Shown one piece after another: positions 1 through 64,000 of a DNA stretch of 64,000 bases (positions are counted from its first letter, which is position 1; every line of letters starts with the position of its first letter). A program made the position numbers and the translations under genes. Source of the stretch: Curvibacter sp. AEP1-3 (GTDB taxonomy: Bacteria; Pseudomonadota; Gammaproteobacteria; Burkholderiales; Burkholderiaceae_C). The notes beneath the pieces are model-generated. The model did not search any database, had not been told where the DNA came from, and saw only the letters and a program-made list of their open reading frames with translations. The stretch is taken from assembly GCF_002163715.1 (NCBI RefSeq), contig NZ_CP015698.1:1736001-1800000 (forward strand), written 5' to 3'.

Positions 1-60
1 CGCCGAATTGGTGGCTGGCGTCGTAAAAGACTTATCCCTACTCCAAACCAAAGATGCCCC

Positions 61-1830
61 ATGCCTGAAGCCACCTTCCAGCCGATCCACTCCATCATAC
101 GAAGCGCCTTTTGGCAAGCGACCCTACTATGTGCGATTTTTGCCTTCTTTGACAATCTCGCCGCCCCTTTGGGAAGCGAACCGTCACTGCACGGCCTGGG
201 GGGACGCTATCCGGCGCTCCCGCCAGAGATTGACGGTGCTTTGTCATGGCAATGGCTACGGCACTACGGCACCTATCTTATGAACAGCCACTTGTCTGGC
301 GCGTCGCTGCTGAACAGCTTGTCCGTTCTCGCCGCAATGCACGCCTGTTGGGCTATCGCACTCATTGCCGCATTGGGGTACGTAAGCTTACTGTTGCTGC
401 GCATAGGCACCACTCCAGCACTTGCATTGGCAATCTGGTTACCGGGGGCATTTCTCCTTGGTGCTGGCCCCCTAGCGCTGGCATCCATCGCTGGCGTCGT
501 TGCGCTGGCCGCCGTGTTGCACGCGGCGATGCCGGGCTCTCCTTCTGGCCAACTGCAGCCGCCCCCGTTGCAGACGCTGGTTTGGCCTGGGTGGATTCTC
601 CTCGTCGGCATTCAATGGCTCACGCTGGTGGACTTTGCCGGGCGCGGGCCCATCGTCCCAGGTGGCATGAGCAGCATGCCTGCTGAGTATGGAGCGCGCT
701 ACTACGGGCTGTGGCAATTGCACGCCATGCTGTATGCCAGCATAGTGATGTGTGCGGTCTCTGCCTGCCGCGATGCGCTGCTGCAACTTTGGATACGCGT
801 ATGCACGCGCTTGGAGGCCAGCGCTCACGGCTGGTGCGGGTGGCTTCGCCTGCTTGCGCTGGCAGGCTCCCTGGCGCTGCTTTTGGGGTGGATAGGCTTT
901 TACAAGCGTCAGCAATACTTGGGCATCAGCGGCTTGCACGGCCTGGGCAAACCGCAACTCAGCGGGGAGTTGCTCAAGTTGATGGCCTGCTGCACTCTGT
1001 CGTGGTTTGCCTATCGCATTGGCGAATGGCCCACCAGCCCAGGGCGCGTGTGGCTTGCGGCCAAGGGTGTGATATGCGTCCTGATAGTCAGCGCAGGGGG
1101 GCTGATTTTGTCCGACGACAAAGGCCCCATGCTTGTGCTCGCGCTGGCGGTGCCCTTGCTGTTCGGCATCCCTTTGCTGGGCCGCACACGCTCGGTTTTG
1201 AGCAAAGCCGTCCTTTGCGTCGTGCTTGCCGTGGCCTGCGTTGCTGTGTGGAACCTCATCCTGATGGAGGTGATTCCCCTGTTTAGCCGCATGGGGCTGT
1301 TGCGTGCGCAAATGGCAGAGAACCCCTACAACGCCTATAGCCCCACGCTGGCGCTGGCCATGTGGCTTATGGACGCCGTGCCATCACGGCCCTGGGGCCT
1401 GGGTGGCTTTGGGCTGGGGCAAGTGCCCTACTGTGGCGCAAGACCATTGTTTGCACTGGCCGAGTGTTCTCTGGGCACCGGTGCGCCCATTGTGATGCCC
1501 TCTGACCTCGGCTACGCCTTGTTGTATGCCAGTTTTGGTGCCACCGGGGCCCTGCTCATAGCCGCCTGCCTGGTGGGCTGGAGCGGCAGCGTATTGGCCG
1601 CTTCATTACCAGCAGCCAGCACCACGCCCGCTGCCAAGCCGGTGGCGCTGCTCGGTGCATGGATGGTTGCCGTTCCCGTACTGGTATGCATTGCGCAGGT
1701 GCTGGTATCTGCCGGCGCCCTCATGGGTTGGTCTTCGCTCACGGGCGTTACTTTCCCCATGGGGTACGGGGGGATAGCGCTTATGGGCACGGCAATGTGG
1801 GTGGGACTGGCCCTGGGGCGCGCAGGCTAA
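61..1830 (+). CDS. SEDS-family (FtsW/RodA-like) membrane protein, divergent
   Basis: A 589-residue, strongly hydrophobic protein with roughly ten or more membrane segments. The C-terminal half follows the SEDS pattern of lipid II glycosyltransferases: a GKPQLSGELLKL stretch (family QPSE.AK), DDKGPMLVLAL (family PDLGTA), a loop ending PSDLGYALLYASFGATGALL (family HTDFIFAVIGEELG), then VSAGALMGWSSLTGVTFP and YGGIALM (family GLLPTTGLPLPFISYGG). In the loop that normally carries the catalytic Asp (E-D-P in FtsW) this protein has E420-N421-P422, so polymerase activity is doubtful. The next gene encodes a class B PBP, the usual SEDS partner. No clear ribosome site precedes position 61, and the frame is open to the left edge, so the true start may lie outside the window. 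The family call is firm; whether it polymerises glycan is not. Confidence 0.8.
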   Translation: MPEATFQPIHSIIRSAFWQATLLCAIFAFFDNLAAPLGSEPSLHGLGGRYPALPPEIDGALSWQWLRHYGTYLMNSHLSGASLLNSLSVLAAMHACWAIALIAALGYVSLLLLRIGTTPALALAIWLPGAFLLGAGPLALASIAGVVALAAVLHAAMPGSPSGQLQPPPLQTLVWPGWILLVGIQWLTLVDFAGRGPIVPGGMSSMPAEYGARYYGLWQLHAMLYASIVMCAVSACRDALLQLWIRVCTRLEASAHGWCGWLRLLALAGSLALLLGWIGFYKRQQYLGISGLHGLGKPQLSGELLKLMACCTLSWFAYRIGEWPTSPGRVWLAAKGVICVLIVSAGGLILSDDKGPMLVLALAVPLLFGIPLLGRTRSVLSKAVLCVVLAVACVAVWNLILMEVIPLFSRMGLLRAQMAENPYNAYSPTLALAMWLMDAVPSRPWGLGGFGLGQVPYCGARPLFALAECSLGTGAPIVMPSDLGYALLYASFGATGALLIAACLVGWSGSVLAASLPAASTTPAAKPVALLGAWMVAVPVLVCIAQVLVSAGALMGWSSLTGVTFPMGYGGIALMGTAMWVGLALGRAG

Positions 1831-1881
1831 GGCAGGTTTGCGCCTAAACCGCCGCCAGCGCCGTAAAGCCAATACCACCAC

Positions 1882-1887
1882 AGGAGA
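1882..1887 (+). promoter_or_regulatory. Ribosome binding site for the PBP gene
   Basis: AGGAGA lies five bases before the ATG at 1893. This near-consensus site supports that start, which leaves a 62-base gap after the SEDS gene. Confidence 0.75.
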
Positions 1888-1892
1888 AAAAC

Positions 1893-3785
1893 ATGAAGAC
1901 CTCGCCGCAAAAGCCGCTTTCAACGCATCTGCCCCACATGGTCTGGCTGGCCTGGGTGCTGGGAGCCATCACCATTGCCCTGCTTGCGATGCTCAGCATC
2001 CAGTTTCAAAGCCGCGCCATTCCTGACCGCTATGTCCAAGCCAAGGACAAAGTCAACACGTCCCAACAAGCCAAGCCCCCCGAGAAACGCTTCAACCGCT
2101 TTCGTTTAGCCGGTTGCATTGCTCTGCAAGGTAATGACGAGTGCACCAGTGGGTTGGAAACCCTGTTGCCCCATGCAAACACCGTGCAGGCGGCCCTGCA
2201 AGGCTTTGTTCGCCCCACGCAAGAGAATAGCCCCAACACAAGAGTGTTTGACCTGAATGGAGCGCTCATTGCGCCCATCAAGCAGGGGCGCAACGTCACC
2301 CTCACGCTCGATCCCACCTGGGCAACGCGTGCCCAAACCACAGTGGATTGCTACACCGGCATGCGCTCCGCCTGCGTGGCCTGCCCGTGGTGCGTCAGTG
2401 TGGCAAACGACGCCATGTACGAGGGCGCACCTGTGCGCTCCATGGGGCTACTTGTGGTGAACGCGCATACGGGTGGCATCACAGCTGCAGCCAGCGCCTA
2501 CACCCCGTGCTACGCCCAGCTGTATGGCAGATCCGAACTGGGTGCCGACTGCCCGGATCTGCCCGATGCCCCCATCCACACTCCTGACATGCTTGGCAGC
2601 CGGGTATTCGATCAACAAGCCAGGCCCGGCAGCATTACCAAGCTCATCATCTACCTCGGCTTGTTGCGCGTGGGCTTGCGCAGCGCCGAAATGGCGCAAC
2701 TCCCAACCATTCTGGCCCGCTCCCAAACCCTGCCCCTCATTGACATCATCTTTTGCGAATCCGCGCAGTTCAATGCCACCTGCGCCGCGCAGCGAGTCAA
2801 CTCGATTGCTCAGGTGGCGGCTCAAGTCGGTTGGAACGGCATGTACCAGGACAGTCTTGACCTAGGCCAAAGCGCAGACCTCAACGTTCCGCGATTTGGT
2901 GCACGCTTTATGCACCTAGCCAACGGCAAGCCCATGACCGTGTGGCCTCATGAATTATCTGAACAAGAGCTTGCCGCCTGTTCTAGTCGGCAGTGGAAAT
3001 CCTGTAAAGGAATGCGGCTTGGGCAGCTGGTGAGCGAGTTTTTTGGAACCGGCGATGCCTTGGCAAGTCCCCTGGGCGTGGCCAACCTGATGCTTGCCTT
3101 GCACACCAGCGCCACTGATCGCCCCGCGCTGCAAGCGCATCTGATTGCGGCAGCCCAAGCGCCCACGCCCCGCGCAGAAGACGCCAACGTTCCTATCGCC
3201 CTGTCCGACACGCCCCATCCCCGCCAACTGCTCAATGATCTAGTCGGAGGCATCGCGTCGTTTGGCACCGCCCACTCGGCCTGCACACGGGCAGCCCGGG
3301 CCATGCCTGGCGGCCATCTTCCCTGCACAGGCAAAGCGCGCAGCGAAGCCACTTTGGAGGTGTTTGGCAAAACTGGGACCACGGTGTTCAGTGCAGATGT
3401 GGACAAAAGCCACTCCACCCCGCTGCCGCAATGGAGCGCAGCGTGCCGTGAAGACGCGCAGAAGCTGGCAAACATGAACAAGGAGACCGACCGCCTTCAC
3501 CACGTCGTCAAGAACCGCGTAGATAAATGCGCCATGCCGCCGAACAAGCTCTATGTCGCCCTGGTACGGCAACCACAAAGCGGCCAAGCCTTCGTCATCG
3601 TCACTTTTGCCGAGCGCAACTGGAACCGCAACACTCAGCTTATTGAAGGGCATAACGAATCGACCGCCAACATTGCGACCGAGGCAGCCCTATCGCTGGT
3701 CAACCGCATGTTCTTCCCGGCAACTTCGGGCACGAAACCAGCCGGTACTTCAAACGCTTCACTTGTTGCAGGAGCCCAGCCATGA
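1893..3785 (+). CDS. Class B penicillin-binding protein (transpeptidase), FtsI/PbpA-like
   Basis: A 630-residue bitopic protein with an N-terminal membrane anchor at about residues 16-34 (LAWVLGAITIALLAMLS). The pre-catalytic LTLDPTWATRAQ and VVNAHTGGITAAAS segments match the PBP2/FtsI pattern. The serine motif S247-I-T-K250 and the K493-T-G-T-T motif are both present. FGTGDALASPLGVANLMLAL matches the conserved FGQG..TPLQLA segment. The middle SxN motif cannot be placed with confidence. An unusual cysteine group (C153, C161, C164, C167) sits just before the transpeptidase domain. The neighbouring SEDS gene makes a SEDS-bPBP synthase pair likely, as with RodA-PBP2 or mycobacterial RodA-PbpA. 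The stop overlaps the next start (ATGA), so translation is probably coupled. Expected to act in the periplasm, crosslinking peptidoglycan. Confidence 0.88.
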   Translation: MKTSPQKPLSTHLPHMVWLAWVLGAITIALLAMLSIQFQSRAIPDRYVQAKDKVNTSQQAKPPEKRFNRFRLAGCIALQGNDECTSGLETLLPHANTVQAALQGFVRPTQENSPNTRVFDLNGALIAPIKQGRNVTLTLDPTWATRAQTTVDCYTGMRSACVACPWCVSVANDAMYEGAPVRSMGLLVVNAHTGGITAAASAYTPCYAQLYGRSELGADCPDLPDAPIHTPDMLGSRVFDQQARPGSITKLIIYLGLLRVGLRSAEMAQLPTILARSQTLPLIDIIFCESAQFNATCAAQRVNSIAQVAAQVGWNGMYQDSLDLGQSADLNVPRFGARFMHLANGKPMTVWPHELSEQELAACSSRQWKSCKGMRLGQLVSEFFGTGDALASPLGVANLMLALHTSATDRPALQAHLIAAAQAPTPRAEDANVPIALSDTPHPRQLLNDLVGGIASFGTAHSACTRAARAMPGGHLPCTGKARSEATLEVFGKTGTTVFSADVDKSHSTPLPQWSAACREDAQKLANMNKETDRLHHVVKNRVDKCAMPPNKLYVALVRQPQSGQAFVIVTFAERNWNRNTQLIEGHNESTANIATEAALSLVNRMFFPATSGTKPAGTSNASLVAGAQP

Positions 3786-4129
3786 GCAAACCCATACTTA
3801 CAAAACAGCTACCGGTCCTGTGTAGCCGGGCCCGAAGCTGGGACGCACTGTTTGCATTCGTGAACGACGGCGTGGTTGATGCACTGCATCACACTGCCGC
3901 TTTGCGCGGTGCCCGGCCCCATGCCAGCCTGCTCATCAGCCGGGCCTACCTACCCACCCATTTGCTCACCCCACATGAGTTGGACAACAGGGTTCGAGCC
4001 CTTTGCGCTGCACTCACGCCCTTTGGCATGAGCGGCAGCATTGACCAGGTCCCTGCGGGCAACCTAGAACCGCCGTACCACACCCTGCTCATCAGCTTTC
4101 AAGAAGCATTGAGCCGTTTTTCGCGCTAG
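3782..4129 (+). CDS. Small protein of unknown function, translationally coupled to the PBP
   Basis: A 115-residue protein starting at an ATG that overlaps the PBP stop codon as ATGA. No signal peptide or membrane segment is evident, and I do not recognise a family. It is rich in His, Leu and Ala and ends with LLISFQEALSRFSR. The coupled start, tight packing and lack of a competing ORF argue that it is real. Its place between the PBP and the FHA protein suggests a cytoplasmic accessory of the signalling module; that is inference only. Confidence 0.6.
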   Translation: MSKPILTKQLPVLCSRARSWDALFAFVNDGVVDALHHTAALRGARPHASLLISRAYLPTHLLTPHELDNRVRALCAALTPFGMSGSIDQVPAGNLEPPYHTLLISFQEALSRFSR

Positions 4130-4182
4130 AGCCGTAACAACAAGTACCGCACTGTCGCGGTGAACTTCACGGAGTACCAATC

Positions 4183-5436
4183 ATGCAAGCACAATTCTTC
4201 ACCCACCCCAGCGCACCCGCTTTTGCCCCCAGCGCCAAAGACGCCGGTATCCTGAGTGCTTTGCGCACCTGGCTGCGCGGCGATCCTTTGGCTGGCGAGC
4301 GCCAAAGCGAGCCTGCTGGCGTCATCTACCAGTCACCTCCCGAATTGCCTCAAGTGCAAGAGCCGCAAGAGTTTCGCATCGCCTTGCCTGAACGTGGAAA
4401 CACGCCCATGCGAGCATTTGGCAACGTGCTCACGAGCTCCATTACCGAAGTGGTGGCCAACACGGCCGACCTACAAGAATGGGCACCTGATGAAATGTAT
4501 GGTCTGCGCGTGGTCTACATCGACCTAACCGGCGCCCCCGACCGCATGGTGCACTACCTCAACAGCCTGCAACCCCAAACGCTGGCCCATGCGGTCAAAA
4601 ACATCATCGCAGCCGCACCGGGGGCCAGTGGCACCATCGACATGGGCGACTACTTCGGCTGCACCATCGTGGCAGACATCCACACCGTCAACGGCCACCC
4701 GGTGGAGCGGCTGGCCAGCTTTGGTGGTACCAACTTCAAAGTGCGCTTTGCTTTTGACGGCCACCCCGTAACCCGCCCCAAAGCGCCACCACTGCCCGTA
4801 ACCACGGTGGCGCAGGAGGCACCCCAGCAGAGCGGCGAGCCAAACCTGGTAGGCAACACCCCCCCCCCAGCGGGCCCTGTCCCTGCCGACCGTTACTTTG
4901 CGGATTCCGAGACAAGCTCCCCGGAGTGCAACTCTGGCGTAGACGAGGTCAGCAACACCCCCATCTCCAAAGCCCGCGCGCAAGGCTATATGGACGTGAG
5001 CGATACCCCTTTGTCAAGCATTGTCGGCAACAAGCCTGCCGCCGTTGCTCAAATGCGCCTGCGCAGCCGCAACGGGGAGGTGCTGGTGCCCTTGCTGGCA
5101 GACAACTTTCCCTACACCATCGGTCGCCACCCCAGCATGCGTGGCTACGCCGTCAAAGGCGAGCAAGACACCACGCCCGCCCATGTGCTGGCCGACGCGG
5201 AGCCCCAAAACTTCGTCAACTTCACCTCGCGCGACCACCTCGTTTTGGAGAGTTACAACAGCACCACCCAGGCGTTCTGCGTCATCAACAAGGGGCGCAA
5301 CGGCACCTTCTTTCGGCGCAGTGCCATGCCGAGCCACTTCTTGCTGCCGCAAGACAAAATGGCCCAGGGCGAGTGGCTCAAGCTGGGCGGCACAGACGGT
5401 GATGCTATTCTTGAACTTCGCATGGAAGCCGCATGA
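4183..5436 (+). CDS. FHA-domain protein
   Basis: A 417-residue, apparently cytoplasmic protein. The C-terminal 110 residues form an FHA domain, which binds phosphothreonine: G314-R315-H316-P317-S318 (GRxxS loop), S349-R350-D351-H352 (SRxH) and N373-G374-T375 (NGT). All key phosphopeptide-contact residues are in place. The N-terminal 200 residues, including a VVYIDLTGAPDRMVHYL stretch, match no family I know. A Pro/Ser-rich linker at about residues 205-285 separates the two parts. A GGAG ribosome site precedes the ATG, and the stop overlaps the PP2C start (ATGA). In actinobacterial relatives such proteins dock onto kinase-phosphorylated partners; here it is the natural phospho-reader for the kinase-like protein two genes downstream. 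Confidence 0.85.
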   Translation: MQAQFFTHPSAPAFAPSAKDAGILSALRTWLRGDPLAGERQSEPAGVIYQSPPELPQVQEPQEFRIALPERGNTPMRAFGNVLTSSITEVVANTADLQEWAPDEMYGLRVVYIDLTGAPDRMVHYLNSLQPQTLAHAVKNIIAAAPGASGTIDMGDYFGCTIVADIHTVNGHPVERLASFGGTNFKVRFAFDGHPVTRPKAPPLPVTTVAQEAPQQSGEPNLVGNTPPPAGPVPADRYFADSETSSPECNSGVDEVSNTPISKARAQGYMDVSDTPLSSIVGNKPAAVAQMRLRSRNGEVLVPLLADNFPYTIGRHPSMRGYAVKGEQDTTPAHVLADAEPQNFVNFTSRDHLVLESYNSTTQAFCVINKGRNGTFFRRSAMPSHFLLPQDKMAQGEWLKLGGTDGDAILELRMEAA

Positions 5437-6320
5437 ATACCCAAGCAATCGGAATAATGCACTTGCCCCCCACCGATGCTTCCGTCACCACCAGCGTGGC
5501 CACAGCGCAGCCCCCTGCAATCGACATGCGCATGGCCCGCTGCGGTGCCGAGCAAACGAAATGTTGGGACATTGCGTGGGCGCAGGTCATTGGCGTACAC
5601 CATCCGCACGTCTGTGAGGACAGCGTGGCGCACCAATGCCCCAACCAACAGACCGTGTTTGTGAGTGTTTGCGACGGGGTGGGCGGTGGGGCACGCGGCG
5701 ACGTGGCCAGCGCCACCGCCAGCGCCCACGCCGTGCGCATGCCTATCGCACTGGTGGGCAATGCCAGCGGCATTGCCCAGTGGATGGAGCAGGCTGAGGC
5801 CCAGGTGCAGATGCGCCTGCGCACAGTCAGCCATGCGCGGGGTGCCACCACTTTGGCCGCCGCTTGGCTGACGCAACAGGCCGGTGTGCCAAGCTACATC
5901 ATGCGCGTTGGCGACGCCCGCATCTATGCCTTTGACGGCACCCACGCCATGCCACTCACGCAAGATCAAACCTACCAAAGCATGGGCTTGCCCTGGGCCG
6001 ATCAAGGTGCAAAACCTGACGACCCAGCCGCCATGATCGGCAGCGATGCCATGGGCGAACCAGAGGTAGTGCCACTGGCCTTGCCCAGCGGCAGCACCCT
6101 GCTGCTGTGCAGCGACGGCCTGCACCGTGGCTTGGATGCGGGCTGCATGGCAAGCATCCTGATCCACGCCCCAAGCCTGGAGGCCGCCGCCCTGCGACTG
6201 GTGCAAACGGCCCGCGTTGCCGGTAGCGCGGACGACATCACCGTGCTATTGGCGCGACCCACCGGACCTGTTGCGCGCACCCGCGCACGTACCGGCCTGC
6301 TGCGCCGCTTGTTTTCATAA
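5433..6320 (+). CDS. PP2C-family Ser/Thr protein phosphatase (PstP/PppA-like)
   Basis: A 295-residue single-domain PPM phosphatase. Visible motifs in order: D81-G-V-G-G-G (metal-binding DGxGG), RGATTLAAAW (GTT), RVGDARIYAF (GDSRxY), LLLCSDGLHRGL with metal ligand D228, and A-D267-D268-I-T-V (DNITV). The metal-site aspartates are all present, so activity on phospho-Ser/Thr is expected. There is no membrane segment, unlike mycobacterial PstP. The start overlaps the FHA stop (ATGA). The 43-base gap to the kinase-like gene suggests one transcript. Its likely role is to reverse phosphorylation made by the kinase-like protein; the substrates are unknown. Confidence 0.92.
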   Translation: MNTQAIGIMHLPPTDASVTTSVATAQPPAIDMRMARCGAEQTKCWDIAWAQVIGVHHPHVCEDSVAHQCPNQQTVFVSVCDGVGGGARGDVASATASAHAVRMPIALVGNASGIAQWMEQAEAQVQMRLRTVSHARGATTLAAAWLTQQAGVPSYIMRVGDARIYAFDGTHAMPLTQDQTYQSMGLPWADQGAKPDDPAAMIGSDAMGEPEVVPLALPSGSTLLLCSDGLHRGLDAGCMASILIHAPSLEAAALRLVQTARVAGSADDITVLLARPTGPVARTRARTGLLRRLFS

Positions 6321-6363
6321 ACTGTATTTCAAGCAGTACCCTCCAGTCCAAGAGAATATCCAC

Positions 6364-9024
6364 ATGCCATCGTCCACCCCCATCAACCACTCCTTGTCAG
6401 CCGGGCAAAGCAGCGGCCCCAGTTGGGAAGACGTTCTCAACAGCATCGACAAAACCCGGCCCATTGCCTTCTTTGCTCACCACTATGCAGATGCTGCGAA
6501 AACCATTCCGTCGGTCTTGCTTGGCCGTTCTTGCGACGTTCAACTGGCTACGCCCACCGCCGTATGGGAGAAGCAATACCCTAAAACCGGTAAAGGTGAC
6601 CTGAGTTGCTTTAACCAGCACGAAAAAAACATGCTGGACGTATTGAAGACTGCACAGCATTGCGTGCAATTCGTGGACTTCCGAGATGTGGGCAGGTCTT
6701 CGCTGTTTGTTGCAGGCCAAGGGCTTCAGCCCACTCTCTCCACCCCCATGCTGCGCACCACCGACATGGGCCCCACCCTCAAGCAATGGCTTAAGTGGAG
6801 CTTTGTTCACCAACACCGCCGTTACCAGCACATTTTCCACCTGTCCGGCAATTACCTGCGCTTTGCACGGGGTGCACTCATCGCCCTGAACGAAGCACAT
6901 GAAAAAGGCATGGTTACGGTGGACGGTAACACCGGCAACTGGTGCATTGACGCCACCTACAGCCACCTGACCGGGGCAAAGGCGGGTGTGCGCATTGAAC
7001 CGGTGTGGGCCAAGGTCTGCATCATCGACGTAGGCTTTGCCCTGCACCCCAGCTACCCGCCGCCCAGGCAATTGCCGATCAATAGTGACGGCATGTCCCC
7101 TTGCATGCAAAGAGCAACAGAGGAAATTGAAGCTCAGGCCCGATCGGCGTTCTATCAACTCACCCCTGAACAAAGGAGCAAAGGTGGCTGGACCAACGAA
7201 ATCGACGCCATGGCCGACGTGGCCTTTTGGACTACACACGCATCCACCGCCACCCGCCACTACGAACAAGTGGACTGGCGCCAAGATTACTGGTGGCTTG
7301 GCAGCGTCCTACGCCAGTTGTGCAAAGGCGGCGAAGATACCTTGTACCACCCGGTCCTTGACATCCGGGAGCTTCTGGGCAGCTTTAACGATGGCGCAGA
7401 AGCCACAGGAGGCCTCGCTCAAGAGCTGGTGAATCTGGGCGAAGCCACGTTCGACTACGACATTGAGCCCGACATCACACAGCGCCGTGCGCTGGCAGAT
7501 GCCAAGCGCCTAGAAATACACACTGACCTGATAGCGCGGTTGGACGCTGCCATTGGGAAATTGCGGCCGCAAGACGATGTGCGTCACATTGACCTGTACA
7601 GGGCCGATTTTGATGTCGACGACGCCACTCGACACGAAAAAGAGCAAGCCGCCCCAGCAGAGCAGGCTCTGAATCAGGCTGAAAAACAACTTCTAAATGA
7701 TGAAGGTGAGCAACAGCGCGCCGAACACCACGCACGCTACTGGGGTGTAGCAAAAAACATAGCCAGAGCTTTGGGTGCGGCGGCTGTCGTAGGAGGCAGT
7801 TTCTGGGGTGTGGCTGTGGTGGGCACGCCTTGGGTTTCTTCGCAATGGTATGCATATCGGGAAGCTGAACTCGCGCAAATCCAGGCACCTGCGGTACAGC
7901 GCTTACTCGACGGCATTACCCAGAACCCCGGCGCTGTGAGCAACGCCAAGGCCACCCTCTATGCAGGCACCGCCATGAAGGCACAAAACCAATTTTTTAC
8001 GGGCGACCTGTTTCAGTTCACGGCCACAAACCCCCTGCCACATGAGGGCTACCTCACTTTGTTCGCCGCCGATGCGCAGGACGAAAAATCCCAGCGCGTG
8101 GCGGTACCCATCGCCAACCAGCCAATTGCAGCAGGTGCCACTATCACTTGCCCAGGCAAAGCTACGTGTGACGACGGCTATGCAGACGGCAATCGCCCTT
8201 GGCCCGTTACCGGCCCAGCGGGCACCGTGCGAATGTTGGCCGTCATCACGCCCGCGCGAATCAACTGGCCGCTGGCACCGGGGCAGGAGGGGCAGCCCCG
8301 CCACATCGCAGTAACCAATTATCAGGGCACACAAGACATTACCGCCTTGTTCAACTGCACCAGCCAAAGTGGTGCAGCCCAGCAAGCTTGCCAGAACGCA
8401 CGGCAAAACTTTGCAGTGTCACCGGTGGTGGCCTATGAAGTGACAGACAACAAACTTGCGGCACCAGCTGCGGTAGCGTCCCGACCGTCCACTGCATCAG
8501 CCGCATCTACAGCGACTCAACCAATGATTGAGCTGACAACGCAATCCAGCTTACTACATGGCCGCTACCAAATCGTGGCAGATGGCAGTGAGGTAAAAGA
8601 TGTACAAACTGGGCTGACTTGGGCGCGGTGCTCTGTGGGGCAACGTTGGGAGAACGGTGTCTGTGTGGGCTCTGCTAAAAAGTTTAGTTTCGACGGGGCT
8701 CAAAAACTAGCAGGCAATGGATGGCGCGTGCCCAAAGTTCGCGAGCTGCGGAGCCTGGTTTGGTGCAGCAGTGGCAAAACTACAGGGAGCACTGATCCCC
8801 AGGACGGCCTTGGCGCTATTTACGAGTTGTGCGACGAAGAGAACATCATGCCGACGCTTCGCAAAAGGGTCTTTCCGTCATCGTATAGGCAATATTGGAC
8901 GTCCTCGCCAGATATGGGATTTGACGATGCAGCCTGGCTGGTTGATTTCGATTCTGGATATGTTGGCAGTAACGCTGCCCGCAGTAGTCACCTCTACGTC
9001 CGTTTAGTTCGTACAAACCAGTGA
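6364..9024 (+). CDS. Divergent Ser/Thr-kinase-like protein with membrane segment and C-terminal DUF1566 domain
   Basis: An 886-residue protein. The N-terminal 420 residues resemble a bacterial protein kinase: a helical segment LNEAHEKGMVTVD ends in the catalytic Asp D187, with N192 at the right spacing (D-G-N-T-G-N for canonical D-L-K-P-S-N). The metal-binding triplet reads I-I-D222-V-G instead of DFG. The catalytic-loop Lys is Asn (N189), so activity is uncertain. An acidic, coiled region at about 420-465 precedes a membrane segment at about 469-491. An extracytoplasmic part follows, ending in a DUF1566/Lcl-type domain (about 750-886; WARCSVGQRW, NGWRVPKVRELRSLV, YWTSS, LYVRLVR). The ATG at 6364 is preferred because the longer ORF from 6217 would overlap the phosphatase by over 100 bases. 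The layout (cytoplasmic kinase, one helix, external sensor) resembles PknB. Confidence 0.75.
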   Translation: MPSSTPINHSLSAGQSSGPSWEDVLNSIDKTRPIAFFAHHYADAAKTIPSVLLGRSCDVQLATPTAVWEKQYPKTGKGDLSCFNQHEKNMLDVLKTAQHCVQFVDFRDVGRSSLFVAGQGLQPTLSTPMLRTTDMGPTLKQWLKWSFVHQHRRYQHIFHLSGNYLRFARGALIALNEAHEKGMVTVDGNTGNWCIDATYSHLTGAKAGVRIEPVWAKVCIIDVGFALHPSYPPPRQLPINSDGMSPCMQRATEEIEAQARSAFYQLTPEQRSKGGWTNEIDAMADVAFWTTHASTATRHYEQVDWRQDYWWLGSVLRQLCKGGEDTLYHPVLDIRELLGSFNDGAEATGGLAQELVNLGEATFDYDIEPDITQRRALADAKRLEIHTDLIARLDAAIGKLRPQDDVRHIDLYRADFDVDDATRHEKEQAAPAEQALNQAEKQLLNDEGEQQRAEHHARYWGVAKNIARALGAAAVVGGSFWGVAVVGTPWVSSQWYAYREAELAQIQAPAVQRLLDGITQNPGAVSNAKATLYAGTAMKAQNQFFTGDLFQFTATNPLPHEGYLTLFAADAQDEKSQRVAVPIANQPIAAGATITCPGKATCDDGYADGNRPWPVTGPAGTVRMLAVITPARINWPLAPGQEGQPRHIAVTNYQGTQDITALFNCTSQSGAAQQACQNARQNFAVSPVVAYEVTDNKLAAPAAVASRPSTASAASTATQPMIELTTQSSLLHGRYQIVADGSEVKDVQTGLTWARCSVGQRWENGVCVGSAKKFSFDGAQKLAGNGWRVPKVRELRSLVWCSSGKTTGSTDPQDGLGAIYELCDEENIMPTLRKRVFPSSYRQYWTSSPDMGFDDAAWLVDFDSGYVGSNAARSSHLYVRLVRTNQ

Positions 9025-9201
9025 CGTGACGATGCACCCACTTTGGCATTCGAGTCGAACCACCGCGTCCACCCCTCAAGACCTAATCTAGCCCCCCAAT
9101 AAAGCAATTCGACCGCTATTCCCGGCAATCAATCAGCAATTAAACTTCATTTTTGTAGGCGATATTCAGGAACTCATCTCACCGTATTTACCGGAGACGT
9201 C

Positions 9202-9903
9202 ATGCCCAGCGCCACCTATTTTGCACACCCTATAGCAACCATTGGCCTCGCCCTCAGTCTTTTGTGCCCTAGCGGGGCATGGGCAGAACAAAAATTCGGC
9301 TCCCCCGAACAAGCAGCAACATTTGCAGCCCTAGATAAACGCGACTTTGATGAAGGCGAACTCACCGCCGCGGATATCAAACGCCTGCTCAGTCCGGACC
9401 CCGCTGAAGGCACGAAGGGCTACTCGCCCAAAGGCCACTGGGTAAACATTGCGCAAGAGGATCTGGACAACTGCTACAAACGCACTAAGTTTTCGGGCAC
9501 ACCACCACTAGCCCAGAGTAAGGGTGCCGCAGGCCAAGCCTGGCAGAGCACCGACCGCTACCTGGATGTGCGCTGGAACTACGGCAACAACCAGTACGAG
9601 CTCAATCCCACAGCACTGGAGGTTGACCTCAAGCTGCTTGCACAACACCTCAGTAACCCGCAACTTGCAACACGCCATTGGGTCATCGAGGGACACGCCA
9701 ACGCCGACGGTAGCCCCGAGAGCGTCAACCGTGACGTCAGCTGCCGCCGCGCCGCCTACATACGCGACCAACTGCGCCAGCGCTATGGCGTGGACACCAG
9801 CCGTGTGCAGGCCGTGGGCTATGGCAGTAGCCAACCTGCCGTGGAACCAGCCCGTGATGGCAAAAACCGCCGGGTGCGCGTACGCCTGATGGCCCTACGG
9901 TGA
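9202..9903 (+). CDS. OmpA-family peptidoglycan-binding protein
   Basis: A 233-residue secreted protein with a signal peptide of about 28 residues ending GAWA, most likely periplasmic or outer-membrane associated. The C-terminal 110 residues carry the OmpA-like fold: VIEGHANADGSPESVNRDVS, the RRAAYIRDQL helix and the GYGSSQP and KNRRVRVRL motifs that bind meso-diaminopimelate in the family. There is no beta-barrel, so it is of the soluble OmpA/MotB C-terminal type. A CGGAGA ribosome site supports the ATG. It follows the kinase-like gene after 177 bases, where an additional promoter could sit but none is convincing. Its likely role is anchoring or sensing the wall for the cluster. Confidence 0.85.
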   Translation: MPSATYFAHPIATIGLALSLLCPSGAWAEQKFGSPEQAATFAALDKRDFDEGELTAADIKRLLSPDPAEGTKGYSPKGHWVNIAQEDLDNCYKRTKFSGTPPLAQSKGAAGQAWQSTDRYLDVRWNYGNNQYELNPTALEVDLKLLAQHLSNPQLATRHWVIEGHANADGSPESVNRDVSCRRAAYIRDQLRQRYGVDTSRVQAVGYGSSQPAVEPARDGKNRRVRVRLMALR

Positions 9904-9950
9904 GCGCGGGCACCTTGCCAGACACAGGTTTCAGGACATTTCTTTATTGA

Positions 9951-9956
9951 AAAGGA
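9951..9956 (+). promoter_or_regulatory. Ribosome binding site deciding a GTG start
   Basis: AAAGGA sits six bases before GTG at 9963. No ATG in this frame would leave the signal peptide intact, so the GTG is taken as the start of the caspase gene. Confidence 0.7.
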
Positions 9957-9962
9957 ACACAA

Positions 9963-11507
9963 GTGCGACAAGCCCTTCGATGCATGACCTGGTGCATGGG
10001 CCTATTGGGCATCCTTACCACCCTGCCATCCCACGCCGAAAGACGCGCCTTGGTGATTGGCAACGCCGATTACCAAGCCATCAGCTACCTCTACGCCTTG
10101 CCACGCAGCAAGGCCGATGCCCAAGGCGTAGCCCAAGCGCTAGCCGATCTGGGCTTTAAGGTTCACACCGGCAAAGCATTACTAGACCGCAGCAGAAAAG
10201 AATTGACCAGTGATTTGGAAGGCTTCATCAAAACCATCAAGGCCGAAGATGAGGTGGTTTTTTATTTCAGTGGGCATGGATTGAGCAACGATGTTTTGGG
10301 TAATTTTTTGGTGCCGGTGGACGCACCACCGCTTGACTTGGAAGCCAGCGACCTTTCCCTCAACGACCTTTATCTCAGCACCGAAAAGGCGCTCAAGGTC
10401 ATACAGGAGCGCAAGCCCAAAGTGTTGGTAGCGATACTGGACGCCTGCCGCAGCTACCCAACCCGCCAACGCAACACCAAAGACGGCAGCAACCGCATCA
10501 CCGGCTTGAAAATTGACAATGCCGTGTCTGGGCAACTGGTGATGTATGCAGCCTCTCATGGCCAAGCCGCGTTGTCCTATATCGATGAGAAAGACAGCGA
10601 CCCACACAGCGTCTTTACGCGGGTGCTGTTGCGCGAAATCCACCGACCGGCTGAAAGCATTACCCAAGTGGCAGAGCGGGTAGCGCAGCAGGTGTATATC
10701 TTGACTGAGAACGTGGACCAAAAAAAAGGTGGGCCGCAGCGTCCCGAGTTCCGCGCCAGTTTGTACCGGCCCTTTACCTTCGTGCCCATACCGCTGAAAA
10801 CGTCCAGTTCCGATGCTGCTACCGACACAGCTGCCAGAGATGCTGAGATTGCGCAGCTCAGAAAGCAGTTAGCCGAGCGTGAGAAAGCATTCAAAGCAGA
10901 CGTGGTAACGGCAATTCCATCAGAGATCGAAATCACGGGTATTCCCTCAGAGCCATACATCTCCGGCGTGCGGATTGAACCACTGCCAGGCACTCGCTAT
11001 GTAGTGCTTGCCAATGGCGTGGTGGGCGATGCCCGTACCGGACTGGAGTGGATGCGTTGCTCACTTGGGCAAACATGGAATGGCAGCACTTGCACGGGCA
11101 AGCCCAATTCATACTCATGGCAAGAGGCTCTTGACATCGCCCGACAAACTAATGCGCAAGGTGGCTACGCGGGGAAGCATGACTGGCGCGTTCCTACTGT
11201 GCGCGAACTGTTTGGCTTGGTAGACTGCACCAGCGGGATTGGCGAAACGACAAAGAATTTCAACGACGGCGGGCCACCGACGGCAGATGTTTGCCGCGGT
11301 AATAGCTACGTCCGTCCCACTATCGATCAGCGAATGTTTCCGAATACGCCACCCGACGGGTACTGGACATCTTCCCATGCGCACCAAGACATTGCTTGGT
11401 TTGTTTATTTCTATCTTGGTAGTGCAAGTTTGAATTACACCCAAAAAAAAGCTGCGGTTCGCCTAGTGCGCACCACCCCGAGAATGGGCAGCGTCGCTCA
11501 TTTTTGA
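9963..11507 (+). CDS. Secreted caspase-like (peptidase C14) protein with C-terminal DUF1566 domain
   Basis: A 514-residue protein. A signal peptide (MTWCMGLLGILTTLPSHA) is followed at once by ERRALVIGNADY, the start of a caspase p20 domain. Catalytic dyad: H105 in YFSGHGLS and C162 in ILDACRSYP. FLVPVDAPP and the SxxxQ-like VMYAASHGQAALSY follow as in bacterial metacaspases and paracaspases. A short coiled region (AQLRKQLAEREKAF) links to a DUF1566 domain at about 360-505 (GLEWMRCSLG, DWRVPTVRELFGLV, GYWTSS, AAVRLVR). The same domain ends the kinase-like protein upstream. The start is GTG with a good ribosome site. Caspase-type proteases cut after basic residues in most bacterial members; the substrate here is unknown. 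Likely in the OmpA-caspase transcript. Confidence 0.87.
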   Translation: MRQALRCMTWCMGLLGILTTLPSHAERRALVIGNADYQAISYLYALPRSKADAQGVAQALADLGFKVHTGKALLDRSRKELTSDLEGFIKTIKAEDEVVFYFSGHGLSNDVLGNFLVPVDAPPLDLEASDLSLNDLYLSTEKALKVIQERKPKVLVAILDACRSYPTRQRNTKDGSNRITGLKIDNAVSGQLVMYAASHGQAALSYIDEKDSDPHSVFTRVLLREIHRPAESITQVAERVAQQVYILTENVDQKKGGPQRPEFRASLYRPFTFVPIPLKTSSSDAATDTAARDAEIAQLRKQLAEREKAFKADVVTAIPSEIEITGIPSEPYISGVRIEPLPGTRYVVLANGVVGDARTGLEWMRCSLGQTWNGSTCTGKPNSYSWQEALDIARQTNAQGGYAGKHDWRVPTVRELFGLVDCTSGIGETTKNFNDGGPPTADVCRGNSYVRPTIDQRMFPNTPPDGYWTSSHAHQDIAWFVYFYLGSASLNYTQKKAAVRLVRTTPRMGSVAHF

Positions 11508-11578
11508 ACGCAGCAACGCGGCCAACCAACTTGGCAATGCAGAAATTTCCCTCATTTTTTGTCCCTCCCAAAAGCGCT

Positions 11579-12946
11579 ATGAATAATTCCGTGCTTAAGC
11601 AATGTCGCGCCGGCCTGTGGCTGGCATTGTGTTTTGCCACTGCGAGCAGTTGGAGTCAACCGAGCACAGCGAAAGCAAACGCTGAGTTTAGAGAGAGCAT
11701 TGCGCAGGTGCGTGCGCGGATGGGTCTGGTTGGGCCGGGCAAGTTTGCGCCTGTGGGCAAGGACAGCCTGCCGGAGTTGCTGGACAGCCTTGAGCAGATG
11801 GACAACCTGGAGCAAGTTTGTACTCAAGGGCTTGGAAATGTGCATTTGTGTACGGTACGTTCGGCCACCCTGGCAGGAACGCAGCTGGGAGCAGGAATAC
11901 CCGGTGTGCTTGATTTGGATCGATTGGACCGTGGCTTCGGCGCGGCCATTCGGAGCGCCCGCTCGCACCGCATCAAGCTAACGCAAACCCAAACCAAGGC
12001 TCAACTTCAGGTCGATGACTGGAATAGACATTGGGTGTCACGCACCCCACCAGCTCCCGGTTTGGTCTCTTGGGTGGAAGGTTTGCTGGGGCAGCTTCCG
12101 AGCATTCAGCTGAATGGAGAACCCTTGTTGCCTGATCCCGAGCATGTGGCCTTGGCAGGGGCACTACTGACGGATACGGGTCGAGCCCTATTGCAATCGC
12201 TCGCCGCACCGCTGGAGCGGTGTGCGCCGCGTAATTTGCAAGACATTGGGGCAGATCGCGCTTGGTATGGCAGTCGATCTGCAAAAGAAATGTGGACCTG
12301 TCTAGAAAATGTACTGGCGTCGCCGTCAAGTACCCAGCAGCTTCAGGCGATGGGGCATTTATTGCAACTTCCCGAGCTTTGGCGCAAGCAGGGTGCCTTG
12401 CAACTGGATGACCGATATTTTAATGACAGATTGACCGAACTTTCCGCCATCGGCCAATGGATGTCTGTGGCGAAGATTGAAGCGAGGACTGATGCTGGCG
12501 CAGAAACACCTCTTCAGATCGCTTTACCGTTCAAGGCTGGTGATGTGGCGTGTAGGGCCAGCAACAGCTACTGCAGGTCGCAGTTTTTCTACTCGGCTGG
12601 GAACAACCCATGCACATTGGATGGGAAACAATTGCCGGGCGCACTGGATTGCCAGAAGCTCCACAAGCTGCTGGACTTTGCACAACACGGTGTTCTCAAC
12701 AGCGACGTTTTCTGGTCGATAGTCTTCGACGCGCTTCGCGTGCTACAAGGTAAGCCGGCGCAGCTGAGTGAAATTCAGCGCTACACCGAATGGTTAAACG
12801 CTGTAACCGAAGCCTCAAATAATGTCACTCAACCACAGGCTGGTACTTCGGTGCTGCTGGTGAAGTTCCGGCAAATCAGCGTGCCACTGCTTGGTGTATT
12901 TAGCAAACAGGTCTGGGTGGTAGATGCAATCCAAATGCAGTTCTAG
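11579..12946 (+). CDS. Secreted protein of unknown function
   Basis: A 455-residue protein from the ATG at 11579. A longer TTG start at 11504 overlapping the caspase stop is possible, but only the ATG places a signal peptide (LKQCRAGLWLALCFATASSWS) at the N-terminus. I recognise no domain. It has several cysteines (for example VCTQGLGNVHLCT, VACRASNSYC, NPCTLDGKQLPGALDC) suggesting disulfides, and looks mostly helical. Its 3' end overlaps the next gene by 23 bases, implying coupled expression with the large caspase protein. It may be a chaperone, inhibitor or substrate of the neighbouring proteases; nothing in the sequence decides this. Confidence 0.75.
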   Translation: MNNSVLKQCRAGLWLALCFATASSWSQPSTAKANAEFRESIAQVRARMGLVGPGKFAPVGKDSLPELLDSLEQMDNLEQVCTQGLGNVHLCTVRSATLAGTQLGAGIPGVLDLDRLDRGFGAAIRSARSHRIKLTQTQTKAQLQVDDWNRHWVSRTPPAPGLVSWVEGLLGQLPSIQLNGEPLLPDPEHVALAGALLTDTGRALLQSLAAPLERCAPRNLQDIGADRAWYGSRSAKEMWTCLENVLASPSSTQQLQAMGHLLQLPELWRKQGALQLDDRYFNDRLTELSAIGQWMSVAKIEARTDAGAETPLQIALPFKAGDVACRASNSYCRSQFFYSAGNNPCTLDGKQLPGALDCQKLHKLLDFAQHGVLNSDVFWSIVFDALRVLQGKPAQLSEIQRYTEWLNAVTEASNNVTQPQAGTSVLLVKFRQISVPLLGVFSKQVWVVDAIQMQF

Positions 12947-15900
12947 CTTTGGTGCAGCCCGCAAGGATTGGGGCGAGCGCCGGTGGCTCTGCTCGCATCT
13001 TTCGCACTGTTTACTGGGTATTCTGTGGGCGTTGCTGAGCCTGACCAGTTCTGCGCAGCCTGTGCTGAATGCCTTGCCACCCCTTGGCGGCATGGCTGTG
13101 CGTTGGGCCGGCGGCTTGGCATGGGTTGACGCGCTGGGCTCTGTCCACCCGATAGGCTCACAAGGGCAGGTGTTGGCGCACCTAGTCACTGCCACTCCGG
13201 CCAGGTTGCTTGCTATTGCTTCCCACCCAAACGATGGTTTCATCACCATCCACCCACAGATGGTGCTGCACCACCGCAGCAACGGCCAAGCAGCGCGCCG
13301 AATCGACCTACCAAAGACAGTTGACCTTGCCACTTCTCCTCAGCTATTCATCCCGGTGGTTCACGACGGGCATCTTGTCTTGCCTATTGTTGGTGGCCTG
13401 CTTGACATTGACCTTGATCGTGGCTCGGCAACCCCGCTTCTGACCGATGCCACTGGACGGCTGCAGCACGCCGTGCGCTTGGATAAGCGCTACTTTGTCA
13501 TTTCTCTGAATACGCCCGCTGTATTCCTTCAGGATCAACCGTTGAATGTGGACTACTGGCTACTTGACAGCGAAGGCAGTGTTCTTGAAAAAGTCGCCCT
13601 CCCACAACGCCGATGTCTGACCCAAGGCCTTGCGGCCCAAGATGCACTAATGCATCTGTGTCGCGCCAGCGCAGAGGGCGGTGACTTTGAGGTGTGGGAA
13701 ATCGGAACAAACATTCGACGCCGAATAGTCAGCCAGCAGAAATTGCTTCCGGATGTGGGAGCAAGCTCTATCGCCGTGGCACGTTCCTGGCAACAAAGTC
13801 CATCGGTTAATCACGGGGTTTTTTCTAGCCCTCCTATCTACGGGACATCGGCATCTTTATATTTACCCGGCATCGGCATGGTGCTCTTTTCAGTGCCACA
13901 TTTTCAGAGTAAGGAGTGGCCGGCAGGCGTGCTTAAGGCGGCGGCCCAGCCCGATGAAAAGCTTTACCAATATCATCAACTCTTGGAAAGTGTTGATTTC
14001 TTGCATGGCGGCGACGCGGGGCTTTGGCTCGGCATGGCTGGGACGCGCCATCAACGCATCCACACCACCGCGTTCAACGCGGCTCACGCGCAACAGGATG
14101 CGGACGGCTTGAGTCTTTCTTATCCCAACGCAAAGACCCTGCGTCTAAGTGCCACAGAGCTGCCACGATTGTTGGATGCACTGCCTCCGCCCACAGCGGC
14201 CCTTGCACCGACAACTTCATTGCGGCGATTTCCAGATGTTCCACTAGAGCAAAGTCAAGCATTCGACGGATCGCGCCCCCCCAACCCGATGCTGCTGACC
14301 CGATTGATGCAAAGGATGCTCAAAACGGTCACCGATCTTGGGTTGGCAAACCCTAATCACTTGGCGCAGGTATTGACCTCACGTTATGAATTGGACATTG
14401 CCTTGGGGCCAAACCGTCTGTATTTGCCAAACGCTGGCAGTGTGGTGATGCCTGGACTGGGGGCACAGGATGACCGAGGGACGCTGCTTGTGCGCAACGA
14501 ACAGGTGATTCAAATTGCGGACTTGGCTGCGCCTCAACTACAAAGCCTGCTGGGCTTGCAAGTGCCCACCCACAACAATGTGGCGTTTTCCGAAGACACG
14601 TTGCGCAGCCTGAGTGGGATCGGCGGCGTCTGGTGCCAGAGCGGCAGTTCCGGCAGCGCCGCTAAAGTGCCGGGCGTTGATGCTTACCTGTTCGATTTGA
14701 ATGGCGTGGCCTACGGCATCAGTGGCAGTGGCGAGATGTTTCGCTTTGCCCAATGTCGGGCCACTGCCTTTGAACGTCTACCTGCCCCTGTCCGAAGACT
14801 GCGTGTGCAGCACCAAACCGCCTTTCTTTTGCTGGAAGACAAACAGGTTTTCGTTTTCGATGGACGCAATCTGCGACCACAGCCGGATAAATATGGCTTG
14901 ATGGATGTGGCCGCTGACCCGCAAGGTAACTGGCTTGGTTTTGACGGACAAATGCTGCGCAACCAACAGGGACTCAAACGCGCCGGTGTAGGTGTTCTGT
15001 TAATTGCACCGCTAGGCAAAGAGCGTTTTGTTGTGCATTACCGTGATGGCCGCAGTCAGATTCTGGACGCAGCGTTGAACGAACTGTTCACCGTGTACTT
15101 CACTGCTGAGGGGCCACTTAGCATTGCGCCCGAAGGTTTTTTTGATGGAAGCTTCGCCGCCGCGAAATTGGTGACAGCGCAGTACGGCAATACGCCCGTA
15201 CAGTTTCACCAGTTTTATGATTTGTTTTACCGACCTGACATCTTGCAGGCCAAACTCACAGGCGCAACAGACTACGTGGCACAGACTGCAAATGTGAGTT
15301 TGGAACAAGCACTGCAACATCCTGCGCCTCTCATTAGCCAACTTTCCATCCACGCCCCACAAGCCACAGCCCGGCGCATTCGCGTTGACTACTCGGTGCA
15401 AAGCCAAGGTGGCGGTGTGGGTGAAGTGCTGGTTTTTCACAACGGAAAACTGGTTAAAAACGACGGCAATTACAGAGACGCACCCAGATTCCCCTTATGG
15501 CGTCAGGGCAGTAGCACACCCAGCGCCACTGCAAACACCGACCAGCGGTTGTCCGCAGGGACATCCATAGGCCAGCGTTACGCACCACCCAAGTCGCTGG
15601 ACGCTTATGGAAGCTACACCGACTCAGTCGAAATTGAAGTGCTGCCCAACGCCTTGAATGATGTGACCGTGATGGCGCGAAATGCCGACAACAGCATTCT
15701 AGGACTAGGCCGCACTATCTCATTCAAATCAGAGTTGCCTGCGCCAGAGCCACGCCTGTGGCTCTTGGCAATTGGGTTGGATCAGGTGGGCGATAAAGAT
15801 TGGAAGAATTTAGTCAGCCCTCGTAAAGATGCCACCGACTTTATTTGCCACTACGCAGGGCAGGCTGCTTTGGCGCAGGCCGGCTTGCGTCAATTAGGTT

Positions 15901-16571
15901 GCACCAAGCCCGGCTACGCCACCAGCCTATTCAAACCTAAAAACATCCATGTAGTCGGCTTGTTGACCAATCCGGGCGCCACTCGTGCGTCAATGTTGAC
16001 GCATCTTCGAACCATTGCCCGCCAAGCCGGGCCAGGGGACACTTTTATCTTTTACGTGTCGGGGCATGGCGCACTGGACGCTAACAGCGTCTATGGCATC
16101 GTGCCGTATGACGTGCAATGTACGCAAAACGTATGCGTCAATTTGTTGACCTCCAATGACATCATGGAGCACAGCAAGGCCATCCCGGCCATGACGCAAT
16201 TGCTGATTTTTGACACCTGCCATTCAGGGGGCTTCGACACCAAGTTGGCAGGCCTTTACGACGCTCGCTTGGCAGGTCTGGCGCGCACGATGGGCTTGCA
16301 TCTTTTTGCCGCCGTTACGGCCACCAATTTGGCATTCGACGGCATAAAATCTGGCGACAACAGCCCGTTCACGTTAAGTCTGTTGGAGGGCTTGGCTACC
16401 GGGGGTGCGCCCGGTGGCGGGGGCGAACTCAGCATTCGACAATTGGGGCAGTATCTAAAACAACGCACGCCGAAAATCTCGCGCCAAGCTCGGCCATGGG
16501 TAGCGCCACAATCACCTCAAATTGAGCATTTTGGACAAGACGCCTTGCTCTTGAAAGCAAGCAATCATTGA
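12924..16571 (+). CDS. Large secreted propeller/caspase (C14) protein
   Basis: A 1215-residue protein. A signal peptide with hydrophobic core CLLGILWALLSLTSSA is followed by about 750 residues of beta-rich, propeller-like sequence, then a linker region (YDLFYRPDILQAKL) and an Ig-like segment typical of WD40-caspase proteins. The C14 domain is at about 945-1210: PRLWLLAIGLDQ, catalytic H1048 in FYVSGHGAL and C1099 in IFDTCHSGGFD. The protease is at the C-terminus, opposite to the preceding caspase gene. The start overlaps the upstream unknown gene by 23 bases. It is the second caspase of the cluster. It probably acts in the periplasm or on the surface; the N-terminal propeller would select partners. 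Propeller assignment is by texture, not by clear WD motifs. Confidence 0.82.
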   Translation: MQSKCSSSFGAARKDWGERRWLCSHLSHCLLGILWALLSLTSSAQPVLNALPPLGGMAVRWAGGLAWVDALGSVHPIGSQGQVLAHLVTATPARLLAIASHPNDGFITIHPQMVLHHRSNGQAARRIDLPKTVDLATSPQLFIPVVHDGHLVLPIVGGLLDIDLDRGSATPLLTDATGRLQHAVRLDKRYFVISLNTPAVFLQDQPLNVDYWLLDSEGSVLEKVALPQRRCLTQGLAAQDALMHLCRASAEGGDFEVWEIGTNIRRRIVSQQKLLPDVGASSIAVARSWQQSPSVNHGVFSSPPIYGTSASLYLPGIGMVLFSVPHFQSKEWPAGVLKAAAQPDEKLYQYHQLLESVDFLHGGDAGLWLGMAGTRHQRIHTTAFNAAHAQQDADGLSLSYPNAKTLRLSATELPRLLDALPPPTAALAPTTSLRRFPDVPLEQSQAFDGSRPPNPMLLTRLMQRMLKTVTDLGLANPNHLAQVLTSRYELDIALGPNRLYLPNAGSVVMPGLGAQDDRGTLLVRNEQVIQIADLAAPQLQSLLGLQVPTHNNVAFSEDTLRSLSGIGGVWCQSGSSGSAAKVPGVDAYLFDLNGVAYGISGSGEMFRFAQCRATAFERLPAPVRRLRVQHQTAFLLLEDKQVFVFDGRNLRPQPDKYGLMDVAADPQGNWLGFDGQMLRNQQGLKRAGVGVLLIAPLGKERFVVHYRDGRSQILDAALNELFTVYFTAEGPLSIAPEGFFDGSFAAAKLVTAQYGNTPVQFHQFYDLFYRPDILQAKLTGATDYVAQTANVSLEQALQHPAPLISQLSIHAPQATARRIRVDYSVQSQGGGVGEVLVFHNGKLVKNDGNYRDAPRFPLWRQGSSTPSATANTDQRLSAGTSIGQRYAPPKSLDAYGSYTDSVEIEVLPNALNDVTVMARNADNSILGLGRTISFKSELPAPEPRLWLLAIGLDQVGDKDWKNLVSPRKDATDFICHYAGQAALAQAGLRQLGCTKPGYATSLFKPKNIHVVGLLTNPGATRASMLTHLRTIARQAGPGDTFIFYVSGHGALDANSVYGIVPYDVQCTQNVCVNLLTSNDIMEHSKAIPAMTQLLIFDTCHSGGFDTKLAGLYDARLAGLARTMGLHLFAAVTATNLAFDGIKSGDNSPFTLSLLEGLATGGAPGGGGELSIRQLGQYLKQRTPKISRQARPWVAPQSPQIEHFGQDALLLKASNH

Positions 16572-16877
16572 ACTTTGAAACCGCAGTTGGGCGCGCCAGA
16601 CTCCCTGTAGGTTCTGGTGGTTATTGAAATTATTCCTTCAGCAACCTTCAGCCCCCGGGTGAGGGAGCTATGCACCTGATCACACCGTACGCACCACGCC
16701 ATTCGGCGTTGCCTCTCTTTGCCAGAAAGAGCCCGTAACAACCATTGGCACCAAGGCACACTGCCGGTAGCACACTCTTTTTGCACGCCGTGGAAAGAAT
16801 ACTTGTGCAAGTTGCGCCAAACCGTACTCCAGCGCCGTATCTCTTTGTACCCGCCACAACCGCACAAGAGGTACGCC
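16572..16877 (+). other. Intergenic stretch of about 300 bases
   Basis: No supportable gene. A longer reading frame of the HD gene runs back to 16719, but it lacks a ribosome site and family-like sequence. Short ORFs on the minus strand look like chance frames. It may hold the promoter of the HD-hydrolase/transglycosylase pair; no clear -35/-10 was identified. Confidence 0.4.
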
Positions 16878-17501
16878 ATGTTGACCCCACCCCGCATCGC
16901 TCTATGCTCTACCCCTATCCGCTTTGACGCAGAGTATTTTCACCGCGCCAACGCCATTTTGTTTTGGGCAAGCCAAGGGAAAACCCGCAAGGATGGGGTC
17001 ACGCCCGAAGCCCTGCACGCTTTGCACGTACAGGGGCTGTTGGCGCAGGTGGGGGTTGGCAACCCGCGTATCCACGCAGCGGCGCTTTTGCACGATACCC
17101 TGGAAAACGCATCCGATGATCAAGCGGTGTTGCTGCGTCAGAAAATCGCAGAGAGTCTGGGCGCTCAGGTGCTGGCATGGGTCGATGCAATGACCGATTC
17201 GGCACCCACCGGTACACCGCGCGCTGAGCGCAAGGCATTGCAGTTGCAACGCATGGCACACGCTGAACCTGAGGTGCAATGCATCAAATTAGCCGATGTG
17301 GTGGCCAGCATGGAGGAAGGCCCCGCCCCCGGATGGAGCCCCAGCTATGCAGCCCAGTATGTGCGACAGCGCAGCCAGTTGGTGGGCGAGGTTTTGGCCC
17401 ACAACAACCCTGCACTGGCCCAGCGCTTTGCTGAGGCAGTGGCGCAGCCTGTGTGGCAGGCCGCGCTGGTACAAGCGTCGCAACAGGCAAGCGGAGTCTG
17501 A
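16878..17501 (+). CDS. HD-domain hydrolase, MESH1/SpoT-like
   Basis: A 207-residue cytoplasmic protein from ATG 16878, preceded by AGAGG at good spacing. It follows the single-domain alarmone hydrolase (MESH1) plan: HVQGLLAQVGVGNPRIHAAA, the metal motif H72-D73, LENA, LGAQVLAWVDAMTD, PRAERKALQLQRM and the last metal Asp in IKLADVVASM. MESH1 and SpoT have HDTxED, where the Glu-Asp pair takes part in ppGpp 3'-pyrophosphate hydrolysis; here it reads HDTLEN, so the last Asp is Asn. Metal ligands look intact. It could be a small alarmone hydrolase or a related phosphohydrolase of altered specificity. It lies three bases from the transglycosylase start, so the two genes are likely co-transcribed. 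Confidence 0.75.
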   Translation: MLTPPRIALCSTPIRFDAEYFHRANAILFWASQGKTRKDGVTPEALHALHVQGLLAQVGVGNPRIHAAALLHDTLENASDDQAVLLRQKIAESLGAQVLAWVDAMTDSAPTGTPRAERKALQLQRMAHAEPEVQCIKLADVVASMEEGPAPGWSPSYAAQYVRQRSQLVGEVLAHNNPALAQRFAEAVAQPVWQAALVQASQQASGV

Positions 17502-17503
17502 CG

Positions 17504-18973
17504 ATGGCAACCACACTCACTATGCTTCGTCTTCATACGCCTACTTTCTCGCTGCCCTGCCTGCGTCGGTTGGCAATGTGCGCAGTCACCGTGCTTTTGC
17601 ACGCCTGCCAAACTACGCCCGTGACCCTACCGAGCGGCGACAATGCGCCGTATGCAGACTTGTCATTAGCGGGGTCTGGGGCGCCGCAGACGCAGAATCG
17701 CGCATTGCCACCCGTTGTCCCGGCCATCGCTATGTCAGGCGAAGTAGCAACCCCAACAGCCAATGCGATCAACCAGTCTGTGCCCGCTATGGTGTCAGCC
17801 GCTACTACCTTGCCTGTCGCCAGCAAGCTGCAACACACCGATGACATGTGGCAGCGCTTGCGCGACGGCTTTGCATTGACGCCTTTGTCGGAGGACACAA
17901 CGCAAGGGCGTCTGGCCCGAAGTGCGCTGGCACACGCGCGCTGGTACAGCGAACATCCAGCGCTTCTGGCGCGCATGTTCACACGCGCCCGCTTGTACAT
18001 GTTTGACATAGTGGAGTCTCTGGATCAAGCACATATGCCTTTGGAGCTGGCCCTGTTGCCGGCCATTGAAAGCGCCTACCAGACCGGCATTTGCAGTCGG
18101 GCGGCGGCGTGTGGGTTGTGGCAGTTCATTCGCCCCACGGGGCGCAGATTTGACTTGCGTCAGCACATGTTCGTTGACGAGCGCAACCATGTGCGCGCCG
18201 CCACGCAAGCAGCCCTGCGGTATTTGGCCGAATTGAATGTTCGCTTCAATGGTGACTGGCAGTTAGCACTGGCTGCCTACAACTGGGGCGAGGGCAACGT
18301 GGAAAAAGCTGTAGTAGAGGCCCGCGCTAAAGGGTTGGTCGGACGGTTTGAAGACTTGAAACTCCCGCGGGAAACAGCGGATTATGTACCCCGATTGCTG
18401 GGACTGAGTCGGCTTGTAGCCAACCCGTCGTCCATGGGAATCACGCTAGTGAGCATGCGCAACGCCCCTTATTTTGTCCCAGTACCCATAGAGCGCGACA
18501 TCGACATGGTCTTGGCAGCTCGGCTTGCTGGATTGTCGCTGTCTGAGTTTGTGGCACTCAATTCACACCACAAGAAACCGGTGGTTATCGCCGCCACCGG
18601 GGCAGAAGTGTATATACCGGTTGAGAATGAGGCCGCGCTGCGCGAGGCGTTGCGCATGCAACGTGGGCCAATGTCTAGTTGGACAACGGCTACTGTCAAC
18701 GAGAATGCCACGGTGGACAAAGCGGCAGCCACATTGGGCGTGCCTCTTTCGACCTTTCGATCCGCCAATGACATTCGAGGCAAACGCGTGATTGTTGCCG
18801 GCTCTACAGTATTGATTCCGCGCCGCAGCGGTGTCAAAGGCCAGGACATCTCACGCCTGGTAGCAGAAACTGCCGTACTGGTCACAATCACGCCTTACAA
18901 ACCCAAAGCAAAAAGGAAAAGTGTCAAGGCGGCTCGCGCGACGCCTCCCAAATCAAGACACCTACAAGGTTGA
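17504..18973 (+). CDS. Membrane-bound lytic murein transglycosylase, MltD-like lipoprotein with LysM domain
   Basis: A 489-residue protein from ATG 17504, two bases after the HD gene stop. A lipobox VTVLLHAC gives the lipidated Cys35. The SLT (GH23) domain covers about 165-310: PLELALLPAIES with catalytic E189, CGLWQFIRPTGR, WQLALAAYNWGEGNVEKAV and LPRETADYVPRLLGLSRL, all close to MltD. A LysM-like segment at about 390-435 (ATVDKAAATLGVPLSTFRSA, VIVAGSTVLIPR) binds peptidoglycan. E. coli MltD has two LysM repeats; one is clear here. It cleaves the glycan strand with 1,6-anhydro product formation, at the outer-membrane inner leaflet. It ends the plus-strand cluster with a wall-degrading enzyme, opposite in function to the SEDS-PBP pair at its start. 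Confidence 0.9.
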   Translation: MATTLTMLRLHTPTFSLPCLRRLAMCAVTVLLHACQTTPVTLPSGDNAPYADLSLAGSGAPQTQNRALPPVVPAIAMSGEVATPTANAINQSVPAMVSAATTLPVASKLQHTDDMWQRLRDGFALTPLSEDTTQGRLARSALAHARWYSEHPALLARMFTRARLYMFDIVESLDQAHMPLELALLPAIESAYQTGICSRAAACGLWQFIRPTGRRFDLRQHMFVDERNHVRAATQAALRYLAELNVRFNGDWQLALAAYNWGEGNVEKAVVEARAKGLVGRFEDLKLPRETADYVPRLLGLSRLVANPSSMGITLVSMRNAPYFVPVPIERDIDMVLAARLAGLSLSEFVALNSHHKKPVVIAATGAEVYIPVENEAALREALRMQRGPMSSWTTATVNENATVDKAAATLGVPLSTFRSANDIRGKRVIVAGSTVLIPRRSGVKGQDISRLVAETAVLVTITPYKPKAKRKSVKAARATPPKSRHLQG

Positions 18974-19371
18974 ACCTGCTGAACACGGTACTGGAATTTG
19001 GCTAACAGCAAAGCCTTGGCTGAGCACGGTAAACAATCGCTGATACAGCAACGAATGACGATGTCTTATGTGCAAAGGCATTCCACAACCATTAGCATTT
19101 GCGCGACCATGTACCCAACATAGTAGCGATCCGGACTAAAGATTTCCGGGTCCTTTAACATCGTCATTGCAGATCCCGGCCCGACCTAATAGCTCGGGCT
19201 CATGCAGACCCATCTGCCCACGCTTGAGTGGTACGATGATCTGGCTATCTGAAAACGGTACCTTTTTCAGTTGGAATGTCATCTAGATATGTCTACCGAG
19301 GAAGTCACAGTTTTCCTGCTGACTACCATCAGCTGCGACTTATTTAGTGCTTATTTTAAATTCAATGATTT
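18974..19371. other. Intergenic stretch between convergent genes
   Basis: About 400 bases between the transglycosylase (plus) and the chemoreceptor (minus) with no supportable gene. Base composition drops here from GC-rich to AT-rich. It holds one near-perfect palindrome (listed separately) and a weaker GCCCGA/TCGGGC inverted repeat near 19181-19201. Neither has a clear T-tract. Confidence 0.5.
19249..19270. repeat. 22-base near-perfect palindrome
   Basis: CTGAAAAC-GGTACC-TTTTTCAG-type symmetry with ten of eleven base pairs matching around a central GGTACC. It lies about 100 bases beyond the chemoreceptor stop. It could be a transcription stop for convergent genes or an operator; no T-run follows on either strand. 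Confidence 0.5.
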
Positions 19372-21105
19372 TCAGAACGTTTCCCAATCTCTGCCTGTAT
19401 CTTCGTTTGATTTAGAACTAATCAATGCAGTTGTTTGTTTAGTCGCTGAACCTTTCGACAATACCGGCATATTATTTCTTGTCGATATCTTTTGACTGAA
19501 TGATCTAGAAGGCTTTGTATGCTCTTCTTGGGCGGTGCTGTTTTCCAAAGTAATGTTGCCACTAAGCTTGAACTGCGCAACGACCTTAACTAGATCTATG
19601 GCTTGTGTGCTCAGGCTACTAGCGGCGGCGGCCATCTGCTCTACCAGTGCCGCATTTTGTTGGGTAACTTGGTCCATGTTTTGAACTGCCTCTCCTACCT
19701 GGGCAACGCCAGATGCCTGTTCGCTACTAGCTTCGCTAATCTCAGCCATGAGATCTGTGGTTCGTTTAATCGAACTTACGACTTCAGTCATCGTGCTGCC
19801 AGCCCGGTCAACCAAAGCGGTCCCCTGCTCCACACGTTCGACACTTGAGTTGATCAAACTTTTGATTTCCTTTGCGGCCTCGGCAGATCGACCCGCCAAA
19901 GAACGAACTTCAGACGCCACCACTGCAAAACCACGGCCTTGCTCCCCTGCACGAGCCGCTTCCACCGCAGCGTTCAGCGCCAAAATATTCGTTTGAAAAG
20001 CAATCCCATCAATAACACTAATAATGTCTGCGATTTTTCTGCTTGACTCGCTAATACCCTTCATGGTCTCCACTACTAATTCGACGACCTCTCCACCCTG
20101 AATAGCAATACTAGAAGCACTCATTGCCAACTGATTCGCCTGCTTAGCACTATCTGCATTCTGCTTCACAGTTGCAGAGAGTTCTTCCATGCTAGCCGCC
20201 GTTTCTTCAAGGGAGCTGGCTTGGCTCTCTGTTCGTGCTGACAGATCTTGGTTACCTTGTGCAATCTCTGAAGATGCTGTAGCAACACCTTCTGAACCTC
20301 GACGAACATTAGAAACAACCTTAATTAGGTTGTCCTGCATTGTCCTCAGTGACGTCATTAAATGCGCCAGCTCGCTTTCACCGGTCACTTTAATACTCAT
20401 CGTCAGATCACCCTGACCAATTTTCTCAGTGACCTCTACAGCTTCCTGAATTGGTCTGAGTATGCTGTTTGCAATTGAAATTGCGAGAGCAACAATGACG
20501 GCAAGAGTGACAAGTAAAATACCCAGCATCAGTGATGTCGCACTTTCAATATTCGTCCTTCCCAGTGCCTCATCGTCATTCGCCATTTTGCTGGCAATCT
20601 CTACGGCTTTATCTATCGCACTTCGATGTGATTCAAAAAGCAAAGTAATCTCACCTAATGCAACATGAACGGCCTCCTGCTTGTTTTCCATAACTGCAGG
20701 AATAAGTTTTAGATTAATTATTTTAAAAATATCTTGCGCAGGAGCATCAGCCTGTTTCAACAACAGCTCAGAAAGCTGGGGGGAAAGAGATGCTTTAGCC
20801 CAATAGTCATGGCGAGTGACGTAGTCGAGTTGAAGCTGCTTCAGTCGATCAGTCATCTTTGTCTTGTCAGTCTTGTCAGTGGAAGATGCTAGCTGCAGCG
20901 AAACCAAGTAAGTTTCAAGAAGGTATGCCGGAGGTGGCAAAATATCAGCAACCAGATCCTTGTTTTTTACTATGTGTTCATAGAGAGGACCATTTACCTT
21001 GAGCTCATTGAGTGTCTTGAACGACCAAGCACCGTAGATCATGAGTCCTGTGACAAAAATTGCAACCAGCAATAGAAAGCGTGATCGGATTTTAAGGTTC
21101 TGCAT
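19372..21105 (-). CDS. Methyl-accepting chemotaxis protein (4HB type)
   Basis: A 577-residue transmembrane chemoreceptor. Order: first membrane helix (about 8-28, [15 protein letters not shown]), a periplasmic helical sensor of 4HB type (about 30-190), second helix (about 192-212, [19 protein letters not shown]), HAMP, then the cytoplasmic signalling domain with the highly conserved hairpin tip [20 protein letters not shown] and methylation helices on both sides. The C-terminus DWETF matches the xWxxF pentapeptide that tethers CheR/CheB. AAGGG precedes the ATG at good spacing. No che genes are in the window, so it feeds a chemotaxis array encoded elsewhere; its ligand is unknown. Composition is lower in GC than the cluster to its left. 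Confidence 0.95.
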
Positions 21106-22236
21106 TTGGGCCCTTTTGAAAAACTACACACCAGAGCCTAAGTAGAGATGCGATTTCGCTCTCCACAAATTGTTCCCTGCGGATCAAATCAAGCAAACTT
21201 TGGTACTCTTGAGAACACTCTGCGCAGTGTTTGATGACTGACCGTTGTTGAGTTGGCTTGAATTCAGCCCTTCAGTCCAATATGCAGTTTGACGCGTCTC
21301 TGATCCGGATTCCGACATAAAGGGGCATACGCCTTGTGCTTTCTGTGGAAACTCGTCGCGTTATACAGATACAGTTAGCACCGACCAAGAGTCCAGCCTC
21401 GTTTGTTTTGGATCTGTTACATGATTCAATCAACAATCTGCTCACTCTCGTTGTTCTTCCTGGATTCGCAGATACAGTGAAGTTGGCTAATGGAAAAGAC
21501 AAAGCTGTCCAAACCTACGTAAACACTCTTCTGCGCCGCAACCTCTTTCGGCACTAGGCAATAGAGAAAAGCTTGATTGCAGCTCCAATGCCGGGATTTC
21601 CGGGGCACTTCCGGCCAAAGACTTTATATCGCCCGACAACTTGCACAATCTTCGGCTCTTTTCCTCAAGCTCCTTCATGCGGACTTCATAGAAGCTCCCT
21701 TAGGGCCAAACTTGGCTAGACACTTGTACAAGCCTGCGGAACTGATGCCCGGATCTTGACATAGCTCTTCTAACAACATTTCGATCTTGGCCCCATTAAC
21801 AAATCAATGCTCTATCGGTCTGGAACTTGGACAACACTATGTCTCATTTCTTTTCATCGAATTTCTCACACTGATACAACTGTTTTCCAAAAATTACTCT
21901 GAAGTTTAATACAGGGTTAAAAGATTGCAAAAAATACTATTTTTCAGAAATACAAGCCAATGACAGAAGAAAACTATTTTCCAAACACAAGATACTATTT
22001 TTGGATTGAAATAAATTCAACCCCCCAAACTCCATAACTTCAGGAAATACCTTGAAAGATCAAAGCATATTCAATTTCCGTGTAACCCATAAATTCAGCC
22101 TTAAGTCATTGTCAAGGCATCCACTTGTGTAATCTGACACTGTACGAAAAATTCCCGCCAAACACATATTCACTTTAAAGAGCCAAGTTAACTTGTTATT
22201 TCAACTGGCTGAAGCTCTAAAGAATCCACATCACTA
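21106..22236. other. Gene-poor stretch with IS fossil
   Basis: About 1.1 kb between the chemoreceptor and the zinc-ribbon FHA gene. No supportable intact gene. A decayed IS3-type fragment lies at about 21640-21800. The remainder, especially after 21840, is AT-rich and shows no recognisable coding or RNA signal. Confidence 0.5.
21640..21800 (-). mobile_element. Decayed IS3-family orfA fragment
   Basis: On the minus strand two out-of-phase pieces read LCQDPGISSAGLYKCLAKFG and MKELEEKSRRLCKL. These match the helix-turn-helix (GIS.ATFYKWRAKYGG) and the leucine-zipper start (RMKELEEENRRLKK) of IS3-family OrfA. A stop codon interrupts the frame, and the rest of the element is not recognisable. This is a fossil, recognised by eye from short matches. 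Confidence 0.5.
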
Positions 22237-22959
22237 CTATCCGTTGTCCTCCCTCCATTTGAACAACGAAAGTTGCATGCAAACATCACCAAAAATCAAT
22301 TCGTCACCCTCAATCAATTGAACTGAATGTAATACGGGCTGACCATTAAGAAGAGTTCCATTTTGAGACTTCAAGTCAGTGATAGTTACAGACTTGCAAT
22401 CACACCACATTACAGCGTGATCGGCCGATATTGAAAAATCAGCTATTCGAATGTCATTATTAGGATCACGACCAATCCTATTTAATCCACGAAAAAATCG
22501 AAAATCTCTACCTGCGTTCGGTTCATTAATCTGAACGAGCCAACCCACCAACCTTCGAGAAAAATTATTTCTTTCGCTGTCTACAAAAACACTAGCTTCA
22601 ACTGCAGTATCTTTTTTCTGATGCGTCAGACCCAACATCAAATTCTTTTGAGGCGCTAAACGCCGGGCCTCAATATCTGTGACATTGCTTCCAACCAACC
22701 CTCCACTCCGAACTATGGTCGATTGAGCATTTGATACGTAATGTGCGGAATCATGGCCACGCAGTCTGTACAACGCCGAAACATCGGAAACGCCTGCCTC
22801 ATCAATCGTACTCTTTTCCGCATTATTCAATTTTGAACTAACTCCGTTTCCATGAATTATGTTCTGACGCTTGGTCCGAGTATTTTCAGCACCGCAAGAA
22901 ATGCAAAAAATTGCAAGATTTGGATTTTCTCGAAAACACTCTAGACAAAAAAATGACAT
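22237..22959 (-). CDS. Zinc-ribbon and FHA-domain protein
   Basis: A 240-residue cytoplasmic protein. The N-terminus has a short zinc ribbon (C5-x2-C8-x10-C19-x2-C22). A low-complexity linker of about 115 residues follows. The C-terminal FHA domain shows G163-R-D-P-N-N-D, S-I-S-A-D-H (SxxH) and S-Q-N-G-T with the LLNG turn, a complete phosphothreonine-binding set. No kinase or phosphatase is adjacent, but such genes are in the plus-strand cluster 13 kb away, so it might read the same phosphorylation events. No strong ribosome site is visible. The gene sits alone in AT-rich DNA. Confidence 0.85.
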   Translation of the reverse strand: MSFFCLECFRENPNLAIFCISCGAENTRTKRQNIIHGNGVSSKLNNAEKSTIDEAGVSDVSALYRLRGHDSAHYVSNAQSTIVRSGGLVGSNVTDIEARRLAPQKNLMLGLTHQKKDTAVEASVFVDSERNNFSRRLVGWLVQINEPNAGRDFRFFRGLNRIGRDPNNDIRIADFSISADHAVMWCDCKSVTITDLKSQNGTLLNGQPVLHSVQLIEGDELIFGDVCMQLSLFKWREDNG

Positions 22960-23413
22960 ATTAACTGATGCACTTTTTAGATAGTATCGTTAGAAATTCT
23001 CGATCACCATACAGCAATGCATAAAAATAACAGCCGTCGCTAATTAGAATATACATTGATGAATAGCGAAAAAATTGTTTCATCAAAAACAACTATTCCC
23101 CTCATACGGGCTTTATATATTTTCCGATATCATTTAGTCAGATACAAACAAGCCATCAATTTATCGCCATCATCGGCCCAAAAAGGAGCCAAGAAGATCT
23201 ATACCACCACGCACTGCAGAGACACACAACATGCAATCAATTTCAACGTTGTGTAAATTCACAAAACCAAAAACCATCAGTTTAAAAACCATTCCACGCA
23301 TGAATTTCACGCGATATGATTAGTAGCTTCAGATAGATTTAATTGGGATGATATTCAAATATGGATAAATTTATCTTTAGTTGTCTTCGTATGACCTTTA
23401 CTTAACACTGCCA
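22960..23413. other. Intergenic stretch, no gene seen
   Basis: About 450 bases of AT-rich DNA between the FHA and the HU/IHF-like genes. A 66-codon plus-strand ORF at 23056 has no ribosome site and no family resemblance and is not called. The promoter of the FHA gene should lie here, but I could not identify it. Confidence 0.4.
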
Positions 23414-23725
23414 TCAATACGATGTCAGCACCAATTGCTTTCGAAGGTTTTTACCTTCTTTAAATCGCACCATCCTTGATGACCTCTTCTTTAGTTTTTC
23501 ACCTGTGCGTGGATTGCGATACACAACTGCCATTCGAGTTTTCACTTGAAAGACACCGAAGTTCCGAATCTCAATGCGGCGACCTTTCTTAAGTGACTCC
23601 GCCATTGCATCCAAAATTAGCCGGACCGCCATTTCAGCGTCTTGGTCATTAATGTGTTCAACCCTCGCCGAAATCGCCCTAATTAAGTCTGAGCGATTGA
23701 TTGATGCTTCTTCTTTTTTAGCCAT
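23414..23725 (-). CDS. HU/IHF-family DNA-binding protein
   Basis: A 103-residue nucleoid-associated protein. The helical dimerisation half has SDLIRAISARVEHINDQDAE. The beta-arm half has RRIEIRNFGVFQVK followed by YRNPRTGEKL, where R-N-P is the DNA-intercalating tip, then a basic tail. IEIRNFGVF is closer to IHF-beta than to HU, but overall identity is moderate and the flanks are not those of the usual ihfB (rpsA) or ihfA (pheT) loci, so it is best seen as an extra family member. It lies alone in AT-rich DNA. Confidence 0.85.
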   Translation of the reverse strand: MAKKEEASINRSDLIRAISARVEHINDQDAEMAVRLILDAMAESLKKGRRIEIRNFGVFQVKTRMAVVYRNPRTGEKLKKRSSRMVRFKEGKNLRKQLVLTSY

Positions 23726-24918
23726 CCGATTGCTTCATATCTTTAAAATAAATCAGATATCGCCTTATAGATAGACCACCACCCGGAACTTACCATGCAC
23801 AAGATTGTGTAAATCAAAAGAAATAGTAGAAAAATATAATTATTTGACATCAATTCTCCAAGGCCATTTCTTCAACGGCAAGATATTAAGTTCATCACCT
23901 CAATAAAAATTATTACCGAAGTCAATAAATAGCCGACGATTGCATCGCCATTCAGAACCAATTTAATCGCATCTTTATTTCAGTATAAAATTTTTAAATG
24001 CGACTGGCTGATCTAAGCAACTCAGCCTTTAAAAGAAAGACAAAACGCAGCAAGAGTAATCTTCAACTAAAAAATAACTATTTCGAACGTAGCTTCAAGG
24101 CTGGTTTATTGTCAAGCACAAGGGAAATTACAATTTACGAGGTCTTTAGTTGCCCCAAGAATCTGGATTCATTTGCTTCATGATGTTGCTCTTGCAAATC
24201 ATCGCCTAGATCATCCGATTTGATTGAGCTGATCTTGTTAGCCCACAAAGAACGCTGTGAATTTCGACGAGAAATAACTACATCATTATCAGTGTGACGT
24301 CGACCATGCCTTTGACCCGCAATGGGTTTAATTATTGTGTTGCTTCCAAACAGGACCTGCTGAACTAAATACATATTGAATCAGGAAACTTAATACTTTC
24401 GATTTATATATCGAGACATGGAAATAATTATTTACAAAAAGCTTGATTCTACAAATTAGAATTATTTGTTTAATTTACAAAAACTCATTTATGATAAAAA
24501 TTTTTGTTATTTATTAGGGTGCATTTTTATTTTATTTCTGCTTGTATATTAATGTCGACGATTTGTTGGCTTTTTTCAATTTGTACACTGGAATACATTT
24601 CTGTTGAAATACAGGGTTTACCCGAAAGATTTCGTTGCTTTTGCAGAATCTTGCCCTATCTAGGTAAATCTGTGTTGCCCCCAACTGATTAGGCTCAGGT
24701 CAGGCTACTGAAACATAAAGTTCGAATTCCGAAAGTTGTCGAGTTCGTTCGTGGATGTGAAAATCAATCGAGGCGCCTACAACTAGAACGATCTGTCGCA
24801 TGGGTATCAAATCGAAAATGACGCACGCATTGATATTTCTGCCTGTGAATCACCCGCTCCACTATTGCTCTTTTGTTTTGGCGAGTCCAAGTTTTACGCC
24901 GCTCCCCCAATAGCCCAT
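23726..24918. other. AT-rich gene-poor stretch
   Basis: About 1.2 kb between the HU/IHF-like gene and the IS3 fossil. Short ORFs exist (a 61-codon one at 23998 plus, a 79-codon one at 24135-24374 minus), but none has a ribosome site, codon pattern or family match that would support it. No RNA gene or repeat was recognised. Confidence 0.4.
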
Positions 24919-25714
24919 TTTTCAAGCGACAGCCATAAAGGTCGCGTCAGTTTCGTTTTGGCAGCGCTTGCGTAGATCGCTCAGCGAAGTGCCAATGTCC
25001 GCCTGGGCGACCCATTTGAAAATCGTATGGCTGACAAACTCAGGTCCATTGCCTAATAATATGAACAGCGGCGCGCCATGCAGGCTCACCAAGCGCGAGA
25101 ACACTTCGGTAACGCGCTGGTATCGGATCGTTAGGGCCACATCATGGGACGGGCATTCGGGGGTGCACTCATCCACAACGGTCAGGAAGTTAAACTGACG
25201 GCCATCTGCGGTGGTGTCGAAGAAGAAGTCATACGTCCACACCATGTTGAACTTGAACAGTTAGAGGGCGCGTGGCCTGCCAGTGGCAATGAGCTTGAGC
25301 GAGCGCTTCTTATGCACCAGCAGCCCAGCCTGTCGCCAGCTGCGGTGCGCGCGCGACCAACTGAGCTCAAAGCCTGGGCGATGAAGAAAGATGCGGATTC
25401 ACCGGTACCCATAGCGGGGTTACTGGGCAGACAGCGACTTCATAACCTCGATGACCACCGCGTCATTGGCCGGCAGCTGCATCACATAGCTCAGCGAGGA
25501 TCCGGCAACCCCGATCAGCCCGCGAGCCCGGCGCTGGGACAGGCCTTTCTGGCAATCCAGTTCGACCGGTTTACGCCGGTCCTGCGGGCTCACCATTTTT
25601 TGCATAGATTTCCTTGAGCACTTCAATTCCCAGCGCCACCTCGGCCACGGTGTTTCGGTCTGCCTTGCGCAACACCGTGACCATCTGTTCTTCTGTGAAT
25701 CGACCTTTCCTCAT
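24919..25714 (-). mobile_element. Truncated, decayed IS3-family insertion sequence
   Basis: Minus-strand fragments in transposon order. (1) OrfA start MRKGRFTEEQMVTVLRKAD (25714 downwards), with the middle of OrfA deleted. (2) OrfB start MVSPQDRRKPVELDCQKGLS to about 25420. (3) The YR-stop-IRIFLHRPGFELSWSRAHR segment at about 25400-25260, with an in-frame stop. (4) An rve integrase core (24922-25245) from MVWTYDFFFD through LGNGPEF. The second catalytic Asp (SDNGPEF in the family) is Gly and the catalytic Glu (TDESF) is Ala in TDATF. The C-terminal end is missing. No terminal repeats were found. The element is certainly inactive. Confidence 0.8.
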
Positions 25715-25922
25715 GGGCTACTTGCTGTTTGCGAGCCAACTTCCTAGAAATCATTCGTCCCGAATAGCTGGGCAGGTCAATTCCAGCAAATGATTACTAT
25801 TGGTTATTGAAAGATCTACCTTCAAAAAAACAAGAAGGAAATTTCTCTTATTCCAATAACTCAATGCAATTAAACTCATCTGGCTTGAATTGAGCAATTT
25901 TATTTCGTGCAATGATTTATCT

Positions 25923-27182
25923 TTACGGCTGCCCAAACACAAGTGATGCGTTACATCCACCGAAGCCAAACGAATTACTTAAGACGTAATCAATGTTTGG
26001 TGCTTCTATCCCCTGACCTTTCACTAAATAGGCGTCACTGAAATGCGGGTCGATATTCCGCAGAAAGGTAGTGGGTGGAATCCAACGCTCCATCAGCGAT
26101 CTGACACTTACTACTGCTTCCAATGCACCTGCTGCACCGACGGTATGGCCGAGTGCAGATTTAACTGAAGATATAGGTGTATTTGAAAATGCCGCTCCCA
26201 GCACTTGATGAAGAGCCATCATCTCTGCAGCGTCTCCTTTGCGCGTGCCGGTCGCATGCGCGTTGACATAGCTCACAGCGTTCGCTGGAACACTGGCATG
26301 TTGCAAAGACTTTTGTATTGCATATGCTTGGCCCAAGGCGGCGGGTTCAGTTAAGTCGACTGCATCACAACAATGCCCATAACCAGCCAGACGCGCTAAT
26401 GCTTTTGCTCCTCTTTGCCACGCATGCGCCTCTCGTTCCAGCACCAAGCAAGCAGCCCCTTCTGCAAGGCATATTCCATTACGGTTAACGTCAAATGGTC
26501 GACTAGCATGATCTGCACTGTCTGGCGAATTTCTTGCAAGTATTCGGGTACGTGCCCATGCGTGCAATATCGCGGGAAGAAGAGACGCATCGCTGCCACC
26601 TGCAATTGCAATATCAATATCCCCACGCTCTAAAGCCAATAATGCTTCCCCTATCGCCATGGCGGATGAGGCGCAGGCATTTGCCAGGCTCATACATGCA
26701 CCACGTGATTTGTATTCGATAGCTATGGCTGCAGCAGGTGCATTTGGCATGATCGCCGGAATTGTCCATGCTGAAGGTCTCGAGTCCTCGCGATCCCTGC
26801 AGAACTCTGCGTAGTTTCTATCCAGCCAATGAGCGCCGGCCAGCCCTACACCCCAGAAGACGCCAATACGAAAGCTCTGGCTTTCGGATTCAGATTTTTC
26901 ATGTCCAAAAAAAAATGGAATGTTTCCCTGTTGCGTTGCTTGGGAAACTGCCTGCTTAGCAACCTCCAACGCCATCAAGGTACCTTTATCTTTAGATAGA
27001 TCCCCTGAGTCCTCTGGAGTGAGAAATGCAGGATGCAAGTACCCCAGGGCTGTTGAATACCCCCCAATAGAGCTGGGTACTAATCCGCTATAGCCTTCGC
27101 GCAGACGGTACATCATAGAGTCCACATCGATTCCGAGGGAACTAAGCGCTCCCAATCCTGTAATCACTACCTTGTTTTTCAT
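25923..27182 (-). CDS. Beta-ketoacyl-ACP synthase, FabF-like
   Basis: A 419-residue thiolase-fold condensing enzyme. The N-terminus MKNKVVITGLGALSSLG is typical of FabF. The catalytic triad is complete: Cys in LANACASSAMAI, His in NAHATGTRKGD and His in SALGHTVGAAGAL. GFGGCNASLVF closes the fold. It would extend acyl-ACP by decarboxylative condensation with malonyl-ACP. There is no ACP, ketoreductase or acyltransferase nearby, so it is an orphan rather than part of a fatty-acid or aryl-polyene operon. The GAGGA ribosome site abuts the ATG with no spacer, which would make initiation weak. It lies in AT-rich DNA next to an IS fossil, which suggests transfer. Confidence 0.92.
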   Translation of the reverse strand: MKNKVVITGLGALSSLGIDVDSMMYRLREGYSGLVPSSIGGYSTALGYLHPAFLTPEDSGDLSKDKGTLMALEVAKQAVSQATQQGNIPFFFGHEKSESESQSFRIGVFWGVGLAGAHWLDRNYAEFCRDREDSRPSAWTIPAIMPNAPAAAIAIEYKSRGACMSLANACASSAMAIGEALLALERGDIDIAIAGGSDASLLPAILHAWARTRILARNSPDSADHASRPFDVNRNGICLAEGAACLVLEREAHAWQRGAKALARLAGYGHCCDAVDLTEPAALGQAYAIQKSLQHASVPANAVSYVNAHATGTRKGDAAEMMALHQVLGAAFSNTPISSVKSALGHTVGAAGALEAVVSVRSLMERWIPPTTFLRNIDPHFSDAYLVKGQGIEAPNIDYVLSNSFGFGGCNASLVFGQP

Positions 27183-28255
27183 TCCTCAAGTACTTTCTCA
27201 GGCGTAGCGCAGTGTCTCATTCATCGACTGACTCAATCGCAGTGCAAATCAACAAGAATTCTTGAAATATGGGCTTTAAGAACACAAAATGAATCGAGAC
27301 AATTTGAATAACTTTCCGTTAGAAATTTGCAACTGATGCTTACAAAAGCATCGAAGTCGGAAACAAAATTAAATGGAGAATGGCAACAAAGTATTCAGGC
27401 AACACTTACTCATTTACAAAGATTTAACTCCAGATGTAAATTCATGAATAATATTTATCTTGAGACTAATCTGCCAAGAAAAATATTTCAAATAAACGAA
27501 AATAAAAAAATAACTACTGGCGAAAACCACTTGCATATATACAAAATAATTTCCGACTTCTTGGTGCGTTAGCAATAAGTGCCAAACATCAACCTTCTAA
27601 GCCAGATTATTTATTTCGAATATTTGCAGACATTAACTAGACTCTACGCAAAGAGTGAAGGTGAGGCACTATTTCAATTAGTGCCGTGCATTCATGGCCT
27701 TTCTTTTAACAAAGGAGGCAGACAATTCAGTCGACAATTGTCTATTTGGTTACATTCGCACGCAAAAATTCACCTTCACTGCGAAGAATTCAAAATCAAG
27801 AGATTTCAGATAGGGCACTACAGGCGTAGTCGCTGAAAGATCAGAGCAACTAGTCGTCAGATGAAATAGATTGTTACGGCAAAATGGATGCCGCCCCCAA
27901 CGTCTTGGGATTAAAGTGAGGCGTTAATGCGCACTCGCAACTTGCAGGAATATGCAACAGCTGAAGCGAAAGCACTCTGACGCGAATTTGACTTTTTTTA
28001 GCTCAGTTCCAAATCAAACTGCGCCGACATGCACTGGTGTGGAACTCGTGTTCTCCCTCGCTGGAACACAGGCAACTTATCGGTATTTGACTTCATCATC
28101 ATTACGGAACATTCAAAGTCGTTCAAGAAGTTGATTTGCTCACGGGCTCAATACTGTGTCGAGGTTTGTCTTTTTGCAAATGATGCTACAGCTATTCGAC
28201 TCCTAGCCGGATCTTTCACATTTGCAAAGTCCAAGGCCTTTTGCAGCTCAACGGA
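27183..28255. other. Gene-poor stretch of about 1.1 kb
   Basis: AT-rich DNA upstream of the ketoacyl synthase. No supportable gene on either strand; the 80-106 codon plus-strand ORFs lack ribosome sites and family resemblance. An inverted repeat GACAATT-N8-AATTGTC lies at 27721-27742. GC content rises sharply near 28250, where the broken APS-kinase gene ends. Confidence 0.45.
27721..27742. repeat. Inverted repeat GACAATT-N8-AATTGTC
   Basis: Perfect 7-base arms around an 8-base spacer containing GTCGAC. It has operator-like geometry but no gene start nearby, and a repeat this short can occur by chance. Confidence 0.35.
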
Positions 28256-28771
28256 TCAAGCGCCAGCAAGTTGCAGCATCGCGTGCACACTCACCAACAC
28301 ATCCCCCTCGCCCATCAGCCGCGCATCGGGGGCTTCGGGCTCTTCGTAGGTCGCACCCACGCCCGTGAGCTGGGGCAGCTGGCCGGCACGGGCCGCGCCA
28401 TACAAACCCTTCACATCCCGGGCCATGCAAGTGCTCAGGGGGGTGGCCACATGCACTTCCCAAAACGTGCCCGGCTCGAACATGGCTCTGGCTTGGGCAC
28501 GCGCTGCCCGATATGGCGAAATTGCACTCACCACGACCACCAGCCCGGCGTCCACCAACAAACGAGCCACAGCGGCCAAGCGGCGGCTGTTCTCAATGCG
28601 GTCTTGCATGCCAAACCCCAGATCACTGCACAAACCCGCCCGCACCTCGTCGCCGTCCAGCACCACCACACGCACCACACCATCGGCGTTCAGCTGGTCA
28701 CGCATGGCGCGGGCCAAAGTGGTCTTGCCGGCACACTACAAGCCCGTCATCCAAAAACAGCAGGGCTTCAT
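28256..28771 (-). pseudogene. APS kinase (CysC-like), broken by a stop in the P-loop
   Basis: The ATG at 28771 overlaps the upstream sulfotransferase stop as ATGA. The frame reads MKPCCFWMTGL, then TAG, then CAGKTTLARAMRDQL: the stop falls inside the Walker A loop that binds ATP. After it the frame is open to the end: VVVLDGDEVRAGL, DRIENSRRLAAVARLL, VVSAISPYRAARAQAR and VHVATPLSTCMARDVKGLY are all APS-kinase segments, the last covering the substrate-binding region. An intact enzyme would phosphorylate adenylylsulfate to PAPS, the donor for sulfotransferases. Unless a downstream restart works, the product lacks the P-loop and is inactive. A sequencing error cannot be excluded, but the partner gene is also broken. 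Confidence 0.82.
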
Positions 28772-29575
28772 AACACCTGAACTCCTTGCGGATTTTGATT
28801 GGGCGCCTTCCAAAACTGCGCAGGCGCAAACTTGTTGAACAAATCGGGGGGGATGCCCGGTACTTTGCGTGGTGCACGCATCTGCTGGCCCACCGTGTGC
28901 AAGCCCGGCATGCCCACGGCCGCATCGCGCTCAGGCGCGTCAAACGACAGCGCTTTGAAAGCGTGCTCAAACCACGGCTCGCCCAAAGCTTCGTACAATG
29001 CCTTGAGCGTGCGCTCGGAGTGCAGCGTCAAATGCTCATAGGGCACCACCACCAAACGATTGGCAAGGTGCAAAAAACCACGCCTCGCGCAAATTGGTCA
29101 GCGGCAGCCCCACAAACCCACTGGCCGTGTTCATCAACTGCTCCACCCGCTGGTACACCGAGCCCAGCCGCTGAAACTGAAAAATGGCCGACAACTGCAT
29201 CGGGTTCTTAGCCAAGATCTGCTCCACACTGTCCAGCACCTAACCCACATCGCGCACACAACACACCACCCGCGACTGTGGAAACAACTCGGCAAACAAA
29301 GGCAAATGACCCGTCCATAAACGGTTGGTGTCAAACAACACCTGCGCATGCCGCTCGGGGCAATACGCATCGAACAAAACCAGCAACACCCGCTGCCGCA
29401 AAGCATCGTCGGTGACGGGCGCGAACTCCTGGTTGCTGAACACCGGCAACACTGTGCTAACCGTACCCTGCACTGCACTGCTCCCATCCGCTTTGAAGCG
29501 CGGGTTCTGCCGCAACACGGCACTCAACAGGGTAGAGCCTGAACGTGGCAGGCCAGAAACGAAATGCATGGTCAT
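28768..29575 (-). pseudogene. Sulfotransferase, broken by one nonsense codon and one frameshift
   Basis: The ATG at 29575 begins MTMHFVSGLPRSGSTLL, the 5'-phosphosulfate-binding loop of PAPS-dependent sulfotransferases. The frame runs to RVVCCVRDVG then TAG at 29242-29240, and continues in phase with VLDSVEQILAKNP. At about 29070 a frameshift in a T-run moves the reading from LREAWFF to HLANRLVVVPYEHLTLHSER, the usual C-terminal region with the 3'-phosphate loop and VPYEHL. The ancestral protein would be about 265 residues. The stop overlaps the APS-kinase start. The pair would have formed a PAPS-making and PAPS-using unit 94 bases downstream of the giant protein gene. Acceptor unknown. Confidence 0.85.
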
Positions 29576-29669
29576 CTAAAAACTCCGTTATCTGATCTCA
29601 AACATGATCGAATGTCACATCGCCCTTTTTCGCCCCGGGGGCGGGGCTCCCACACCTTTGGGCGCGGGG

Positions 29670-32600
29670 CTAAAGCACCGCCCCCGCACTGCCGTTATAG
29701 GCCAGCTTCAAGCCATCCTCAACCCAAAGCGTGGCCAAGGCTCCACCCGAATTGCTGGTGAATTGGTGCGCATACACCGTGACCCCAGACGCATCGGTTA
29801 CCACTTGGCCATTGCTGCCATTGGCCGCGCTCGGTGTCCACGTCTCCGTGGCCAACAAGGTCACTGCATCCAGCAAGCTCGACTTATCGCCCCGGATCAG
29901 CAGCGTCTTGGTCTCAGACAACTCCAGCACATCCGCCGCCTTCAGGCTCAGGCTCGTGAGCGACGAATTGGTGAGGTCAATTTGCTCAAAGCTGTAGAGC
30001 TTGTGCCATCCGCCCAAGCCCGTGCCGCCTTCGCCCACACCCACCGTGGTGTTGTATCGGGCGTTGCTCACCAACTGCGTCAAATCCACGCTCGACACAG
30101 CGGCATTGATTTTGAGGGTGTCCTTGCCTGCGCCTCCGTCCAACTGACGGAAGTTCAAATCCATCACCTCCACCATATCGTTGCCTACTCCAGTGCGCAC
30201 ATAGTCGGCACCTGCCACCTTCACCACATCCACCCGCGCATCTGCATCGCTGACGTACAGGTTATCGATGATCTTGCTGCTTGATGCCGACAACGTCAGC
30301 GACATCGTTTGGGTCAAGATCTTCCCACCGCTATCGGCACTTTGAGAAACCAACAGACCCATGGTTGCCGTCGTTTCGTATTTTTCTGAAAGATAAGTTT
30401 GGATTTCTTGCTTTTGAGCCAAACTCAAGGTCTGCCCGCTGACCACAACATCACCGATATCGCCATCCCAACTGGCCGCCGTACTACCAGCAGCACCGCC
30501 AACGGCTTTACCGATCACCAACTGATTGCTGGCAGAGTTGAAATCGACTGTGGATGCGGCGACAGAAGTGCTTGCTGCAGCACCACCATCTGCGCCGACC
30601 TGCACCACATAACTGCTGCCATTGACGCCTGCTGTCAGTGACAACACATCCCAACTCCCAGTCACAGTTGCAGCTCCGGCAGTCAACGGTGCATTGGCCT
30701 GAACGGCCCCATAGACGGCCGCCGAATTGGAAGCACCCAGAACCACACCGGCATTGGCGGATGGAAGTCCAAAACTCAATAAGGATTTTTGAAACTGTGC
30801 CGATGAATTGCTCGCCGCAGCCACCATCATGGTCAATGCGTTACCGGAGTTTGAAGTTGGCAATGGTGCCGTGATGTCACTGGCATTCAGATACAAGCCA
30901 CCCTGCGTGATACCGACCGTGTTGTGGCCGTTGACACCATCCACATACAAACGGGCTTGGACCGTATCTCCGACAACGTTGCGCAGCGCCACGTTCGCCG
31001 CAGCTCCGGCACTTGGAAGCCATGTCACAGATGCACCATTGATGGCGGCCTCGCTGCTGCCAGACATGATGGAATCAGGGTTCAACCACAATGCCTGCGC
31101 TGCTGAAGACCAATGCACTTGCGATGCATTCAGTTGAACCACCGCACCATCCAAAATGCCGCTCAGCGCAGTGCCGTTGGTCTGCGAGTCAAAAACTTGG
31201 AGCGTCAGATGCTTCACGCCATCCGCACCCAAATCCGACGAATTCAAGGTCAAAGAAAGCTGATTCTCTTGTATCGATTGCCGAGCGCCAACGGCTTGAC
31301 CGTCGACATACAACTGCACATAACCGGCCACACCTGCAGCAAAACGCACTTTGACATTGGTCACCCCCAATTCGGACTGGGTCAACACATTGTCATCACC
31401 CACCAGCATGCGCACCGGCGCCGCATAAGCTTGTTGATTGGCAAGGTAATTTTGGTAAGCATCAAAATACCGACCACCCAAATCAAGCGCAGAAGATCCA
31501 TAATGCACCAAATCACCAGAAGGGCTATAACTGTTGATCTCATATAAACCCGTACTGGTATCAGATGCGATATAAAACGTATTATCCCGAAGGTTTGACA
31601 AATTCCTCAGCGCATCGTCTACAGGCTTCCTGTTGGTCGTTTCCTGCATCATCCAGTCATAAACCATTTGACCATTGAATACCGGCGTTGCAGCTGAAAA
31701 TCCAGTGACATTGGTTTCAAAATATTTAATCATTCCCAACCAGGATGATTGATAATCGACCTGGTTCAGCACCGCATATGTCGGATCGGCAGGATACCCA
31801 TTGTTTTCGCCTTGCTGCCAGAGCATGCCAATGATTTTGTTTTTGCTGTTGGCCGACATGATGGCATTTGTCAAATCCTTTACGGCCAAGGCATAAGCCC
31901 CAGTATTGGCATCCCAATCCAGAGTGCCATTGTTTTGATTCAAAAATCCTGTGCCACTTGCTCCGCCATCAATGATCAGCAGTTTTCTTGATGGAGCCAA
32001 TTGAGTGGCCGCGTAGCGCCTGGCAAACTCGGTAGCGATGCCGTCCTGCATACCATCCAAATATGTTGACCTCCAAGAAGCCGAAAGGGCTGCGGCAGTT
32101 CGGATCATGTATATGCCCTGATTTTTTACATCAGTTATATCTGCCAAATTTTGAGCCAAGTAAGTATTGCTCTGCCCTGCCAATATCAATATATCGTAAC
32201 CTTCAAAAGCAGAATTCTTATCTACCCCTATCACGGCATCAGGTGAAAAACCGCTGGTTATTCTGGGGGCAGCGCGTACAGAATCAATATCATGAACGAT
32301 GTTATCCACCGCGCGACCATCTGAATAATAAAAAACTGCTGGCGAATAATTCAGATAAGTTGTTCTGGCATTGTCATTATCCCCGTGCCAGAACTCCATA
32401 TCAAACTTCAGGGAAGAAGAAAATGGAATGCCATCCAAAAACCGGTAACGTGAATCAGTCACCGGACCAGCTAAAGAGTTGGCACCATGAACCTGATTGG
32501 TAAATGGATTGTAAAACTCCAAAGGCGAAGACCATGCAAAACCATAATAATCTTCGGTGCCCGTTCCAAACATGGAAGGCAAATACTCACCATCCACATA

Positions 32601-35600
32601 AACTTTCTCATCCCCTTCACCCCACCACCATAATTTTTTGTTATTGGAATCTACACTCGTCAACAAACTCAGAGTATCACCCATGTAAACACCACGCCCA
32701 CCAGAAATCGTGATGTAATTCAAATCGCGTGCAGGTGTGCTTGCAATATTGTCGTACTGATGCCATTTGGCGTTGAAATACATGGACTGTGAGGTCCAAA
32801 CATTGTCTACATAACCCACATTCAAATCGACGCTGACATCCTGAGTTCCATAGTTGATCACCGATATCTTGGCATTGCTCTGAAAGGGCATATGCCAAGA
32901 CGCCTTCATCTCGCCAGCAGAAGTTACTTCAGTGTAAAAACTCTTGTAAGTTGCCAATCCGGTACCGGTGCCAAAAAACTCGCCTGCCGGGACCCACACA
33001 CGTTCCTTCCCATCAAAATCAATCGCGATCACTGTGGACCGCAAGGCCTTCACCATATCGGTGGCATCGATTTTCAAGGATATGGATGAAACTGCACGCG
33101 AACCATCAATCAGAAGTGATGTTGAAGCATCCTGCCCACCTATCAAGGTTTGATTCAAAGATTGAAGAGATGGCTGCAAATGAACGTCAGATGAAACAGT
33201 CAACGTGGAGTTCAATGACGCAATTTGATTTTGCTGTTCAGCCAAAATGCTCTTACTGAAAGATTCGACTTTTATATCGGGAGCATAATCCCTGTAAGCG
33301 ATGCTGTAGTAAAAAAATGTTGGTGGGTAAAAAACTCCATTGACATTAAAACCATCTTCTACGATGGTTGGATTTTCTACCGTGATTTTCAGCCCTTTGG
33401 CATAAGGAATGGGCAAATAAAGATTATTACCTTGCAGCCCTTCCGGATTCCCGGGTGCTGCAGAATAACTCAAGACAGAATTGGCAACGAGGCCATCATC
33501 ACGAACGATGTCGTAAATCGATCCACTGATGATGGGCTCACTCTGTCCATCTATATAAAACCGGATGATGGTGTTGTAAAAATCCAGATTAATGGATACC
33601 GTCCACAAACGCACCACAGCACCTGGCCCCACATCGTCAAAAATCACATACTGATTGCCCTCTTTGCGGATGAAATTGTTGAAATCATCATTGGCAAACC
33701 ATCCGCCATTGGCATTGGTCGGATCGTTGGAAGTTGGCTCGGCAGAACTGAATTGCTTGAGTACATAAGGAATGGTCGGAAACAACGAACGCGAGCTGCG
33801 GTTATCGAGTTCTGCCAGCAAACTCCCCAACGTCACCGTATTGGTGACCAACTGCCCGCTGGCCACCAAATCCGTGACCGATCTGCCCGACCAATTCACC
33901 CCCGGTAACTGGATGGAATACACAGACGAACCCGCATCTGGACCATCGACATCGATGGTCAAGACCGAATTGCCACCAACCACCGCCAGGCTCATCCACT
34001 GCCGAATGTCACTCATCCACGGCAAATAGCCCTGGAGCAAATTGGACACATCGATCCGATCGCCCCTTGTGCCATTCCACGCCTCGAAACCCCACAACCG
34101 GTGCACATCAGACGCGAGATTCAGCACCACCCAATCGTTCACCCCAGTGGGCAACTGCAACGGCACCACCTCGGTCAAGTCACTGACCACACGCTCCGAA
34201 AAACCCAGTGCGTCCACATAGGTGGCCCGCACCGACAACTGTTGATCCTGCTGCGTGGTCGTCACCGTGAACGCACGCTTGTTCGCACCCTCAATGTCCA
34301 CGCCGTTGGCCATCCACTGGTAAGCCACGCCGGACCAATCCAATCCATCGTGCTCGGTCAAGTTCGCCGTCAGCACACTGCCTGGCACGATACTGCCCGC
34401 CACAAGACTGTCTGCCGCCACACCGATCGATCCGCGCCGGTTCGACATCACCACCCATTGCCCGTTGGCAATCAACTTCGCCAAAGCCGTGATGGCCGTC
34501 GCCCCAGAGCCCACCCCGGCCAATTCATTGAGCGACTTGCCAGACAAAGTCAACACATTGCGGCCAACGCCACTGCCCACGTTGCCATCGGCATCCACGG
34601 CCAACACCACATGGCCGCCGGACTCCCACAATGCCACCCAGCCCCCATTGACCAAGACGCGCGCCTGCTCAAGGGCACCTACGGGCAATACCAAAGCGCT
34701 GCCAAACACATCGCGCATCACGATCGCATCGCCTTGCGCGCCGCTGCCCCCCACAGCACCGCTCGTGGGGCCCACCGTGAAACCATTGACCGTGTCCTGC
34801 CCGACCAAATCGCCGCTGCCCTGATACACGAGCCGGTCACTGCCCCCCACCGTCGCCGTGCCCATATTGAAAACATCCGCCCCCGGACCACCCCGCATGG
34901 ACTCGCTCGCCGCCGACCCATTGATGGTCTGACTGCCCGCATACGTGATGCCAAATGCCGTCGAAGTCTCTGCCCCCGTGATGCCGGCCACATTCACCAG
35001 CCGGGTAGTCCAGGTGTGTGTGCCACTGCCATAACGCGCCAACACCGCACTGGCCACTGGCACCGACACCACCGCATCCCCGGCCGTGGTCAAAACAGCA
35101 CTGGTCGCCACCAACAGACCATCGATCAGCACCTGCACACAGTCCCCCAGGGCCGCGCCTCTGACATTCACCTTGCACGCAAACCCCAGCATTTCTGCCG
35201 GATTGAGCACCCCACTGGCCACGGCTTGCGCCGTGCCACTGGGCGGGGTGTCGTTGAACAAAGTCACCGTGTTGGTGACCTTGCCCAAAGGCGAAAGCAA
35301 AGACGATGACGCCAAAGATGGCGACGACAAAGCCAGCACCGTGCCATTGGCGGACGCACTGCTGTCCCAAGACACATACGACAAGGCATTGGCCAAACCC
35401 TTGGCTGGCAAAGCACTGCCAGAAGGTCCCAGCAAAGCCAGGCGCGTCTGACCGTCATTGGCCAGCATCAAAGCCTTACCGCTTAAATCGCTGGCCCCCC
35501 ACTGCCGCCAAGTCAGCCCGTCGTTGGTGCTCACCCACAACTGCACCCCGCTGCCCAGCCCAGTCAGGGCCACACTGCTGGGCACCGCCCCACTGCCAAC

Positions 35601-35984
35601 GTGCATGGTGCTCAGCAGATCTGAGACCAAATGCCCCTGGCCCAAGCCAGAAGGCACCTGCGCACTGGCGCCCAGCGACACCGAAACGCCACTGCCCGAG
35701 ACCACCGCCAACACCCCGGTAGCCGATGCCTCGGCCACCCAAGGCATGCCCCACAAACCCACGCGGATGCGCTTGAGCACCCCGCCCACGGTCGTGAACT
35801 GCAACTCGTCGGTGACCGACTGACCCCGAGGCACCAAAGTGCGGCCAGACCCGGTATCCACCGTGCCCATGTTCCAGGGCGTGTACGACCAGTCCCCGTT
35901 GGGGGACAGGCTGAAATACCCGTAACCGTTGCTGCCTGACCAAAGGGTTGTCTGGGCCATGCTCGCCACATCCGTGGCGAGCAA
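29670..35984 (-). CDS. Giant surface protein, downstream part: VCBS, GH172, SGNH esterase, LamG, RTX
   Basis: A 2104-codon frame that follows the 8237-codon ORF in phase after one TGA. It has a TTG start, no good ribosome site and no signal peptide, and its first VCBS-like repeat begins before the TTG, so an independent start is unlikely. Domains in order: VCBS-like (to about 35740); Ig-like; an RTX-like block with RGGPGADVFN; a GH172/DUF2961 domain (about 33790-32270) with glutamates E1123 (WGEGDEK) and E1144 (GTGTEDYYG), 21 apart as in characterised GH172; an SGNH/SASA esterase (about 32255-31430) with S1272 in GQSN and D1491-L-V-H1494; a beta module; a LamG-like module (about 31090-30370); RTX repeat GGAGKDTLK and a C-terminal tail expected to carry a type I secretion signal. 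Probably extracellular. Confidence 0.8.
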   Translation of the reverse strand: MLATDVASMAQTTLWSGSNGYGYFSLSPNGDWSYTPWNMGTVDTGSGRTLVPRGQSVTDELQFTTVGGVLKRIRVGLWGMPWVAEASATGVLAVVSGSGVSVSLGASAQVPSGLGQGHLVSDLLSTMHVGSGAVPSSVALTGLGSGVQLWVSTNDGLTWRQWGASDLSGKALMLANDGQTRLALLGPSGSALPAKGLANALSYVSWDSSASANGTVLALSSPSLASSSLLSPLGKVTNTVTLFNDTPPSGTAQAVASGVLNPAEMLGFACKVNVRGAALGDCVQVLIDGLLVATSAVLTTAGDAVVSVPVASAVLARYGSGTHTWTTRLVNVAGITGAETSTAFGITYAGSQTINGSAASESMRGGPGADVFNMGTATVGGSDRLVYQGSGDLVGQDTVNGFTVGPTSGAVGGSGAQGDAIVMRDVFGSALVLPVGALEQARVLVNGGWVALWESGGHVVLAVDADGNVGSGVGRNVLTLSGKSLNELAGVGSGATAITALAKLIANGQWVVMSNRRGSIGVAADSLVAGSIVPGSVLTANLTEHDGLDWSGVAYQWMANGVDIEGANKRAFTVTTTQQDQQLSVRATYVDALGFSERVVSDLTEVVPLQLPTGVNDWVVLNLASDVHRLWGFEAWNGTRGDRIDVSNLLQGYLPWMSDIRQWMSLAVVGGNSVLTIDVDGPDAGSSVYSIQLPGVNWSGRSVTDLVASGQLVTNTVTLGSLLAELDNRSSRSLFPTIPYVLKQFSSAEPTSNDPTNANGGWFANDDFNNFIRKEGNQYVIFDDVGPGAVVRLWTVSINLDFYNTIIRFYIDGQSEPIISGSIYDIVRDDGLVANSVLSYSAAPGNPEGLQGNNLYLPIPYAKGLKITVENPTIVEDGFNVNGVFYPPTFFYYSIAYRDYAPDIKVESFSKSILAEQQNQIASLNSTLTVSSDVHLQPSLQSLNQTLIGGQDASTSLLIDGSRAVSSISLKIDATDMVKALRSTVIAIDFDGKERVWVPAGEFFGTGTGLATYKSFYTEVTSAGEMKASWHMPFQSNAKISVINYGTQDVSVDLNVGYVDNVWTSQSMYFNAKWHQYDNIASTPARDLNYITISGGRGVYMGDTLSLLTSVDSNNKKLWWWGEGDEKVYVDGEYLPSMFGTGTEDYYGFAWSSPLEFYNPFTNQVHGANSLAGPVTDSRYRFLDGIPFSSSLKFDMEFWHGDNDNARTTYLNYSPAVFYYSDGRAVDNIVHDIDSVRAAPRITSGFSPDAVIGVDKNSAFEGYDILILAGQSNTYLAQNLADITDVKNQGIYMIRTAAALSASWRSTYLDGMQDGIATEFARRYAATQLAPSRKLLIIDGGASGTGFLNQNNGTLDWDANTGAYALAVKDLTNAIMSANSKNKIIGMLWQQGENNGYPADPTYAVLNQVDYQSSWLGMIKYFETNVTGFSAATPVFNGQMVYDWMMQETTNRKPVDDALRNLSNLRDNTFYIASDTSTGLYEINSYSPSGDLVHYGSSALDLGGRYFDAYQNYLANQQAYAAPVRMLVGDDNVLTQSELGVTNVKVRFAAGVAGYVQLYVDGQAVGARQSIQENQLSLTLNSSDLGADGVKHLTLQVFDSQTNGTALSGILDGAVVQLNASQVHWSSAAQALWLNPDSIMSGSSEAAINGASVTWLPSAGAAANVALRNVVGDTVQARLYVDGVNGHNTVGITQGGLYLNASDITAPLPTSNSGNALTMMVAAASNSSAQFQKSLLSFGLPSANAGVVLGASNSAAVYGAVQANAPLTAGAATVTGSWDVLSLTAGVNGSSYVVQVGADGGAAASTSVAASTVDFNSASNQLVIGKAVGGAAGSTAASWDGDIGDVVVSGQTLSLAQKQEIQTYLSEKYETTATMGLLVSQSADSGGKILTQTMSLTLSASSSKIIDNLYVSDADARVDVVKVAGADYVRTGVGNDMVEVMDLNFRQLDGGAGKDTLKINAAVSSVDLTQLVSNARYNTTVGVGEGGTGLGGWHKLYSFEQIDLTNSSLTSLSLKAADVLELSETKTLLIRGDKSSLLDAVTLLATETWTPSAANGSNGQVVTDASGVTVYAHQFTSNSGGALATLWVEDGLKLAYNGSAGAVL

Positions 35985-36005
35985 AGTGCCACTGTCCCGG
36001 GTAGT

Positions 36006-39000
36006 TCAGGCGACGATCACCCCGCTGCTCTTGAGCTGGCTCAGCGTCTGGCTGGTCCAGTCCACATCCTGCAACAGCACGGTGTGCGAAGTGGTGCCAA
36101 CGCCTGCGCCATCCAGATCGACCGTCAGTGTGGTGCTGCCGCCGTTCACGCTGAAGGACTGGACCCAATCGCTCAGGTTGCTGCTTCCTTTGGTGTAACC
36201 ACTCAACAAGCCGGTCAAGTCCAGCTTGTCGGCATTGGCACCACTGCTCACAAAGCCCTTGACCGCGTGCTGAGAATTGGCAGTGTTGGTCAGCGCCACG
36301 GTTTCGCTCACCGTTGGCTGCGCCAGCACCACAGACACGGGTACCGCGCTGCTGGTGATCGCCTCCACGCCGCCCAAGGCATCGGTGTAGTTCGCCTTGA
36401 CCGTCAACCCCTTGTCCACCATGTCGCCAGTTACAAGCAGCGTCTGGTTGGTTGCACCATCAATGTTCACGCCATCCGCCAGCCACTGGTAGTGGATGGT
36501 CACACCGGTCAAGCCATCGTCGGTCACATTGGCTGTCAGGGTTTGGGCCGGTTCGGCTGTGCCGCTGATGGCCACGACGCCTTGGTCATTGACCACCTTC
36601 AAGGCCAAGGGCAGTGACAGCACCGAGGTGTTGCCAGCGATGTCGGTCTGGCGTGCCATGAACCTGTAGGTGCCCAGGGTCAACGCATCGGTGGGTTGCC
36701 AACTGAAGCTGCCATCGGTGCTGCTGGCCGTCAGGGTGGCCAACACCGTGGTGCCGCCGTTGCCATCGTCAAGCAGCACCTTCACCGTGGCGCCGGCTTC
36801 GGCTGTGCCGATGAACACCGGGCGGGTGTTGGCCGTTTGGCCGTCGCCCTTATTGCCTGTGTCGCTGTCCGCCTGCAGACTCAGGGTGGGTGCAGCAGCG
36901 GCACTGTCCACCGTCAACACCAACGCCGCGCTGGTCGCGCTGGTGTTGCCTGCGGCGTCAGTTTGTGTGGCCGTCAGGTTGTAAGCAGTGCCTGCAGCAG
37001 CGCCGGTCATGTTGCTGAGGGTGGCGTTCCAGTTGCCGTTGGCGTCGGCTTGAACCGTGACCGTGTTCGGCACATCTGCACCAAAATTCAAAGTATTGGT
37101 GATGCTGGTGGTCGAATGGTTGCTGGGCAACTGGGCGACCTTCACCGTGCTGTCGGCCAGCAAAGAGGCCAGCGGCGTGGCGCTGCTGCTGCTGGCCATG
37201 GCATTGGGCGACAACAGCACATAGGCGTTGTTCAACGAGACCCCGCTGCCGCCATCGGTGCGGGACGTGACCAGGACATCGCTGACCCTGTAGAGCCCAC
37301 CCAAATCAATCTGCACCCAGGCGTTGTTGACATCGTTGGCCGAAGCATAGAAGCTGCCCGTTGTCGAGCCGTCCACCATAAAGGCGGCGGCATAATTTGT
37401 GTTGTACGTGCCTTGCGGCCCGACCAGCACCGTGGCCCCCTTGGCCACGTTCACACCACCCGACATCACCTGCAACTCCGCGATGTCAAAAAAGCCAATG
37501 GCCGGTGTGCGCACCATGACGTAGCGCGTCATGGATGACTGTACGGCCGATACAGACACCAGGGCATTCGCCTCGGCCCCCTGCCCACTCACGGTGAAAC
37601 TGCTCAGGCCGGTGCGGTTGTCGCCCACCAGGCCGGTGTCGCTGCTGCTGACGAGCGTTGGCGTGCTCAAGGCGGCGGCGCTGTTGTCCACATTGATGGT
37701 CAAGGCGCTGGAGGCGTTGGACACATTGCCCGCCGCGTCCACCTGCACAGCGGTCAGGCTGTGCGCGCCGCTGCTCAGGGTGGCGGACTGCACGCGCCAG
37801 TTGCCCGCGCTGTCGGCCACGCCCTGGCCCAGCAGGGCTGTGCCTTCGAGCAGGCGCACGGTAGCGCCTGCGGTGGCACCGCCGCCGCTGATGACCGGGC
37901 TGGTCAGGTTGGTGAGCCGGTCGCCCAGGGTGCCGCTGTCGCTGTCGGCAGCCAAGGTCAGGCCGGTCAGGGGCGCGTCGGCCTGGCTGTCGATCAGCAC
38001 CTTGAGGCTGCCCAACACCACGTCAGACAGGCTGGTGTTTTTGGCGGTCAGGGTGTAGGCGGGGTTGCCCACGGTGTTGTCGCCCAGGGGCGTGGTGGGC
38101 GTGATGGCCCATTTGCCCGCGCCGTCGGCCACCGCGGTGCCCAGCACCGTGCTGCCGTTGTACAACGTGACGGTGTTGCCTTCGCTTGCGCCACTACCGG
38201 TGATGGTCGGCGTGCTGCGGGCGGTGATGCCGTCACCCAGGGTGCCGGTGTCGCTGCTGGTTTGCAGGCTCAGGGCAGGCAATGTGGCGGCGCTGTTGTA
38301 GGCCACGCTCAGCGCTGCGGTGGCGGCGCTGGTGTTGCCAGCCCGGTCGGTTTGCTGCGCGGTGATGGTGTTGCTGGCACTCAGATCGGTGCCCAGGGTC
38401 AGGCTCCAACGTCCATCTGGCCCCACATTGGCGACGCCAACAGACGTGGCCCCAGAGCCGGTGTTGTTGTAAACGGTGACGGTGGCACCGGCTTCGCCGA
38501 AGCCTTGCACGGTGGGCTTGCTGTCTTTGGTCACCACTTCGCCACCGCTGCTGTAGAACACATTGCTGCTGGCCAGGCTCAAGAAGCTGACAGGCGCGAT
38601 GACGCTGTCGACGGTGATGGCTCTGGCCGTGCTGACCGCGCTGCGGTTGCCTGCGGCGTCCACCGCTTGCACGGTGATGCTGTGCGCGCCCTGCGCCAGG
38701 GCAGCGCTGGGGCTGACGCTGTAGGTGCCGGTGCTGGCGTCGGCCAGGGCCGTGCCCATCAGGGTGCCGTTGGCGAACAGCTCCACGGTTGCGCCCGCCT
38801 CTGCGGTGCCGCTGAACACGGGTCGGGTCTTGCTGGTGATGCCGTCGGTCAGCGTGGCGGGCGTGCCAACATTGCCGGTGTCTTCACCGCTGGCCAGAGT
38901 GGGCTGGGCCAAGGTGCCTGGGACGGTGGTGTCGATCACCAACTGGGCCACAGTGCTGCTGCTGCTCAGGTTGCCCGAGAAGTCTTTGGCACGCGCAGTG

Positions 39001-42000
39001 ATCAGGTGGCCGCCTGGGGTCAAGCTGGCGATGTAGGCCCATGCGCCCGTGCTGTCGGCCTGCACGCTGCCCAGCAGCACACCGTTGTCGTACAGGTTGA
39101 CGCCAGGGGCGTCTTGCCCCGCGCTCACGCTCACCGTGCCTTTGAAGCTTTGTCTGTTGATGTTGGTCACACCGTCGCTGCCGCTGAGACCCGAGTCGCC
39201 ACCGCTCACCAGTTGAGCCACGGGGGCGGTCGGTGTGGCGGTGAGCGTCTTGAACGCATATGCAGGGTACAGCACAGACACATTGCCCGAAGCATTGCCA
39301 GACACATTGCCCGACACATCGGTCACCTGGAGGGTGATGCTGTGGTTGCCGGCACTCAGGGTGTTGCCGGTGTAGGTGTAGCTCCAGTTGCCAGAGGCGT
39401 CGGCTGTGACAGTAGTGAACTTCACACCATTGTCAAACAGCGCCACGCTGGCACCTGCTTCGGTGGTGCCGCGCAGGGTGGGCTTGAGGCCCGAGGCCAC
39501 GCTGGTGCTGTAGACCGTGCCATAGCTGTCGGTGCTGCTGGCCGTCAACACGGGGGTGGTGAAGGTAACCGCATTGTCTACCGTCCAGCCCAGGGCCAAT
39601 GATGGGGCTGAAGTCTTGGCAGACTCGCCCACGCCCACCTGCTGCACCACGCGCAATTGGTTGCTACCGACCAGACCGCCGAGGAGGTAATCTTCGGCCT
39701 TGAAGGCGTAATCCCCCGAACTGTTGGCCGTGGTGCTGGCCACCAGCGTGGAGCCGTTGGCCCACAACTGCACGGTGGCACCGTTTTGCGCCCCTGTGCC
39801 GCTGAGCGTGGGCTTGGCGATGCTGCTGATGCCGTCGCTGGCATAGACGCCGCTGCCGGTGTCTTGGCCTGCGCCCAGGGTGGGTGTGGCCAGCATGGCC
39901 GGTGCGGTGGCGGTCAAGGCTGGGTCCACCGAGAAGGTGCTGGTGGTTCTGGTCGAAACATTGCCCGCCACGTCGGTGGCCTGCACCACGGCGGTGTAGG
40001 AGGTGGCGTTGGCCGGGTTCAGCGACAAGGGCAATGCCCAAGCACCGCTGCTGTCGGCCTGCACGGTGTAGTTGTTGCTGGTGCTGCTGCCGCTGGCCGT
40101 GACGCTGATCTGCACCGTGGCGCGGGCCTCGGTGGTGCCGGTCAGGACCGGATTACTGGCCTGCGCGCCACTCGTGGTGATGGCCGGGGCGTTGATGGAC
40201 CTGTCCACCGTGACCGCGCTGATGCCGGAGGCGGCTGACACATTGCCCGCCGCATCGGTTTGCGTGGCGGTGACGTTGTAGCTGCCTGCGCCCAGAGCGC
40301 TGGTGGTGACGCGCCATGCGCCCGAGCTGTCGGCAGTGGTGGTGCCCACCAGGGTGCTGCCGGCGTAGAGCTTGATGGTGGCCAGGGCCTCAGCGGCGGT
40401 GCCGCTGTAAACCAGTTGCGAGACGTTGGTCACGCCGTCGTTGTTGGCGCTACCGCTGTCGCTCAGGGCGTCGAGCATCGGCTTGCTCAGGGCCGCAGGG
40501 GCCTGGGTGTCGATGACCACGGTGTTGTTGGCCGAGCTGCGCAACACGGTGCCTGTGCTGCTCACTTCTTTGACCTGCAAAACATGGTTGCCGTCGCTCA
40601 AGAGGCGGGCCAGACCCAGTGTCCACACACCCTGGCTATCAGCCCTGGCCGAGCCCAAGAGGGTGGTGCTGCCACCAAAGGTGTCAAACACCTGCACGGT
40701 GGCGAACGCTGTCACGTTGCTGCCGGTCAGTTGCGGTGCACCCACGCTGGTGATGCCGTCGCCCACGGTGCCGGTGTCGCTGGCCGTGGCCAGCAGGGCC
40801 TGGCCGAGCACGCCCGCGTCGACCGTGCGGTTGAATGTGGCCGCAGGGCTGGTGTTGCCTGCCAGGTCGGTTTGCACAGCCGTCATGTTGCGCAGCGCGG
40901 TGGCGCTGGCCGGGGCGGTGACCGTCAAGGCCCAGTTGCCGTTGCTGGCCGCGGTGGTGGTGCCCACCAAAATGCTGCTCCCGTTCACGTTGTCGTACAC
41001 CTGCACCGTGGCACCGGCTTCGGCCGTGCCGCTCAGGGCGAACACGGACGAGACCGTGGCGCTAGCGGTGTTGACCGTAGGGGCCAAGGCCACGTTGTCG
41101 AAGTTGAGCGTTTGCGCGGCGCTGGCGGCGCTGGTGTTGCCCGCCACGTCGGTTTGTGTGGCCTGCAGGGTGTAGGCCTTGTTGGCGTCGAGTGGGGTGT
41201 TGGTGTTGCCGGCTGCACCGACGCCGGTCGCCCCCGTGTCCACGGTCCACACGCCGCTGAGGTTGGCCACAGCGGTGTAGGTTTTGGCCGTGCCGCCACC
41301 AATGGGGGTGGCGGTCAGCGTGACGCTGGCACCTGCTTCTGCTGTGCCGGTGATGACCGGGGCCACTTTGGTGCTGGCCGGCACGGTGAACACGGGCGCA
41401 GCGGCGCTGGTGTCGACGGTCAAGGCCAATGCACCGGAGGTTACGCCTGCGCCCGTGTTGGCAGCCAGGTCTTTGACGGTGATGCTGTGCGCTCCACTGG
41501 CCAGGTTGGTGCCGGGCACAAAGCTCCAGGTCTTGGCACCGTTGTCGATCAGGGCGGTGCCGATCAGCAAGCCGTTGTCGTACACCTCCACGCTGTTGCT
41601 GCCGTTGCCGGTGCTCAGCGCCGTGCCCTTGAGGGTCGGCTTGGGCGTGTTGGTGATGCCGTCGCCCTTGAGGCCAGTGTCGCTGGCCGTGTCGAGCACG
41701 GGCAGGCCCAGGGTGCCGCTGTCCACCGTGAAGGTGTAGGCGCTGCTGGTGGCACTGATGTTGCCCGCCAGGTCGATCTGGCGGGTGGTGATGCTGTGGT
41801 TGCCGCTGTTGAAGGCGGTGGACTGGAAGCTCCAGGTGCCAGCTGCCGAGACGACAACGCTGCCCAGGGTTTCAGTGCCGTCAAAGATGGTGATCGTGGC
41901 ACCGGCCTCGCCCTGCCCCACCAGCTTGGAGCCGGCCACAAATGCGGTGGCCGTGGCGGGCGTGAAGGTATGGGTCTGCGTCAAGGCCGTCGAACTCAGT

Positions 42001-45000
42001 CCGCTGATGCTGGCCTTGGTGACCAAGGTGTTGTCAGCCAACAAGTTGGCCAGAGGCACCGCGTTGCTGCTGGTGGCCATGGCGGTGGGCGACAGGAAAA
42101 CGTAGCCTCCGTTCAATTCACCTTGTTTACCCGTTTCATTACGGGCCGTGAGGATGACGCTGTTGACCGCATAGTAAGCACCCAAGTCAATTTGCACCCA
42201 AGCATCCGTAACGACGTAAGCAGCTGCATAGAAAGAAGCCATACCGGAGCCAGTCTGACTCGGCCCCACAGTGCCTGTATTGCCGTCGATCAGGGCCGAT
42301 GCCGGATAAATGCTGATTACGCCCTGGGGGCCCACCAACACTTGGGCCAGGCCATTGCGCGCCACATTGGTCAGGGTGCCATTGACGGTGGCCATGACCT
42401 GCACTTCGGCCGCGTCAAAGTTTTGGGTGTTGCGCACCATGACGTAGCGGGTGCCTGTACCCGGCGAGACAACGACGGGCGCTGCCACCGCACTGTCCAC
42501 CGTGAGGCTGAGCGCGGTGCTGGCGGCGCTTTCGTTGCCCGCTGCATCGACTTGTTTGGCAGTGATGCTGCTCGTGCCATCGCTTTGCGCAGGCAGGGTG
42601 TAGGTCCAATTGCCCGTTTCGCCCGCCTTGACGGTGGCCAACAAGCTGCTGCCCTTGTAGAGGTTGACCCAAGCATTGGCATCTGCCTTGCCTGTGAGCG
42701 TGGGCGAGAGCACGCTGGTGATGCCGTCGCCTTTGACGTTGGTGTCGCTGGCGCTGTCCAAAACCAATGTGGGTGAACCAGAAGCCGTGGTGTCGATGCT
42801 CAGCACGGTGGCGTCAGAGCTGCGGGCCACGTCCACACCGTTGCTGGCCAGTTCTTTGGCCACCAGGCTGTGGCTGCCTTCGGCCAGGTTACCGGCGTAA
42901 GACCAGTTGCCATTGGTGTCGGCAGTGACGGTGGCCAGCAGCTTGGCGGTGGTGCCGTTGTAGCTGTCCCACACCTGCACGCTGGCGCCTGCCAGAGCTT
43001 TGCCGCCGACGGTGGGCAAGGGGGCGTTGGTGGTGTTGTCGCCCGGGGTGCCGCTGTCGCTGCCGACGGCCAGCACGGGGGCGCTCAGGGCGGAGGTGTC
43101 CACCGCGACGGTGCTTGTGCCTGCACTGGTCTGCGCAGTGGTTTGGCCGCTCAGGTTGCCAGCCAAGTCGGTCTGCTCGGCCTTGAAGCTATGGGTGCCA
43201 CTGCTCAGGTTGCTGATCAGGAAGCTCCATTGCTTTTGGGCGTTGACCGTGGTCGTGCCGACCAGGGTGCTGACGCCACCCACCACGTCGTACACGCGCA
43301 CGGTGGCCACGGCCTCGCCCGTGCCCGAGAGGGTGAGCGCGGTGCCGGCGATATTGGCAGGCAGGGTGTTGATGGTCGGGTTGACGATCAGGGTGTCGTA
43401 GTTGACGGTTTGCGGGCTGCTGAGCACGCTGGTGTTGCCCGCCGCGTCGGTTTGCGTGGCTTGCAGGGTGTAGACCTGGTCGGCTGTGAGCGCGGTGTTG
43501 AGGTTGCTGTTGCTGACACCGGTGTTGGTGGCGGTGTCAATGCTCCAAGCGCCGGTGGCGCTGGCCACGGTGGTGTAGGTTTTGACAATGCTGCCGTCTT
43601 TGGATGTGGCAGTGAGCGTGATGCTGGCACCCGCTTCTGCCCCCGAGCCAGTCACCACCGGGGCCAAATGGGTGTTGCCAGCTGGGGCGTTGATGGCGGG
43701 TGCGTTGGCCGTGGTGTCCAAGGTCAGGCTCAGGGCCGCCGAGGTTTTGGCGATGTTGGCGCTGTTGCTGCCGTCGCCCGCCAACTCTTTGGCCACGATG
43801 CTGTGGCTGATGCCGAGCAGGTTGTTGGTGATGGGGAATGTCCACACACCGCTGACGTTGGCCGTGGCTTGCCCGATCTTGACGCCGTTGTCATAGATGT
43901 CGACCTTGGCGTTGCCAGTGGCGCCAGCGCCGGTGAAAGTGGGTTGGCTGACATTGGTGATGCCGTCGCCAGCGGCGCCGCTGTCGCTGCCTGCCACCAG
44001 TGTGGGCAAGCCCAATTGCGTGGTGTCCACCGTGAAGGTGTAGCCGCGGCTGGTGCCCGATGTGTTGCCTGCCACATCTTTTTGCACCGTGGTGATGGTG
44101 TGGCTGCCCGTGGCGATGCCGGTGGCCTGGAAGCTCCAGGTGCCGTCGGCCTTGACCACGGCGGTGCCGATGATCTTGTCGACATTGAGCGAAGCGCTGT
44201 CATAAATGGTGACGGTGGCCCCGGCTTCGCCCGTGCCGGCCAGCACAGGCGCAGGCGCAGACGTGGCGGCCAAGTTGTTGATCGACGGTGTGACCACGCG
44301 AGTGTCCAGCGTCAGGCTGACGGCCTGGCTGGCCGCACTCTCGTTGCCTGCGGCATCGCGTTGGGTGGCGGTGAAGCTGATGACGCCATCGGCCTGGGCG
44401 GTGCCCACGGTGTAGGTCCATGTGCCATCGCTGTCGCTGGCCTTCACGGTGCCCAGCAGGGTGTTGCCGGCCTTGTAAATGTTGACCAAGGCACCTTTTT
44501 CTGCCGTGCCCTTGAGGGTGGGCGTGGCCACATTGGTGATGCCGTCGCCTTTGATGCCGTTGTCGCTGGCGGTGTGGAGCACCAGCGTGGGCGCGTTGGG
44601 GGCCACGGTGTCGATGGTGAGCGCTGTGGCACCCGAGGTGCGGCTCACGGTCACGCCGTCGCTGGCGAGTTCTTTGACCACGTAGCTGTGCGTGCCCTGC
44701 CCTTGCGCGGTGGCAGGTTGCCACGTCCAAACGCCGCTGGCCTTGGCGGTGGCGGTGCCCACTTTGGTGGGGGTGCCGCTGTTGTAGGTGTCCCACACTT
44801 CGACGGTGGCACCGGGGGTGGCGGTGCCGCTCAGTTGTGGCTGGTCGGTGTTGAACTGGGCGGTGTTGCTGCCCGAGACCGTTTGCTGCGCGGCAAAGCT
44901 GTTGCTGCCCACGCCCGTGAGTGCCGGGGCGCTGGCGGCGCTGCTGAGGCTGGTGTCGGCCGCGGCGCTCACGAGCAGCGGGTAGACGGCCTTGAGGTTG

Positions 45001-48000
45001 AGCTCTTGCCCGGTGACTTGGCCTTGTGCATTGAGTTGCACTTGGGCTGCGGTGAGGGCCACGTCCCAGACTTGCAGGCCTTTGACCAGGCCATTGGTCA
45101 CTTGGGCACCGTCGCCTCTGGAGCCCAAGGTGAGTGTGGCACTGGTGTAAGTGCCGCTGCTCATTGAGTAGGGGGTGCTGTTGAGCAGCACGCCATCGCG
45201 GTAGACGCTGAGCTGGTTGCTGGCACTGACCATCAGGCTGTAGTGGTGCCAGACGGTGTCGGGCGCGATGCTGGAGCTGGGGGCCTGAAAGCCGATGGAA
45301 CCGTTGTAAACATAGAACTGACCCTCTGCGGTGTAGCCCAGCATGAGCCCGCCTGGAATATCGCTCACCGACAGCAGGGTTTGGATGTTGCCCAATGAGG
45401 CATCGTCGAGCTTGGCCCAAAAGCTCAGGCCCGAACCGTCGGTGTTGTTGATGGCCACGCCGGTGGCCGTGATGGGCGTGCTGGTGCTGCTGCCCGCCAC
45501 AGAACCCACGCGCAGGCCTTGGGGTGTCGAGACCAAGGGTGCGCTGAGCGCGGTGGTGTCGATGCTGACGGTCCGCACATCGGTGGCTGGGCTGAGGTTG
45601 CCTGCCAGGTCGGTCTGCTCGGCCTTGAAGCTGTGGCTGCCGGTGGCGAGGCCAGTGGCGGTCAGGGTCCAATTGCCGTTGGCATCGACCACAGCGGTAC
45701 CCAAAGAGGCTGTGCCGTCGTACACGCGCACGGTGGCACCCGCCTCGCCGGTGCCGCTGAGCACTTGGGTGCTGGCGCTGACCGGCGCGTTGAGGGTGGG
45801 GGCCAAGGCCTCGTTGTCGTAGGTCAGCGTCTGTGGATTGCTGAGCACACTGTTGTTGCCTGCGGTGTCGGTTTGGGTGGCACGCAGGGTGTAGGTCTGG
45901 TTGGCTGCAAGCGCTGTGCTGCCACCAATGGCCAAGCTGGTGTCGATGGTCCACACGCCGCTGGCGTTGGCCACTGCGGTGTAGGTTTGCGCCATGCCGC
46001 TGGCCGGGGTGGCCGTGAGCGTGACGGTGGCACCGGCTTCTGCCGTGCCAGTGACCAAAGGGGCCACCTTGGTGTAAGCGGCCAAGGTGTTGATGACAGG
46101 CACATTGGCTGCGCTGTCGATGGTCAGGCTCAGCGCACCGGAGGTGAGGCCCGCATTGCTGTTGGCTGCCACGTCTTTGGCGGTGATGTTGTGCACTCCA
46201 TCGCTCAGGACGGCAGTGGGGGTGTAGCTCCAGGAGGTGCCGGTGGCGGTGACGGTGGCGATTTTGACGCCGTAGTCATAGATCTCGACCTGGCCGTTGG
46301 CCGTCACACAGGTGCCGTTGAGGGTGGGGGCCTTCACATTGGTGATGTTGTCACCCTTGGCACTGCTGTCGCTGCTGGTGGCCAGCACCGGCACGCTCAT
46401 CTTGGCGCTGTTGACCGTGAAGGTGTAGCCGTTGCCCACCTGCGAGATGTTGTTCGCCAGATCGGTTTGCTCGGCGGTGATGGTGTGGGTGCCACTGGTG
46501 ATGGTGCTGGCTTGCAGGCTCCATTTGCCGTCGAAATTGACCTTTGTCGTGCCCAGGGTCGTTTTGCTGCCGCCTGCCGGGGTGTCGTACACGGTGACGG
46601 TGGCCCCTGCTTCGCCCGTGCCATAAATGATGGACTGGGGGGCGCTCAGGTCTTGGGCCAGATGCAGGGTGTAGGCGTTGACGGTGTAGAAGCCGGTATT
46701 CACGTTGCCCGTTGGCAGGCTGGCGATACCCGAGCTGGTTGGTGTGTATCGGGCATCGACCGCTTTCAGGGTGAAGCCACCGCCAATCACGTCATTGGCC
46801 TGCAGTTGGACGCCCTTGATGTTGCCCCCGTCTGTCGCATAGACCCAGAAACTGAGTTGGCCGGGCACCGAGTTGTCGATGCCATAGACCGTGCCCGCCC
46901 CCAGACTGACCGGGGTGCTGCTGTTCTGCCACAAGGTGAAGCTGCCGGTGCCGCCGCCAGTCAGCACGGCGTTGAGCAGGCCCACGTTGCCGATGCCACT
47001 GACCTGCGTGCTGGTGGCAGGGATGCTGGAAATGTTGGCGTTGGCAGCGACAGACGCCAGGGTGACCGTGCTGGGCACGGTAGGCACAGCAATCGTGCTG
47101 TCGACCTGGAGGGTGAGCGCGGTGCTGGCGGCACTTTCGTTGCCTGCCAAGTCGAGCTGTTTGGCGGTGATGCTGCTTGTCGCGTCGGCCTGCACAGACA
47201 GGGTGTAGTTCCAGATGCCGGTGATTGCGTCCGCCGTGGTGGTGCCCAGCAAGTTGCTGCCTTGGTACACGTTGACCTTGGCACCCTTGTCGGCAGTACC
47301 GGTGACGGTGGGGCTCAGCACCTGGGTGATGCCGTCGCCTTTGACGCCGCTGTCGCTGGCGGTGGCCAGGTTCAGGGTCGGTGCACTCAAAGGGGTGGTG
47401 TCGATGGTGAGCGTGGTGGCGCTGGCAGACGCGCGGCTGACGTTGCCGTCCAGGCCCAACTCTTTGACCACCAGGCTGTGGCTGCCTTCGCCCAAGCTGG
47501 CGCTGGTCAAGCTCCATGCGCCTGTGGCGCTGGCCGTGGTGGTGCCGACTCTGCTGGTGACGCTGTTGAAGGTGTCCCACACCTCGATGCTGGCGTTGGC
47601 GCTTGCGCTGCCACTGAGGGTCGGGGTCTTTGCATTGGTGATGTTGTCACCCAGCAAGCCGGTGTCGCTGCCCACGGCCAACACAGGGGCGCTGAGGGCT
47701 GTGGCGCTGACGGTGACAGTAGTGGCCCCACCGCCCGCCGTGGTCAGGGCCGTGACCTTGTTGCTGATGTTGCCCGCCGTGTCGGTTTGCTGCGCACTGA
47801 AGATGTGTGTGCCAGTGGTCAGGCCGCTGACCACCAGACTCCAGTTGCCGTTTTTCTGAACGGTGGCTGTGCCCAGCATCACCGTGCCATCGAAAACGGT
47901 CACGGTGGCATCGACTTCGCCGGTGCCCGAGAGTGTGAGGGTGCTGGCGGCCGTGGACGCAACGGTGTTGATGACCGGGTCGATCACCGAGGTGTCGTAG

Positions 48001-51000
48001 TTCAGCGCCCGTGCCGAGCTGGCCGGGCTGGTGTTGCCCGCAGTATCGGTCTGGGTGGCACGCAGGCTGTAGGCCTTGTTGGCGCTCAAAGCCGCGTTGT
48101 TGGCGTAGGACGTGCCATTGAAGCTGACATTGTTGGTGATGGAGGTGTCCACGCGCCAGTTGCCGCTGGCATCGGCCAGGGCGTAGAAGGTTTGCACGCT
48201 GCTGTCGGCGGCTGTGGCGGTGAGGGTGATCAGGGCCAGCGCTTCAGCGCCGGTGCCCGCCACCACGGGTGCCACCTTGGTGTTGGCCGACAGCGCACTG
48301 ATGCTGGGGGCCGTGGCCGAGGTGTCGATGGTCAGGCTCAGCGCACTGGAGGTGAGGCCCGCATTGCTGTTGGCCGCCACGTCTTTGGCAGTGATGCTGT
48401 GCACCCCTGTGGCCAGGCTGGCAGTAGGGGTCCACGACCAGGTGTTGCCCGAGGCGGTGACCGTGGCGATCTTGCCGCCGTTGTCGTAAATCTCGACCTG
48501 GCCACCCGAGGTGACGGCCGTGCCCGTGAGCACGGGCAGCCCGACATTGGTGACGCCATCGCCTTTCAAGCCACTGTCGCTGGCCACCGCCAAAATGGGC
48601 ACGCCCATCTTGGACGCGCTGACAGTGAAGCCATAAGGCGTGCTCGTGCCGCTGTTGTTGCCCGCAATGTCGGTCTGCACAGCGGTGATGCTGTTGGCGC
48701 CACTGGTGATGCTGCTCTGGAAAGACCAGAAGCCAGCGGCATTGACGACCACGGTGCCCAAGGTTTGTTGGGTCTGGCCGCTGGGCGTGTTGTAAATGGT
48801 GACGGTGGAACCCGCTTCGCCGGTGCCGTAAAGGGTGGATTGCGGCGCGGTCAGGTCTTGCGCAAACTGCAGGGCGTAGCCGTTGACGGCATACCCCCCG
48901 ACCCCGTTGGCGTAGGTGCCTGAACCACCGCCTGTGCCTGCCGGGAGGCCGGCTGCGGACGTGCTGTATTTGGCATCGATGTTTTTGATGGTGTAGCCAC
49001 CACCTGCCAGGTTATCGGCCTGCAGTTGAGCACCTTTGTAAGTGCTGCCATCGAGCTTGTAAACCCAGAACTTGAGTTGGCCAGACACCGAACTGTCGAT
49101 GCTGCTGGTCAAAATCGTCGCTGCACCCAAGTTGGTGGCATTGCCCTGATACAGGTTGAACGTGCTCGTGCCGGCCAGCAAAGAGTTCTTGAGCAAGTCA
49201 ACGTTGCCCATGCCGACCGTGACACCGGTCGAGCCCACGACTGTGGCATTGCCATTGGCGCTGACAGAAGCCATGACAACAGTGCTGGGCACGGTGGGGG
49301 CGACCACGGCGCTGTCGATCTTGAGGCTGAGCGCCGCACTGGCGTCGCTCAGGTTGCCAGCGGCATCGAACTGCCTGGCCGTGATGCTGGTGGTGGCGTC
49401 GCTTTGCGCAGATAGGGTGTAGTTCCACACACCGGTGTCACTGTTGGCCGTGGCCGTGCCCAGCAGAGTGCCGCCTTGGTAGACGTTGACCAAGGCCCCT
49501 TTGTCGGCAAGGCCGGTGACGGTGGGGGCGATGAACTTGGTGATGCCGTCGGCTTTGATGCCACTGTCGCTGTTGGGGTCGAGGACCACGGTGGGTGCAG
49601 ACGGTTTGGTGGTGTCGATGTTGAGCACGGTGGCGCTGGACACCCGTGTGGTAGACGCCACCCCGGTAGCGGGGTCCACCTCTTTGGCTACCAGGCTGTG
49701 GCTGCCTTCGGCCAGTGTGGTGGTGGCGGGCAATGTCCACAAGCCGTTGGCGTTGGCGTTGGCGGTGCCCACCTTGATGGGGTTGCCTTTGTAGTTGTCC
49801 CACACCTCAACGGTGGCAAATGCTGCGGCGCTGCCGCTCAAAGCCGGGGTGGTGGCACTGGTGATGCCGTCACCCAGCGTGCCGGTGTCGCTGCTCACGG
49901 ACAGCACCGGTGCGCCCACGTTGGCGGTGGCCACATTGGCGCTTTGGGCGGTGCTGCGTGTGCTGAGGTTGCCTGCCGCGTCGGTCTGCTCGGCCTCGAA
50001 GGTGTGCAGGCCGTTGCTCAGGCCGCTGACCGCCAGGCTCCACTGGCCTTGGCTGTTGACCACGGCGGTGCCCAAACCACTGCCAGTGGTGGTGTCGTAC
50101 ACACGCACCGTGACACCGGCCTCGCCCGTGCCGCTGAGGTTGAAGGCGTTGGGCTGGTCGCCACTGATGGCGTTGATGCTGGGAGGCGACACCAGGGTGT
50201 CGTAATTCATCGTCTGCGGAGCGCTGACCGGGCTGGTGTTGCCCGCCACATCGGTCTGGGTGGCTCGAAGGGTGTAGACCTTGTTGGTCACCAAGGCGCT
50301 GGTGGGGGTGTAGGTCGTGCCATTGAAGGTGACGGTGGCAGTGGCCCCGCTGAGTGCGGTGTCCACGCTCCAGGCACCGCTGGCGTTGGCCACGGCGTAG
50401 AAGGTTTGCACGCTGCTGTCGGCCCCTGTGGCGGTGAGGGTGATCAGGGCACCGGCTTCGGCATTGGTGCCCGCCACCACGGGGGCCACATTGGTCTTGG
50501 CCGCCGGGGCGGTGACGCTCGGGGCGAGGGCTGTGTTGTCGATGGTCAGGGCCAACACACCCGAGGTGAGGTTGGCCGTGACGTCTTTGGCGGTGATGGT
50601 GTAACTGCCGCTCATGGCACTGGCAGGGGTGTAGGTCCACACCCCGCCCGACGCGGTGACGGTGGTGAGCAAGGTGGTGCCGTTGTAGATTTGCACCTGA
50701 CCCGCTGCGGTCACGCAGGTGCCGGTGATGGTGGGCTGTGTGGCGCTGGTGATGCCGTCGCCTTTCACACCGCTGTCGCTGGCGGTTTGCAGCACCGGCG
50801 TGCCCATCTTGGCCGTGCTGGTGGTGAAGGTGTAAGCCGTGCTGGGGCTGCTGGTGTTGCCCGCCAAGTCGGTTTGCACCGTGGTGATGCTGTGGCCACC
50901 GCTGGTGAGGGTGTTGGCCCTGAAGGCCCAGATGCCGTTGGCATCCACCAGGGCCGTGCCCAAGGGGGTGGAATTGTCGGTCACCGTGACCGTGGCCCCC

Positions 51001-54000
51001 GCTTCGCCTGTGCCGTAAATGGTGGGTTGCGGGACGGTGAGGTCTTGGGTCAGTTTGAAGTTGTAGCCGTAGAGGGTGTAGCCCGTGGTACCGTTGGCAT
51101 TGCCGGTGGGGAGGCCTGCCAATGTGCTGGCGTACCTGGCTTGAAGCGCTTGGATCGTGAAACCGCCACCAACCACATCGTTGGCCTGGATTTGCAGGCC
51201 TTTGTAGGTGCCGCCGTCGTTAACAGCCACCCAGAAGGTGATTTGGCCAGTCCCTGTGTTGGTGATGGTGCCTGGGACCAGAACACCGAGGTCAGACTTC
51301 GTGGCCGGGCTGCCCAAGGGGTTGCCCCAACCGCTTTGGTAGACACTGAATGTGGAGCTAGACAGTGCCGCGCTGAGCAGCTTGACGTTGCCGAAGGTAC
51401 TCGCCGTGTAGGCCGCTGTGGAAAGAAGCCAGGAGCTGGAGACAGTGCCCCCACTGTTTTGGTTGTTGGTGATCGTGGCCGTCTGGTTAGAAATGTTGAT
51501 CGCGGCCGGCACGGCGGATGCGCCGGCGCTGTTGTCCACCGTGATGCTGAGCGCCGTGCCTGTGCTTTCGTTGCCTGCCGCATCGGCCTGCTTGACGGTG
51601 ATGGCGTTGGCCGTACCGGTGGCGCTGCCCGTCAGGGCGGTGCTGACCTTGATGCTGTAGTCGCCGCTGCTGTTGGCGGTGCCGGTGCCAATCAGGGTGT
51701 TGCTGCTGTTGTACAGATTGACCTTGGCATTGGGGTTGGCCTTGCCACTGACGGTGGGCGTGGTGGTGTTGGTGATGTTGTCACCCAGCACGCCGCTGTC
51801 GCTGACGGCTGTGGTGCTGTTGGGTTCATACTGGGCCAGCTTGGCGGTGGGCGCCGTGCCCGGGGCCACGGTGTCGATGCTGAAGGTGCGGCTGGCACTG
51901 CTGACCCCGCCCCCGCTGGTTAGGGTTTGGGTGGCGGTGACTTGCAGGGGCTGGCTGTCGCCGCCCAGGGTGTTGCGCTGGGTACTGGTCAAGGCGGCAG
52001 ACCAGGCGTTGTTGCTGGCCGTGACCGAAGCGAGCGTGACGCTGGCGCCGGTGACGGTGTTGGTGACGACCACACTGACGCTGGCACCTGTGGTGGCGGC
52101 ACCGGTGAAGGTCGGGGTTTCGTTGCTGCTGACCACGCCGTCGCTGTTGGCGTCACCCGTGATGGTGCTGTCGACCGTGATGGCAGTGGTGGGTGCCGGA
52201 GTGGCTGCGAGGCTGATGGAGCGACCGACTTGCGGCGAAATGATGCCGCTGACGGTTTGGCTGGCCGCCACCTGGATAGGGGTGGCTGCACTGCTGTTGG
52301 CACCCAGGGTCAGGGCTTCTGCGCCGGTGAGCATGGGCACAGACCAGATGCCGCCGGTCACCGTGGCTGACTTAGACACCACGGCTTTGGTGGCGCTGTT
52401 GGTGAAGGTCACCGTGACGGCGCTGGCACTGCTGCTGTTGGTGCCGCCGATGGTGCCAGTGCCGTATTCGCTGGCCGAGATGGTGTCGTCACCCGTGATG
52501 GCCGACGTGATGACGGGTGCGTCGAGCGCGGCGAGCGAGAAGTTGCCACTGCCGTTGTCGGTTTTGACCACGCTGGCGCTGACACCTGCGATGGTTTGCC
52601 TGACCGTGATGCTGAGCGGGCCAGCGCCCAGGGTGGCCATGTTGGCCACGCTCAGGCCCGTGGCCTGCCAGGTGGCCAGGCCGTTGCTGCCGTTGATGAC
52701 GGTGACACCATCGCCGTTGGTCTGGCTGACCGAGACGTTGTTGCTGGTGTTGGTGTAAGTGACGGTGACGGTGGCACCGTTGAGGACGCTGTTGCCACTC
52801 AGGTTGGCGCTGCCTGCGGCGGCTTCGGACCAGGTGATGGTGCTGTCGGAGTAGGCCGAGCCCACGCCGGTGACAAAGGGCTGGGGCAGCGCCTGGACGG
52901 CGATGCCAGTGGTGACGGCCGGTGGCGAGCTGATGGCGCTGGCGCCTGTGCCGTAGCTTTGTTGCACGCTGACAGAGATGTTGCCGGTGCCCAGCGTGGC
53001 CAGGTTGGCCGGGGTGAGGCTGGTGGTCGCCCAGGTGGCGACGCCGGTGCCGGTGCCGTTGGTGATGCTGGCGTTTTGAGTCACTTGCACGCCATTGGCG
53101 TTGGTGTAGGTGACGGTGACGATGGCGTTGTTGACGGTGCTGCCGCTCAGGGTGGCGGTACCTGCAGCGGCCTCGGCCCAACTGATGGCGTTGTCGCCGA
53201 ACAGCTTACCGGCGCTTGTGTCCAGCACAGGGGCTGGCAGGCTGGTGGCGATGTAGGGGCTGTAGGCCAGCACGGGGCTGTTGGTTTGCCCGGCGGCTTG
53301 TTGCACGGCCGTGAGGTTGTGCAGGCCAGCGCTGAGCGGGGCGGTGGGGGTGATGGTCCACGCGCCACTGGCGTTGGCGGTGGTGGAGCCGACCAGGGTG
53401 CTGCCCTCCCACAGTTGCACGGTGGCGTTGGCTTGGGCCAAGGTGCCACTGAAGCGCGGTGTGGCCACGGTGGTGACGTTGTCACCTGCGGTGCCGGTGT
53501 CGTCTGCGGCCAGCAAGCCGATGTTGGGCAGCATGGGCGATGGGTTGCCACCGGTGGGTGCGCCGTCGCTCACATTGACGGTGAATGCTGTGAAGCCGTT
53601 GTTGGGGGTACTTTGCACGTTGCCCGCAGCGTCGCGCTGCTGGGCGGTCAGGCTGTAGCTGCCTGTGGCAGACAGGGTTCTGAGCTGCAGCGACCATGCG
53701 CCTGCGCTGTTGGCCTGGGCGGTGCCCAGCAAGTTGCTGCCCGAGTAAACGTCGACAAAGGCGTTGGCCTCGGCCCCGGTGCCCGCCACGGTGGGCAGCA
53801 AGGCGGTGCTGAGGGTGTTGACACTGTTGACGACAGAGGCACCTGTGATGGCCAATGTTGTCGATGGGGCCGCGCCGTCGTGGGTGACGGTGTAGCTGGT
53901 GTTGTTGCTGGCGTTGCCGGCTTTGTCGGTGGCGGTGACGGTGAGTGTGTTGGCGGCGTTGGCGCCGAGGGCCACGGTGAGTGGGCTGGACCAGGCTCCG

Positions 54001-57000
54001 TTGCTGTCGGCGTAGATGTTGGTGGCGTTGACTTGCGCACCAGCAATGTTTTTGATGGTGATGAGCGCACCCGCTTCGGCGGTGCCGTTCAGGGTAATGA
54101 AGTCACCGGCCAGGCCTTTGTTGGTGCGGTTGTCGCCTTGCACGCCGCTGTCTGAGGCGGCGGCCAGGTCCACGGTGGGGGTGCTGGGGGCGGCGTTGTC
54201 GTTGGTGAGGGTCAGAGGGCTGGAATAGGCATCGGATGTGCCTGCCCCGTTCATGGCCTTGGCCACCAGTTTGGTGGTGCCGTTGGCGTTGAGCGCGATG
54301 CCGCTGGCAGACCAATTGCCATTGCTGCCTACGACGCTCGATGAACCCTTGAGGATATAGAGGCCGCCACCCAGGTCTTCAAAGACCTGGATGGTGTCGC
54401 CCGCTGTGGCACCGGTGCCGTTGACGGTGACGGTGGTTTTGTTGGTGGTGTTGTCGGTGGCATAGTTGACGCCATTGACCACGCCTGTACCGGTGTCGTC
54501 GCCACTCAACAGTGTGAAGGCAGCCACGGTGTAGCTGGGCTTGACCGCGGTGATCGTGGTACCACGGTTGATGGTGATCGGGGTCTCGCCAGAAAACTCG
54601 CTGGGGTTGCCTTGGGCATCGAGCACGCGCGCTTTAAGTTGGTGAGCGCTGCTGGACTCGGGCAGCACGGCGGCGGTGCTGGTGACATTGATGGTCCATG
54701 TACCTGCCGTGCTGGTGTTGACCGTGGCCAGACGGTTGCTGCCTTGCCAAAGCTCGACCGTGCCGCCAGCCACCGCGCCGGTGCCTGTGAAGCCGAGCGC
54801 CGTGGCGTTGGTGATGCCATCGCCTTTGGTGCCGGAGTCGCTCGCGTCGGTGAGCGTGGGGGCAGAGGGCGCGGCGACCGTGACGGGCGCGGCAATGCTT
54901 AGGCTCAGCGGTGCGGACACGCTGCTGGTGTTGCCGGCCAGGTCGGTCTGGTCCACACGCAGGGTGCGGGTGCCCACGCTCAGGGCGCTGGTGGTAGCAC
55001 TCCAGGTGCCGTCGGCCTGCACGGTGGCGGTGGCCACGGGGGTGGTGTTGGTGCCGTCAAACACGCGGATGGTGGCACCGGGCTCGGCCCCGCTGCCGTT
55101 GAGTCTTGGGGTGGTGACGGCGGTGATGCGGTCACCCTTCGTGCCGCTGTCGCTGGCGGCGTCGAGCAAGGGCGCGGTGGGCGCGTTGGCCGTCACGTCC
55201 AGCGTGACGACGGTGGCGGGGCTGAGCGCCGTGGCGTTGCCTGCCGCGTCGTATTGGCGCGCGGTGTAGAGGTGTCGGGTGGCGCTCACGTTGCTGAGTG
55301 TGGTGGTCCAGGCACCGGTGCTGTCGGCTTGCACGGTAGCGACTCTGACGTTGTTGTCGAGCAGGTCGACATAGGCATTGGCCTCGGCGACGCCGCCGAA
55401 CACGAGGGTGCGGCTGGAGGTGATGCCGTCGGTGTTGCTGCCGACGGTGATGCTGCCGCTGGTGCCTGCGATGGTGGCCAGTGTGTCAGAGCTGCTGCTG
55501 AGCAGCACGGTGGGGACCAGTGTGGGCGCGGCGTTGTCAAACACGACCTGGTAGCTGGGCGATGCGGGGCTCCAGACGGTGCCGCCAGCGGCCCTTTGGC
55601 GGACGGTGAAGGTGGTGTCGGTGGTGAGGACGCCGAAGTTGCCCAGGGGGTTGAGGGTGTAGGACCAGGTGCCGTTGGCCAGGGCCGTGGCGGTGGCGGC
55701 GAGCACGATCGGGGTGCCGTTCTTGGGCGTGGCGGTGATCTCGATGGTGGCACCGCTGAGTGCGCCGCTGCCGGTGAGGGTGACGGCAGCGACGTTGGTG
55801 ATGCCGTCAGACTGGCTGACACCGCTGTCGGTGGCGGCGCTCAGGGCCAGGCTGGTGAGCTGGCTGGGGGCGGCGTCGATGGCCGTGGTGCCCCAGGTGA
55901 CTTGGGTGCTGGCGTTGTTGGTGCTGGCACTGGTGTTGCCTGCCCGGTCGGTGTAGCTGAGGCTGAAGGTTTGTGCGCCCGCTGTGGCCGGGGTGGGCAG
56001 TGTGAAGTTGAAGCTGCCGTCGGCCGCTGCGGTGGCCTGGGCCACAGCAACAGGCGAGCCAGCACCGACCGTGGTGAAGAGTTGCACGGTGGCACCAGCC
56101 TCTGCGCCTCTGCCAGAAATGACCTGGTTGGGGGCGACGTTGTAATTGGCGCTCAAGCCGTTGAAGCTGAGCGTGGACGTGGCTTGGGTGTCGAGCGTGA
56201 AACTGACGGTTTGCACACTGGCGTTGCCGGCTTTGTCGGTCTGGCGCACGTCGACTCTGTAGAAGCCGTCGGCGCTGCCGTCGGTCACGCCGGCTGAAGG
56301 ATCGGTGTAGCTGCTGGTCCAGGCACCGGGGGTGCCGTTGTCTTTGGTGATGCGGTATTCGACGCGGGCACCCTGCTCTGCATTGGTGGGCGCGGTGATG
56401 GCGCCGAGTCTGGTCAGGCTGTCGGTGTTGGTGGCGCTGTTGGGCGCGGTGTCGGTGGTCAGGCGGGCGTTGGGCACGGCCGGGGCGGTGCTGTCGAGCG
56501 TGAAGCTCAGGGTTTGCACATCGCCCACATTACCGGCGCTGTCGGTTTGGCGGACTTCGACCTTGTAGTCGCCGTCGTTGCTGCCATTGGCCAGGGGGGC
56601 GGTGTAGGTGGTGCTCCAGGCACCGACCACTGCGGACGGACCTGTGCCTTTGGTGATGCGGTATTCGACGCGGGCGCCCTGCTCTGCGTTGCCGGGTGCG
56701 GACACGGCGGCGGTGTTGGTGATGCCGTCGTTGGCAAACGCGGCGTCCTGGCCGTTGGTGCTGTCGGTGATGGTGGCGTTGGGGGTGGCGGGCTTGCTGC
56801 TGTCGAGCGTGAAGGTGATGCTTTGCGGCACGCTGATGTTGCCGGCCAGGTCGGTCTGGCGGAGTTCGACGGTGTAGACACCGTCGTTGCTGCCGTCGGC
56901 CACGGGGGCGGTGTAGGTGGTGCTCCAGGCACCGACCACTGCGGACGGACCTGTGCCTTTGGTCACACGGTATTCGACTTTGGCACCGCTTTCTGCGTTG

Positions 57001-60000
57001 TTGGGTGCGGTGATGGCAGCGCTGTTGGTGATGCCGTCGCTGGCAAAGGCCGCTTGCTGACCGTTGGTGCTGTCGAGCGTCAGTCTGGCGTTGGTGGCTG
57101 CCACCGTGGTGTCGACGACCAGGGGCAGGTCGTTGGAAACCGTGGGCGCACCACTGCCAGCGCTGAGCTGGGCTTTGAGCACGGTGGTGGCGTTGCTGGC
57201 CAATGCGCTGCGGGCCACGGTGACGGTGACAGACGTGGCTGTGCCTGTGAAGGCGTAGCTGGTGGCTGGAGTGCCTGCACCCACGGCAAAGGCAACGGGG
57301 GTGGTGCCGTTCATCAGTTGCAGGGTCTGGCCGGACGCAAAACTGCCGTTGATGATGAGGTCAACGGTCGATTCTTGGGCGTTGAGGTAAGTGTCGCTGG
57401 CACTGACGGAGGTGGCGGTGGGGGCAGCAGCAAGCTTGCTGCTGTCCACGGTCAGCGTCATGCTGATGGCCAGGGTCGATTGGATGAAGCTGGTGGCCTG
57501 CGCTGTCAACATTTGGCCTGCCACTTTGGTGGCCGCTACACCCTGGGTGATGGCTTGCTGTGTGACGGTGGTTTGCGATCCGGCCTGAGTCAAGCTGCCG
57601 GTGACGGTGCGGGTTTCACCCGCAGTGTCCACCGTGACTTTGAGCGCTTGGGCGATGTTTTGCGCCATGTCCACTGTGGTCAGGCCAGCGGCTTTTTCGG
57701 CATTGGCGACGACGGCCAGAGCGCGACCGTAGGCGCTGGCGACGTCGGTGCCATTGACCACGGTGGTGTCCACCGCGCCTGTGGTTGTGACGGTGGTTTT
57801 AACGGCTGTGCGGGCAATATCGACGGCCGCACCGCTGCTGTCCACAATGCCGAAGGCTTGCGCCACAGCTTTGTTGGTGTCGACCACGGTTTGCGTGGTC
57901 AGGGTCGTGGGCAGTTCAGTGATGCCTTGCGCCGTGGCGGCGATGCCCATTTTGTTGGCGGCTGCTGTGGTGAGCGGCGTGACGCTCAGGCTGACGGTTT
58001 TACTGCTGCTGTCCACTGCGGCAACGGACATGAGCACGGTGCCGACGCCAAAGTCTGTGGCTTTTCCGGTGGCTTCGTTGATGTAGTCCGGGGAGCTGTC
58101 ACCGTCGATCATTTTGGCAATGACCACGCCGGCGAAGTCGGATTTGTCCACAAAGGTGTATTTGCGTGCGACGCTGTCGTAGCTCATGTTGCCCAACAAC
58201 TGCCCTGCATCCGGCCCGCTGGCTTTGTAGAGGGCCATGGTGGTGTTGGTGTCATCGGTGGCCTGTGGCCCGGCAGCGAATGTGGCGCTGTAACCCGTGC
58301 CCGTGCCGCGGATGGTGATGCTGGCGGTTTGGTCCACCGTGGCGTTGTTCACGTCCTTGACCTGGTAGCTGACCACGATGGTGGTGGTTTGGTCGGCCGA
58401 GAGGCTTTGGTAGGCGGCGTTGGTGGGGTCGACCGTCAGGGTCTTGCCGCTGAGCGTGACGCCTGGAGGCAAGGCCGTGCCACCGCTGGCTGTGGATGCG
58501 CCGTCGACTTTGTAGGTGACGCTGGCCACGGCCAGGGTCGCTGTCTCGCCTGCATCCAGATCGCTGGCTCCGGACAGCAGGTTGACTTCGGTCGGAGCTG
58601 ACGCGTCGGTTTTGAGTTCAGTGGCCCCGGCCAAGCTGATGGCGCTGCTGACCGTGGGCGCGTCGTTCGTGCCGGTGATGGTGACGGTGATGAGTTGCTC
58701 TGTGCCGTCTGCCGCTTTGACGGTGATGCTGTCGGTGTATTGCTGGTCTTTGACAAATTCGTCGTGCGCGCTGTCGGCGGTGTAGGTCCAGGCGCCACCG
58801 GTGGTGATGCTGAACTTGCCGTAGCCGCCGCTGCCGGCCACATTGGTCTGGGCCTGGAACAGGTTGGCTGTGCCGTCCACGTCGGTGGCCGTCAAGGTGC
58901 CGCTGGTGCTCAGCGCTTGGTTGCTTTCGGTCAGGCTCTTGGCCACATCGCCGCTGATCACGGCGGCGTCGTTCGTACCGGTGATGCTAAACACCGCATT
59001 GGCGGTGCTCTTGTTGCCCGCCTTGTCAATCACAGCGATGGTGAAGGGGTCTGTGATCCCGGTGCTGGCGGCCGTCAGGGCTTCAGTGGTGGGTTTGGTG
59101 TTGTTCAGCGCGTAGCTGACTTCTCCAGTGGTTTTGTTGAACGTGGCTGTGCCGTAGCTGCCTTCTTTGGTGAAGAGATTGGCATTGCCTGGGTCAACAG
59201 TCCATCCGCCGGACGCTGTCATGGTGGCGGTGTCGAAGTCGACTGCGGCGGAGCCACTGTTGTCGGCCTTGGTGACGGTGATTTTGGACGTGGCTGTGCC
59301 TACGGTGTCGTTGGCAGCGCCACCGGCTTCCACCAAGGTGGCTGTTGCGTTGCCTGGTGTGGCTGTGGGGGCGACGTTGTCCACCATGTAATTGGCGTTG
59401 TCGGCCACGAGGGCGTGGGAGAGTTTGGCGTCGGTGCTGGTGCCGGCGAGCTTGATGGTCGCAGAGCCGAGCGTGATGGCGTTGGCAGCGATGCTGAGGC
59501 CATCGGTGTCCGTCAGTGCCGTGGTGGCGCTTACAGGCACCTCGTACTTGAACTTGAGGGTGGTGAGGTTGCTGCTGCCACCACTGAGCGTGGCGTCAAA
59601 GTCGGCCTGGACTGTGGTGCCACCCACGTTGATACCCAGCTTGGGCGCACCCGTGCCTGCAACGTCAACGGCTTTTTTCATGGCCACGCTGATGACCAGG
59701 GTGTCGCCCGCGTTGAGGGTGCTGTTGCTCAGGTCTGCACCGCTGGTGGTGTTGGGCGTGTCGATGGCCACCGCCTGGATGTCGGAGAGACCGGGGGTGG
59801 TTTCACCAGCGTCCAGCGCTTGCAGCGTGATTTTTTTAAATGGTTCCGCTAAGTTACCGTCATAAATGCTGCTGTTGTTTGCAGCATTGAGTACGATACG
59901 TCCATCTGCGAAATACAACTCGTCGTCTTCACCACCAACCGTGAAGGTGACAATTTCGACGATACCATTATCAAGCCCTGCAGTGCGAGTCAGCGTGTAC

Positions 60001-60719
60001 ACGCCAGTATCTTGGTCAATACTTTGATGGTAGTCTGACAATTTACCAGTCAGATAAACCTTGTCATTGCCCCCGCTGAGTTCACTTGCGTCTACCGATG
60101 TACCCTTGCGCACATAGACTTTGTCATCCGCACCTGAGCCATAGACCTTGAGTGCCTGACCCGTTTGTGGAGCCTGGGGCACATTGACCCCTGATGAGTC
60201 GTCCACAAAGACATTAACAGGCGACGTAGATGTGGTTGGTGTGTTGAGTGCAGGAGGCTCGCTGGGTGTACCACCTGCTTGCAAAGCCGACAGCGAGATC
60301 TGCTTGAACTCGCTGTTGTTTGCGTCGTATAGGTCGTTGTTTGTTGCTGCATTGAGACTGATGTGTCCATCGGCAAAGTAAAGCACATCATCGTCACCAC
60401 CGACTGTGAAGGTGATGACCTCGGTTTGTCCAGGCTGCAATCCCGCATTGCGCGTGAGGATGTAAACGCCGGTCTCTTGGTTGATACTTTGCTGGTAGTG
60501 GTTTAACTGACCGGAGAGATAAATTTTGTCATTGCCCCCGCTGAGTTCAGACAGATTGGCAGAAGCGCCGGCTTGTACAAAAACCGCATCGGCTTCTCCG
60601 CTTCCAAAGACTTGGGCCTCTTTGCCCAAGATGTCCAATAAAGCAACTCCAGTACGGTTGTACCAGTCGATCAGGTTGCCATTGGCGTCTGTGATGAAAT
60701 AGCGAATGGAAATTGTCAT
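36006..60719 (-). CDS. Giant Ig-repeat surface protein (8237 residues)
   Basis: One uninterrupted 24.7-kb frame. The N-terminus has two tandem copies of an unrecognised 115-residue unit (LSELSGGNDKIYLSG). Then comes a SwmB-like segment, VCBS repeats ending TGTNDAP, a helical insert (about 58300-57430), and about 70 bacterial Ig-like (Big/BapA type) domains of 85-105 residues with the TDxAGNxS and SGTxEAGAxVxxY signatures. Inserted among the Ig domains are three copies of an unknown domain, one LamG-like module and two F5/8C-like domains. The C-terminus resembles the unit before the GH172 domain (VDWTSQTLSQLKSSGVIVA), then TGA. There is no Sec signal peptide, as expected for type I secretion. 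Such proteins act as adhesins or biofilm matrix proteins. No exporter genes are in the window. Confidence 0.88.
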   Translation of the reverse strand: MTISIRYFITDANGNLIDWYNRTGVALLDILGKEAQVFGSGEADAVFVQAGASANLSELSGGNDKIYLSGQLNHYQQSINQETGVYILTRNAGLQPGQTEVITFTVGGDDDVLYFADGHISLNAATNNDLYDANNSEFKQISLSALQAGGTPSEPPALNTPTTSTSPVNVFVDDSSGVNVPQAPQTGQALKVYGSGADDKVYVRKGTSVDASELSGGNDKVYLTGKLSDYHQSIDQDTGVYTLTRTAGLDNGIVEIVTFTVGGEDDELYFADGRIVLNAANNSSIYDGNLAEPFKKITLQALDAGETTPGLSDIQAVAIDTPNTTSGADLSNSTLNAGDTLVISVAMKKAVDVAGTGAPKLGINVGGTTVQADFDATLSGGSSNLTTLKFKYEVPVSATTALTDTDGLSIAANAITLGSATIKLAGTSTDAKLSHALVADNANYMVDNVAPTATPGNATATLVEAGGAANDTVGTATSKITVTKADNSGSAAVDFDTATMTASGGWTVDPGNANLFTKEGSYGTATFNKTTGEVSYALNNTKPTTEALTAASTGITDPFTIAVIDKAGNKSTANAVFSITGTNDAAVISGDVAKSLTESNQALSTSGTLTATDVDGTANLFQAQTNVAGSGGYGKFSITTGGAWTYTADSAHDEFVKDQQYTDSITVKAADGTEQLITVTITGTNDAPTVSSAISLAGATELKTDASAPTEVNLLSGASDLDAGETATLAVASVTYKVDGASTASGGTALPPGVTLSGKTLTVDPTNAAYQSLSADQTTTIVVSYQVKDVNNATVDQTASITIRGTGTGYSATFAAGPQATDDTNTTMALYKASGPDAGQLLGNMSYDSVARKYTFVDKSDFAGVVIAKMIDGDSSPDYINEATGKATDFGVGTVLMSVAAVDSSSKTVSLSVTPLTTAAANKMGIAATAQGITELPTTLTTQTVVDTNKAVAQAFGIVDSSGAAVDIARTAVKTTVTTTGAVDTTVVNGTDVASAYGRALAVVANAEKAAGLTTVDMAQNIAQALKVTVDTAGETRTVTGSLTQAGSQTTVTQQAITQGVAATKVAGQMLTAQATSFIQSTLAISMTLTVDSSKLAAAPTATSVSASDTYLNAQESTVDLIINGSFASGQTLQLMNGTTPVAFAVGAGTPATSYAFTGTATSVTVTVARSALASNATTVLKAQLSAGSGAPTVSNDLPLVVDTTVAATNARLTLDSTNGQQAAFASDGITNSAAITAPNNAESGAKVEYRVTKGTGPSAVVGAWSTTYTAPVADGSNDGVYTVELRQTDLAGNISVPQSITFTLDSSKPATPNATITDSTNGQDAAFANDGITNTAAVSAPGNAEQGARVEYRITKGTGPSAVVGAWSTTYTAPLANGSNDGDYKVEVRQTDSAGNVGDVQTLSFTLDSTAPAVPNARLTTDTAPNSATNTDSLTRLGAITAPTNAEQGARVEYRITKDNGTPGAWTSSYTDPSAGVTDGSADGFYRVDVRQTDKAGNASVQTVSFTLDTQATSTLSFNGLSANYNVAPNQVISGRGAEAGATVQLFTTVGAGSPVAVAQATAAADGSFNFTLPTPATAGAQTFSLSYTDRAGNTSASTNNASTQVTWGTTAIDAAPSQLTSLALSAATDSGVSQSDGITNVAAVTLTGSGALSGATIEITATPKNGTPIVLAATATALANGTWSYTLNPLGNFGVLTTDTTFTVRQRAAGGTVWSPASPSYQVVFDNAAPTLVPTVLLSSSSDTLATIAGTSGSITVGSNTDGITSSRTLVFGGVAEANAYVDLLDNNVRVATVQADSTGAWTTTLSNVSATRHLYTARQYDAAGNATALSPATVVTLDVTANAPTAPLLDAASDSGTKGDRITAVTTPRLNGSGAEPGATIRVFDGTNTTPVATATVQADGTWSATTSALSVGTRTLRVDQTDLAGNTSSVSAPLSLSIAAPVTVAAPSAPTLTDASDSGTKGDGITNATALGFTGTGAVAGGTVELWQGSNRLATVNTSTAGTWTINVTSTAAVLPESSSAHQLKARVLDAQGNPSEFSGETPITINRGTTITAVKPSYTVAAFTLLSGDDTGTGVVNGVNYATDNTTNKTTVTVNGTGATAGDTIQVFEDLGGGLYILKGSSSVVGSNGNWSASGIALNANGTTKLVAKAMNGAGTSDAYSSPLTLTNDNAAPSTPTVDLAAASDSGVQGDNRTNKGLAGDFITLNGTAEAGALITIKNIAGAQVNATNIYADSNGAWSSPLTVALGANAANTLTVTATDKAGNASNNTSYTVTHDGAAPSTTLAITGASVVNSVNTLSTALLPTVAGTGAEANAFVDVYSGSNLLGTAQANSAGAWSLQLRTLSATGSYSLTAQQRDAAGNVQSTPNNGFTAFTVNVSDGAPTGGNPSPMLPNIGLLAADDTGTAGDNVTTVATPRFSGTLAQANATVQLWEGSTLVGSTTANASGAWTITPTAPLSAGLHNLTAVQQAAGQTNSPVLAYSPYIATSLPAPVLDTSAGKLFGDNAISWAEAAAGTATLSGSTVNNAIVTVTYTNANGVQVTQNASITNGTGTGVATWATTSLTPANLATLGTGNISVSVQQSYGTGASAISSPPAVTTGIAVQALPQPFVTGVGSAYSDSTITWSEAAAGSANLSGNSVLNGATVTVTYTNTSNNVSVSQTNGDGVTVINGSNGLATWQATGLSVANMATLGAGPLSITVRQTIAGVSASVVKTDNGSGNFSLAALDAPVITSAITGDDTISASEYGTGTIGGTNSSSASAVTVTFTNSATKAVVSKSATVTGGIWSVPMLTGAEALTLGANSSAATPIQVAASQTVSGIISPQVGRSISLAATPAPTTAITVDSTITGDANSDGVVSSNETPTFTGAATTGASVSVVVTNTVTGASVTLASVTASNNAWSAALTSTQRNTLGGDSQPLQVTATQTLTSGGGVSSASRTFSIDTVAPGTAPTAKLAQYEPNSTTAVSDSGVLGDNITNTTTPTVSGKANPNAKVNLYNSSNTLIGTGTANSSGDYSIKVSTALTGSATGTANAITVKQADAAGNESTGTALSITVDNSAGASAVPAAINISNQTATITNNQNSGGTVSSSWLLSTAAYTASTFGNVKLLSAALSSSTFSVYQSGWGNPLGSPATKSDLGVLVPGTITNTGTGQITFWVAVNDGGTYKGLQIQANDVVGGGFTIQALQARYASTLAGLPTGNANGTTGYTLYGYNFKLTQDLTVPQPTIYGTGEAGATVTVTDNSTPLGTALVDANGIWAFRANTLTSGGHSITTVQTDLAGNTSSPSTAYTFTTSTAKMGTPVLQTASDSGVKGDGITSATQPTITGTCVTAAGQVQIYNGTTLLTTVTASGGVWTYTPASAMSGSYTITAKDVTANLTSGVLALTIDNTALAPSVTAPAAKTNVAPVVAGTNAEAGALITLTATGADSSVQTFYAVANASGAWSVDTALSGATATVTFNGTTYTPTSALVTNKVYTLRATQTDVAGNTSPVSAPQTMNYDTLVSPPSINAISGDQPNAFNLSGTGEAGVTVRVYDTTTGSGLGTAVVNSQGQWSLAVSGLSNGLHTFEAEQTDAAGNLSTRSTAQSANVATANVGAPVLSVSSDTGTLGDGITSATTPALSGSAAAFATVEVWDNYKGNPIKVGTANANANGLWTLPATTTLAEGSHSLVAKEVDPATGVASTTRVSSATVLNIDTTKPSAPTVVLDPNSDSGIKADGITKFIAPTVTGLADKGALVNVYQGGTLLGTATANSDTGVWNYTLSAQSDATTSITARQFDAAGNLSDASAALSLKIDSAVVAPTVPSTVVMASVSANGNATVVGSTGVTVGMGNVDLLKNSLLAGTSTFNLYQGNATNLGAATILTSSIDSSVSGQLKFWVYKLDGSTYKGAQLQADNLAGGGYTIKNIDAKYSTSAAGLPAGTGGGSGTYANGVGGYAVNGYALQFAQDLTAPQSTLYGTGEAGSTVTIYNTPSGQTQQTLGTVVVNAAGFWSFQSSITSGANSITAVQTDIAGNNSGTSTPYGFTVSASKMGVPILAVASDSGLKGDGVTNVGLPVLTGTAVTSGGQVEIYDNGGKIATVTASGNTWSWTPTASLATGVHSITAKDVAANSNAGLTSSALSLTIDTSATAPSISALSANTKVAPVVAGTGAEALALITLTATAADSSVQTFYALADASGNWRVDTSITNNVSFNGTSYANNAALSANKAYSLRATQTDTAGNTSPASSARALNYDTSVIDPVINTVASTAASTLTLSGTGEVDATVTVFDGTVMLGTATVQKNGNWSLVVSGLTTGTHIFSAQQTDTAGNISNKVTALTTAGGGATTVTVSATALSAPVLAVGSDTGLLGDNITNAKTPTLSGSASANASIEVWDTFNSVTSRVGTTTASATGAWSLTSASLGEGSHSLVVKELGLDGNVSRASASATTLTIDTTPLSAPTLNLATASDSGVKGDGITQVLSPTVTGTADKGAKVNVYQGSNLLGTTTADAITGIWNYTLSVQADATSSITAKQLDLAGNESAASTALTLQVDSTIAVPTVPSTVTLASVAANANISSIPATSTQVSGIGNVGLLNAVLTGGGTGSFTLWQNSSTPVSLGAGTVYGIDNSVPGQLSFWVYATDGGNIKGVQLQANDVIGGGFTLKAVDARYTPTSSGIASLPTGNVNTGFYTVNAYTLHLAQDLSAPQSIIYGTGEAGATVTVYDTPAGGSKTTLGTTKVNFDGKWSLQASTITSGTHTITAEQTDLANNISQVGNGYTFTVNSAKMSVPVLATSSDSSAKGDNITNVKAPTLNGTCVTANGQVEIYDYGVKIATVTATGTSWSYTPTAVLSDGVHNITAKDVAANSNAGLTSGALSLTIDSAANVPVINTLAAYTKVAPLVTGTAEAGATVTLTATPASGMAQTYTAVANASGVWTIDTSLAIGGSTALAANQTYTLRATQTDTAGNNSVLSNPQTLTYDNEALAPTLNAPVSASTQVLSGTGEAGATVRVYDGTASLGTAVVDANGNWTLTATGLATGSHSFKAEQTDLAGNLSPATDVRTVSIDTTALSAPLVSTPQGLRVGSVAGSSTSTPITATGVAINNTDGSGLSFWAKLDDASLGNIQTLLSVSDIPGGLMLGYTAEGQFYVYNGSIGFQAPSSSIAPDTVWHHYSLMVSASNQLSVYRDGVLLNSTPYSMSSGTYTSATLTLGSRGDGAQVTNGLVKGLQVWDVALTAAQVQLNAQGQVTGQELNLKAVYPLLVSAAADTSLSSAASAPALTGVGSNSFAAQQTVSGSNTAQFNTDQPQLSGTATPGATVEVWDTYNSGTPTKVGTATAKASGVWTWQPATAQGQGTHSYVVKELASDGVTVSRTSGATALTIDTVAPNAPTLVLHTASDNGIKGDGITNVATPTLKGTAEKGALVNIYKAGNTLLGTVKASDSDGTWTYTVGTAQADGVISFTATQRDAAGNESAASQAVSLTLDTRVVTPSINNLAATSAPAPVLAGTGEAGATVTIYDSASLNVDKIIGTAVVKADGTWSFQATGIATGSHTITTVQKDVAGNTSGTSRGYTFTVDTTQLGLPTLVAGSDSGAAGDGITNVSQPTFTGAGATGNAKVDIYDNGVKIGQATANVSGVWTFPITNNLLGISHSIVAKELAGDGSNSANIAKTSAALSLTLDTTANAPAINAPAGNTHLAPVVTGSGAEAGASITLTATSKDGSIVKTYTTVASATGAWSIDTATNTGVSNSNLNTALTADQVYTLQATQTDAAGNTSVLSSPQTVNYDTLIVNPTINTLPANIAGTALTLSGTGEAVATVRVYDVVGGVSTLVGTTTVNAQKQWSFLISNLSSGTHSFKAEQTDLAGNLSGQTTAQTSAGTSTVAVDTSALSAPVLAVGSDSGTPGDNTTNAPLPTVGGKALAGASVQVWDSYNGTTAKLLATVTADTNGNWSYAGNLAEGSHSLVAKELASNGVDVARSSDATVLSIDTTASGSPTLVLDSASDTNVKGDGITSVLSPTLTGKADANAWVNLYKGSSLLATVKAGETGNWTYTLPAQSDGTSSITAKQVDAAGNESAASTALSLTVDSAVAAPVVVSPGTGTRYVMVRNTQNFDAAEVQVMATVNGTLTNVARNGLAQVLVGPQGVISIYPASALIDGNTGTVGPSQTGSGMASFYAAAYVVTDAWVQIDLGAYYAVNSVILTARNETGKQGELNGGYVFLSPTAMATSSNAVPLANLLADNTLVTKASISGLSSTALTQTHTFTPATATAFVAGSKLVGQGEAGATITIFDGTETLGSVVVSAAGTWSFQSTAFNSGNHSITTRQIDLAGNISATSSAYTFTVDSGTLGLPVLDTASDTGLKGDGITNTPKPTLKGTALSTGNGSNSVEVYDNGLLIGTALIDNGAKTWSFVPGTNLASGAHSITVKDLAANTGAGVTSGALALTVDTSAAAPVFTVPASTKVAPVITGTAEAGASVTLTATPIGGGTAKTYTAVANLSGVWTVDTGATGVGAAGNTNTPLDANKAYTLQATQTDVAGNTSAASAAQTLNFDNVALAPTVNTASATVSSVFALSGTAEAGATVQVYDNVNGSSILVGTTTAASNGNWALTVTAPASATALRNMTAVQTDLAGNTSPAATFNRTVDAGVLGQALLATASDTGTVGDGITSVGAPQLTGSNVTAFATVQVFDTFGGSTTLLGSARADSQGVWTLGLARLLSDGNHVLQVKEVSSTGTVLRSSANNTVVIDTQAPAALSKPMLDALSDSGSANNDGVTNVSQLVYSGTAAEALATIKLYAGSTLVGTTTADSSGAWRVTTSALGAGSYNVTATQTDAAGNVSAASGISAVTVDRSINAPAITTSGAQASNPVLTGTTEARATVQISVTASGSSTSNNYTVQADSSGAWALPLSLNPANATSYTAVVQATDVAGNVSTRTTSTFSVDPALTATAPAMLATPTLGAGQDTGSGVYASDGISSIAKPTLSGTGAQNGATVQLWANGSTLVASTTANSSGDYAFKAEDYLLGGLVGSNQLRVVQQVGVGESAKTSAPSLALGWTVDNAVTFTTPVLTASSTDSYGTVYSTSVASGLKPTLRGTTEAGASVALFDNGVKFTTVTADASGNWSYTYTGNTLSAGNHSITLQVTDVSGNVSGNASGNVSVLYPAYAFKTLTATPTAPVAQLVSGGDSGLSGSDGVTNINRQSFKGTVSVSAGQDAPGVNLYDNGVLLGSVQADSTGAWAYIASLTPGGHLITARAKDFSGNLSSSSTVAQLVIDTTVPGTLAQPTLASGEDTGNVGTPATLTDGITSKTRPVFSGTAEAGATVELFANGTLMGTALADASTGTYSVSPSAALAQGAHSITVQAVDAAGNRSAVSTARAITVDSVIAPVSFLSLASSNVFYSSGGEVVTKDSKPTVQGFGEAGATVTVYNNTGSGATSVGVANVGPDGRWSLTLGTDLSASNTITAQQTDRAGNTSAATAALSVAYNSAATLPALSLQTSSDTGTLGDGITARSTPTITGSGASEGNTVTLYNGSTVLGTAVADGAGKWAITPTTPLGDNTVGNPAYTLTAKNTSLSDVVLGSLKVLIDSQADAPLTGLTLAADSDSGTLGDRLTNLTSPVISGGGATAGATVRLLEGTALLGQGVADSAGNWRVQSATLSSGAHSLTAVQVDAAGNVSNASSALTINVDNSAAALSTPTLVSSSDTGLVGDNRTGLSSFTVSGQGAEANALVSVSAVQSSMTRYVMVRTPAIGFFDIAELQVMSGGVNVAKGATVLVGPQGTYNTNYAAAFMVDGSTTGSFYASANDVNNAWVQIDLGGLYRVSDVLVTSRTDGGSGVSLNNAYVLLSPNAMASSSSATPLASLLADSTVKVAQLPSNHSTTSITNTLNFGADVPNTVTVQADANGNWNATLSNMTGAAAGTAYNLTATQTDAAGNTSATSAALVLTVDSAAAAPTLSLQADSDTGNKGDGQTANTRPVFIGTAEAGATVKVLLDDGNGGTTVLATLTASSTDGSFSWQPTDALTLGTYRFMARQTDIAGNTSVLSLPLALKVVNDQGVVAISGTAEPAQTLTANVTDDGLTGVTIHYQWLADGVNIDGATNQTLLVTGDMVDKGLTVKANYTDALGGVEAITSSAVPVSVVLAQPTVSETVALTNTANSQHAVKGFVSSGANADKLDLTGLLSGYTKGSSNLSDWVQSFSVNGGSTTLTVDLDGAGVGTTSHTVLLQDVDWTSQTLSQLKSSGVIVA
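37080..37540 (-). repeat. F5/8 type C-like domain, copy 2
   Basis: Within the giant gene. It begins TRYVMVRTPAIGFFDIAELQ and includes AWVQIDLGGLYRVSDVLVTS, the discoidin-type sugar-binding pattern. It interrupts an Ig-like domain, which resumes afterwards. Its sibling is at 41940-42460. Confidence 0.6.
41940..42460 (-). repeat. F5/8 type C-like domain, copy 1
   Basis: Within the giant gene. It begins TRYVMVRNTQNFDAAEVQVM and includes AWVQIDLGAYYAVNSVILTA and YVFLSPTAMATSSNAVPLA. It is closely related to the copy at 37080-37540, so the two arose by duplication. Likely a carbohydrate-binding module. Confidence 0.6.
44960..45540 (-). other. LamG-like module within the giant gene
   Basis: A segment of about 190 residues with SGLSFWAKLDDASL, VWHHYSLMVSASNQLSVYRDG and GLVKGLQVWDVALTAAQVQL, the pattern of laminin-G/concanavalin-like sugar-binding modules. 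It sits between Ig-like repeats as a single copy. Confidence 0.65.
46625..47065 (-). repeat. Unrecognised inserted domain, copy 3
   Basis: Third copy (N to C order) of a domain of about 145 residues with GNVGLLNAVL, GQLSFWVYATDGGNIKGVQL and GGGFTLKAVDARY, ending QDLSAPQSIIYGTGEAG, where the next Ig-like domain starts. See the copies at 48830-49285 and 51020-51515. Confidence 0.6.
48830..49285 (-). repeat. Unrecognised inserted domain, copy 2
   Basis: Second copy, with GNVDLLKNSLLAGTSTFNLY, GQLKFWVYKLDGSTYKGAQL and GGGYTIKNIDAKY, ending QDLTAPQSTLYGTGEAG. Confidence 0.6.
51020..51515 (-). repeat. Unrecognised inserted domain, copy 1
   Basis: First copy, with GNVKLLSAALSSSTFSVYQ, GQITFWVAVNDGGTYKGLQI and GGGFTIQALQARY, ending QDLTVPQPTIYGTGEAG. 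All three copies sit at the same boundary of an Ig-like unit. Confidence 0.6.
56507..57120 (-). repeat. Tandem repeats of about 103 residues (309 bases)
   Basis: Neighbouring units share EYRITKGTGPSAVVGAWSTT and are near-identical at DNA level for parts of their length; for example, the stretch starting at 56601 recurs 309 bases on, at 56910. Related units continue into the partial gene at 60813-64000. Confidence 0.65.
59800..60165 (-). repeat. N-terminal unit of the giant protein, second copy
   Basis: Contains VYGSGADDKVYVRKGTSVDA and SELSGGNDKVYLTGKLSDYH, matching the first copy at 60270-60625 over about 115 residues. I do not recognise the family. The acidic GGNDK and GGEDDELYFADG motifs may bind calcium. 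Confidence 0.6.
60270..60625 (-). repeat. N-terminal unit of the giant protein, first copy
   Basis: Contains VFGSGEADAVFVQAGASANL and SELSGGNDKIYLSGQLNHYQ. It is the first of two tandem copies near the N-terminus of the 8237-residue protein. Confidence 0.6.
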
Positions 60720-60779
60720 GATGGCTCTCTACAAAACTTATGTAATCGGTAATTTATTGATATCTTGAATTTTTGAATA

Positions 60780-60805
60780 AGGGTTGATGAAGCGGCATCA
60801 ACCCT
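60780..60805 (-). terminator. Hairpin between the two giant genes, possible terminator
   Basis: A 10-bp perfect stem (AGGGTTGATG/CATCAACCCT) with a 6-base loop begins 7 bases after the stop of the upstream partial gene. On the minus strand it is followed by TATTCAAAAA, a poor T-tract, so it may act as a weak terminator, an attenuator or an mRNA-end stabiliser between the two genes. Confidence 0.45.
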
Positions 60806-60812
60806 GAACTTC

Positions 60813-63800
60813 TTATCCAAAAATCACGGCGTTGGACTGCAAACGTGCTTCAAAACCCGCAGTGTTATTACTGTCCCCATTAAGACTGGAAACGGTATAA
60901 GTAGCATCTCCAAACCACGTCCAGGTTGCTTGGCCGCTAACATCAGTATCAACCGTACGTTTGAGTGTGCTGGTTCCTGCGGCGCCTGTCGTTAGGCTAC
61001 CTGAGCCTGACCAAGGCGTACCTGTCAGACCCTCGATAGACTTGAGCAACATGTTGCCACCGTTGTCGTTGTAGATAACGTCATCAATTCCAAACCCCGC
61101 CACATCAATGTTGCCGCCCAGAGAAGTTTTGATGTACTGCGGATTGGACGAGCTAACTGAATTCAGCTGTACTACGAGCGCATGTGCACCTGTTGCAAAA
61201 TTCAGATCAATGGCGCCTGCTTGGCCACCTGCGGTACTGCCCTGGTGGGCGTTGTGATAGATGTAACCACTTGACAATGCGCCATTGCTGTCCATTTTTT
61301 GTGACGCTGCTCCAGCACTGCCATCTGCTGGAGTGACGGTGGTGAAGTTCAGAGTTTGATCATTGGTCATTGCCAAATTGGCTGGACCACCGGCACCGGC
61401 TTTAACAACGCCAGCATCGAATTCAACATGGTAGTTGGCACCAAAATCCCAATCAAAGTTCCAGTTGGTGTTGTTGGTTCCCCATGTGGTTGCGTCCGCT
61501 CCACCAATGTCAATGATGAGTTTGCTGCCGCTGACCTTAACCGAATCTTGCAGACGCTGCAGGGAAAGCCCCACACCGCCAAAAGTGGTGTAACTGGCAG
61601 TACCCACAGTGAGGTCGGTAACTACACCATTGGTCAAGGTGATGACGACGTCGTTATCGGTTACGTCTTGTTTGCTGTTATTGGCTATGCCAACAGTAGT
61701 GTTTCTAGTAATCAGACCCGTTGCGCCCATGTCGTCCTTGATCCTGATTTGACCTGAACCCAGAGCGAGGTTTTCTGCGCTGAATTCAAGCACGAGTGCA
61801 GACTTGACATCAAGATTGGCAACGTTATCCAGCACTTGTGTGCTCTTGAGTGCGGGCAATGACACTAGGTCAATGCTGAAGCTCTTGCTGACCGTGTTGG
61901 AACCATCATTGGCATTGACGGTGACAGACAAATCGGCTGCCGGATTGGACGGTGCTGCTCCGAAAAGCTTTCCTGTGGTCGGGTCTATCTGCAACCAGGC
62001 AGGTGCACCGGCGTCCAGACTGTATGTCAACGTGCTGAAGTTACTGGTCGTGTCAGGGTCTATGAAGTAGCTGCTGATATTGGCGCCAACACCGTCCAAG
62101 GTGAGGGGGCTGTTGACCGTGTAGACCGTACCTGTCACCGCCACAACATCTGTGATAAGTGCGCCTGAGACTGTTGGGGCCTCGTTGACGTCGGTCACGT
62201 TAACCGTGATGGCTTTGGTGCTGACGTTGCCCGCACCATCCGTGGCCTTGACGTTGACTGTGTAGGCGTTGGTTCCTGCCGCGCTTGCTGGAGTTTCAAA
62301 GTCCGGGGCGCTCTTGAATGCCAGTGCGCCACCCACCAAGGTGAACTTGTCGTTGTCACCCGATGTACCGTCCAGCGTCCAGGTAATGCCGTTGGTGTCG
62401 CTGCCCACCAAGCTACCCACCGCTGTGGCTTTTTCTGCAACGCTCAGGGTCTCAGTCGTGATCGCGGGGTTGGTGTTGTCCAGCGTGTAGGCCGAGGACT
62501 GGTTCACCACACCGGTCTGCCAGGGCTGTGTGCTGGTCTTGCCTGTGACGGTAACGTCAGTCAGGTCGATGCTCTTGACGGTGACGCTGCCTCCGTTGCC
62601 TGTGCTGGGCGCTGTGCCTGTAAAGGTGAGCACGTTGGCACTGGCCGATACATACGTGGCCACCACGTCCACGCCACCCACGGTGAACGTGATTTTGGGG
62701 GTGCCGCTGCCGGTGATGGTGACTTCCTCGCTCAAGGTCACCGCAAAGGTCAGTGCATCGCCGCTCTTGCCGATGGCCGCATTGTTGCCTCCGCCTGCGT
62801 TGTCGTCTGTCACCGTGAAGCTATTGATAACCGGCGCAGCCACCACTTTGAGGCTGAAGGTTTGTGTGGCCGTCTGGCCTCCTTTGTCCGTCATGGTGAC
62901 GGTGAAGCTGCCGCTGGCCGCTTCTGCACTTGGCGTGCCACTGATGACACCGCTGGTCGGGTTCAATGTCAAGCCTGTGGGCAAGGTGCCCGAGGTCAGC
63001 GCATAGCTGCGTGTGTCCGTGGCGTCCACGTCGGCAAAGTAGCCTGCCAGGCTCAGCTGCCAAGACGATTGGCCCTTGACCGCTGTCTGGGCACCGATAC
63101 TGCCGCTGGCTGTGGGTGCGTCGTTGACGTCGGTCACGTTAACCGTGATGGCTTTGGTGCTGACGTTGCCCGCACCATCCGTGGCCTTGACGTTGACTGT
63201 GTAGGCGTTGGTTCCTGCCGCGCTTGCTGGAGTTTCAAAGTCCGGGGCGCTCTTGAATGCCAGTGCGCCACCCACCAAGGTGAACTTGTCGTTGTCACCC
63301 GATGTACCGTCCAGCGTCCAGGTAATGCCGTTGGTGTCGCTGCCCACCAAGCTACCCACCGCTGTGGCTTTTTCTGCAACGCTCAGTGCAGTGCTGCTGA
63401 TGCTAGGCTTGGTTTGATCGAGGGTAAAGTTGACGGCTTGCGCATCGCCCACATTACCCGCTTTGTCCGTTTGGCGCACCTCGACTTTGTATGCACCATC
63501 GGATGAGCCATCACCAGCCGTTGGCGCTGCGTATGTGGTGCTCCAAGTGCCGATACTTGCAGACGAACCGGAGCCTTTGGTGACACGGTATTCGACTTTG
63601 GCACCGTCTTCCGCATTGGTGGGAGCGGTGATGGCGGCATTGCTTGTGATGCCGTCTGCGTCTTTGCCTGTCACGCCGTTGGTACTGTCGGTAGTCAGTT
63701 TGGCATTCAGATTTGCGCTGGGCTTGGTGGTGTCGAGTGTAAAGTTGATAGTTTGCAGAGCATTGACGCCGCCCACTGTGTTCGTGCCGTTCGCGTTGCC

Positions 63801-64000
63801 GGCCAGGTCGGTCTGGCGGATTTCGACTTTGTAAACGCCATCGGCTGTGCCGTTGGTGGCCGGTGCGGTGTAAGTGGTGCTCCAAGCACCGGCTGTGCCT
63901 GAGTCTTTGGTGACGCGGTATTCGACTTTGGCGTTGGTTTCGGTGTTGGTGGGCGCGGTGATGGCACCGTTGTTGGTGTAGTTGTCGCTGGCAAATGCAG
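60813..64000 (-). CDS. Giant Ig/cadherin-repeat surface protein, C-terminal part (gene runs off the right edge)
   Basis: The frame is open from the stop at 60813 to the window end, about 1060 residues, and its 5' end lies outside. From the edge inwards it has VTK.SGTAGAWSTTY-type Ig repeats, shared with the neighbouring giant gene, then two cadherin-like repeats with an exactly duplicated 266-base stretch, a putative-Ig (He_PIG-like, GTLPTGLTLNPTSGVISGTP) segment between them, and a unique C-terminal region of about 300 residues ending EARLQSNAVIFG. No RTX repeats are seen. It is presumably a secreted or surface protein. It lies 93 bases upstream of the 8237-codon gene on the same strand, so the two may be co-expressed despite the hairpin between them. 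Confidence 0.85.
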   Translation of the reverse strand, partial: AFASDNYTNNGAITAPTNTETNAKVEYRVTKDSGTAGAWSTTYTAPATNGTADGVYKVEIRQTDLAGNANGTNTVGGVNALQTINFTLDTTKPSANLNAKLTTDSTNGVTGKDADGITSNAAITAPTNAEDGAKVEYRVTKGSGSSASIGTWSTTYAAPTAGDGSSDGAYKVEVRQTDKAGNVGDAQAVNFTLDQTKPSISSTALSVAEKATAVGSLVGSDTNGITWTLDGTSGDNDKFTLVGGALAFKSAPDFETPASAAGTNAYTVNVKATDGAGNVSTKAITVNVTDVNDAPTASGSIGAQTAVKGQSSWQLSLAGYFADVDATDTRSYALTSGTLPTGLTLNPTSGVISGTPSAEAASGSFTVTMTDKGGQTATQTFSLKVVAAPVINSFTVTDDNAGGGNNAAIGKSGDALTFAVTLSEEVTITGSGTPKITFTVGGVDVVATYVSASANVLTFTGTAPSTGNGGSVTVKSIDLTDVTVTGKTSTQPWQTGVVNQSSAYTLDNTNPAITTETLSVAEKATAVGSLVGSDTNGITWTLDGTSGDNDKFTLVGGALAFKSAPDFETPASAAGTNAYTVNVKATDGAGNVSTKAITVNVTDVNEAPTVSGALITDVVAVTGTVYTVNSPLTLDGVGANISSYFIDPDTTSNFSTLTYSLDAGAPAWLQIDPTTGKLFGAAPSNPAADLSVTVNANDGSNTVSKSFSIDLVSLPALKSTQVLDNVANLDVKSALVLEFSAENLALGSGQIRIKDDMGATGLITRNTTVGIANNSKQDVTDNDVVITLTNGVVTDLTVGTASYTTFGGVGLSLQRLQDSVKVSGSKLIIDIGGADATTWGTNNTNWNFDWDFGANYHVEFDAGVVKAGAGGPANLAMTNDQTLNFTTVTPADGSAGAASQKMDSNGALSSGYIYHNAHQGSTAGGQAGAIDLNFATGAHALVVQLNSVSSSNPQYIKTSLGGNIDVAGFGIDDVIYNDNGGNMLLKSIEGLTGTPWSGSGSLTTGAAGTSTLKRTVDTDVSGQATWTWFGDATYTVSSLNGDSNNTAGFEARLQSNAVIFG
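62182..62447 (-). repeat. 266-base perfect direct repeat, copy A
   Basis: Identical by eye to 63121-63386 (offset 939 bases), with mismatches immediately outside both ends. It encodes a cadherin-like unit with LSVAEKATAVGSLVGSDTNG and DFETPASAAGTNAYTVNVKA. Confidence 0.85.
63121..63386 (-). repeat. 266-base perfect direct repeat, copy B
   Basis: Second copy of the stretch at 62182-62447, in the same orientation and frame. Confidence 0.85.

What the first reader, a model, noticed from the sequence alone, without database searches (positions are those of the whole stretch)
61..9024. Actinobacteria-like SEDS-PBP-FHA-PP2C-kinase locus in a proteobacterial setting
Seen: SEDS protein, class B PBP, FHA protein, PP2C phosphatase and a kinase-like protein in one direction with ATGA overlaps. 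Known: actinobacteria keep fhaA-fhaB-pstP-rodA-pbpA-pknA-pknB together to tune wall growth by phosphorylation. Here a similar set occurs beside Gram-negative envelope genes, in a different internal order and with divergent parts. Inferred: an independent or transferred phospho-signalling unit controlling a dedicated peptidoglycan synthase.
Basis: partly seen in the sequence, partly recalled or inferred. Interest (0 to 1): 0.85.

Follow-up and report, generated by a model that had tools for sequence, protein, structure and literature searches.

The report
Extra cell-wall synthase with kinase module
Some Burkholderiales carry a conserved gene set that pairs an extra, divergent, predicted cell-wall-building enzyme duo with its own predicted kinase, phosphatase and phosphate-reading adaptor, and in one genus the set sits directly behind type VI secretion genes.

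Summary
In the window only PP2C passes its family cut-off; profiles, relatives and two structure models (PBP, kinase) support the others. Of 30 loci found through SEDS and read, six are cut by contig ends; 24 of 24 others hold all five named genes. Arrangements: one strand (SEDS and PBP fused in one case), one strand directly behind T6SS genes (six genomes of one genus), or two divergent groups (another genus). The module is rare (family sample 7 of 399, window included) and seen in Burkholderiales and betaproteobacterial MAGs; one SEDS relative is labelled Saccharibacteria. Its SEDS and PBP form their own branches (100/99). Kinship with proteobacterial RodA is rejected (p 0.014); deeper origin is unresolved. 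The SEDS catalytic-position Asp and the PBP SxxK and KTG/KSG are kept, but the SxN Asn is usually lost, and 12 cysteines are invariant in 22 PBPs. Best reading: an accessory, third SEDS-PBP wall synthase with an on-board phospho-switch. Function is inferred.

The parts
61..1830 (+). divergent SEDS-family protein, 589 aa (start codon unsure)
   Evidence: ORF; 11 hydrophobic segments by simple hydropathy; profile to FtsW/RodA structures; catalytic-position Asp D482 in 58 of 58 rows
1893..3785 (+). class B PBP (transpeptidase), 630 aa, one N-terminal hydrophobic segment, 16 Cys (start codon unsure)
   Evidence: model and fold search; SxxK and K(T/S)G in 33 of 33 rows; 12 invariant Cys in 22 of 22 rows of A7
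3782..4129 (+). small protein, 115 aa, no known domain; ATGA overlap with the PBP gene. Frames lie at the same place in other loci (115 aa in L014), but homology with the window's is not shown: no BLAST hit at 1e-4, and the model was built from window and L014, so its matches there are by construction
4183..5436 (+). FHA protein, 417 aa; shared N-terminal region and a C-terminal FHA (GR...S..H...NG kept)
   Evidence: alignment A9; FHA Pfam in relatives
5433..6320 (+). PP2C-type Ser/Thr phosphatase, 295 aa; ATGA overlap with FHA gene
   Evidence: Pfam and NCBIfam; five Asp positions kept in 26 of 26 rows (metal-site role recalled)
6364..9024 (+). kinase gene: protein-kinase fold (about 31-410), hydrophobic segment 469-487, then DUF4384-like and Lcl_C domains (numbering from the ATG)
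9202..9903 (+). OmpA-domain protein next to the module, same strand; not part of the conserved set
   Evidence: Pfam OmpA 5.7e-13

Best explanation
The locus encodes a third, accessory peptidoglycan synthase, additional to FtsW-FtsI and RodA-PBP2, built as a SEDS polymerase plus a class B transpeptidase and carried with its own Ser/Thr phospho-switch. Shown by computation: the parts, their conservation as a module, kept catalytic-position residues, separate branches. Inferred: the kinase phosphorylates one or more partners (the SEDS/PBP cytoplasmic ends, the small protein or the FHA protein itself), the FHA protein reads the phosphothreonine and gates or places the synthase, and PP2C resets it. 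In the window's version the kinase's C-terminal DUF4384/Lcl_C part would lie in the periplasm and sense an envelope state, as the PASTA part does in PknB (recalled). The likely job is conditional wall building or repair in the envelope, not basic growth, because most sampled relatives lack the module and carriers also keep RodA and FtsW.
For: All five genes in 24 of 24 uncut loci, order kept in all but the divergent g27 arrangement; SEDS and PBP fused in one 1302-aa frame in L014. SEDS catalytic-position Asp 58 of 58; PBP SxxK and K(T/S)G 33 of 33; kinase Lys/Glu/Asp/Asn/Asp 15 of 15; PP2C Asp positions 26 of 26. Own genome has two canonical SEDS genes besides; seven other carriers scanned (G614, G523, G601, G774, G304, G275, G147) each have a RodA and an FtsW. 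Module SEDS and PBP each one branch 100/99. The f18 version matches the other protein by protein: SEDS 2e-16, PP2C 1.6e-9, profile-profile PBP 2.9e-22, FHA 4.5e-7 including the N-terminal region, kinase 8.6e-8.
Against: No experiment. The third residue of the SxN/SxD motif is neither N nor D in 22 of 23 module PBPs, so transpeptidation may be altered. The f18 PBP profile alone found no PDB match at E up to 1, Pfam FHA rang in 1 of 9 f18 FHA proteins (0.018), and SEDS, PBP and FHA of G304 had no such Pfam hit. TM-scores of both models are modest (Foldseek, PBP at most 0.57 to a target). The window kinase departs from HRD and DFG (TVD, DVG). One hydrophobic segment was found in the window, L012 and L029 kinases, two or three in L038 and L062, none in L014, L020 and L030, so a receptor topology is not general.
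Confidence: 0.62

Rival explanations
1. A type VI secretion accessory unit: the kinase, PP2C and FHA are a threonine phosphorylation pathway like PpkA-PppA-Fha, and the SEDS-PBP pair remodels or repairs the wall around the secretion machine or after attack.
For: In six of six g130 loci read the module follows T6SS genes on one strand: tssK-L-M-A in L038, L056, L058, L060; tssL-M-A in L059; tssM-A in L061, where the fetched stretch or contig ends. In that family 10 of 14 module carriers and 2 of 12 non-carriers have VipB (Fisher p 0.008).
Against: The count ignores kinship: genus g66 has neither in 7 of 7, and within g27 it is 4 of 7 carriers and 1 of 4 non-carriers. Own genome, G601 and G774 have neither VipB nor ImpA_N. 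In genus g27 none of the four L038 tss proteins rang in the fetched stretches. G1163 is 70% complete, so its missing VipB says little.
Confidence: 0.2
2. A sensor: the SEDS-PBP pair is catalytically weak and detects lipid II, muropeptides or beta-lactams, feeding the kinase instead of obeying it.
For: Loss of the SxN Asn in most rows and 12 invariant Cys in the PBP, strong divergence of both proteins.
Against: SEDS Asp and PBP SxxK and K(T/S)G invariant; a multi-TM polymerase is a costly sensor.
Confidence: 0.12
3. An actinobacterial fha-pstP-rodA-pbpA-pkn locus moved into Burkholderiales and rearranged.
For: Same gene classes (L094, L095); FHA profile best to GarA/OdhI and TB39.8 structures, actinobacterial by recall; unstarred split of module plus actinobacterial RodA (83/66).
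Against: Order differs; Pfam showed no PASTA in the window kinase or four relatives; FhaA aligned only over its FHA domain; module GC 0.601 equals the own division cluster 0.603. Only two actinobacterial RodA and two PbpA rows were used.
Confidence: 0.06

Closest known systems
Actinobacterial fhaA-fhaB-pstP-rodA-pbpA-pknA-pknB locus
   Same: SEDS, class B PBP, FHA, PP2C and Ser/Thr kinase genes together on one strand (L094, L095; the PP2C of L094 is unannotated but rings; PMC6554272, abstract and passages)
   Different: Order SEDS-PBP-small-FHA-PP2C-kinase; one FHA gene and one kinase; no PASTA found; SEDS and PBP outside the sampled actinobacterial RodA/PbpA; accessory, since the eight carriers scanned keep two canonical SEDS genes
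T6SS threonine phosphorylation pathway PpkA-PppA-Fha
   Same: kinase, PP2C and FHA genes together, T6SS-adjacent in genus g130; PpkA of Acidovorax has kinase, TM and periplasmic parts (PMC12607579, abstract and passages)
   Different: carries a SEDS-PBP pair; occurs in genomes without VipB
RodA-PBP2 and FtsW-FtsI
   Same: SEDS plus class B PBP pair, catalytic-position Asp, SxxK, K(T/S)G
   Different: own branches; motif P-x-Q-x-x-S-D-[YL] in 28 of 29 module SEDS rows (window: PIVMPSDL) in place of the LPE..TDF of most other rows; cysteine-rich PBP, atypical SxN, attached phospho-switch

Membership tests
SEDS family (PF01098) | catalytic-position Asp before the penultimate TM region (role recalled) | tested here: met
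   58 of 58 rows including 29 module rows
SEDS family (PF01098) | Pfam model over its cut-off | tested here: not met
   window protein: no hit; relatives L014, L017, L019 over cut-off, L012 below; G147 and G304 below
SEDS family (PF01098) | profile match to solved FtsW/RodA | tested here: met
   5.4e-9 and 8e-7 for A10
Class B PBP | class B PBP fold | tested here: met
Class B PBP | Pfam Transpeptidase over its cut-off | tested here: not met
   window 12.7 against 22.1 bits; not reached in 4 of 4 relatives
Class B PBP | SxxK and KTG/KSG | tested here: met
   33 of 33 rows
Class B PBP | SxN (or SxD) motif | tested here: inconclusive
   Ser aligned in 33 of 33; third residue N in 1 and D in 0 of 23 module rows, N or D in 10 of 10 others; placement rests on the alignment
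Hanks-type protein kinase | kinase fold and Lys/Glu/Asp/Asn/Asp | tested here: met
Hanks-type protein kinase | phosphotransfer activity | not testable with these tools
   needs protein
Actinobacterial rodA-pbpA-pstP-pkn locus | gene order FHA-FHA-PP2C-SEDS-PBP-kinase-kinase | tested here: not met
   order SEDS-PBP-small-FHA-PP2C-kinase
Actinobacterial rodA-pbpA-pstP-pkn locus | SEDS within the actinobacterial RodA lineage | tested here: inconclusive
   83/66, two reference rows
T6SS threonine phosphorylation pathway | T6SS in the genome | tested here: not met
   own genome: VipB and ImpA_N absent; tss genes adjacent in six g130 genomes

The most novel reading that the evidence does not exclude
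A third SEDS-PBP lineage, disulphide-armoured in the periplasm, that builds or mends wall locally for envelope-spanning machines or after attack, switched by a phosphothreonine relay; in one genus it has become part of a type VI secretion locus, so a secretion machine would carry its own wall synthase.
Probability: 0.25. Interest if true: 0.88.

Novelty: new variant of a known kind. Interest (0 to 1): 0.7.

Why it matters
Monoderm bacteria use Ser/Thr kinases to tune wall synthesis (recalled); a self-contained unit in Gram-negatives with its own third SEDS-PBP pair would show that this logic arose or spread beyond them, and would give a small, possibly dispensable gene set in which kinase, adaptor, phosphatase and synthase can be tested together. 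The T6SS linkage in one genus raises the testable idea that a secretion machine comes with a wall synthase.

Tried and rejected
Family libraries on the window proteins alone gave little. Single-sequence PDB search gave nothing for the PBP and chance-like hits for SEDS. Scans of viral contigs found no SEDS or PBP relative, plasmids no SEDS relative, the first genome-contig scan none; a second with four B-type SEDS gave 15 loci from 38 pattern matches. G972 was dropped: it is a canonical FtsW (1.2e-97 to PF01098). One SEDS relative, P0007 (40% identity), is named by its source as from a Candidatus Saccharibacteria MAG; I could not see its surroundings, and a misplaced contig is possible. The class-wide search with the f18 SEDS profile was 0 of 284, but it did not ring in the window's own genome either, so it shows no absence. 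The PP2C tree cannot tell one origin from two: the two PstP rows lie between the f18 and the A+B rows. DUF3662 of FhaA as origin of the FHA protein's N-terminal region: no support, hhalign with one FhaA aligned the FHA domain alone. TssW of Acidovorax looked like a possible SEDS; the paper calls it an outer-membrane protein (PMC12607579). Literature: searches (20 of 106 listed) listed no paper that I recognised, from titles and abstract starts, as describing this gene set; 126 (8 of 59 listed) was for background. Weakness: three seed stretches (FHA of L019, kinases of L017 and L019) were out of frame and were cut to a stop-free piece, so those two models carry noise; the B kinases still score 72 to 93 bits.

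Full report
Observation. Window 61-9024 holds six genes on the + strand: SEDS-like (61-1830), PBP (1893-3785), a 115-aa protein (3782-4129), FHA (4183-5436), PP2C (5433-6320) and kinase (6364-9024). Two of five junctions are ATGA overlaps; the others are 62, 53 and 43 bases.

Conservation. Distinct loci whose surroundings I read, all found through SEDS: 3 of window type (A), 15 of Schlegelella/Aquabacterium type (B), 6 of f18 genus g130 and 6 of genus g27, 30 in all. Six are cut by contig ends (L016/L023, L024, L025, L026, L060, L066); 24 of 24 others hold all five genes. Among these, L033 SEDS and L064 PBP lie in two frames, and the kinase frame runs to a contig end in L027, L028, L032 and L069. 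Two more carriers, G1162 and G1154, were not read beyond SEDS. Order is SEDS-PBP-FHA-PP2C-kinase on one strand in A, B and g130; in g27 SEDS-PBP and FHA-PP2C-kinase are divergent. L014 fuses SEDS and PBP in one frame. Other neighbours vary. A frame at the small gene's place recurs, its homology with the window's not shown. In five B loci a related gene lies just upstream of SEDS; of two scanned, one has a glycine zipper over cut-off, one below.

Distribution. A1: order 1 of 399 (E 1e-20), family 7 of 399 (1e-12), the own genome counted in both; four other genomes of the own genus without. A10: order 2 of 399, phylum 2 of 398, one of these a canonical FtsW. Family of G304: 14 of 26. Named carriers include Schlegelella koreensis, Aquabacterium humicola, A. 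terrae and Caldimonas tepidiphila; others are MAGs titled Burkholderiales, Burkholderiaceae, Rhizobacter or Betaproteobacteria. One SEDS relative is labelled Saccharibacteria MAG (P0007).

Lineage. SEDS tree of 58 rows: module 29 rows one branch 100/99; module plus actinobacterial RodA against the rest 83/66; module plus proteobacterial RodA rejected (p 0.0136), module plus FtsW not (p 0.359). PBP tree of 33 rows (1 FtsI, 7 MrdA, 2 PbpA): module 23 rows one branch 100/99 (L024, L025 and L064 left out as partial). The PP2C tree of 26 rows groups f18 (100/99), A (94/93) and B (92/95) but, with two PstP rows between, does not show one origin. The trees carry long-branch warnings.

T6SS link. In g130 six of six loci read have tss genes directly upstream on the same strand (Pfam in G304). 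VipB: 10 of 14 carriers and 2 of 12 non-carriers in that family (p 0.008, ignoring kinship; genus g66 has neither in 7 of 7). Of seven f1 carriers, four have VipB, on other contigs of draft genomes; own genome, G601 and G774 have none. So the link is real in one genus and not general.

Mechanism. I take it as an accessory SEDS-PBP synthase with an on-board phosphothreonine switch (0.62). Activity, substrates, signal and regulation are inferred. In the window the kinase gene ends in DUF4384-like and Lcl_C domains and is followed on the same strand by OmpA, caspase-like and lytic transglycosylase genes, which fits an envelope role; of these, Lcl_C and transglycosylase genes recur near the module in G601.

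Known comparison. The actinobacterial locus is closest in content (PMC6554272 abstract and passages) and T6SS PpkA-PppA-Fha closest in signalling (PMC12607579 abstract and passages; search listing). By the tests above I file it under neither.

Noticed in passing
window 36006-60719 (-): An 8237-aa open frame; the two ends scanned (3000 and 2000 aa) are rich in bacterial Ig-like domains (Big_13, Big_6): probably a giant surface adhesin.
   Followed up: partly
window 29670-35984 (-): A 2104-aa frame beside the adhesin with DUF2961 and a weak SASA esterase match.
   Followed up: partly
window 9963-11507 and 12924-16571 (+): Two caspase-like proteins downstream of the module (Peptidase_C14 over cut-off in the first; EACC1-associated caspase model below cut-off in both), the first with Lcl_C as in the kinase.
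   Followed up: partly
window 22237-22959 (-): A second FHA protein (FHA 2e-16) with a weak zinc-ribbon match.
   Followed up: no
L003 13593-15536 (-), about 4.5 kb upstream of the window: IS66 transposase; the upstream 20 kb has GC 0.531 against 0.601 for the module.
   Followed up: no
L012 2953-5361 (-): A gene with a VWA domain and a sub-cut-off kinase match near the module in G523.
   Followed up: no
L014 10133-14041 (+): SEDS and PBP fused in one 1302-aa frame.
   Followed up: partly
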